IMG/VR virus record: IMGVR_UViG_3300020200_000002
Coordinates: 1 to 31,099 of that record
Length of the DNA: 31,099 nt
Direction: 5' to 3' (one strand)
Source of the DNA: a virus
Positions 1 to 31,099 of the stretch are shown here, piece after piece. The first letter of the stretch is position 1. Each line of letters begins with the position of its first letter. Below the pieces are notes generated by a model. It was not told the DNA's origin. It did not search any database and was given only the letters and a program-made list of their open reading frames with translations. The translations under genes and the position numbers were made by a program.

Positions 1-127
1 AACGCAGCATCAGTTCAGGCATCGTCTTCCACTTGCTGCCGTTTTTGTTATACCAGCCCTCGGCTTTTGCCATATCGATAGAAACCATCGGGCCTTCTAA
101 TCGCTCGCCTGCTTTGTCAACTGCCCA
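1..127. repeat. Terminal direct repeat, left copy (assembly overlap of a circular genome)
   Basis: These 127 bases are identical to 30973-31099. The repeat lies inside a recT-family reading frame that becomes a single intact gene when the two copies are merged, so it looks like the k-mer overlap left by an assembler on a circular molecule (127 is a common k) and not a biological terminal redundancy. The true unit length would be 30,972 bp. Confidence 0.95.
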
Positions 128-478
128 GGCAACGCAAGAGCGGGAATCGCTGCCCTTTTCGCCAGTCATCTCGTAACGCAAAGGCGTAAACTTGCCGCTG
201 GCATTGATGCAGGAAATTAGGAACTGACTCGACCACGCTGGTCGTCCGTGGACGATGTAAAGGTTTTGCATAACCGCCAAAGGGTTCGCCCCGATGCGGT
301 TCGCCATTTCGAGCGCAATTACCGTGTCGGCTAAGTTCTCGCGGTAAGTTTGCGGAACTATCGTGCTGCTAGTAAGCAACTTAGCCATGCGTTGAGCGGT
401 TTCAAAAGCGGCAGGAGAGCTAAACGCCCCGGCACTTTGTACGGCCAGGTTGGTGTTGGTTTCGGTTTCGAGTTTCAT
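1..478 (-). CDS. recT: RecT-family single-strand annealing protein (5' part; continues across the circle junction)
   Basis: The gene starts at the ATG at 478 and runs through base 1 into 30972-30527, giving 307 residues. RecT proteins bind single-stranded DNA and anneal it to homologous strands in phage recombination. Family-like stretches are visible here: an HGRPAWSSQF segment, and further on KAEGWYNKNGSKW and MPELMLRYRAA. The gene lies 13 bases downstream of the RecE-like exonuclease gene, the normal exonuclease-annealase pairing. No Shine-Dalgarno is visible; the leader is A/C-rich. The family assignment is firm, and a role in repair, replication or phage exchange is inferred. Confidence 0.9.
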   Translation of the reverse strand, partial: MKLETETNTNLAVQSAGAFSSPAAFETAQRMAKLLTSSTIVPQTYRENLADTVIALEMANRIGANPLAVMQNLYIVHGRPAWSSQFLISCINASGKFTPLRYEMTGEKGSDSRSCVAWAVDKAGERLEGPMVSIDMAKAEGWYNKNGSKWKTMPELMLR

Positions 479-491
479 GTTATTTTTCGGG

Positions 492-1316
492 TTATTCTGC
501 TTCAACGTATTTGGGTAAATTTAGCTGCTTAACTTCCTCGCCGTAGGCCGGCCAATGATCCTCGGCTAGGCAACGCGCAAACAAAGCCAGCGTGCGGCTC
601 ATGTCGGCGCGGCCTTTAGATAAAAACTCAGGAGAACAATTAAAAACGTTGACTGCGTGCGGCGGCTTTTGCTCGACGGCAACAAATCTGAACTCGCTGC
701 GCTCCTCGCCAGACAGGGCGTTATACAAGGCCAGATACAAAGCCGCCTGAATGTGAAACGCAGAATTGTAAGCCGTTCTTGCAAACTCACGCTCGCTTGC
801 GTCGTGGGTTGTTTTTAGATCGCACAAATAATTTTTTGCCGTCGGCACAAAATCCATGCGGCAACGCACGTCAACGGCGTTGCTGGTGTCGTACCCCACG
901 CACGAAACCTCGGCTTTGCCGTTACTGAAAAGAACGCCCGCCTCCGTGTGTTTTGCCACGGCTAAAGCCATTCCCATCAGCCCGTTGTATTGATCGGCGG
1001 AAACAACTGTTTTGCCTTCTTCTACCTGTTTAGCCCGCCACTCCTTACAAACGGTGGCGTTGTAGTTCCACGGTTTGCCCGCAGCATATTCGGCTGGCGG
1101 CACAACTAAATTGGGCAGCGGTTTTTCTGGTTCGAGGATTAGGGCGTGAGCAAGCGTCCCCAAACGCATCGCGTCGGTTTCTTCTCGCTCGCCGTCCAAA
1201 TCGGCTTTCAAGTGTGCCGGGGTAGATTGCCAAAGCTTTCGCAGCCTTGACGCGCTTGCGCCGGGAAGCGCGTGATATTCCGCTGCTGATAGGTTTGAGT
1301 AGATGCCTGGTTTCAT
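492..1316 (-). CDS. RecE-like exonuclease, PD-(D/E)XK fold
   Basis: A 274-residue protein starting MKPGIYSN. It resembles the C-terminal nuclease domain of exonuclease VIII (RecE; DUF3799/PDDEXK type), which resects one strand of a double-strand end to load the annealase. Visible motifs are GTLAHALI (53-60, with H57), an acidic E136 in a KAEVS strand, D155 in RMDF, the D166-L-K168 core (CDLKTT) and a following Q190/Y194 helix. The partner recT lies directly downstream. The frame is open to 1421, but the extra 35 residues are Gly/Arg low complexity and the family begins at the ATG at 1316, so I use that start. The leader is CAACAA-rich with no Shine-Dalgarno. Confidence 0.88.
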   Translation of the reverse strand: MKPGIYSNLSAAEYHALPGASASRLRKLWQSTPAHLKADLDGEREETDAMRLGTLAHALILEPEKPLPNLVVPPAEYAAGKPWNYNATVCKEWRAKQVEEGKTVVSADQYNGLMGMALAVAKHTEAGVLFSNGKAEVSCVGYDTSNAVDVRCRMDFVPTAKNYLCDLKTTHDASEREFARTAYNSAFHIQAALYLALYNALSGEERSEFRFVAVEQKPPHAVNVFNCSPEFLSKGRADMSRTLALFARCLAEDHWPAYGEEVKQLNLPKYVEAE

Positions 1317-1332
1317 TTGTCTTTGTTGTTGG

Positions 1333-1449
1333 TTAATCCGCCTGCCGCCTCCGCGACCACTGCCCCACCCGCCCCAAGCCGGGTCGCCAGCCGTTGCGGA
1401 CGGCCCGATCAATCTTGGCAACGATTTTGCGAAGCTGTTTGCGGGTCAT
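1333..1449 (-). CDS. Small basic protein, 38 residues, unknown function
   Basis: A short ATG-to-TAA frame (MTRKQLRKIVAKID...) fits neatly between the upstream 99-residue gene (stop at 1458) and the exonuclease start (1316). Without it this tightly packed operon would have a gap of about 140 bases. The product is strongly basic (R/K-rich), ends in an arginine cluster and has no recognisable domain. It overlaps the rejected N-terminal extension of the exonuclease frame. Spacing is the only positive evidence; a non-coding leader is the alternative. Confidence 0.45.
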   Translation of the reverse strand: MTRKQLRKIVAKIDRAVRNGWRPGLGRVGQWSRRRQAD

Positions 1450-1457
1450 GTCTCTAA

Positions 1458-1757
1458 TCAGTTTCGATCTGATTCGTTCACTATTTGGATTTGCGTGCTA
1501 CTCAGCACATCTTTCAGCGCAAGCGCGAGTTCGTGTCCAAAGATCTCAGCGTTTAATGGGCTCACTATTTGGATTTGCGTGCTACTCAGCACATCTCTCA
1601 GCGCAAGCGCGAGTTCATGTCCAAAGTTCTCAGCGTTTGATGGGCTGAATGTCGTGCTATGCCTGACTGCATCTGCCAGCACCAGGATGGCTGCGGCAGT
1701 GTCATTGCATCCGGTCTTGTCTTTTACTTCTATGTATTCTTCCACTGTTAGGTTCAT
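1458..1757 (-). CDS. Hypothetical protein with a tandemly duplicated 28-residue segment
   Basis: A 99-residue protein starting MNLTVEEYIEV. After an N-terminal part of about 38 residues it consists of two nearly identical 28-residue units (NAE-FGHELALAL-DVLSSTQIQIV), encoded by an 84-bp tandem DNA repeat at 1478-1561 and 1562-1645. The repeats look helical. No catalytic or metal-binding motif is visible and I do not recognise the family. It sits in the early operon between the HTH/sigma-4 fusion gene and the exonuclease gene. Confidence 0.7.
   Translation of the reverse strand: MNLTVEEYIEVKDKTGCNDTAAAILVLADAVRHSTTFSPSNAENFGHELALALRDVLSSTQIQIVSPLNAEIFGHELALALKDVLSSTQIQIVNESDRN
1478..1645. repeat. 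84-bp tandem direct repeat (two copies)
   Basis: Copy one is 1478-1561 and copy two 1562-1645, with only a few substitutions between them. The unit is a multiple of three and sits in frame inside the 99-residue gene, so it duplicates 28 residues. The near identity points to a recent duplication or to continuing expansion and contraction. Confidence 0.9.
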
Positions 1758-1777
1758 GGTGTGTAGCTAGGTTGGGG

Positions 1778-2365
1778 TCATAAAAGACCCTCCGCACCGG
1801 CCACTACCGGGCGGAGTATTGGCAACTGTTTCGCTGCCGCACGTCTCAGCTTGTGCAGGGCTTGCCATTCAATTTGGCGTGCTCTGTCTTTGCACACGCT
1901 AAATCTGTCTCCACATTGCTCTAGCGTTTTAGGCTCGCCTGTAAGTCCAAAGCGCATTTCGATTACGTTGCGCTCCCGATCAGTGAGTATTGACATCGCA
2001 GCAAGCACCGTATCTTCGGCTTCGGTGCTTTCTGGCAGAGCAAGCTGGTCGTAATATGTTTGTGCCGCCGCAAGTTCGAGAGCCGTCACATCCTTCGTTT
2101 GCTCTATCGTTATCCGCTTTGGAAGCCCTCGAAAGGTTTCCGGCCATTCTTGCGTCGGGTCGAAGTAGATGCCGTGTTCCCCAAGCACGCGCTGGATTGT
2201 GTTAGCCTCTTTCTCGGTTGGCCGCTGTTGCAGGTTAATGATTTTTCCGATAGTGGTCGGGCGCATACCGCATTGCCGGGCGAGTTCCGATTGCGTCCAC
2301 TCTAGTTGTTTGAGCACCGCCCACAGTGAGCCGTGCTTAAATTTCGTGATTGCTGTAATTTTCAT
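1778..2365 (-). CDS. Transcription regulator: XRE-type HTH fused to sigma-70 region 4
   Basis: A 195-residue protein starting MKITAITKF. Residues 12-64 look like an XRE/Cro-type helix-turn-helix (WTQSELARQCGM...TIGKIIN). Residues 127-174 (LTDRERNVIEMRFGL ... ARQIEWQALHKLR) match region 4 of housekeeping sigma-70, which contacts the -35 element and the beta-flap of RNA polymerase. Regions 2 and 3 are absent, so it cannot act as a full sigma factor. An activator or co-sigma that bridges polymerase to a phage operator is the natural inference. The last residues, LRPVVAGAEGLL, are encoded by a terminator-like hairpin. The frame opens slightly earlier (2386), but those residues overlap the upstream gene's terminator, so the ATG at 2365 is preferred. 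Confidence 0.8.
   Translation of the reverse strand: MKITAITKFKHGSLWAVLKQLEWTQSELARQCGMRPTTIGKIINLQQRPTEKEANTIQRVLGEHGIYFDPTQEWPETFRGLPKRITIEQTKDVTALELAAAQTYYDQLALPESTEAEDTVLAAMSILTDRERNVIEMRFGLTGEPKTLEQCGDRFSVCKDRARQIEWQALHKLRRAAAKQLPILRPVVAGAEGLL
1781..1816 (-). terminator. Intrinsic terminator-like hairpin after the HTH/sigma-4 gene
   Basis: On the minus strand a GC-rich stem (CTCCGC-CCGG pairing with CCGG-GCGGAG, one bulged base) closes a six-base loop and is followed by a short T-rich run, TCTTTTA. It is a near-exact copy (one mismatch in about 28 bases) of the hairpin at 2370-2405. It overlaps the 3' end of the upstream coding sequence and encodes its last residues. Confidence 0.6.
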
Positions 2366-2366
2366 G

Positions 2367-2741
2367 TCATAAAAAAGGCTCCGCACCGGCCATTACCGGG
2401 CGGAGTTTTGGCGGCTGTTTCCATACAGCGACATCGCTGTCGCTGGACGCATTATGCGCAACCGTCAAAGTCTCTGGGCCACAATCAGGGCAGAGCGTGT
2501 AGCTAACCCGGCAAGCCACCGGCAGGGCTATTTCGCTTTCTTGTCGCCATTGGCGATCTATGCAGCGAATCCGTCGGCAGCGCGGGCATTGCGTGGCCAT
2601 CAAATCTGCCAGCGTCGGGTTGGTGATCCGTCCGCGCTCAATCCCGCATTGCTGGTCGGTCACGCCATCGGCGCGTAACCACAAAAAGAACAGCGTCAGC
2701 AGAAGCCCGCCGATGAGTGCGATTAAGGTTTGGTCGCTCAT
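2367..2741 (-). CDS. Small membrane-anchored protein with zinc-ribbon cysteines
   Basis: A 124-residue protein. Residues 6-22 (LIALIGGLLLTLFFLWL) form one N-terminal transmembrane helix. The rest carries two cysteine pairs, CPRC near residue 52 and CPDC near residue 84, with further cysteines between, suggesting a zinc ribbon. Its ATG overlaps the stop of the VRR-NUC gene (ATGA). Function is not recognised; a membrane-tethered DNA- or protein-binding factor is possible. The C-terminal LRPVMAGAEPFL is encoded by the terminator-like hairpin. Confidence 0.7.
   Translation of the reverse strand: MSDQTLIALIGGLLLTLFFLWLRADGVTDQQCGIERGRITNPTLADLMATQCPRCRRIRCIDRQWRQESEIALPVACRVSYTLCPDCGPETLTVAHNASSDSDVAVWKQPPKLRPVMAGAEPFL
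2370..2405 (-). terminator. Intrinsic terminator-like hairpin before the HTH/sigma-4 gene
   Basis: On the minus strand a stem CTCCGC-CCGG / CCGG-GCGGAG is followed by CCTTTTTT, a classical hairpin plus T-tract. It is embedded in the last codons of the upstream gene and ends five bases before the ATG of the HTH/sigma-4 gene, so it could attenuate transcription into the regulator. Its duplicate lies at 1781-1816. Confidence 0.65.
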
Positions 2742-3151
2742 GTTTTCTTGGGTTCTTTAACAATGGGCGCAAGAGCTAAAACGGCTTCCGAAATTGAGTG
2801 AACTACCGCGACCACCGCCCCCGCGAGTTGACAACGTAAAAGTTCGCCTGCCTGCTCTCGCGTCTCTTTTTTGCCTGGTCGTTTAACTTCCAAAGCGAAA
2901 GGCTTGCCCAAAATCCAGCCAGTGAAATCAGGCGTTCCGGCGCGGCACGTTGTTGGCTTGTCCATTCGATGCCACACGAAATAGCAATCAAGCCCTAGCC
3001 CGTTGAGGTACGCCGCGATTGCCTCTTGAATGACCGCCTCGCGCAGCGTTGTAGCCTTGCGACTGCTTTGCCGAGCTTGTTGCGTTGAAGCTTTAGCTTC
3101 TCGCCGTCGCGCTTCATACGCCTCAAGCTCAAATTGGGAAAACCTAACCAT
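2738..3151 (-). CDS. VRR-NUC domain nuclease (PD-(D/E)XK superfamily)
   Basis: A 137-residue protein. The VRR-NUC signature is clear: a helical E near residue 38-43, GTPDF with D75, then a strand with the E88-x-K90 core (FALEVKRPGK) and a following REQ helix. Such stand-alone proteins in phages act as structure-specific or Holliday-junction-type endonucleases in recombination and repair. The gene sits directly after SSB. A TTG at 3163 overlapping the SSB stop is an alternative start; I prefer the ATG at 3151. Confidence 0.85.
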   Translation of the reverse strand: MVRFSQFELEAYEARRREAKASTQQARQSSRKATTLREAVIQEAIAAYLNGLGLDCYFVWHRMDKPTTCRAGTPDFTGWILGKPFALEVKRPGKKETREQAGELLRCQLAGAVVAVVHSISEAVLALAPIVKEPKKT

Positions 3152-3159
3152 GGCAACAA

Positions 3160-3600
3160 TCAAAACGGAACGTCGTCTTGCGTGGGCTCAACAACGGGCA
3201 ATGGCGAAGTGATTTGCCTGACTGAACTTGGCATTGCCACCGGCCCGGTGGATTCACCGTCCCGGTTGCCCCCGTCGAGAAAAATAAAAGACTCCAATAC
3301 AACGCCGAGACGACTGCGCTTTTGGCCGGTCTGTTTGTCGTCCCATTGGTCAAGCTTTAGCCGGCCCTCGACCAGCAACGCCCGACCCTTGCGAAGAAAC
3401 TTGCCAATGACCTCGGCCTGTTTGCCAAAGGCGTCTACGTCCACAAACGTGACCTCCTCGCGTTTTTGCCCGTCGCCGTCCGTCCAGTTGCGGTTGAGGG
3501 CAAGGCCCAGCTTGCAGATAGCCATGCCTTTAGGCGTGGTGCGGCTTTCGGGATCGCGGGTAAGATGTCCTGCAAGTATGACTTTGTTTAACGAATGCAT
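3160..3600 (-). CDS. ssb: Single-stranded DNA-binding protein
   Basis: A 146-residue OB-fold SSB (MHSLNKVILAGHLTRDPE...TTPKGMAICKLGLALNR...VDAFGKQAEVIGKFLRKG). It ends in the acidic/aromatic tip DDVPF, which in this family recruits partner replication and repair proteins. It belongs with the VRR-NUC, RecE-like and RecT genes as a recombination module. The start is preceded by a long CAACAACAACAAAACC-type leader with no Shine-Dalgarno. Confidence 0.95.
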   Translation of the reverse strand: MHSLNKVILAGHLTRDPESRTTPKGMAICKLGLALNRNWTDGDGQKREEVTFVDVDAFGKQAEVIGKFLRKGRALLVEGRLKLDQWDDKQTGQKRSRLGVVLESFIFLDGGNRDGESTGPVAMPSSVRQITSPLPVVEPTQDDVPF

Positions 3601-3620
3601 GGTTTTGTTGTTGTTGGTTG

Positions 3621-3932
3621 TTATCTGGCCACGCGCTGTTGGCGTTTATGCTCGTCGCAAATGTCGGTGAAGATGGTGTATGGCCAATCGTAGACAATCC
3701 GCCAAGATGTCTCAGTTCCACATTCGTAAGCCGCCCACCCTCCCTCAGGTTCAATACCCGGCTCGCGAGCATGGCGACGGCACTGGCCGTAGCTATCGCC
3801 CACCAGTTTGGCCCAAGTCTTTCCTGGGTTGCGTTCTTTCCAGTGCCAGTGGCGACATGATCCACAGCAGTTTCCAAGACTGGCTAACAAGGCTTTGCTT
3901 TCAGGTTGTTCGTTGGACTTTTGCATATTCAC
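3621..3932 (-). CDS. Cysteine-rich small protein (putative zinc-binding)
   Basis: A 103-residue protein with a CCGSCRHW motif near residue 22, a GQCRRH motif near 50, and a C-terminal DICDEHK, the spacing of a small zinc-stabilised domain common in phage early regions. A GTG at 3932 overlaps the upstream stop (GTGA); an ATG at 3926 is the alternative start. The C-terminus is followed by the CAA-rich leader of ssb. Function is unknown. Confidence 0.75.
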   Translation of the reverse strand: MNMQKSNEQPESKALLASLGNCCGSCRHWHWKERNPGKTWAKLVGDSYGQCRRHAREPGIEPEGGWAAYECGTETSWRIVYDWPYTIFTDICDEHKRQQRVAR

Positions 3933-4267
3933 GATTTGGGTTTGGCTGAGTCGCTGGGTTCGAGTCGCACCGGTTGTTCAGCTTGGGCGTTAAAATCGGC
4001 ACTCACGCACACGCCGTTCACCTTCTTTCGCATGGTTTTGTAAGGGGTGTTGTCCATCAACCAACCGTCCTCGCCAAAAACAGACTTTGCTTGTGCCAGG
4101 TCGTAAACGTGGACAACGGGCAAGCCTTCGCAAAGCAACGGGTGCGAGCAAACTAGATCAAACGGAGTGCATTGCTCTTGAATGAAGCTAATGAGTTGTT
4201 CTTGAGCGCGAATCGTTGCGCGACAGTCAGCTAACGCTTTGGCAATGTTTTTTTGCGGTGTGTTCAT
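3929..4267 (-). CDS. Hypothetical early protein with a PVVHVYD motif
   Basis: A 112-residue protein beginning MNTPQKNIAKALADC, with a helical N-terminus and a central segment LLCEGLPVVHVYDLAQA (residues 44-60). The seven-residue PVVHVYD stretch also occurs in the late-region protein at 8667-9170, where an acidic/aromatic segment follows it, so the two may share a small domain. The start overlaps the stop of the upstream HTH gene. The frame extends upstream to 4414 but would then run through that gene. No function recognised. Confidence 0.7.
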   Translation of the reverse strand: MNTPQKNIAKALADCRATIRAQEQLISFIQEQCTPFDLVCSHPLLCEGLPVVHVYDLAQAKSVFGEDGWLMDNTPYKTMRKKVNGVCVSADFNAQAEQPVRLEPSDSAKPKS

Positions 4268-4500
4268 ACGAGCTTGTAAAACGAGTGAACTAGTCCGGCC
4301 TCGTCGCGGTGACTTTCTTGCGCGATGTCCAGACCTCTTTTGCGAAGATCGGAAATGCGCGAATGCACCGCAAACGCCCCCGACGCACGCCACAAATCGG
4401 GCATAGCAACCCATTGGCCGCGACGGGCTTCCAAAGCCGCTTGAATGCGATCACACTGGCTGGCTCCTCCGTTGTTCAATGTAAACTCTCCTTGGTTCAT
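4264..4500 (-). CDS. Small winged-helix/HTH protein
   Basis: A 78-residue protein. The core ALEARRGQWVAMPDLWRASGAFAVHSRISDLRKRGLDI reads as a winged helix: helix 1, a turn before the MPDLWRAS helix, recognition helix AVHSRISDLRKRG, then a wing and HSFYKL strand. This pattern recurs in phage early regions. The start overlaps the stop of the 55-residue upstream gene (ATGA), and a purine-rich GGGAGG lies nine bases upstream, one of the few Shine-Dalgarno-like sites in this genome. DNA binding is likely; the target is unknown. Confidence 0.8.
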   Translation of the reverse strand: MNQGEFTLNNGGASQCDRIQAALEARRGQWVAMPDLWRASGAFAVHSRISDLRKRGLDIAQESHRDEAGLVHSFYKLV

Positions 4501-4664
4501 CGTTTGCGCCTCCCGTTTTTGTAGATAAAAAACCCTGGCATCACGTATGCGCTCAGGTTTTCAAGTTTTCGCGTGTATCTAGCGGCGGTTTTTTGTGCCT
4601 TAAGCAACGAGTCAAACTGCTGCTGAAAAAGCATCGTTGAGCTTTCAGCGTGTAGATATGTCAC
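4497..4664 (-). CDS. Small basic protein, about 55 residues, unknown function
   Basis: This minus-strand frame fills the gap between the excisionase-like gene (stop at 4673) and the winged-helix gene (start 4500), and its stop overlaps the next ATG (ATGA). With the GTG at 4664 it has 55 residues; an internal ATG at 4634 gives 45 (MLFQQQFDSLLKAQK...). It is basic, predicted helical, and ends FIYKNGRRKR. The GTG lies eight bases after the upstream stop, which favours the longer form. Confidence 0.6.
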   Translation of the reverse strand: MTYLHAESSTMLFQQQFDSLLKAQKTAARYTRKLENLSAYVMPGFFIYKNGRRKR

Positions 4665-4672
4665 GCAGTAAC

Positions 4673-4903
4673 TCAACGGCCACCCCCTTGCGCTTGGTAT
4701 TGCGCGAGTAAGCTGGGCAAATGAAACCGAACCGACCTGCCAAAATTTACTCCTTTAATTATGCCCGCAGCGTTGAGTTGCTGGACGTAGTTTTTAGACA
4801 ATCGCAGCGCGGTAGCGGCATCGTCTATCGTTCCGAGGGCAACCCCGTTCGCCACATCGGGCGCAAGGGTAGGCCACTCGCGGAATTTTCTTGGCTTGCT
4901 CAC
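4673..4903 (-). CDS. Excisionase-like helix-turn-helix protein
   Basis: A 76-residue protein. The segment GTIDDAATALRLSKNYVQQLNAAGIIKGVNFGRSVRFHLPSLLAQY matches the MerR/excisionase (HTH_17) pattern: recognition helix, G-rich turn, and a wing strand ending in a hydrophobic helix. I chose the GTG at 4903, which overlaps the stop of the SleB-like gene (GTGA); an ATG at 4960 would overlap that gene by 60 bases. The position two genes after the early promoter fits an Xis or early regulator, but direct evidence for excision is absent. Confidence 0.75.
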   Translation of the reverse strand: MSKPRKFREWPTLAPDVANGVALGTIDDAATALRLSKNYVQQLNAAGIIKGVNFGRSVRFHLPSLLAQYQAQGGGR

Positions 4904-5328
4904 AATTTGAAAAACAAGTGACCGCCGACAACCGCCACAGGAGTTTTCCCCTTTGACCAATACGGCGAGACAGACTTGGTATGGTAGTGATTGGCCAGCC
5001 CAACCGTGGCGACGGCAGCGGGCTTGCTCGCCAGATCAAGTGCTGACTTCCACGCCGTGCTTGTCTTTGCGCGGGCGACAAGCTGCTCAGGCGTTGTTTG
5101 GTTCAGGCATGAAAATTGCTTTTTGGCGGTTACAACTTGCCACTCGGTCTGCCTTCTCTCCACGGCGCGAACCTGTACTACCTCACGCACAGCTCGCATG
5201 CCAGCAACACCATCCCCTGCGGCCTCGGCCACCAGCACGGCGGCGACTAGCTCTTGACTCGTCGGCTGCGCGGCGTGCGTTGACAAAGCAGCCAGTGTTA
5301 TTAGCAATGAGTTAAGGTAAGCGTTCAT
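4900..5328 (-). CDS. Secreted SleB-like cell wall hydrolase
   Basis: A 142-residue protein with an N-terminal signal peptide (MNAYLNSLLITLAALSTHAA, likely cleaved near residue 20). The rest matches the SleB/Hydrolase_2 family, which cleaves peptidoglycan: E35 in VLVAEAAGDG, KKQFSCL (69-75), ANHYHT (112-117), SPYW (121-124) and GGHLFFK (135-141). Its start overlaps the stop of the RHH gene (ATGA), placing it second in the early operon and far from the other lysis genes. It could be the endolysin, exported by Sec, or a wall-modifying product made during lysogeny or early infection. The family is clear, the timing is inferred. Confidence 0.88.
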   Translation of the reverse strand: MNAYLNSLLITLAALSTHAAQPTSQELVAAVLVAEAAGDGVAGMRAVREVVQVRAVERRQTEWQVVTAKKQFSCLNQTTPEQLVARAKTSTAWKSALDLASKPAAVATVGLANHYHTKSVSPYWSKGKTPVAVVGGHLFFKL

Positions 5329-5486
5329 TTGGGAGTCATTGCCGACTTTTCCTCAGTCCAATCTGAAACCATCTGGCTCATCGATTTGCCAGCCGCCATT
5401 GCCAGCGCGTAAAGCTTCCGCTTTAGCTCAAGGGGGATGACGAGGTTTAGTTTGCGCGGGTTTTTGTGAATTTTCGGTCTAGCCAT
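5325..5486 (-). CDS. Ribbon-helix-helix DNA-binding protein (minus side of the switch)
   Basis: A 53-residue protein, MARPKIHKNPRKLNLVIP then a helical LKRKLYALAMAAGKSMSQMVSDW. The strand (KLNLVIP) followed by two helices with a GKSMSQMV turn is the RHH (Arc/CopG) fold, which acts as a dimer. It is the first gene of the long minus-strand early transcript and lies divergently from a second RHH gene at 5564. Its -10 (TTTAAT, 5493-5498) ends seven bases before the A of the ATG, predicting a leaderless mRNA. It could be a Cro-like or CI-like regulator; which cannot be told from sequence. Confidence 0.82.
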   Translation of the reverse strand: MARPKIHKNPRKLNLVIPLELKRKLYALAMAAGKSMSQMVSDWTEEKSAMTPK

Positions 5487-5492
5487 GCGCCC

Positions 5493-5521
5493 ATTAAACG
5501 CGCATTAAATGCTATCGTCAA
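5493..5521 (-). promoter_or_regulatory. Early promoter, minus strand
   Basis: TTGACG (5516-5521), 17-base spacer, TTTAAT (5493-5498), each five of six matches to sigma-70 consensus. The predicted start site falls on or beside the ATG at 5486. It would drive the RHH, SleB-like and excisionase-like genes and probably the whole early operon. Confidence 0.7.
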
Positions 5522-5528
5522 ACATTAT

Positions 5529-5557
5529 TTGACACCAAATAGTTTTTGGCGCATTAA
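5529..5557 (+). promoter_or_regulatory. Promoter of the plus-strand RHH gene
   Basis: TTGACA (5529-5534), 17-base spacer, then a weak -10, CATTAA (5552-5557), six bases before the ATG at 5564. The -35 is perfect but the -10 is poor, so it may need activation or be weaker than its divergent partner. Confidence 0.5.
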
Positions 5558-5563
5558 ATAGGT

Positions 5564-5866
5564 ATGGGTAGACCTAAAGAGAAAAACGCCGTGCGCCTGC
5601 ATCTGTCGGTGGACGCCAAAACCTATGAGCGGTTGTCGACTTTGGCGGCGGCGTATGGCAGCAGCAAAAGCCGTGTCATAGACATTCTCGCAACCAAGGC
5701 GGCGGCGCGGATCAGTTCCACTTTACCGCCTGCCGAGTTAGTTGCCGCCCCGCTTGTCGAGGCCGCGCTGTCAAAGCGCGTGAGGAAACCTCAAGCTGAC
5801 GCACCCAGCGGCGAAGCTTCTGTGCCAGCCAAAGCCGGTCAAAAGGCGAAAGCCGTCCGGCGATGA
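5564..5866 (+). CDS. Ribbon-helix-helix DNA-binding protein (repressor candidate)
   Basis: A 100-residue protein. Residues 1-45 (MGRPKEKNAVRLHLSVDAKTYERL...) form a strand plus two helices with a YGSSKSRVID turn, the RHH fold. The remaining 55 residues are Ala/Pro/Lys-rich and probably disordered. It is transcribed toward attP and the integrase, like a lysogeny-maintenance gene, and faces the minus-strand RHH gene across shared operators. I infer it is the repressor half of the switch, but the roles could be reversed. The 3' part overlaps a convergent open frame (5712-5915). Confidence 0.82.
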   Translation: MGRPKEKNAVRLHLSVDAKTYERLSTLAAAYGSSKSRVIDILATKAAARISSTLPPAELVAAPLVEAALSKRVRKPQADAPSGEASVPAKAGQKAKAVRR

Positions 5867-5915
5867 CTTCTAATTCAGGTTCAAGCGTTACACGTTTGCG
5901 AGGTTGTTTGTTCAT
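5712..5915 (-). CDS. Possible small protein antisense to the RHH repressor gene
   Basis: A 67-residue frame starting MNKQPRKRVTLEPELEV, with a central amphipathic segment RLSPFDRLWLAQKLRRWVRQLEVSS that looks like real protein and not chance translation. It overlaps the 3' 155 bases of the RHH gene tail to tail. The RHH C-terminus is low complexity there, so the constraint could lie on this strand. No promoter is obvious. The alternative is a chance frame. Confidence 0.35.
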   Translation of the reverse strand: MNKQPRKRVTLEPELEVIAGRLSPFDRLWLAQKLRRWVRQLEVSSRALTARPRQAGRQLTRQAVKWN

Positions 5916-5969
5916 CGTCACATCGTGCTGCAATAGCACGGACAAATGCTGTCTTAGCACCTAGAATTG

Positions 5970-6000
5970 ACTGCCAACAAAACTGCCAACAAGCTTGCCA
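5970..6000. repeat. Integrase arm-type sites, P arm
   Basis: Two copies of ACTGCCAACAA at 5970-5980 and 5982-5992, followed directly by GCTTGCCA. The same composite, in the same orientation, recurs on the other side of the core at 6213-6241. These are the expected binding sites for the N-terminal arm-binding domain of a lambda-type integrase. Confidence 0.75.
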
Positions 6001-6035
6001 GCATTGAGAAACCCTAGGAAAAACAGCACATTTGA

Positions 6036-6085
6036 TTACCTTGACACGGTAGGGGTCGCAGGTTCGAACCCTGCACCGCGCACCA
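6036..6085 (+). tRNA. tRNA-Val(GAC) 3' half: attachment-site core, not a functional tRNA
   Basis: The anticodon stem (TTACC/GGTAG) encloses the loop TTGACAC with anticodon GAC at 6043-6045. It is followed by variable loop GGGTC, a T-arm (GCAGG-TTCGAAC-CCTGC), acceptor 3' strand ACCGCGC, discriminator A and an encoded CCA at 6083-6085. The D-arm and 5' acceptor strand are missing. On integration the fragment would rebuild the 3' end of the host tRNA-Val gene, so the host target can be named. Confidence 0.9.
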
Positions 6086-6212
6086 TCCTTTTCTTCCAAT
6101 GAAACCCCCGAAATGCTTGGTTTTTGACGTGTTTTTGGCGATTTCTTCGAGCGATCTGTTTTGCCCAAAACCCCACCTTAACCCATGTCAACCCTTGGAG
6201 TTTAGGAAAAAA

Positions 6213-6241
6213 ACTGCCAACAAACTGCCAACAGGCTTGCC
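6213..6241. repeat. Integrase arm-type sites, P' arm, abutting the integrase start
   Basis: ACTGCCAACAA at 6213-6223 and ACTGCCAACAG at 6224-6234, then GCTTGCC. The repeat ends three bases before the integrase ATG at 6245, so integrase bound here could also block its own expression. Confidence 0.75.
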
Positions 6242-6244
6242 CAA

Positions 6245-7372
6245 ATGACCACTCGGAAAGTAATGATTCGCGGCGAGGTTCGCTGGATGGTTCAGTTTTG
6301 CCACGGCAAAATTCGTCGTCGTTTCTTTTTCCGGTCAAAAGCCTTGGCGGATCTTAAACTTAGTCAACTTAGGCAAGACCGCGAAGCGTTTGGTCGGGGT
6401 TGGGTTGACCTAGAATCTAGCGAGCGGGCGATGGTGTGCGAGATTTTGAACGAGGCCAAGGCCAAGGGCGTGTCCCTGCGTGACGTTTGGACAGCTTACA
6501 AGGCTGGCAAGGTCGCGAACGTCGCGGGCAGCGTCACGGTGTCGGAGGCTTTGAAACAACTTGTCGCCGCCAAACGCGCTCGCAACTTGCGGGAAAACTA
6601 CGTGGCGCACTTGGATCGCACCGTCCGCCAGTTTGCGGTTGGCAAAATGGAAATGCGCGTTGACCAGTTCACCGTTGACGACGTAAGGGCTTACGTCGGC
6701 GGCGTGGCAACTCCTGGCGGTCAAGCTACTAGGCGAGGTCGGTTGCTGGCCTTCTTTGGGTTTTGCCAAGGCCGCGATTGGTTGGTGGTGAATCCCATGC
6801 TGAAGATTGAGCGGCCCAAGATTGACCGCGAGCGACCTGAGTTTTTGCCGGTTGAAACTTGCCGCAGGCTGGTGGATTGCTTTTGCCCTCGCTCACTTGG
6901 CTGGCTGGCTCTGGCTTTGTTCGCCGGCATTCGCCCGCAAGAGGCCGCGCAGGTTAGCTGGCAACAAATCGACCTTGAAGGCGGAACGGTCAACCTAGAC
7001 GCAGCCACACATAAGACCCGCAAGCCGCACACGGTCACGTTGACGCCAAGCGCAAAAGCGTGGCTCGGTCACGCAAGGAAACTGGGAGCAGAATTGCCAG
7101 TGGCAAAAACCTCTTTGCGCCGGGACATGAGGCAAGCCCGCGATGCAATGCAGTGGGATTGTTGGTCAAAGGACGTGTTGCGCCACACGTTTTGCACGTA
7201 CGGCGTGGCAAAATTTGGGCAGGCTTGGACGGCAAGGGAGGCGGATCACAGCGAATCGGTCTTGCGTCGGCATTATGCCAATCAAGCAAAGGCCAGCGAT
7301 GCCGAGGCGTTTTTTAGACTGCTGCCGCCTAGCAAAAACGTCAGTCTGTCTTCCCCCGATTTAACGCGGTAA
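6245..7372 (+). CDS. int: Tyrosine recombinase integrase
   Basis: A 375-residue protein that integrates and excises the phage at tRNA-Val. It has an N-terminal arm-binding region (1-90), a core-binding SAM-like domain (about 96-180) and a catalytic domain. Catalytic residues read as R230 (ALFAGIRPQEAAQVSW), K257 (THKTRK), R313-H314 (LRHTFCTYG; the usual second His/Arg pair), H335 (EADHSES) and the nucleophile Y344 (LRRHYAN). The start is 160 bases after the att core. The tail (363-375) is short and polar. Complete and probably active. Confidence 0.95.
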   Translation: MTTRKVMIRGEVRWMVQFCHGKIRRRFFFRSKALADLKLSQLRQDREAFGRGWVDLESSERAMVCEILNEAKAKGVSLRDVWTAYKAGKVANVAGSVTVSEALKQLVAAKRARNLRENYVAHLDRTVRQFAVGKMEMRVDQFTVDDVRAYVGGVATPGGQATRRGRLLAFFGFCQGRDWLVVNPMLKIERPKIDRERPEFLPVETCRRLVDCFCPRSLGWLALALFAGIRPQEAAQVSWQQIDLEGGTVNLDAATHKTRKPHTVTLTPSAKAWLGHARKLGAELPVAKTSLRRDMRQARDAMQWDCWSKDVLRHTFCTYGVAKFGQAWTAREADHSESVLRRHYANQAKASDAEAFFRLLPPSKNVSLSSPDLTR

Positions 7373-7390
7373 AAGGTGGGAAGAATCGCG

Positions 7391-7579
7391 CTAGTGCGTC
7401 GCCTCAAAGGTCGCGTTGTGCTGGGCTGCCAGCAAGCGAATCGAGGTTGCCACATCGCGCAAAAAGGCGTCTCGCGCTTGGCCGTTACGTTTCCATTCGA
7501 CGGTCATAAACTCAGTCATTCGCTCAGTTTCGCCGCGCTCCGCATCGGCCCAGCCAGTCAGTTGAATGGTGATTTTCAT
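7391..7579 (-). CDS. Small hypothetical protein, end of the late transcript
   Basis: A 62-residue protein, MKITIQLTGWADAERGETERM..., convergent with the integrase gene 18 bases away. It has an N-terminal beta strand and a C-terminal helix, with no recognised domain. It is the last minus-strand gene before the integration module. The A-rich leader (GGGAGA-less on the coding strand) gives no Shine-Dalgarno. Confidence 0.55.
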   Translation of the reverse strand: MKITIQLTGWADAERGETERMTEFMTVEWKRNGQARDAFLRDVATSIRLLAAQHNATFEATH

Positions 7580-7644
7580 TTGAAAAAGGGAGATGAAGTT
7601 GCCGCAAGAAAAGCGTCGCGCAACTTAAATTTGCCAATGCAGAA

Positions 7645-7887
7645 CTATTGCTTGACCTCCGCAAAATAGGCCACCTGCCGGACGCTCACAGAGTTGGCAC
7701 GGCGAACTTTCTGCATCCGCATCAGGCCATATTTTACCGCCCGCTTGCACAGCACAAAGGCGGTGCAACGCGAGCGGTTCCAAACCTTTGCCCATTCTTC
7801 GGCATTCTTAAACCCGGCTGGCACTGGCTCTTCGAGTTTTTGCAGGGAGGCTTGCTGAATTCGCTCTAAGAGTTCGTTCGCTTTCAT
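7645..7887 (-). CDS. Small winged-helix-like DNA-binding protein
   Basis: An 80-residue protein, MKANELLERIQQA..., with VPAGFKNAEEWAKVWNRSRCTAFVLCKRAVKYGLMRMQKVR, which reads as helix, turn (WAKVWNRSRCTAF), recognition helix and wing. The ATG at 7887 overlaps the stop of the metallophosphoesterase gene (ATGA) and is preferred over an upstream ATG at 7902. The target is unknown. A regulator at the distal end of the late operon is the simplest reading. Confidence 0.7.
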   Translation of the reverse strand: MKANELLERIQQASLQKLEEPVPAGFKNAEEWAKVWNRSRCTAFVLCKRAVKYGLMRMQKVRRANSVSVRQVAYFAEVKQ

Positions 7888-8624
7888 AGCGGCAAAATCC
7901 ATTCGGCTTGATTGGCTGGCTGTTCATGCAGCCAAAGCACGCTTTGACCGCAGGTCTTGCTCTCGTGGTAAAAGCCCCACACGAAGCCCTGACTCCACGC
8001 CAAGGTTGACCGTCTAGTCTTGGCGTACTCAAGTGCGCCTTTTTTAGTTAGCGTGCCGACACAGTAACCGGTTGGGCAATCGACACGACGCCCTTTCATT
8101 GCTCCGACCTTGTGCGTGTGCGCGAAGATCACGTTGCCATACATCTCGGCCATGTCTCGCGGGCTGTTCTCGTTGTAGATCGTCCCGTGGGTGAGCGTAA
8201 CATTGCCGATTTGCCGCTGTTGGAAGACGCCATCATACGGCACAAGCTCGGCTCGCAGCTTGTGGCACGTCGTTCCGATCTGCTTCACAATGTCGTAAGC
8301 GGCATGGGCAATGATGGCGTTGGGCGAATGCTGCAATCGCCAGAGCCGATCCTCGTGGTTGCCGCAAAAAACCAGCGTCGGCTTTAACTTTTCAAGAAAG
8401 TCTAGCCCGCCGTCCACGTCAGGCTGCGGAGCTTCGGCCTGCACCTGCAAGTTGGCCGACGCCATAAAGCAGGAGAGGTCGGTGAAATCGCCCAGATGAA
8501 CGCACGCATCCGGTTTGTATGCTTCACGAAATTTCAGCACCGCAGCGATGGCTTTAGGATCAGCATAGAGGCCATGCGAACAGCCAACGGCCAGCAGCTT
8601 TTTCCATTTTTTGCCCACGTTCAT
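7884..8624 (-). CDS. Metallophosphoesterase (calcineurin-like)
   Basis: A 246-residue phosphoesterase. Metal-binding motifs in order are GCSHG (14-18), LGDFTD (44-49), CGNHEDR (87-93), a TLTHGT His and AHTHK near the centre of the second half. The usual first-motif aspartate (DxH) is a cysteine here (C-S-H), though I recall related phage proteins with the same GCSHG, so it may be a family trait. Substrate unknown: nucleic acid 3'/5' phosphates or a phosphodiester are typical. Its ATG overlaps the stop of the small lipoprotein gene (ATGA). Confidence 0.85.
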   Translation of the reverse strand: MNVGKKWKKLLAVGCSHGLYADPKAIAAVLKFREAYKPDACVHLGDFTDLSCFMASANLQVQAEAPQPDVDGGLDFLEKLKPTLVFCGNHEDRLWRLQHSPNAIIAHAAYDIVKQIGTTCHKLRAELVPYDGVFQQRQIGNVTLTHGTIYNENSPRDMAEMYGNVIFAHTHKVGAMKGRRVDCPTGYCVGTLTKKGALEYAKTRRSTLAWSQGFVWGFYHESKTCGQSVLWLHEQPANQAEWILPL

Positions 8625-8731
8625 CGCGCAACGGGTGGAACCGGCAGCTTAAGGTGGTCGGTGGATTTACAGCCAGCACTCGCGCAGAGATACGCCGCGA
8701 GCAAGAGCGTCGGCCACATTGCAAGTTTCAT
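8621..8731 (-). CDS. Tiny lipoprotein, Rz1-like outer-membrane spanin candidate
   Basis: A 36-residue frame with a signal sequence and lipobox (LLLAAYLCASAGC, lipidated Cys at 21) and a short proline-containing mature tail (KLPVPPVAR), like the Rz1 outer-membrane subunit of the spanin complex. Its first 65 bases overlap the 3' end of the upstream gene in another frame, and its stop overlaps the next ATG (ATGA), as small Rz1 genes often do. The presumed Rz partner is one gene upstream (9167-9448). It implies a Gram-negative-type envelope. Confidence 0.65.
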   Translation of the reverse strand: MKLAMWPTLLLAAYLCASAGCKSTDHLKLPVPPVAR

Positions 8732-9170
8732 AATTGGAGTAATTTAGTTGTGATTCGACAAAGACATAGCGGTGCGGTTGTCCATTTTTCGTGACCGCTA
8801 GAATCGCGTTACGGTGTGCGCCATCACGCACGCCACATAAAGAAACGCCGTTGGGTATCAGCACGGAAGATTCCAACGCAGCGGCTCCCACGTCCTCGTC
8901 GCCGTACAGTCGCCGGGTGGACAGGATAAGCTCGGCCACGAATCGCTTGTTGATCTCCTCGCAGTTCCGGCGCAGCGAGTTGTTGGTCAAGGGCTGCTCT
9001 GGCAAGGTGTTCAAGGTGCGTTTTACCTCGCCCCAATACGGCCAAAACTCATCGCGCAACCACGCTTCGTCGTAGACGTGAACGACTGGCGCAGTCGCGA
9101 GGTCTTGCAGGCGACAGTCCGGCGCGATAATGGCCAGTCCAAGCTGGAATTCTAGCCACGTGATTTTCAC
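8667..9170 (-). CDS. Putative cysteine-peptidase-like protein of the lysis region
   Basis: A 167-residue protein. It contains NCEEINKRFVAEL (Cys near 69), then a later DGAHRNAIL (His near 119) and FVESQ (Glu near 138). The order Cys, His, Glu resembles a small family of phage proteins with a papain/transglutaminase-like arrangement, but I cannot confirm catalysis. PVVHVYD near residue 28 is shared with the early protein at 3929-4267. A GTG at 9170 overlaps the stop of the upstream spanin-like gene (GTGA). An accessory lytic or host-modifying enzyme is possible. Confidence 0.6.
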   Translation of the reverse strand: MKITWLEFQLGLAIIAPDCRLQDLATAPVVHVYDEAWLRDEFWPYWGEVKRTLNTLPEQPLTNNSLRRNCEEINKRFVAELILSTRRLYGDEDVGAAALESSVLIPNGVSLCGVRDGAHRNAILAVTKNGQPHRYVFVESQLNYSNYETCNVADALARGVSLRECWL

Positions 9171-9448
9171 AGTGATCGCCTTTCATCCTCGCAGCGAGTC
9201 AAGGCAACGTCGCAACGCGCAAAGGCTTCGGTGTTGCGGGCTAAAGCCTTGTCGAGCTTTTCGGAACACTCCTTAAAATTCACATCGTGCGCGGCGGCGA
9301 TCTCTTTCAGTGCCGCTAGGCGTTGTGCGCTTTCCTCGAAATACTCGCGCCGCTGCAAACGTATCTCGCGCAGGAAATAAACCGTGGTGATTATGACCGC
9401 TGCCGCCGCGACGTTGCTGCTCAAGAGTTGCTCGATTACCTTTTCCAT
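9167..9448 (-). CDS. Rz-like inner-membrane spanin candidate (TM plus coiled coil)
   Basis: A 93-residue protein with one N-terminal transmembrane helix (about 12-27, NVAAAAVIITTVYFL) and a charged, heptad-like periplasmic segment (LQRREYFEESAQRLAALKEIAAAHD...). This is the architecture of an i-spanin, which fuses inner and outer membranes with an o-spanin lipoprotein. An XhlA-type membrane protein is the alternative. It lies between a lipoprotein gene and the peptidase-like gene. Confidence 0.6.
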   Translation of the reverse strand: MEKVIEQLLSSNVAAAAVIITTVYFLREIRLQRREYFEESAQRLAALKEIAAAHDVNFKECSEKLDKALARNTEAFARCDVALTRCEDERRSL

Positions 9449-9451
9449 AAA

Positions 9452-10057
9452 TCAGGGTCGCCAATGAGCAGCCGTGCGTGCCGTTGCCAATCGCAACGCA
9501 AAAGCCTCCTCCTGAATCACGTTCCATTCGGCGGTCTGCTTGGCGGCTTCGCGCACTCGGCTTACCGTGACCCAAACCTCGCGGGCTAGATCAATCACAA
9601 CTGGAACCACGGCCACCCACGACCCGGTGGACTGCGTTTGGCTCGCGTTAGCCTCGGCCACCAGAGCGTCAACGGCTGAAGCCTTGCCCGAGCCTGCGGT
9701 TGAGGCGGGAGCCCACACGCGAATCTCGGCCACCAATGCCTCGGCCACGGCTAGGGCGGTCATCAGGCTGGCGCGGTTCTCTGCCGTGCGGTTTACCTTG
9801 TAAGCGAGGCGCAGGCGGTTGGCCGTCTCAAACGCTGCCAGGGCTTTGGCTCGCATCTGTGCCGCAACGTGGCGCACTTCTTTGGGCAAATCAGCGCGGC
9901 GTCGAAGCTCAAACGCGAGGAACGAATCAACCGAGCCCAAGCCAACCGACAGGATTTGCTCGGCACGAATTACGGCGGACGTTTCGCCGGGTTGCGTGTG
10001 TAGGCATCCGCACAACGCGAGGACGCTGGCCAGCAAGGTAAGCAAGAGACGGCTCAT
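9452..10057 (-). CDS. Lipoprotein, helical, unknown function
   Basis: A 201-residue protein with a lipoprotein signal peptide (MSRLLLTLLASVLALCGC; lipidated Cys probably at 18). The mature part is Ala/Arg-rich and predicted helical, with several long amphipathic stretches. It lies between the holin-like gene and the spanin-like gene, overlapping the former. It could be a second lipoprotein of the lysis system or a surface lipoprotein that excludes other phages. I do not recognise the family. Confidence 0.7.
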   Translation of the reverse strand: MSRLLLTLLASVLALCGCLHTQPGETSAVIRAEQILSVGLGSVDSFLAFELRRRADLPKEVRHVAAQMRAKALAAFETANRLRLAYKVNRTAENRASLMTALAVAEALVAEIRVWAPASTAGSGKASAVDALVAEANASQTQSTGSWVAVVPVVIDLAREVWVTVSRVREAAKQTAEWNVIQEEAFALRLATARTAAHWRP

Positions 10058-10287
10058 GATGGTGGTTGGCTTAAAGGTTGCGAACGATTGGAGATTGATT
10101 GGTCAATGTAAGCCCGAACCGCTGTGATCCCTGCAATCGCGCTGGCAATGCCGGTTCTCGCCCATTGCATCGTTGACCAATCGCTGAGTTGGGTGACGTT
10201 TTCGGTCTGCGCCAAAAAAGCCGTGCCAGTAGCGATCCAGAAGTAGCACTGAGCGCGGAGGTCGAGGATGAGGGCGAAGCGGTTCAT
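10054..10287 (-). CDS. Holin-like small membrane protein
   Basis: A 77-residue protein starting MNRFALILDLRAQ with two hydrophobic stretches, about 14-26 (YFWIATGTAFLAQ) and about 45-60 (ARTGIASAIAGITAV), and a polar tail. Size, topology and position at the head of the lysis genes fit a holin. Hydrophobicity is modest, so this is tentative. The ATG overlaps the last base of the upstream gene's stop; the open frame extends upstream but only through that gene. Confidence 0.55.
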   Translation of the reverse strand: MNRFALILDLRAQCYFWIATGTAFLAQTENVTQLSDWSTMQWARTGIASAIAGITAVRAYIDQSISNRSQPLSQPPS

Positions 10288-10934
10288 CAGTCGGCAGGGA
10301 TCTCGTAAAATATCAAGTGGACAAATGCGTTGGTGTATACGGTTGTTTTTACCCATGCCGCCACGTAAACGGTGAACGGCGACGAGGTGTCCACAAAGTT
10401 TGTTGGCGACAGAATAGGAGTTGACGAGTTGCCCTGCAACTGGTTGGTGTAGCTTCCCCAGTTTTCGAAAATTTTTAAGGGCAGAGAATGCCGCGCTGCG
10501 GCAGTGCCGAATACTGCAAAGTCACTGCAAAAGTTGGTATTTGATCCGACAAACACGCTGTAGCGACCCGCCACAGCGTTTGCGTTTGACCGGGTCACGT
10601 TTGAATCAACATAAATCGCGGAGTGGCGACCCAGCAGCGCGGGCGACGTGAAAGTGAACAGGGTTGTCCCGCTGGCATGGTCGCCGTTGTTGGTTAAATC
10701 ACTGGAAACCGTTGAAATGCTGTCAACGTAAAGGTTGGTGGCGAAAAGAACTCGCGTCCCGATTTTGTTTGCGGGAAAGAACGCCGAGGGAGTGAAGGCA
10801 TTAGTGCCGTTCAGTAACGCCAGGTTCGTGACGCCGCCCGTGACCGTCCGGTTGGTCGTGGTTGACAGCATCGGGAAAGTTTGCGCGTAAGCGTTAATGG
10901 CCAGCAGCGCGGCTATGAGCAGTAATGGTTTCAT
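10287..10934 (-). CDS. Secreted Asn/Thr-rich protein downstream of the tail fibre
   Basis: A 215-residue protein with a clear Sec signal peptide (MKPLLLIAALLAINAYA). The mature part is rich in Thr, Asn and Ser with alternating beta-prone stretches (TNAF, TNLYV, TNFVD), and no enzyme motif. A signal peptide is unexpected for a virion part, so a surface or periplasmic host-modifying protein is possible. Position directly after the fibre gene suggests a fibre-associated or receptor-related role. Unrecognised. Confidence 0.7.
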   Translation of the reverse strand: MKPLLLIAALLAINAYAQTFPMLSTTTNRTVTGGVTNLALLNGTNAFTPSAFFPANKIGTRVLFATNLYVDSISTVSSDLTNNGDHASGTTLFTFTSPALLGRHSAIYVDSNVTRSNANAVAGRYSVFVGSNTNFCSDFAVFGTAAARHSLPLKIFENWGSYTNQLQGNSSTPILSPTNFVDTSSPFTVYVAAWVKTTVYTNAFVHLIFYEIPAD

Positions 10935-10940
10935 GGTTTT

Positions 10941-13900
10941 TTAGTTGGTGACTTCGGTATAATCCAAGGTTAAGGCCCACGCGATGTTGGTTGCCGCCTC
11001 GCCGGTTACACGGGCGCGAACAGCTCCGTTGGTTGTGTCAGCGTCGAGGGCGAAGCCCCAATCAAAAGTGGGAATTGGGTTGATCTGCAATTCGTCGCCG
11101 GACGAGACGGTGATGGTTGCAGCCGACGCGCCACGCTCAGCTTTGCCGACAAAATGCAGGGCTTGGTTTTGTGCGGCTAAATTTGCTGTATAAATTTGCC
11201 CACCAAGCGTCACCGCTACAAGTTTGGTTCCGCTCGACGAAGAGGCAACACCTATCCAGGTGTTGCTTGCAGCCGTCGTAAAGCTCCAAGTCACCCCAGA
11301 ATCTGTCGAGGTCAAAATCCCGCCATTATGCCCCACCGCTACAAGTTTGGTTCCGTCTTCCGACGAAGCAACGCCGTGCCAAGTGTTAGTTATTGATCGC
11401 GCTGTCCAGTTTACCCCCGAATCTGTCGAGGTGTAAATTTGCCCCGCATACACAACAGCCACCAGTTTCGTTCCGTCCGCCGACGAAGCAACGCCAAGCC
11501 AGTTTTGGTTGCTTTCTCGCGGCGTCCAAGTCACGCCAGAATCCGTCGAGGTGTAGATTTGGCCGTTTGGCACCACCGCGACAATCTTTGTGCCGTCCGC
11601 TGACGAAGCGACACGATACCAAATGCGGTTGCTTTCTCGCGCCGTCCAAGTCACGCCAGAATCCGTCGAGGTGTAGATTTGGTCGTTTTCCGCCACCGCC
11701 ACAAGCTTTGTACCATCCGACGACGAGGCGACGGAACGCCAAGCGCGGTTGCTTTCTCGCGGCGTCCAAGTCACGCCAGAATCCGTCGAGGTGTAGATTT
11801 GACCACCCCAATCTGTTGCCACCATTTTTGTGCCGTCCGAAGACGAAGCCGCACTAGTCCAATTTCGGTTGCTGTCTCGCGCCGTCCAAGTCACGCCAGA
11901 ATCCGTCGAGGTGTAAATCTGGCCGGATAACACCACTGCCACAAGTTTCGTGCCGTCTGACGACGAGGCAACGCCTTGCCATTGACGGTTGCTTTCTCGC
12001 GCTGTCCACGTTCCCACTCCGTCTGATCGCGCTACCAACCGGCCAGCAAACGTCCACGCGCTTTGGTTTGGCAAGGTCGCTCGCCCGCCCGCGCTGGTAA
12101 GCATCTCCGTTTGCGTTGCGTCGGTGGTGTTGGCAACCAGCCGAATGCTGGTGCTTTGCAGCCCAAGGTTGTCACGCGCTGTCGCTGCGTTTGCCAGATC
12201 GGAGAGGTTGTTTGCCGCTTGGAGAAAATACGCATCAGCGCGAGTTGCTGCCGTGCCAAGGCCAAGCGTGGTTCGTTGCGCGGCGGCGTCAGCATCGTCA
12301 AGTAAAGCTTTGCCTGCGGCGGTTAGATCAAAAGTTGCCGCCGTGCCGCTGCCGGTAAACTCAATGCCTTTGTTGGCTGCACTGGTTAGCCCTGCCAGCG
12401 CGGTCAATTCTGAGTCGAGCGGCTGCTTGGCGGCTAAATCACTGGTGAGGTTGGTGATTTGCGACTGGGCCAAAGTCAGCGGATCACTGCCGCCGCTGGC
12501 GTGCGAAGCAGCGTGCGCGGCGTGGTCGGCAGAACAACAAGTATTTGCAATGTAAATTTGCCCTAAACCGTCTACCGCAATGAGTTTGTTTCCGCTGGAA
12601 GACGAGGCGATGTGAAACCAGTTGCGAATGCCCGCGCTTATCTGCTCCGTCCAAGTCGCTCCCGAATTTGTCGAAGTATAGATTGCGCCACCAAATAATG
12701 CAGCGCACAGTCTTGTTCCGTTTGCCGACGATGCAACTGTGACGCGAGAGCCAATCGGAATTTGATTTGGCACTCGCGCCGTCCAGGTTACCCCCGAATC
12801 TGTCGAAGTGTAAATCTGGCCCAAAACTCCCTCGTCTTGTCCCGCAGTAGCCGCTATAAGCTTGGTTCCGTCAGCAGATGAGGCAACAGAAATCCATGGT
12901 CGATCAGCATCTGTTATTCGTGCTGTCCAGGTCACGCCTGAATCCGTCGAAGTGTAAATCTTGCCGTCACCCACCACTGCCACAAGCCGTGAGCCGTCTG
13001 ACGACGAGGCGACACCTATCCAAAGCCGTGAGCTTTCTCTTTCCGTCCAAGTCACCCCCGAATCTGTCGAGGTGTAAATTTGGCCTGCATACACCACCGC
13101 GCAAAGCTTCGAGCCGTCCGCTGACGAAGCAACGGCACTCCACTGGCGGTTGCTTTCTCTCGCCGTCCACGTCACGCCCGAGTCTGTTGAGGTGTGGATT
13201 TGCTCCCCATAAGTCAATGCAACTATTTTTGAACCGTCCGAAGACGAAGCAATTTCCTTCCAAACGCGGTTTTGTTCTCGCGCTGTCCAAGTTACGCCCG
13301 AATCTGTCGAAGTGTAAATCTGGCCGTTTTGTACTGCGGCAACAAGTTTCGTGCCGTCAGACGAAGATGCAACCGCCACCCAGTTCCGGTTGCTGTCGCG
13401 GGCTGTCCACGATAAATCAATTACCTCCCCATCGCCCGCTGCGTCAACGTGTTCGTAACCACTCTCGTCGGCTTTCACGGCCAAAAGCTTGCCGCTTGCG
13501 CCTGTCAAACTTAGTCCTGCCAGCGAGGTCAATTCTGCGTCGAGCGGTTGCTTGGTCGCCAATAGACCGAGAAGCAGGCTTTCGTCAACATCTTCGGGCA
13601 AGCTGGCTTCCGTGGTCAAAACCTCGTTGCTGATGGTAATTGGAGCTTGGAAAGTGAACTGCTCCTCGCCTGCGCCTTGGATTAACTCAACCTCAAAGGT
13701 CTGGCTGATTTCGTCGCCCGTGGCGGCATCAAGCGCAGCCACCATTTGCTCGGTGAAGATGTTAAGAACTCCTTCAAAGCAGTAGTCGTCGCTATTCCAA
13801 GTCAGCGATTGCGCGGCCAAAATATCCCCGCCGGGATCGCCAATGCCGACGCGACAAGAGTAGCCTTCTAGCTCCTCAATCTCCGCTGGCGATCCCAACC

Positions 13901-14060
13901 CGCCGTTAGGCGTGGGCGAGAGAAAGAAAATTCTTAGCGACAACTTCGATTCCCTAAATCCCTTCGGCAGTTGGTAGGACGATAGGTTTTTCTCTGACTG
14001 AACAAAAGCCCCGGTCTGAGTGGAGGGGCGAAGATTGATGTAAAGGTCGCGTGAGGCCAT
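10941..14060 (-). CDS. Tail fibre / receptor-binding protein with two seven-repeat beta-propellers
   Basis: A 1039-residue protein. Residues 1-215 form a virion-attachment region ending in a KQPLDAELTSLAGL-type fibre segment. Residues 216-507 hold seven repeats of about 40 residues (core W..VASSSDGTKLVAV...GQIYTSTDSGVTW), of BNR/sortilin type, enough for one closed seven-bladed propeller. Residues 525-683 are a fibre linker (AKQPLDSELTALAGL, QRTTLGLGTAAT). Residues 684-961 hold a second set of seven repeats. Residues 962-1039 form a C-terminal beta domain. The protein presumably binds the cell surface at the tail tip. Confidence 0.9.
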   Translation of the reverse strand: MASRDLYINLRPSTQTGAFVQSEKNLSSYQLPKGFRESKLSLRIFFLSPTPNGGLGSPAEIEELEGYSCRVGIGDPGGDILAAQSLTWNSDDYCFEGVLNIFTEQMVAALDAATGDEISQTFEVELIQGAGEEQFTFQAPITISNEVLTTEASLPEDVDESLLLGLLATKQPLDAELTSLAGLSLTGASGKLLAVKADESGYEHVDAAGDGEVIDLSWTARDSNRNWVAVASSSDGTKLVAAVQNGQIYTSTDSGVTWTAREQNRVWKEIASSSDGSKIVALTYGEQIHTSTDSGVTWTARESNRQWSAVASSADGSKLCAVVYAGQIYTSTDSGVTWTERESSRLWIGVASSSDGSRLVAVVGDGKIYTSTDSGVTWTARITDADRPWISVASSADGTKLIAATAGQDEGVLGQIYTSTDSGVTWTARVPNQIPIGSRVTVASSANGTRLCAALFGGAIYTSTNSGATWTEQISAGIRNWFHIASSSSGNKLIAVDGLGQIYIANTCCSADHAAHAASHASGGSDPLTLAQSQITNLTSDLAAKQPLDSELTALAGLTSAANKGIEFTGSGTAATFDLTAAGKALLDDADAAAQRTTLGLGTAATRADAYFLQAANNLSDLANAATARDNLGLQSTSIRLVANTTDATQTEMLTSAGGRATLPNQSAWTFAGRLVARSDGVGTWTARESNRQWQGVASSSDGTKLVAVVLSGQIYTSTDSGVTWTARDSNRNWTSAASSSDGTKMVATDWGGQIYTSTDSGVTWTPRESNRAWRSVASSSDGTKLVAVAENDQIYTSTDSGVTWTARESNRIWYRVASSADGTKIVAVVPNGQIYTSTDSGVTWTPRESNQNWLGVASSADGTKLVAVVYAGQIYTSTDSGVNWTARSITNTWHGVASSEDGTKLVAVGHNGGILTSTDSGVTWSFTTAASNTWIGVASSSSGTKLVAVTLGGQIYTANLAAQNQALHFVGKAERGASAATITVSSGDELQINPIPTFDWGFALDADTTNGAVRARVTGEAATNIAWALTLDYTEVTN
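11178..12011. repeat. Tandem 120-bp DNA repeats, second propeller (seven units)
   Basis: Seven direct repeats of about 120 bp encode blades of the fibre's second propeller. The segment around the TCTGTCGAGGTGTA-type core is almost unchanged from unit to unit. They are protein-coding and unlike CRISPR in length and lack of spacers. Confidence 0.9.
12540..13415. repeat. Tandem 120-bp DNA repeats, first propeller (seven units)
   Basis: Seven direct repeats encode the first propeller. They are more diverged than those at 11178-12011; units five and six carry insertions. Similarity between the two blocks permits intragenic recombination. Confidence 0.9.
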
Positions 14061-14072
14061 AATGTTAAAGAA

Positions 14073-14882
14073 TTAAAATCTTGGATAGGAAAAGCCAGAG
14101 GCGCGATGGATTCCTGCTTCGTCTTCTAGCACGGTTTCCCAACCGTTGACTTGTGCTTCAGAAACCCACTTGCGAGCGTCAATGTTTAAGTCGATATAGG
14201 TTCCGCCATCGCCTACGTTTTCCAGCAGAGCAACACAGATCGTCGAAGGATTAAACGAGTCCCAACCGCCGCCCAAATTTACCGCAGACACGATGTAAGG
14301 AGGCCAGACAACTTCCAACAATGGCGTTTGATTCAAGGGCGTTTCTCGCGGCAAACCAGTCATAGATTCAGTGGTCAAATAAACATCTCTTGCAGGCGCG
14401 TAGATCAGTCGGAAACGGCTTTGCATCCCACCAGCAAATCCGTCCACGCTTCTAAAATCAGGATAGGTGGTGGTTCGCATCAAATAATCTTGCGTGAACC
14501 AATACAGCCAAGCCGGATCATGCGGTGTGCCCTGCCCAGTGCTGTAAGCTGAAATGATTGCGGCGTCGTATTCGTGATAGCCGGACACATTAAGATCGGG
14601 CGGTTTCTCCACTGAAACGACTTCGCCGCTGTAAAGCTCCACCGTTAAACTGTTTGGCTCGACGGAAAGCACCTGCCCAAAACTTATCTCAGAGCCGCCG
14701 CCGCCGCCGCCGCTTGCTTTTCTAGGCAAACGCACTGAACGAACCACTCCGCGAGTCGTGTGCTGCACGGTTTCGCCGGGCGAGCTAATCGGGCGAAGCG
14801 AGTTGATGGCATCCGTCAACCGGTCAAACTCCTGGCCGATTTTGCCGCCGAAAATGGATTTGGTGAGCGGAAAGTTCATCAC
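14073..14882 (-). CDS. Distal tail / baseplate-region structural protein
   Basis: A 269-residue protein starting MMNFPLTKSIFGGKIGQEFDRL. A helical N-terminus is followed by a run of six glycines (near 58-63) and then a beta-rich region (ISFGQVLSVEPNSLTVELYSGEVVSV). No enzyme signature. It lies between a tail gene and the fibre gene and overlaps the upstream gene by four bases, so a tail-tip adaptor or fibre-attachment protein is likely from position alone. Confidence 0.65.
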   Translation of the reverse strand: MMNFPLTKSIFGGKIGQEFDRLTDAINSLRPISSPGETVQHTTRGVVRSVRLPRKASGGGGGGSEISFGQVLSVEPNSLTVELYSGEVVSVEKPPDLNVSGYHEYDAAIISAYSTGQGTPHDPAWLYWFTQDYLMRTTTYPDFRSVDGFAGGMQSRFRLIYAPARDVYLTTESMTGLPRETPLNQTPLLEVVWPPYIVSAVNLGGGWDSFNPSTICVALLENVGDGGTYIDLNIDARKWVSEAQVNGWETVLEDEAGIHRASGFSYPRF

Positions 14883-15601
14883 GTTATACGCTCGTAAATG
14901 GGCGAGATGCGGTCACCATGCCACCACTCCTGTTCCAGCGACCACTTGCCGTTGCTTTGCTGCTGCTTGGTTCCGTTGCGAGCCAGCCACTCGCCGCCTG
15001 CTGGCATCTCTGATTGCACGCCTGCTGGTGGGGCAAAGGCAGCAATCAACTGAGCGCGGGAATAGACCTTGTTGGCCGAGGCCAGAAAAGTGTACGCCGA
15101 GTCAAATGCGGAAATAACTCGTGTGCGACGGAGGACAATTTGCGAGATAGCATAAGCAGTTTTGCCGGTGTTAATCTGCTCGGCAATCGCAACGCCTTCT
15201 GATGAGGTTACAAACGTAAGGAGCGTTGCATAGGTTGTGTCGCCCGCCATATGCTCGCGCAGGGCTTCTTGTTCGTTGGGGTCTAAATTATCCCAAAGAT
15301 CGCTCTCCGTGATGTGCTGCTCCAGTTCGTTAGATTGCACTGACCAAGTGGTGATGATTTGCGCCTCCTCGGAAACCGATGCTCCGTCCTGCGCGTTGGC
15401 ATAAGACACCTCAACCACCGCCAGCGGCCCTTCGTCGGGGATGATCCGAATGTTTGACCCGTCAATTAACAGCGTCGGCACAAACGCATTGACCGCCTCT
15501 TTTGTGCCGCGAAAACGGCGCGTCGTTTTCCAGCCGTCGCGCACGCTCCACACGCGCTCGGCCTCTAGCTCGACCACTTGATTGTCGCCAATCGAGATCA
15601 T
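14879..15601 (-). CDS. Distal tail protein downstream of the tape measure
   Basis: A 240-residue protein (MISIGDNQVVELEAERVW...). The N-terminal 110 residues are beta-rich; the C-terminal half has helices and a WLARNGTKQQQSNGKWSLEQ segment. The gene follows the tape-measure gene with a four-base overlap, the position of distal tail (Dit) or tail-hub proteins in siphoviruses. Assignment is by gene order; I see no diagnostic motif. Confidence 0.65.
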   Translation of the reverse strand: MISIGDNQVVELEAERVWSVRDGWKTTRRFRGTKEAVNAFVPTLLIDGSNIRIIPDEGPLAVVEVSYANAQDGASVSEEAQIITTWSVQSNELEQHITESDLWDNLDPNEQEALREHMAGDTTYATLLTFVTSSEGVAIAEQINTGKTAYAISQIVLRRTRVISAFDSAYTFLASANKVYSRAQLIAAFAPPAGVQSEMPAGGEWLARNGTKQQQSNGKWSLEQEWWHGDRISPIYERIT

Positions 15602-17124
15602 TTGAAAGCTTCAGAAGTCACTCCGGTGTTTTTGGCGGTCATTGCTGTAAATTTCGCCGTCTCTTTGGTGTGAACTGCAATTTGCTTCAACTCGTTTTGC
15701 CCAGCCGGTTGCATAGCTTTTCCAAACGAAAAGCCGATGCGTTCCAGGCTGTTAACTAGCGGATCGGCGACCTTAAAAGTGGCCGCGACTTCTTTTTCCG
15801 GTTTTTCCGGCTTTAGTTGAGCCTCGGCGTCGAGCAAATTGGCCTTAGCTTCCAACGCAGCTTTTTCGTTGGCCGGCGTCTCTTCCGCCTTAAATTTGGC
15901 GGCAGCGGCTTCAGCTTTTTCCCGCAGCTTGGCAATCTTTTCCTCCAGCTTGAGGCGTCGTTCGGCTTCGGGCAAAGCTCGGTCTTCTTTGTCCTGCACG
16001 CGATCCCGTAGAGCCTGCATTTTGGCCTCGGCTTTTTTCTGGGCTTCCTCGGCTCCGGCCACTGGCTTTCTTGCCGCCTCTGCGGTTTTCAAATCTTGCG
16101 CGGCTTTTTCTGCCGCCTGCCGGTTGGCTTCGCTTGCGTCCTCCTTAAACTGAGCGTCGGCAGCTTTTTTGGCTTCGCGCAAACCGGCAATGTTATCCTC
16201 CTCAGCTTTACGCTGTTTTGCTTCTTCGTTTTTTAACCGGCGAGCTTCTTCTGCCGCTGCTTGACGGCGTTGGCGGTCATCATATTGGTCAATGGTTTTG
16301 TTTACGTCGTCAAAAGCAGTCGCGCCCTCTTTTGCAGCCTCTTTGAAAGATGCCCCGCCTGACAAAGCCCCGGCGAATCTGGAAAAAAACTTGAACGAAC
16401 TCCAGTTAATCGCGGCCATTGTTCGGAACAGGTCAACCAGGTATTGCATCGCATCCACTACCATGACAACTGCTGGCGCAAAGTCGGCTTGTAAAGTTTG
16501 GGTGAGGGCGGAAAAGCTGTCGCCTGCCTGTTTCATCGCTTCGATGTCTTCGGCAGATATGATCGGAGCTTGCGATCCGGTTTCGTCCAGGCCCGCTTGG
16601 AAAGTAGGAATCAACTCACCCGCGCCTTTGCCGCCAACGTCATGCAAGGCAGGCAATAGGGCTTGTGCGTCCCCGGCTTGCACGGTGCGGCCAATGATTT
16701 TAATCAACTCATCCAGCCGTCGATTTTTTAGGTCGTCCATCGAAACGCCCAGGCGGGCAAATGATTCGACCATTTGCTCATTGCCTTCCAACGCCTCCTC
16801 GCGGGCAACGGACAACTTTTCAAACACGCCTTGGAATGTCTCCAGCGAAGACCCTGACTGACGGGCAGCATAGTCAAACCGCTGCAACTCGTCTGTGGAA
16901 AGGCCCAGGCGGTCACTCATGTTGCCAATTTTGTCCGCGTAATCCATGACCGCCTTGCCCGCCGTCACCACCGCCGTTACAGAAAACGCTTTTGCTAGTT
17001 GCCCTTTAAGTTCTGAGCTAATGCTTTTGCCCAGCCCCTTGGCGGCTGACTCCGCTTCTTTGACGCCTGCTTGAAAGCCGGACGAGTCCAAGCCTAACCG
17101 CGCTAAAATGGACATGAAGGCCAT
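15598..17124 (-). CDS. Tail tape-measure protein
   Basis: A 508-residue protein. The N-terminus (ILARLGLDSSGFQAGVKEAESAAKGLGKSI) is typical of tape measures, followed by a GNMSDRLGLSTDELQRFDYAARQSG segment, a hydrophobic stretch (about 205-235) and a long Ala/Glu/Lys coiled coil (about 275-430). By the usual proportionality a 508-residue tape measure would mean a short to medium siphovirus tail; that length is inference. The first ATG (17124) or one nine bases later (17115) could start translation. Confidence 0.88.
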   Translation of the reverse strand: MAFMSILARLGLDSSGFQAGVKEAESAAKGLGKSISSELKGQLAKAFSVTAVVTAGKAVMDYADKIGNMSDRLGLSTDELQRFDYAARQSGSSLETFQGVFEKLSVAREEALEGNEQMVESFARLGVSMDDLKNRRLDELIKIIGRTVQAGDAQALLPALHDVGGKGAGELIPTFQAGLDETGSQAPIISAEDIEAMKQAGDSFSALTQTLQADFAPAVVMVVDAMQYLVDLFRTMAAINWSSFKFFSRFAGALSGGASFKEAAKEGATAFDDVNKTIDQYDDRQRRQAAAEEARRLKNEEAKQRKAEEDNIAGLREAKKAADAQFKEDASEANRQAAEKAAQDLKTAEAARKPVAGAEEAQKKAEAKMQALRDRVQDKEDRALPEAERRLKLEEKIAKLREKAEAAAAKFKAEETPANEKAALEAKANLLDAEAQLKPEKPEKEVAATFKVADPLVNSLERIGFSFGKAMQPAGQNELKQIAVHTKETAKFTAMTAKNTGVTSEAFK

Positions 17125-17125
17125 G

Positions 17126-17743
17126 CTAGTTTAAGCGGTTGTTGAGGCTATGCTCTAGCTCGACGAGTTTGGCACGCAGGGCTTCGTCGTCGGTGGTGTC
17201 ACAGATTTTGCAATTCCCCTCCATGGCGTGACTCGTAAAATAATCCCACAGGCACAACCCCCAAGGCCGGTCAAGCAGTTCGGCCTCAGAAAAATTCAGC
17301 TTGGTCATCAAATAAACCTTTACAGTCTGCACCAGCGGAACGTGCAAGGGATCGTTGCTTTTCTTGTCTTGCGGCACAGAGAAGATGGGGAACGAACTGC
17401 CAGCGCGAAGGTACGCAACGAACTGTTCTGCGGCTTGCGTTGGGGAAAAACCAAGCTCCGGTTTGCGTCCGCCCCACCAATAGCGGGGCTGCAAACTGCG
17501 TTGCCACTTGCCGACCAGACTTGGCAGCTTGGGGTTGTCCATGTCGCGCAGGGCTTCAGCGTAAGTTTGCGAGCAAATGACAATCCCTTGGATTACATCT
17601 TCCAATGCCGGACGACCGCCCATTACAAAGGCGTTGTCAAAACGCGACAGCAACAGAACGTGGCCGAGCGAATAAGGGCGAAGCCGAATGCCCAAGACGC
17701 TGACCGGGGTTGGTATCGCGGCCAAATAAAAGTCCGCGCCCAT
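17126..17743 (-). CDS. Putative tail assembly chaperone
   Basis: A 205-residue protein between the major tail protein and the tape measure, the usual slot for tail assembly chaperones. It contains SLGHVLLLSRFDNAF near the start and two C-terminal cysteines (GNCKICDTTDD). Many chaperone genes use a programmed frameshift, but no second frame or slippery heptamer is evident here. Identity rests on gene order. Confidence 0.6.
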   Translation of the reverse strand: MGADFYLAAIPTPVSVLGIRLRPYSLGHVLLLSRFDNAFVMGGRPALEDVIQGIVICSQTYAEALRDMDNPKLPSLVGKWQRSLQPRYWWGGRKPELGFSPTQAAEQFVAYLRAGSSFPIFSVPQDKKSNDPLHVPLVQTVKVYLMTKLNFSEAELLDRPWGLCLWDYFTSHAMEGNCKICDTTDDEALRAKLVELEHSLNNRLN

Positions 17744-17753
17744 GTGAAAACAA

Positions 17754-18131
17754 TCAGGAGAGGTCGATGCCTTCCAACTTCTCTAGCGTAAGCGAAAAAG
17801 AAACCACGCCATCAACTCGCTCGTTGATTGACGCCGCCGTGACCATGTAAGAGTCGTTTGTTGACGCAGCGTGCGATCCTGCGACGGTAACGGTTGTGCC
17901 GATGGCTGGCAAAGTTGCAGCAGCGGTAGGCAGGATTTCAACGGTTAGGGTAGTCTTGAAATTGTAATAGACCACGTTGACCACCTTGCCGTCCGCGCCT
18001 CGGTTATCAGCACGCTCGGCCTCGTCGCTGCGCTGAATGCTCTGGACAATCCCGCCGACCACGCCCGTGCCGGATACGGCTGCGTCTGCGTGAATGCCCC
18101 ACGTAAGAGAAGTGCCTTTTTGAACGCTCAT
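17754..18131 (-). CDS. Major tail (tube) protein
   Basis: A 125-residue beta-rich protein (MSVQKGTSLTWGIHADAAVSGTG...). Phrases such as GGIVQSIQRSDEAERADNRGADGKVV and the terminal SFSLTLEKLEG fit the tail-tube fold family of siphoviruses. It is preceded by its own strong promoter-like sequence (18155-18182), as expected for a protein needed in hundreds of copies. Position before the chaperone and tape measure supports the call. Confidence 0.72.
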   Translation of the reverse strand: MSVQKGTSLTWGIHADAAVSGTGVVGGIVQSIQRSDEAERADNRGADGKVVNVVYYNFKTTLTVEILPTAAATLPAIGTTVTVAGSHAASTNDSYMVTAASINERVDGVVSFSLTLEKLEGIDLS

Positions 18132-18154
18132 AAGATAAGATAAAGTTGCTTATC

Positions 18155-18182
18155 ATTATGCCTAATGATGGCCCGTTGTCAA
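18155..18182 (-). promoter_or_regulatory. Promoter of the major tail protein gene
   Basis: TTGACA (18177-18182), 16-base spacer, CATAAT (18155-18160). The predicted transcript starts near 18148, giving a leader of about 17 bases before the ATG at 18131. It lies in a 59-bp gap, unusually wide for this operon. Confidence 0.7.
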
Positions 18183-18190
18183 CTAGGATT

Positions 18191-18622
18191 TTAGACTGAC
18201 GCCGGACAGCACGTGACGCGGAACGAAGCGGAATTTACGTGTGAGTCGTCCTCGACTGATTGGCTCAACTGGCCGAACTCCACCATGAAGGCTTTGAAGT
18301 CGCTAATGGCCGCGCTCAAATCGGCGGCGGCAGTGTCGGTGGTGAGCGCGTCAAACACGGTGGCGCAGCGAAGTTCATGCTGCGCCGGTGTGCTGTCGCT
18401 CTTATTTGAGCGCACGCTCACAACCAGCTCGACTTGTTGAATCCCAGTGAATTGCAACCCTGGCGGCGGGCTGGCCGAGGTCGCCTCGCAGATCGCGCAC
18501 GGGAGCGTGATGGCGTCGGTGTCAAGGCCAGTAAACACGGCGAGGCCGGTTGACGAGGCAGCGGAAGCGATAACGGCGGCGGCGGCTCGCTCGACCTTGG
18601 CTTGGACAGAGGAGAAGGGCAT
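18191..18622 (-). CDS. Tail completion / terminator-type protein
   Basis: A 143-residue protein (MPFSSVQAKVERAAAAVIAS...) with a helix, then a beta-rich middle (IQQVELVVSVRSNKSD) and a helix (AAISDFKAFMVEFG). This helix-strand pattern and position between a gp10-like gene and the tail tube fit a tail terminator (lambda gpU-like). No unique motif was seen. Confidence 0.55.
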   Translation of the reverse strand: MPFSSVQAKVERAAAAVIASAASSTGLAVFTGLDTDAITLPCAICEATSASPPPGLQFTGIQQVELVVSVRSNKSDSTPAQHELRCATVFDALTTDTAAADLSAAISDFKAFMVEFGQLSQSVEDDSHVNSASFRVTCCPASV

Positions 18623-18624
18623 GG

Positions 18625-19362
18625 CTATTTGGTTGAGGTTTTGGGCGGGGTAAACTTATTGGCCGTCTCTTGCAGCTTGTCAGCGATGTATTTTTGCATC
18701 GCTTGAGTTTCGACCACAAAAGCCTGTCGCAATCCTTCCGTTGCCAGTTTTTGACCCAGCGCAGCGGCCTTTGAATCGTTCCAGCGCACGCCGAGCGTGG
18801 CGTTGTTTTCGATTAGCGCAAAAGGGTTAAGACCGGGCTTGGCCGGGGTACATCGGCCAAGGTTAGCTGATCGACTAACCACGTCGGCGGGTCGTTGGTA
18901 AGCCTCGCCCACCAGCGACGAAAGCTTTTTAATAGACACAATCCAGCCTGACCGCAGAAATCCAATGGAACGCAGTTTGGCGGCAATCCATTTGCGAGCA
19001 GCCTTGGCGATTGCTTTGCGGTTTTCAAACGATTGGCCAGAGCTGCGTCCTGCTTTTGACCGCGCTCCGAGGTATTTTTCAATCGCCTCGTCCTCCGCAA
19101 AATCGAATTTGCGCTTAACCTTCTTCTTTTTGGTTTTCTCAGACGTGTATTCTTTGACGCTCGCGGTTCTCAAGCCAAGATCCTCAATCGCAGAGCGTTC
19201 GGCTTTCTTTGTATTTGCCAAGGCTCCGTGAGCGATTCTTAAAGCCTTTCTGTTCAAGGCGTCAGAAAGCTCCAGCGAGGTGGCTAATAGATATTCTTTC
19301 AACGCACGATCAAACTCTCGCGTGTCAAAAGTAATGCCTGCGGGCGAATTTACCGGCGTCAT
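18625..19362 (-). CDS. HK97-gp10-like head-tail connector protein
   Basis: A 245-residue protein (MTPVNSPAGITFDTREFDRALKEYL...). The opening FD...F...L pattern with KALRIAHGALANT is typical of HK97 gp10/minor tail component proteins. A lysine-rich insert (KTKKKKVKRKF) in the middle and a long C-terminal helix make it larger than usual. I prefer the ATG at 19362 to a TTG at 19371. Its own promoter-like sequence lies just upstream. Confidence 0.6.
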   Translation of the reverse strand: MTPVNSPAGITFDTREFDRALKEYLLATSLELSDALNRKALRIAHGALANTKKAERSAIEDLGLRTASVKEYTSEKTKKKKVKRKFDFAEDEAIEKYLGARSKAGRSSGQSFENRKAIAKAARKWIAAKLRSIGFLRSGWIVSIKKLSSLVGEAYQRPADVVSRSANLGRCTPAKPGLNPFALIENNATLGVRWNDSKAAALGQKLATEGLRQAFVVETQAMQKYIADKLQETANKFTPPKTSTK

Positions 19363-19374
19363 GCCCGGCAAATT

Positions 19375-19404
19375 AGCATAAGCTTTGCTTATATGCTATG
19401 CCAA
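19375..19404 (-). promoter_or_regulatory. Promoter candidate before the gp10-like gene
   Basis: TTGGCA (19399-19404), 18-base spacer, TATGCT (19375-19380), with the spacer containing part of an imperfect GCATAAGC/GCTTATGC dyad. The -10 is identical to that before the gpW-like gene. The predicted leader is about six bases. Confidence 0.5.
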
Positions 19405-19435
19405 AAAAAACGAAAGAAACCGCCAGCTTTTGCAG

Positions 19436-20143
19436 CTAGCAAGCTTGCCCCTTGTCAAAGCGAAACCTAACGAATCTGCCGTGCCGGTATTTACCAGCAG
19501 CGGTCAACTGCATGGCCTTAATTTCAATCCATGCGCCGATGCTGGCGGCGGCTTGGCGAATTTCCACCTCGCCAAAGCCAAAGATTCGGCCAGCGGGAAT
19601 CTTGCGCCCCTTGACCATGCGCGACACGGCGACGCTCTGCGCGTCCTCGTCCACGCTGGCAATTATCACATCCTCGGTGATTTCGCGCTTGAACCGCAGC
19701 CAGTCGTTCGGCTGGTGATAGGTTGAGCGCAAGTCTTTGGCGACCACTCCCTCGCTCGGTTCTTTAATCGCGTCGGGCGAGGAATAATGCGGAACAATCG
19801 CTATTTCGTGCGGTAAATTCAGCGTGGCAAGCTTCGCCAGTCGAGCCGCTAAAGGTTGCCCGCTTATGTCCTCGCCTTTGAGTTCTAGCAGGTCAAAAGC
19901 GCGAAAAGTGTCGCCCACCTTCTCACAGTCAAGCACGGCAGACGTTTCAGATTTCAAGCTGATTGGCTTGGACTGCATCGCTCGCCCGTGCCAGGTGCAA
20001 CCAGAAGGAGACAGGCGAAGCACGGCTCGCTCGCCGTCAATCTTCTCTTGCCAAATAAAGTTTGCGCCAAGGGCAACCGCCGCGCCAGATGCTTGCTCGT
20101 AAGCGAAACACCCGGCGAAACCTTTGGGCTCGTAACTCGTCAC
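19436..20143 (-). CDS. ATP-dependent DNA ligase, minimal type
   Basis: A 235-residue nucleotidyltransferase. Motif I is KIDGER (34-39, Lys34 the AMP acceptor). Motif III reads LDCEK then FRAFDLLEL (71-88), motif IV EGVVAKD (131-137), motif V WLRFKRE (148-154) and a C-terminal OB-like region ending GRFVRFRFDK (222-231). The set appears complete, so it probably seals nicks. It lacks any extra DNA-binding domain. Unusually it sits among head-tail connector genes, not with ssb and recT. Capping or RNA ligase families are alternatives but fit less well. Confidence 0.85.
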   Translation of the reverse strand: MTSYEPKGFAGCFAYEQASGAAVALGANFIWQEKIDGERAVLRLSPSGCTWHGRAMQSKPISLKSETSAVLDCEKVGDTFRAFDLLELKGEDISGQPLAARLAKLATLNLPHEIAIVPHYSSPDAIKEPSEGVVAKDLRSTYHQPNDWLRFKREITEDVIIASVDEDAQSVAVSRMVKGRKIPAGRIFGFGEVEIRQAAASIGAWIEIKAMQLTAAGKYRHGRFVRFRFDKGQAC

Positions 20144-20152
20144 GCCCTGACC

Positions 20153-20326
20153 TTAGCGAGAGCGGGCGGGAACTTCAAGCGGTGGAAGGGCCGGAAACAA
20201 ACTAGAAGCCCAGCTAATTTTCAGCCGAGTCAGAGCCAAATCCAGCGGACGCAATTCTCGGCGATTGGCAAACCGAATTCGCGCCTTCAACGCTGCCAGT
20301 GCTGCCGCCTCGCGTGCGTAGGTCAT
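20153..20326 (-). CDS. Small basic protein, 57 residues, unknown function
   Basis: MTYAREAAALAALKARIRF..., starting in an ATGA overlap with the upstream connector gene and ending nine bases before the ligase start. It is Ala/Arg/Leu-rich with a helical first half. Tight packing supports translation; no family recognised. It may be a ligase or connector accessory by position only. Confidence 0.55.
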   Translation of the reverse strand: MTYAREAAALAALKARIRFANRRELRPLDLALTRLKISWASSLFPALPPLEVPARSR

Positions 20327-20634
20327 CGGTTCGTCGCCACGCATTTAAGTCTGGCTTCGGTGTTGATCTGGCTCAGGTCGATTTGCTCGACCCGATAGGA
20401 GCGCGAGCGATGCACCACAACGCTGCCTCGCGCTGGGGCTGGCGTGGGCAAATCCAAAACGCGAGCCGAAATTGTCACGTCAAACTCGTCCAGAAAGCCG
20501 CCCATGTCGTTTTTGCGGCCAGACGTGCGGAAGGTTACGGAACAAGGAATGGTGGCCGCGCCAAAGGTAAACGTCTCCCCAAGCTCGGCAAAGATGTAGC
20601 TGAGGTCAGCGTTTTGTTCACTGGACAAGCTCAT
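20323..20634 (-). CDS. Head-tail joining protein candidate
   Basis: A 103-residue beta-rich protein (ELGETFTFGAATIPCSVTF...DMGGFLDEFDVTISARVLDLPTP...GSVVVHRSRSYRVEQIDLS). The succession of strands and a final YRV..ID pattern resembles lambda gpFII-type head-tail joining or stopper proteins. It overlaps the upstream small gene by 17 bases. Confidence 0.55.
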   Translation of the reverse strand: MSLSSEQNADLSYIFAELGETFTFGAATIPCSVTFRTSGRKNDMGGFLDEFDVTISARVLDLPTPAPARGSVVVHRSRSYRVEQIDLSQINTEARLKCVATNR

Positions 20635-20884
20635 TTAATTTTGGTCTGCCCCGACGTTTAGGAGCAGTCACCACCGGCGCGTCTCCCACCACCGTCACCC
20701 GGCGTCGCCACGGCAACGGCGCACGAAGCATCATGATCTCAACCTCGCCAGATAAACCGTTAGCGGCGAGGGCAGCGTCGTCGTGGAAAATCGCGTCTGC
20801 CGTTGGCGTTTGTTTCTTGTCGCCTAAAAAAAGGACGGCCAGCTTGCCGCTGCCGTCCCGTGCTATAGTTGCTGCAATTTTCAT
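20618..20884 (-). CDS. Small protein with an AT-hook-like basic tail
   Basis: An 88-residue protein starting MKIAATIARDGSGKLAVLFLGDKK. The N-terminal half is beta-prone; the C-terminus carries KRRGRPKLNE, matching the GRP core of an AT-hook that inserts in the DNA minor groove. It directly follows the major capsid gene. A capsid accessory contacting packaged DNA, or a connector, are both possible. The start is the ATG at 20884; a longer frame from 20920 adds 12 residues without support. Confidence 0.6.
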   Translation of the reverse strand: MKIAATIARDGSGKLAVLFLGDKKQTPTADAIFHDDAALAANGLSGEVEIMMLRAPLPWRRRVTVVGDAPVVTAPKRRGRPKLNELVQ

Positions 20885-20932
20885 TCGGATGGTGTCGTTA
20901 CGTTGCCCATCCCGGCCCAATGTCAGGCAGGG

Positions 20933-21820
20933 TTATTCAGAGACGATGCGCTTGATGTTGCCAGCGACGCCCACGGCCACGCCGTAAATGACGCCGACTT
21001 CCATGCGGTACTTGCGGTCATCCGCAGAATACCAGCGGCGGAACTGGAGCGAGAAACCAGAATCAGGATCGGTCACGGTCTCGATTTCGCCGGGGTAATT
21101 GGCAGGCGCGGCGGGCAAGCGGGTCGCAACCAGCAAGCCTTGGTTAGTGCCGCACATACCGACGAGTGCCTCGGAGTTTGCGGGAATGTCCGTGTACTCA
21201 AAAACCGACAAGCCATGCACGCGAGGAATGCGGTTTTCCAAAATCACCGAGGGGCTGCCGTAAGCGTAGGCTTGCTGCACCGAGGCGTCTTTCGCGAGGT
21301 TCGCGTAGTAAGACGGGTTGATCAGCAAGAAGCGGCCATCTTGCGGAACGTTGCCCGAAGTTAATGCGGCGGCGAGGTCGGCGCAATCATCTGCGTCGAA
21401 CGTGCCAGCCGCGCCAGTGAAGCCTGCCGCACCATAGTTGGCGTTAGTCACCAGAGCCAGTGCGCTGTCAATGATCGCGTTAGCGATGCCGTTGACGGCG
21501 GGCTTGATGAAAACCTCGTTGAGGTTGACGCTGCTTTTGCTCCACTCGCTGTCGGAAAAAGCAATGCGCGTGCCTTTGTAGTTGGACAAGCTGATGGTCT
21601 TGGCCGTGGTGGTCGCGTCCTGGTCTGCCGCCGCTGCCGTGAAATCCTGCGCGGTGGTCGCGGTGGCCACGCGAGTCGTCACGCTTTCGCCCTGCGTGGC
21701 AACGTCAGAGGAAAAGTCGGTTGCCATCACGCTCCGCAGAAGCGGAAGCTTGGGCAGCAGAACGTCGAGGGACTGAGCCGCTATCGCGGCTAGATTTACA
21801 CCATTGAGGGAGTTTGCCAT
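20933..21820 (-). CDS. Major capsid protein
   Basis: A 295-residue protein (MANSLNGVNLAAIAAQSLDVLLPKLPLLRSV...). The pattern of an N-terminal helix, a GESVTTRV strand, the FLLINPSYYANLAKD helix, and EYTDIPANSEALVGMCGTNQGLLVATR fits an HK97-fold coat. The gene lies right after a coiled-coil scaffold and protease gene, the normal head order. No delta domain is evident because the scaffold is separate. Leader lacks Shine-Dalgarno (AACTAACTGACCT). Confidence 0.88.
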   Translation of the reverse strand: MANSLNGVNLAAIAAQSLDVLLPKLPLLRSVMATDFSSDVATQGESVTTRVATATTAQDFTAAAADQDATTTAKTISLSNYKGTRIAFSDSEWSKSSVNLNEVFIKPAVNGIANAIIDSALALVTNANYGAAGFTGAAGTFDADDCADLAAALTSGNVPQDGRFLLINPSYYANLAKDASVQQAYAYGSPSVILENRIPRVHGLSVFEYTDIPANSEALVGMCGTNQGLLVATRLPAAPANYPGEIETVTDPDSGFSLQFRRWYSADDRKYRMEVGVIYGVAVGVAGNIKRIVSE

Positions 21821-21840
21821 AGGTCAGTTAGTTTTGGTTT

Positions 21841-22251
21841 TTACACTGAAAAATGCTTGCGATGCTTAAGGAAAATGGCCCGTTTTCCGGCAGCGTCGGC
21901 TTTCGCATAAGCGGCCAGAATGTCGGCTTGGTTAGATTCGGTGGCCGGTGCGACTTGCAACGGCTTGGCAAGGCCGACAGAAGCGACCTGTTGCACGGCC
22001 AAAGCCGCTGCGCGGGTTTCGACCTCGGCCTTAAAATCGCGGGCGGCGGTCTGTGCCTCGGCCAGTTTGGTCGCCAACTCGTTCCGCTCCTGCATGAGTG
22101 CGGCCTTTTCAGCGGCCAGCGCGACCATCTCGCCTTGCAGGTCGGCCAAGGCTTTGTTGCCTTCGGTGATAGCTTGCGAGCGTTCACCCGCCTCGGCGGA
22201 AGCCTTTTCCAAACTAGCCTTGAGGCTGGCAATTTCTTGTAAAGCTGTCAT
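21841..22251 (-). CDS. Capsid scaffolding protein
   Basis: A 136-residue protein; residues 1-85 form a nearly continuous coiled coil rich in Ala/Glu/Lys, and the C-terminal part (ADILAAYAKADAAGKRAIFLKHRKHF) is a basic helix like those that bind coat protein in other scaffolds. Its place just before the capsid gene and after the protease gene supports the role. A dedicated promoter candidate precedes it. Confidence 0.8.
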   Translation of the reverse strand: MTALQEIASLKASLEKASAEAGERSQAITEGNKALADLQGEMVALAAEKAALMQERNELATKLAEAQTAARDFKAEVETRAAALAVQQVASVGLAKPLQVAPATESNQADILAAYAKADAAGKRAIFLKHRKHFSV

Positions 22252-22263
22252 AAGTTACGCTTA

Positions 22264-22291
22264 GACATACTATAAGCCTGACTTATGTCAA
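22264..22291 (-). promoter_or_regulatory. Promoter of the scaffold-capsid genes
   Basis: TTGACA (22286-22291), 16-base spacer, TATGTC (22264-22269). The -35 lies within the 3' end of the protease gene, and the predicted transcript begins about six bases before the ATG at 22251. Confidence 0.55.
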
Positions 22292-23107
22292 GTCTGCAAG
22301 CATTATTTTTTTTGCCCCCGCCAAATCGACCACCACGGCATCACTTAACTTAGCAAACGCTGACTCATAGCCCAGAAAAGTTTGACCCTGCATAGAATCC
22401 TCGGACACGCCAGGCCGGTTGCTCATCACGTGCGACTTGAAAATTGCCGCCAGACTGTCAACCCGCTGCTGGATGTTGCTCGCCTGATCGTCGCTGAGTG
22501 CAGTTCCCGGCACGCCCGCGCCCTTGTACTTGCCGGATCGGAAAACGCGCACGGCTAAACCCATCATTGAAGCCATCGCGCTTTGGTCAGTGTGCGCGAC
22601 ATAAACTCCAATGCTGCCGACCTCGGCAGAGATTGTGGCGAAGATGGCTCGCGTCGGTGCGGCGAGCCAATAGGCGGCGGAACAGCACAAGCCAGCCGTG
22701 TAAGAGTAGATTGGCTTCTTCTGCGCGGCTTCGGCGATGTAGCTGCCAAGCTCCGGCGTGCCAGTGACAAATCCGCCGGGGCTGTCAAAATTAAGCAGCA
22801 CGGCCCGCACCTTGGGATCGGCTAGAGCAGTCTCGATCTGCTCGCGGATTTTGCCGGTGTCGACAAAGCCAAACGCCGACGCAATCGCAGGGAGGCCGGT
22901 TGAGATTGTGCCTTTGATCGGCACGGTTGCGATGCCGTCCTCGCCCACGGTCATTTGCGGCAAGCAATCGCCGTAGATGTCGCAATCCTCGTCTTCGTCG
23001 TTGGTGAAAGAGTGCGGCAGACTTGCCTCGGAAACCTCGGCCACTTGAGCGGCCCAGCGTTTCGGATCGATTAGCAAAACATCTTGCGAGGCGAGGGCAG
23101 CTTTCAT
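22283..23107 (-). CDS. Head maturation protease, S49 (SppA/lambda gpC) family
   Basis: A 274-residue protein starting MKAALASQDVLLID. Family hallmarks: GTIST in the first strand, LLNFDSPGGFVTGT (104-117), YTAGLCCSAAYWLA with nucleophile S143, and SGKYKGAGVP with the candidate base K195. It cleaves scaffold or coat during head maturation. The ATG overlaps the portal stop (ATGA). The frame extends upstream 56 residues but that part is Arg-rich translation of the portal gene in another frame. Confidence 0.9.
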   Translation of the reverse strand: MKAALASQDVLLIDPKRWAAQVAEVSEASLPHSFTNDEDEDCDIYGDCLPQMTVGEDGIATVPIKGTISTGLPAIASAFGFVDTGKIREQIETALADPKVRAVLLNFDSPGGFVTGTPELGSYIAEAAQKKPIYSYTAGLCCSAAYWLAAPTRAIFATISAEVGSIGVYVAHTDQSAMASMMGLAVRVFRSGKYKGAGVPGTALSDDQASNIQQRVDSLAAIFKSHVMSNRPGVSEDSMQGQTFLGYESAFAKLSDAVVVDLAGAKKIMLADLT

Positions 23108-24585
23108 TCGGATGGTTCGGGTTCGGTTATGGTTGACGGCGGGTTCGGGCTGCGTTGTTGCAAGAGCGACAGCGCGGCCTCGATGGTGACGCCGTGCCGA
23201 GCGGCGAGAGCTTTTGAGCGTGTGAGCAGGTCGTCGGCCTCGGCCTCTTGCTGGTCGCGTTCTTCCTCCCACCATTTGCCACGACGGGCGGCAATGTCTT
23301 TCATCGTCGTAAAGCCCAATTTATATTCCTCTCGATCCACCTGACTGGAATACCCACGGTCACAACTCATCTGTTCGGGCGTCTGGTGGGCGATTTTCCA
23401 CCAGTCGGGATTCTCTGGCAGTTCGCCCTCTTTAATAGCCTTGGCAATCCGCCATGCATCAATGCGCCTTGCCATGTATTGAGCCACGCACTGATATTCT
23501 GCGATGGTGCGTTGCGCGACCTCCATGACCATGCGAAGCGACGCCCCGCCAATTTTGGTCGCGTCGTAAGTTAGCTCCACGGGCCAGTTGATCGCTTGCA
23601 ATCCGTCGCGGGTGATTCGTTCCCAAAACTCCTGCGTGTTCTGCGATGGCCGCGAGCTTTCAGGAAACTCAATCTTGCTGCCGCTGTTGGCTCGGAAGAT
23701 TCGCATGGTTGCGCCGTCGGTGCGTTCCTCGTAAACCGAGCCGCCGTTGGCTCCGCTGCCGCTGGTAACTTCGTCCGCGTCTAAATCCAAGCTACCCTCC
23801 TCGCTGTGTTCTATTATAGCGATGCTCGCTTCCTTCTTCAGCGCGAGCCGCAAAAACTCAAATGCCTGCTTGCGGTCTTGCCAGTCGCGGATTCCCGCCG
23901 CGATTTGCGAAGTGCCACGGGTTTGATCGGCAAAGTCTGGCCGATAATAGACTGCCAAATCTGCGGTGGACACGTCGCGGGGCTGGCTGGCTCCGTCGTA
24001 AATCCGCCAGCCGATGACCCGGCCAAACGGGTTGAGAATGGCTCCATTGACCAGGAGGTTTCCGGCAAATGCCCCGTCTAACACTTCGCTGGCTTCGCCA
24101 ACCGAGCCGATGCGGTGCGCGGGGATTAGTTGAATTTGCGGATACTCGGACGACTCGCTGTGCGTAAGCAGAACGCCCACGTCGCCGTCGCGGATAATGC
24201 TGATGATCCCAACGCGCAGGACGTTTCGCCAGTCGTACATTCCACCCGACACGGTGCAGACCTTGTGCCACTCGTAGAGCAGGCTTTCGGCTCTCTCGCC
24301 CCAATCGCCCTGTGGCCGTCCATAATATTGGGGAATAAACGCATCGCCAATGGCCGTCGCTGCGATGGTGATGATGGCATTCTGCAACGGCGCGACGTTC
24401 GCGTAGAGATACCGGCCCAAGCTCATCAGCTCGCGGTGGCCACTGCCAGCGATGGAATTGTAGTCGGCAGCAGCATTCCACACGCGAGGCGCGCGCGAAT
24501 CCCACCGAGCCGAATCGTAAAGCGTGTTGCCACGGGCAGCAGGTCGTCCGTAAGCGTCCAGAATTCGAAAAGGTTTAGCGGCCAT
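23104..24585 (-). CDS. Portal protein, lambda gpB type
   Basis: A 493-residue protein. Its order of features, MAAKPFRILDAYGRP, a YDSARWDSRAPRVWN segment, IISIIRDGDVGVLL (about 125-140), IQLIPAHRIGS, ADLAVYYRPDFADQTRGTSQIA and KKEASIAII, is that of lambda-type portals. It forms the dodecameric DNA gate at one vertex, and binds terminase and the connector. Upstream neighbour is the gpW-like gene, downstream the protease, as in lambda. Confidence 0.92.
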   Translation of the reverse strand: MAAKPFRILDAYGRPAARGNTLYDSARWDSRAPRVWNAAADYNSIAGSGHRELMSLGRYLYANVAPLQNAIITIAATAIGDAFIPQYYGRPQGDWGERAESLLYEWHKVCTVSGGMYDWRNVLRVGIISIIRDGDVGVLLTHSESSEYPQIQLIPAHRIGSVGEASEVLDGAFAGNLLVNGAILNPFGRVIGWRIYDGASQPRDVSTADLAVYYRPDFADQTRGTSQIAAGIRDWQDRKQAFEFLRLALKKEASIAIIEHSEEGSLDLDADEVTSGSGANGGSVYEERTDGATMRIFRANSGSKIEFPESSRPSQNTQEFWERITRDGLQAINWPVELTYDATKIGGASLRMVMEVAQRTIAEYQCVAQYMARRIDAWRIAKAIKEGELPENPDWWKIAHQTPEQMSCDRGYSSQVDREEYKLGFTTMKDIAARRGKWWEEERDQQEAEADDLLTRSKALAARHGVTIEAALSLLQQRSPNPPSTITEPEPSE

Positions 24586-24586
24586 G

Positions 24587-24835
24587 TCAGCGCGAGTTGA
24601 AAGTGCAAACGGCGCGCGTTACGTGTGCGCCGTAGGTGTCGGGATCGATTTTTCGCAGGGCGTACCGGCATTCCTCCAAAACCTCTTTTACTGGCATGGC
24701 AAATTGCTTGCCCGTCGCGGTGTTGCCGCTGCTCCAGGTCATCAAGGTTTTGCCTTCCGTCACCAAAGCCTTTGCTTGAGTGCGGATTTCCAAAACTTGC
24801 GCCAAAGTAAAATCGGCAAAAATTCCAGAGGCCAC
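24587..24835 (-). CDS. gpW-like head-tail joining protein
   Basis: An 82-residue protein with a GTG start at 24835. TLAQVLEIRTQAKALVTEGKTLMTW and VKEVLEECRYALRKIDP are two helices separated by a short beta hairpin, the gpW pattern, and the position before the portal matches lambda W. The start codon lies six bases after a TATGCT -10, predicting a leaderless transcript. Confidence 0.7.
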   Translation of the reverse strand: MASGIFADFTLAQVLEIRTQAKALVTEGKTLMTWSSGNTATGKQFAMPVKEVLEECRYALRKIDPDTYGAHVTRAVCTFNSR

Positions 24836-24841
24836 GAATTC

Positions 24842-24870
24842 AGCATATATTAGCCGAACTTATTTTGCAA
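24842..24870 (-). promoter_or_regulatory. Promoter of the head operon
   Basis: TTGCAA (24865-24870), 17-base spacer, TATGCT (24842-24847), six bases before the GTG start at 24835. A late promoter here would let head genes be expressed separately from terminase. Confidence 0.6.
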
Positions 24871-24919
24871 GCCCTTTGGATAAGCTGCGCTTTAATCGTA
24901 AAAAAAGGCGATTTACCTA

Positions 24920-24949
24920 TTGCAGCGCAAGCTTAGCTTGCGCTAGATT
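24920..24949 (+). promoter_or_regulatory. Promoter/operator of the plus-strand cassette
   Basis: TTGCAG (24920-24925) and TAGATT (24944-24949), 18 bases apart. A perfect 9-bp inverted repeat with a TTA centre (24924-24944) fills the spacer, so a dimeric regulator bound there would control the promoter directly. The hairpin has no adjacent T-run on the plus strand, so it is less likely to be a terminator. Confidence 0.5.
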
Positions 24950-24989
24950 GGAGGCGTCGAAAGTAACTAACTAAAACAAAAGCAGACAC

Positions 24990-25298
24990 ATGAAAACGAA
25001 CACGAAACCAAACATGGAATGGACAAGAAACCTTTACGAAGTCGGCGCGCCGATACGCGACGCCGCTCAGCTACATCTTTGCCGAGCTTGGGCTCAGCGG
25101 ATTGCCTATAGCATCGCGGATGCTGACAAGGCACTGTCCGCCGCGCAGTCGCTCTACGCCGAACAAATGGCGGCTATCAAAGCAGACGCCGCCCGGCTTG
25201 AGTCAGTCGTCGCCGGCCTTTGGACTAGGGAAGAAATCGCATCGGCGAAGCGCGGATTTATGCTTGTTGATGGAAAGGAGATTGCGCTTTGCCGCTAG
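24990..25298 (+). CDS. Helical hypothetical protein of the plus-strand cassette
   Basis: A 102-residue protein (MKTNTKPNMEWTRNLYEVG...). Residues 25-80 are Ala-rich and helical, possibly a coiled coil (IADADKALSAAQSLYAEQM). No motif recognised. It is the first gene of a three-gene set transcribed against the surrounding head genes, behind its own promoter and palindrome. The leader AACTAACTAAAAC has no Shine-Dalgarno near the ATG. Confidence 0.65.
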   Translation: MKTNTKPNMEWTRNLYEVGAPIRDAAQLHLCRAWAQRIAYSIADADKALSAAQSLYAEQMAAIKADAARLESVVAGLWTREEIASAKRGFMLVDGKEIALCR

Positions 25299-25379
25299 TT
25301 TCTGACCCGCCACCCTGCGCCCGACGCAAGCCGGACGCAGCAGGCGGGGCAAATGCCCGCAAAAACAAAAACCAAAAAC

Positions 25380-25706
25380 ATGAACACACACACACACACA
25401 CCCGGCCCGTGGCTGGCAAACAACGACGGCCTCGTCTGGTCGGATCACACCTCGCTCGGCAAGCAAAACGTCATCGGCGCATTTACGCCAGCGGACGCCG
25501 CGCTTATCGCCAGCGCACCGGAACTGCTTGCCAGTTTGCAGGAGCTATTGGCTCACCTTGCCGGTTGGACTAACGCCGGACTCCTCGCCAGTCAAACTAA
25601 TAAGGCCACGCGACTGGCTTCGGAGTTCGGAGCGCAGCACAAACTAATTCCAGCAGCCAAAGCCGCCCGCGCTGCTATCGCCAAGGCGAAAGGAGGCGCG
25701 AAGTGA
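25380..25706 (+). CDS. Phage protein with THTPGPW start, second cassette gene
   Basis: A 108-residue protein beginning MNTHTHTPGPWLANNDG, with GAFTPADAALIASAPELLASLQELL. This HTPGPW...LIAxAPELLxxL pattern marks a small family frequent in phages, with unknown role. The first codons lie in an (AC)9 tract (25384-25401). I prefer the ATG at 25380 to an earlier one at 25353. The stop overlaps the next start (GTGA). Confidence 0.75.
   Translation: MNTHTHTPGPWLANNDGLVWSDHTSLGKQNVIGAFTPADAALIASAPELLASLQELLAHLAGWTNAGLLASQTNKATRLASEFGAQHKLIPAAKAARAAIAKAKGGAK
25384..25401. repeat. (AC)9 dinucleotide tract in the start region of a gene
   Basis: Nine AC units immediately after the ATG of the second cassette gene. 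Change by one unit would shift the reading frame, so slippage could switch the gene off. In bacteria such tracts are often phase-variable; here that is unproven. Confidence 0.9.
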
Positions 25707-26035
25707 AAGGCAACCGCAAAGAGCTTTTTAAGTGTTCCGCCTGCGGCAGTGTTGCCAAGTTGGACTGCAACAAGCGCCACTGGTGTAATTGCAACCCATC
25801 CGCTCCGTTTGCCATGCACAGCGTTAAGGCTGCGCGGGTCACTGACGGAATCGTAGTTGCTTACCTTGCGTTCATCGGCGCACGTGGCGGCAAGGCCGGG
25901 ACGGGCAAGGCCAAGGCGCGATCATCGGAACAAGCTCGCAAGGCAGCGCTCGCGGGCGTGGCCAAGCGGCGGGCTAAGGCGCAGGCTTCAGCTCATAATC
26001 CTTCGCCGCCGTCGGCAGAATCGCGCCCCGGCTGA
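25703..26035 (+). CDS. Zinc-ribbon-like small basic protein, third cassette gene
   Basis: A 110-residue protein with a GTG start overlapping the upstream stop. Cysteines at 11, 14, 22, 28 and 30 (CSACG...C...CNC) suggest a zinc-binding N-terminus. Residues 60-110 are Ala/Lys/Arg-rich and probably disordered or DNA-binding. The last 62 bases overlap the 3' end of the convergent terminase gene. Function unknown. Confidence 0.65.
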   Translation: MKGNRKELFKCSACGSVAKLDCNKRHWCNCNPSAPFAMHSVKAARVTDGIVVAYLAFIGARGGKAGTGKAKARSSEQARKAALAGVAKRRAKAQASAHNPSPPSAESRPG

Positions 26036-27818
26036 ACGCGCTCGCGTCCATCGCCACCAGTGCCATCAGCAAGCAGTCGCCGTAGTGGTTGTTTCCAGAG
26101 TCCCGCCAGCGCCAGACGGTGTTCCCTCGCGACCCCTTCTCAGGTTCGCGCCGTTCGTCTTGGATTTCCGCGATGAAATCGCTGCCCACATCGGCGGGCA
26201 GTTCAAACAACGGCCCTTTGCCCTTGAGTGCGAACAGGTAGAGCCGGTCTTTGTAACTTGGGTTTGACCATTCATAACGAGTTACAAAGCGACGCCCGCT
26301 GTGCTGTGTCCCGGCGTACGCGTCGATGCCGTCGCTTCGCCTAAACGGTCTACGAACAATTCGACCCGACGCCGTGGTGTGCGCGAAGCTGTCCTGTGCG
26401 CTGCCCCGCATGGCAATCCAACTCCACCGGACGCACTCGCGTTGGATTTCGGTTTGGCGTGTGCCGTCGGCTGAGTCTAAAAAGACGGCACGTTTGGCAA
26501 CGCCCTTTGCAAGTTGCAAGGCGCGCAGGTCGTCGAAGTGTGAAAGCTGCCCGTAGTCCACCACGCGAAGCTCGCCGCCCTCGCGCAGTTGGCAAAGGAC
26601 AAACCGCAAATGATCTTTTTGCACGTCCACAGCGACAATGCGTATGACCCGCCGCTGATCGTCTGCTGGCCAAAATTCGCCGCGCTTGTATTTGCCACAC
26701 AACCTGCGGATTTCGTTTTCGTCGGCGGTATCGCCAATGAGCAGCCACGGTTCACCGAGGGTTTCGCGCACGAAGCTTTTTAGCGGTTCCATCTCGCCAG
26801 ATTCGGCGCGTTCTTTCGCGGCTAAAAACTCACAGGCCACGTCGTCCCAGCGAACCCAGATTGAGCTTAAGGCATTCCAGAAAAACGATTGCACGTTTGG
26901 CTCTGGCGTCGGGTTGCGATCATAACGTTCCAGAGTTTGCAGCAGCTTGAATTGCTCGCTCTGGTAAATGTTTGCTTCGCACGACTCGCACTGATAGCGC
27001 ACGGTCTTTCTAAGCTCGGCCCAGTTCCACCGCCCGCTTGGTCGCGTGGTGTCGTTGGTGTCCCATACCAACCCGCCCTTGTCTCTGGCTTCGGCAAAAA
27101 CCACCGACTTCTCGCGGCCAAAGCGAAACGGCTGGCGGTGTCCACAGTGCGGGCAAGCCCAGTGAAAAAATGTCTGCGTGCCTTGTTCCCATTGCGCGTG
27201 AACGGTTTCGCCAGCGTTCATCGGCGTCGATATGACAACGGTCTTTGAGTGGCTGTAAGAGCGAACGCGCTTGCCGACCTTCTCAAAGCTAGACGGAGGC
27301 CAGTCGCTAACTTCGTCGCAAACCAGCCAGCGCACGGGCGTTGACTTAAGTTTCGAGGGCGAGTTTGCCCCGCGAAAATAAACTGGCATGGACGTGAACC
27401 GGACGAGGTTAAGCGTCTTGCCTGAGCGTTCAGCGGGCATCCTTGAAACGACCTCTGGTATTCTTTCCAGCAATGGCATCAACCGCGCCTTTGTGAATTC
27501 GTCGCAAGCTTCCTCGCTCGCCATCACCCAAAACATCGGGCCAGGTGCTTCGCAGATTGCCCACGCCGCGAAGACCATCAGGGTCTGCGTCTTGCCTGCC
27601 TGAGCCGATACCATCAAGACGACTTTGCGCGTGCGGCGGTCTTGCAACGCATCAAAAACGGGTCGCACCATTGGCGAAACGTCCGTGCGGTATGGCCCCT
27701 CGATTTGCGAGAGGCCGGTCAAATCAATTTTGGCCTCGGCCCACTGCCACAGCGGTTCGTCGGAATTCGGCGTGAACCATTGCTCGACGCTCGCGCAAAA
27801 TTGGCTAGTTGCCGTCAT
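25974..27818 (-). CDS. Terminase large subunit, lambda gpA family
   Basis: A 614-residue DNA-packaging motor. Walker A reads SAQAGKTQ (71-78), Walker B WLVCDE (164-169). Zinc-type pairs CPHC (222-225) and CESC (277-280) lie between the ATPase and nuclease domains. Nuclease acidic residues are likely D398 (AVDVQKD), D448 (FLDSADG) and D581 (HYGDCLL). The gpA family generally cuts at cos sites, so cohesive ends are expected; no cos was identified here. The start overlaps the small subunit gene by 14 bases. Confidence 0.95.
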   Translation of the reverse strand: MTATSQFCASVEQWFTPNSDEPLWQWAEAKIDLTGLSQIEGPYRTDVSPMVRPVFDALQDRRTRKVVLMVSAQAGKTQTLMVFAAWAICEAPGPMFWVMASEEACDEFTKARLMPLLERIPEVVSRMPAERSGKTLNLVRFTSMPVYFRGANSPSKLKSTPVRWLVCDEVSDWPPSSFEKVGKRVRSYSHSKTVVISTPMNAGETVHAQWEQGTQTFFHWACPHCGHRQPFRFGREKSVVFAEARDKGGLVWDTNDTTRPSGRWNWAELRKTVRYQCESCEANIYQSEQFKLLQTLERYDRNPTPEPNVQSFFWNALSSIWVRWDDVACEFLAAKERAESGEMEPLKSFVRETLGEPWLLIGDTADENEIRRLCGKYKRGEFWPADDQRRVIRIVAVDVQKDHLRFVLCQLREGGELRVVDYGQLSHFDDLRALQLAKGVAKRAVFLDSADGTRQTEIQRECVRWSWIAMRGSAQDSFAHTTASGRIVRRPFRRSDGIDAYAGTQHSGRRFVTRYEWSNPSYKDRLYLFALKGKGPLFELPADVGSDFIAEIQDERREPEKGSRGNTVWRWRDSGNNHYGDCLLMALVAMDASAFSRGAILPTAAKDYELKPAP

Positions 27819-28431
27819 TTTTTCCTAACGGCAAATGATTCAGCTTGGAAAGCTCGCGTAGTGCGGAGCGCAGCCCTTCGTTGATCCGTTGCGCTACAAA
27901 GTCGCCCGGTTGGTTGTGGCAGATGGACGCCAGCCCGTCGCCAAAGTTGGAAAGCCTTGCAGTAAAAGCGGAGCAGATGCTTCCGCAAACGTGTTGCACA
28001 ACGGCAAGCTCTAAGAGTTGCCCCTCGGCTTGCTGAACCTCTAGCTGTGCCAGCCGCGCCTTGGCCTGCTCTTTCACCAGCTTGGCGGCGTCGAGCGTGC
28101 CGGCCTTTACCTTGCGAGCGGCAGCTTCGCGGTAGTATTTGACCAAACCGGCAAAAGTCGCTCGCAAATCATAAAGGCCGTTATCCGGTGGCGGGAAATA
28201 TCCCTGCTTGGCAAGCTGCCGGTGGCGTTTGTCGGTCAACCCGGTAAGGTGGCAAAGTTCTTCGCCGCTGATTTTTTGTGCGCCCTCGGCGGTGGCTTCC
28301 GCCTTGGCACGCAGCAACACTTCGCGCTCGGCGTTGGAGATGGTTTCACCCGCCGCAACTCGCCGCTGGATGTTTACCAGGTCGCGCTTGAGGACGCGAT
28401 CAATCAGGGCATGGTCGACGGCTTCGCTCAT
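27805..28431 (-). CDS. Terminase small subunit (Nu1-like)
   Basis: A 208-residue protein starting MSEAVDHALIDRVLK. The middle (ISGEELCHLTGLTDKRHRQLAKQGYFPPPDNGLYDLRATFAGLVKYYRE) is a winged-helix DNA-binding domain with the GxYDL pattern of Nu1-type small subunits, followed by a coiled coil (KLVKEQAKARLAQLEVQQAEGQ). It selects phage DNA for packaging. The start overlaps the methyltransferase stop (ATGA); the frame extends far upstream only as an out-of-frame reading of that gene. Confidence 0.88.
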   Translation of the reverse strand: MSEAVDHALIDRVLKRDLVNIQRRVAAGETISNAEREVLLRAKAEATAEGAQKISGEELCHLTGLTDKRHRQLAKQGYFPPPDNGLYDLRATFAGLVKYYREAAARKVKAGTLDAAKLVKEQAKARLAQLEVQQAEGQLLELAVVQHVCGSICSAFTARLSNFGDGLASICHNQPGDFVAQRINEGLRSALRELSKLNHLPLGKNDGN

Positions 28432-29660
28432 TGCACAAGCTTGGGTTGCTTGCCGGTGGCATCGGCCCAGCGTTGGATCGCCACGGCGACATAACCTGGC
28501 GAGATTTCGATGGCGCGGCATTTGCGGCCCAGTTGCTCGCAGGCGATAATGGTCGTGCCGCTGCCGCTGAAGGGTTCGTAGACGAACTCGCTCTCGTGGT
28601 TGCGGATCGGGCGTGCCATGCACTCGACGGGCTTCTGCGTGCTGTGGCCGGTCTCGGACTTGTGCGGCTTGTCGATCTGCCAGAGGGTCGTTTGCTTGCG
28701 GTCGTCTGTCCTGAGCCCCGGCTTGCCCTTGCGGACACAATACCAGCACGGCTCGTGCTGCGGATGGTAGTCGCCACGCCCGATCACGAGTTGGTTCTTC
28801 GCCCAAATGATCTGTGCGCGGATGTGCAGCCCGCAACTGATCAGGCTTTCTGCCACGACGTGCGCCATGTTGCCAGCGTGCCACACATACGCCACGTCGC
28901 CGGGAAACAGCCGCCACGCATCCGACCAGTCGGCGCGGTCGTCGTTGTGAACCTTGCCAATGGCTCGCCCGGCGATGGGCGAGCCATCTGACCTGAGCGC
29001 GTGGTTGCGCCAATCGGCGTCATACTCCACCCCATACGGCGGGTCGGTCACCATGAGCAAAGGAACCACGCCGCCAAGCACCCGCTCGACATCCTCCTTC
29101 TTCGTGCTATCCCCGCACAGCAACCGATGGTCGCCAAGCTCCCAAAGCTGCCCCGGTTCGACGCCCCACTTGGCGCGGAGTTCTTCGGCTTTGTCGATCT
29201 GCGGCTCGGCGTCAACCGTTGCGTCTGGCTCGTTGAACTTAATCTCGCTCAAGCCCTCGGCGTCGAAGCCCGTTAGCTCCAGGTCAATCTTGTCGGCAAT
29301 CTCGCCCAGCAAGGCAGAAAGCTCTTTGTCGTCCGTCTCGGCCAACTCCGCGATCCGGTTGTCCGCGATTAGGTCGGCCCACTCGTCCGCTTCGGTGGCG
29401 TAGTCCTGCCGGTCAATCGGCACGTGCTCGACTTGCAGGAGCTTCGCGGCTTCAAGCCGTCCGTGGCCTTTCACCACGAAGCCCGAACGGTTGGAAATCA
29501 CGACGGGCGAACGCCAGCCCTGATGCCGGATGATTTTCGCCAGCAGCGCAATCTGTTTGTCGGGATGCTTGTTCGGGTTGCGCGGGTTGGGGATAAGTCC
29601 CACAACGTCAGCGAGTTCGGTGTGGCTGCAATGCACGGGGATTGTGGAGGCAGTTGTCAT
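28428..29660 (-). CDS. ParB-domain N6-adenine DNA methyltransferase
   Basis: A 410-residue protein. Residues 1-110 form a ParB/sulfiredoxin-like nuclease fold (NPRNPNKHPD, GHGRLEAAKLLQ at 65-76). The methyltransferase follows: DPPYG (206-210, catalytic), then a target-recognition region and FSGSGTT (364-370, AdoMet binding) late in the chain, the order of beta-class adenine or cytosine-N4 enzymes. It sits directly before the terminase genes. Likely roles are protecting phage DNA from host restriction or marking packaging sites. I chose the ATG at 29660; an upstream one at 29705 adds 15 residues. Confidence 0.9.
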   Translation of the reverse strand: MTTASTIPVHCSHTELADVVGLIPNPRNPNKHPDKQIALLAKIIRHQGWRSPVVISNRSGFVVKGHGRLEAAKLLQVEHVPIDRQDYATEADEWADLIADNRIAELAETDDKELSALLGEIADKIDLELTGFDAEGLSEIKFNEPDATVDAEPQIDKAEELRAKWGVEPGQLWELGDHRLLCGDSTKKEDVERVLGGVVPLLMVTDPPYGVEYDADWRNHALRSDGSPIAGRAIGKVHNDDRADWSDAWRLFPGDVAYVWHAGNMAHVVAESLISCGLHIRAQIIWAKNQLVIGRGDYHPQHEPCWYCVRKGKPGLRTDDRKQTTLWQIDKPHKSETGHSTQKPVECMARPIRNHESEFVYEPFSGSGTTIIACEQLGRKCRAIEISPGYVAVAIQRWADATGKQPKLVQ

Positions 29661-29821
29661 AGTTTTGGAAAAAGGAAGCGGGTTTTTGAGGGTTGTTAGG
29701 GCCACATTCGGCGCGCATCGTTACCCCTTGGTAGCTTCAGGCATTAATAGATTCCTTACCGGGGGGTGGGTGGTAGGGGTGGCGGGGAGTGCCATAATGC
29801 GTGTCCTTTTGCGCTCTTGTG
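29661..29821. other. Intergenic gap with a G-quadruplex motif
   Basis: This 161-bp gap has no convincing gene. The plus strand at 29761-29787 has four G-runs (6, 3, 4 and 4 long) separated by loops of 1 to 5 bases, which meets the usual quadruplex criterion. Short minus-strand frames of about 24-36 codons exist but look random. Confidence 0.7.
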
Positions 29822-30520
29822 CTAAACAAACCTCTTCCAAGTGTCCTCTGCGTATGCAGCCCAGCTTACAGAAGGCTTGATTCCCTCTCTGGCGTCGCTT
29901 TCTAGGGCTTGCAAAACGCGCAAGGTCTTCTGACCCTGCCCTCGCGCTCGGACGCGCCATTTGCCGCCGTCGTTCGCGCAATCGGCATTCCCTAAAAGCT
30001 TCTTCATTCGCGCCATGATCCCTGCCTCGCTGTCGTCGTATCGGTCAACCTCGGCCTCACGCTCCCCGTCGTCTTGCAAGAGCTTTTCCCTTTGAAGCTT
30101 ATAAGCTTTAGGAGAAGGAGATGGAGAAGGAGAAGGAGAGCCATCGTTTGCCATACCGTTTGCCATAGGCTGTGCCATCGGTTTGCCATTGGCTGTGCTA
30201 TGGCTGTGCCATCGGTTTGCTGCCCCGTTCCGGCCAGCGATCACCCGGCTCTGGCGGAAGGCGGCTTGCTTGGCACGCACGTCCTCAAGCCGAGCGTTCC
30301 GCAGCAACCCGTCTTGGCCTTTAATAAACTTGGCCTTGACCCTAGCCAGCGGCGTCTCGCCTCGCCCGTAACTGACAAGCTCGGCATCGTCGTCAGGCAA
30401 TCCACCCTCTGCCCATTGAGCGCAGAGGAGGCGCACATATAGCCCAACCTCTGCGTCGGTGAACTTCATTGTTCCCGCCACAAAGTCATCGGCATAGAAT
30501 TGGAAAGCAGGCGGGTTCAT
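29822..30520 (-). CDS. DUF1376/YdaU-like phage replication protein
   Basis: A 232-residue protein. The N-terminus, FQFYADDFVAGTMKFTDAEVGLYVRLLCAQW (7-37), is the DUF1376 domain of phage replication initiators. The middle is low complexity: repeated Met-Ala-Asn-Gly (near 111-123) and an SPSPSPSPS run, encoded by iteron-like repeats and a polypurine tract. The C-terminal part is basic (GGKWRVRARGQGQK) and helical. By analogy with lambda O the gene may hold its own origin. It starts seven bases after the recT stop. Confidence 0.8.
   Translation of the reverse strand: MNPPAFQFYADDFVAGTMKFTDAEVGLYVRLLCAQWAEGGLPDDDAELVSYGRGETPLARVKAKFIKGQDGLLRNARLEDVRAKQAAFRQSRVIAGRNGAANRWHSHSTANGKPMAQPMANGMANDGSPSPSPSPSPKAYKLQREKLLQDDGEREAEVDRYDDSEAGIMARMKKLLGNADCANDGGKWRVRARGQGQKTLRVLQALESDAREGIKPSVSWAAYAEDTWKRFV
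30095..30220. other. Candidate replication origin: palindrome, polypurine tract and iterons
   Basis: In order: the palindrome AAGCTTATAAGCTT (30095-30108) in an AT-rich stretch, an almost pure purine tract (30110-30140), then direct repeats. GTTTGCCAT occurs at 30146-30154, 30158-30166 and 30181-30189, with GTTTGC at 30215-30220. GGCTGTGCCATCGGTTTGC is repeated exactly at 30168-30186 and 30202-30220. All lie inside the replication gene. Confidence 0.6.
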
Positions 30521-30526
30521 TGTTAA

Positions 30527-31099
30527 TTATTGAGCTATTGTTTGAGGTTTAGCCTTTCGTGCGGCTTTCACCGCCACGTCAACTCGCTTGAAATCATCGC
30601 ACGCTGCCTGCACTCTTTCGGGATCCATCAGGCAGGCCTCGTCTAGGGTAACAAGCGAGTCCTCCATGCCTACCGAGTGAAGATAACCAACAAACTCCTC
30701 CTCGGTTATCTTTGTCAAATTAAGCAACCCGCGACTAAGTTTGGGCAGGTTGCCAGCCGCAGAATCAACTTCAACAGGCATCGCTGCCACTGGTGCGTTC
30801 TCTGTGTGGTCTGTCGGTTTGTCGGCCAAAAAATTAGGGGCGGCGTACGCCCGCTTTGCCTTGCGAACGGGGTCAGCAACCACTGACGAGATGTCAATTA
30901 TCTCGTCGTCGCAATGAATCCCCATTGTTAGATCGGGCGCATAAAGTCGAGCAAACAACGTGGCGGCTCGGTAACGCAGCATCAGTTCAGGCATCGTCTT
31001 CCACTTGCTGCCGTTTTTGTTATACCAGCCCTCGGCTTTTGCCATATCGATAGAAACCATCGGGCCTTCTAATCGCTCGCCTGCTTTGTCAACTGCCCA
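30527..31099 (-). CDS. recT: RecT-family annealing protein (3' part; joins to 1-478)
   Basis: This is the C-terminal part of the gene that begins at 478. The stretch 30973-31099 duplicates 1-127. It holds the conserved segment around MPELMLRYRAATLFARLYAP, then a less conserved acidic/lysine-rich tail, and stops with TAA at 30527-30529. The start of the downstream replication gene lies seven bases further on, at 30520, so the two are almost certainly co-transcribed. Read alone the fragment looks like a 177-residue protein, but its apparent start is internal. Confidence 0.9.
   Translation of the reverse strand, partial: WAVDKAGERLEGPMVSIDMAKAEGWYNKNGSKWKTMPELMLRYRAATLFARLYAPDLTMGIHCDDEIIDISSVVADPVRKAKRAYAAPNFLADKPTDHTENAPVAAMPVEVDSAAGNLPKLSRGLLNLTKITEEEFVGYLHSVGMEDSLVTLDEACLMDPERVQAACDDFKRVDVAVKAARKAKPQTIAQ
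30973..31099. repeat. Terminal direct repeat, right copy (assembly overlap)
   Basis: Exact copy of bases 1-127. Deleting one copy closes the circle and leaves the recT-family gene in frame. The recT coding length then becomes 478 + 446 = 924 bases, a multiple of three. Confidence 0.95.

Follow-up and report, generated by a model that had tools for sequence, protein, structure and literature searches.

Do the two opposing ribbon-helix-helix (RHH) genes beside this phage integrase form its lysis-lysogeny switch? The window, meaning the whole stretch of DNA analysed, is an IMG/VR virus record of 31,099 bases with a 127-bp terminal direct repeat, so the genome was assembled as a circle of about 30,972 bp. 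A sequence-only reading had proposed a lysis-lysogeny switch built from two divergent RHH genes, encoding 53 and 100 residues with similar MxRPK N-termini, and these open reading frames and the 77 bp between them are confirmed. Taken as a whole, the evidence is quite probably best explained by positions 5279-5793 being an immunity region in which RHH100 acts as repressor against a Cro-like RHH53. The features are:

4673-4960, minus strand: HTH_17 protein of the early operon, a possible excisionase (Pfam HTH_17, 4.1e-5)
4900-5328, minus strand: SleB-type cell-wall hydrolase (Pfam Hydrolase_2, 4.8e-10); its start codon overlaps the RHH53 stop
5325-5486, minus strand: RHH53 (partner B), a 53-aa Arc-like RHH protein, ORF MARPK..., first in the leftward operon
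5487-5563: the 77-bp divergent control region between RHH53 and RHH100
5564-5866, plus strand: RHH100 (partner A), 100 aa, ORF MGRPK..., upstream of attP and the integrase and in the same direction
5712-5915, minus strand: a conserved convergent gene, tail-to-tail with RHH100 and overlapping its 3' end by 155 nt
6035-6085, plus strand: attP core, the 3' half of tRNA-Val(GAC), matching intact tRNA-Val genes of Verrucomicrobiota MAGs exactly
6245-7372, plus strand: tyrosine integrase (PHROG 1, E 1.1e-24; Pfam Phage_integrase)

Two opposing genes for putative DNA-binding proteins lie over a short control region beside an integrase and attachment site. The leftward genes after RHH53 are the hydrolase, the HTH_17 protein, a winged-HTH protein, SSB, and a RecE-like nuclease, and a RecT fragment lies at the opposite end of the circular genome. 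The leftward RHH53 side would be lytic and the RHH100/integrase side lysogenic. The attP sits between RHH100, which ends at 5866, and the integrase, which starts at 6245. Both genes are co-oriented, so integration would part the integrase from the repressor promoter. One tRNA-Val locus, L021, was discarded as a relative because it carries the integrase of another element.

The gene content of the window has further peculiarities. A SleB-type hydrolase would not be expected in second place in an operon presumed to be early, and it is coupled to RHH53. A 1,039-aa protein at 10941-14060 (minus strand) contains many YTSTDSGVTWTxR repeats and differs in length and repeats from its counterpart in the related phage L004 by blastn. 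Three small rightward genes at 24990-26035 (plus strand) lie between terminase and portal, opposite to the direction of the structural genes, and the two of them that were scanned have no family match.

The assignment of both proteins to the RHH superfamily draws on profiles, homologues, and structural models. RHH100 matches Pfam RHH_1 weakly and under cut-off (E 0.007), and RHH53 matches RHH_5, also under cut-off, and the PHROG "Arc-like repressor" family at E 0.05-0.1. In a per-genome search with RHH_1, RHH100 is the only match in the window (E 2.2e-4) and RHH53 has none; in L004, both divergent genes match. A PDB sequence search returned no match to either protein. Homologues in the same slot of relatives score above the RHH cut-offs, with RHH_1 for partner A of L076 (8.1e-6) and L096 (4.5e-5) and with RHH_3 for that of L069 (4.7e-8).

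AlphaFold models of RHH53 and RHH100 are both two-helix, with helices at residues 19-32 and 36-50 in one model and at residues 18-31 and 35-53 in the other. The RHH100 model has a pLDDT of 86-95 across residues 11-50 and comprises an RHH domain of approximately residues 1-53 followed by a low-confidence tail. The best Foldseek match to the RHH53 model is Arc (probability 0.98, rmsd 0.8 A), while the RHH100 model returns the RHH proteins MatP, ParG, and CopG. Matches to both models are mostly RHH proteins, with E-values that are poor because the chains are so short. As modelled, both proteins have the strand-helix-helix fold. Elsewhere, the viral contig L003 (positions 1-3000) carries a run of small RHH-like genes, roughly six or seven spread over the two strands, and two of these genes resemble RHH53.

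Comparison with L004 (32,309 bp) delimits the region. The flanks are 93-99% identical, including positions 4893-5279 and 5793-10287, and just the segment 5279-5793 is replaced in L004 by unrelated DNA. The substituted DNA codes for an RHH-like domain with a GTG start, in frame with the hydrolase, and for a divergent 119-aa RHH-like protein. At about 7183-6610 of L004 (minus strand), the RHH domain reads into the SleB-type hydrolase with no stop between them. The gap between the L004 genes holds the dyads GTTACGTGTA-TT-TACACGTAAC (P=0.0005) and GCGTATATACGC, which differ from those of the window. Heteroimmune phages differ by such an exchange of the region, and the comparison points to an immunity region that two otherwise similar phages have swapped whole.

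The convergent gene, overlooked by the sequence-only reading, links this locus to a wider set of relatives. It has no convincing Pfam or PHROG family match in the scanned copies. Homologues occur in a 40.6-kb viral contig (L069, 996-1244) and in a Limisphaerales MAG (L071, 1363-1719), and both adjoin a divergent RHH pair. Further homologues occur in 23 of the 320 genomes from the order of that MAG (Verrucomicrobiota; loci within L074-L100). A sample of 388 genomes from the phylum gave two matches, of which one had been found before and the other is weak and interrupted by a stop codon.

With the convergent gene as probe, the adjoining repressor was typed as HTH or RHH. Ten of the 12 assigned HTH slots hold an XRE-HTH protein with an HTH_3 E-value below 2e-5 (L074, L075, L077, L078, L080, L086, L087, L089, L098, and L100). 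The other two are L091, which scores more weakly, and L082, which was assigned by eye and whose partner weakly matches P22_Cro. Among the RHH slots, L069, L076, and L096 score above the curated cut-off and L083, L084, and L085 have weak scores; L071, L079, L093, and L095 were typed by pattern without a significant score. Four loci received no assignment (L090, L092, L094, and L099), L088 and L097 run off the ends of their contigs, and L101/L102 resemble a degenerate copy. The divergent partner is RHH-like too in most RHH loci, with weak scores, and no convincing partner B was seen in L083, L084, L093, or L096. At L096, a transposase-like ORF occupies the expected position of B (oriented 2248-2643), and that locus may therefore be disrupted. 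By these assignments, a single slot beside the convergent gene appears to hold either an HTH-type or an RHH repressor, the latter usually with a divergent RHH partner.

Relatives collected by other genes were less informative about the slot. Those found by terminase (L041, L043, and others, mostly fragments) have no integrase or RHH_1 match, and the hydrolase homologues L009-L018 have no adjoining RHH gene where the sequence allowed looking.

Between the window and L004, the first 45 codons of the convergent gene differ by 12 synonymous and 5 nonsynonymous changes, while the RHH100 frame has 1 synonymous and 9 nonsynonymous changes in its final 24 codons, which argues that constraint in the overlap acts on the opposite-strand protein. 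The junction at which homology with L004 resumes, 5793, falls within this overlap. Wherever the two genes overlap, at 23 loci of which 11 are HTH, the shared length is 2 mod 3; at L077 they do not overlap. Stop codons alone do not force this phase, because the other frames are often open for at least 50 nt (phase 0 in 14 of 24 loci, phase 1 in 8 of 24). Common descent of a dual-coded 3' end would explain the fixed phase, and we infer that modules were exchanged upstream of a repressor 3' end that was kept. An order-wide version of this proposal, in which the repressor 3' end is dual-coded and the fixed-frame overlap anchors swaps of HTH or RHH modules together with their operators and partner, is tentative and falls somewhat short of probable. 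The convergent gene may also regulate the repressor, through antisense transcription or as a small protein.

The two opposing RHH proteins resemble one another. With eight hand-picked A-B pairs, the true pairing is the best among 40,320 permutations. A version of the test without choice of partner admitted any ORF starting -100 to +260 nt from the start of A at 12 RHH loci; the own-locus score averaged 51.2 against 34.0 +/- 2.8 for permuted loci, with none of 200,000 permutations as high, although these loci are not fully independent because the cassettes of the window and L076 are related, as are those of L083 and L084. The same test on 12 HTH loci as control gave P=0.92. At L095, the best pairing is not with its own partner. 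The resemblance is consistent with a pair that arose when a single repressor was duplicated, and it suggests that A and B have related DNA specificity.

The closest relative is a prophage (L103/L076) with the order integrase, overlapping gene, A, B. Its B protein is 48% identical to RHH53 over 44 aa and scores 0.003 with RHH_5, while its A protein, the RHH_1 match at 8.1e-6, is 39% identical to RHH100 over 87 residues. The control regions are also alike: the 77-bp gap of the window and the 81-bp gap of L076 align with a score of 109 against 51.7 +/- 14.3 for shuffles (0 of 2,000 as high).

Within the 77 bp, the elements that might serve as promoters and operators are:

5492-5498, plus strand: CATTAAA copy 1, over the leftward -10 (TTTAAT)
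5502-5512: putative RHH operator, the 11-bp palindrome GCATTAAATGC, between the -35 and -10 of the leftward promoter
5503-5509, plus strand: CATTAAA copy 2, inside the palindrome
5517-5533: GTCAAA-N5-TTTGAC dyad, carrying back-to-back -35 hexamers
5552-5558, plus strand: CATTAAA copy 3, over the rightward -10 region

The CATTAAA repeats claimed for this gap begin at 5492, 5503, and 5552 and are every plus-strand copy in the 31,099 bases. Any 7-mer present three times in the gap has P=0.003 by dinucleotide shuffles, and the exact 11-mer repeat GCGCATTAAAT, at 5500 and 5549, was reached in none of 2,000 such shuffles. The inverted repeat of GTCAAA and TTTGAC with back-to-back -35 elements is likewise present as described, but it does not exceed chance, since a 6-bp dyad has P=0.34 in the gap, and it was set aside as an operator. 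By eye, the leftward promoter reads TTGACG-17-TTTAAT and the rightward promoter TTGACA followed by CATTAAAT; a strict promoter scan listed neither promoter in 5487-5563, and the -10 boxes are poor.

The palindrome, which the sequence-only reading had passed over, appears to be the better-supported candidate operator. The window contains the motif GCATNNNATGC a single time, and so do the 18 kb of L103, at the matching position and in the form GCATATTATGC. Read leftward, the window has TTGACG-ATA[GCATTTAATGC]GCG-TTTAAT and L076 has TTGAAA-CGT[GCATATTATGC]GCA-TATTGA. A GCAT-N3-ATGC palindrome occupies the same place in the lytic promoter, as here assigned, of the window and its closest relative.

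The sequence-only reading had set a separate HTH repressor against its own proposal, and one protein of this kind exists: the sole Cro/cI-type HTH gene of the window, at 1778-2386 (minus strand), joins an XRE helix-turn-helix to sigma-70 region 4. It is probably not the lysogeny repressor, because it sits within the leftward, presumed lytic operon and is unmatched in L004, which has an unrelated gene at that position and no HTH_3 match. No S24 peptidase match was found in the window phage or L004, and neither phage matches the ANT domain of a P22-type antirepressor. The presence of the XRE-HTH/sigma-4 protein nevertheless bears on a different account, in which the RHH pair is a secondary module resembling immI of P22 and runs a side function centred on the adjacent hydrolase while another repressor holds lysogeny. 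The layout is the same as that of Arc and Mnt, and RHH53 is translationally coupled to the SleB hydrolase, to which its counterpart is fused in frame in L004. The position of the XRE protein inside the leftward operon, its lack of an L004 match, and the lack of any ANT-domain match tell against this account, as do the HTH repressors in the slot of relatives and the placement of the pair next to attP and integrase, and we regard it as unlikely.

RHH domains are common among antitoxins and partition proteins, and Foldseek also returns MazE, VapB, ParG, and TacA, so RHH53 and RHH100 could be autoregulators of those types with no role in lysogeny. Beside the two genes, however, there is no toxin or ATPase family match, and a toxin-antitoxin system was rejected for lack of a neighbouring toxin family; a switch accounts better for two opposing RHH genes, for their exchange together with operators, and for the HTH repressors that occupy the slot in relatives, which leaves the autoregulator account very improbable. 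Equally improbable is a simpler arrangement with RHH100 as the only regulator, RHH53 as an accessory or degenerate gene, and CATTAAA as promoter sequence. The family score of RHH53 is indeed the weaker one (E 0.1), and CATTAAA overlaps both -10 regions. Against this, the CATTAAA copies all point one way while the promoters oppose, and must therefore be more than a pair of -10 boxes. RHH53 also has its close counterpart in L103 (48% over 44 aa), and B partners resemble their own A.

A switch of two opposing RHH proteins is thus a well-supported reading of the sequence comparisons. This part of the original proposal is borne out by the allele exchange, the equivalence of HTH and RHH in one slot, the A-B resemblance, and the gap conserved in L076. 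Two points do not hold fully, since the GTCAAA dyad is not significant and the design has precedents. The computation shows the order of the genes, the exchange of alleles, the equivalence of the slots, the likeness of A to B, a candidate operator kept in one relative, and the fixed phase, whereas DNA binding, the promoter repressed by each protein, and lysogeny itself are inferences.

In the proposed mechanism, 5279-5793 would serve a temperate Verrucomicrobiota phage, its genome assembled as a circle, as immunity region, with RHH100 (A) as the prophage repressor. Rightward transcription would express A and then run across attP into the integrase, and integration at tRNA-Val would separate the integrase from the rightward promoter. 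RHH53 (B) would head the leftward operon (hydrolase, HTH_17 gene, SSB, nucleases, and RecE/RecT) and act in a Cro-like manner. Each RHH dimer is predicted to insert its beta ribbon into GCATTAAA-type sites. Dimers bound at 5502-5512, within the leftward promoter spacer, and over the leftward -10 would turn the lytic genes off, and binding over the rightward -10 region would repress or tune A. Because A and B look like paralogues of related specificity, they would compete for the same or overlapping sites, which would yield two exclusive states.

The Arc repressor of phage P22 also has 53 residues, and its operator lies between the -35 and -10 of Pant; the putative operator GCATTAAATGC likewise lies between a promoter -35 and -10. 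Arc is the best structural match to RHH53, and both systems have two small RHH repressors. In P22 immI, Mnt represses arc-ant and Arc represses mnt (PMC11016777); together these RHH proteins control Ant, and the immI region is not essential for lysogeny (PMC8022706, PMC11016777). The suggestion that RHH against RHH is a distinct design therefore does not hold fully, given Arc/Mnt and F55 of SSV1, an RHH regulator of lysogeny. The immI region differs in being a secondary region that controls the antirepressor Ant, with the HTH repressor C2 in immC, whereas in the window the next gene is a hydrolase, attP and integrase adjoin the pair, and neither an ANT domain nor a conserved HTH repressor was found. 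F55 is a 55-aa RHH protein that keeps the lysogenic carrier state through repeated 11-nt sites at several promoters (PMC9608457); it belongs to an archaeal fusellovirus and is a single RHH regulator with no divergent pair.

Like lambdoid cI/Cro, the locus has a repressor gene diverging from a Cro-like gene over a short operator region, an integrase on the repressor side, and exchange of the entire region between related phages. It differs in having RHH-like switch proteins instead of HTH, no S24 peptidase, and opposing proteins that are closely alike. The Akkermansia phages Chambord and Chantilly are temperate phages of the same phylum whose integrases are 22-25% identical to that of the window, and their repressors are HTH/S24 proteins, unlike the RHH pair described here.

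Searches of open-licence papers turned up neither an account of RHH/RHH as a primary switch nor one of the overlapping gene. What appears to be new is that an RHH/RHH pair would serve as the primary switch, with HTH switches able to take its place beside an overlapping gene of fixed phase. RHH against RHH is an accessory module in P22 and here apparently the main lysis-lysogeny switch. Since the opposing proteins are alike, it becomes directly testable whether a two-state switch arose from a single duplicated repressor, and the overlapping gene can be used to locate immunity regions in a phylum where few phages have been studied. With HTH or RHH in one slot, these phages offer a natural case of a single circuit realised by two protein folds.
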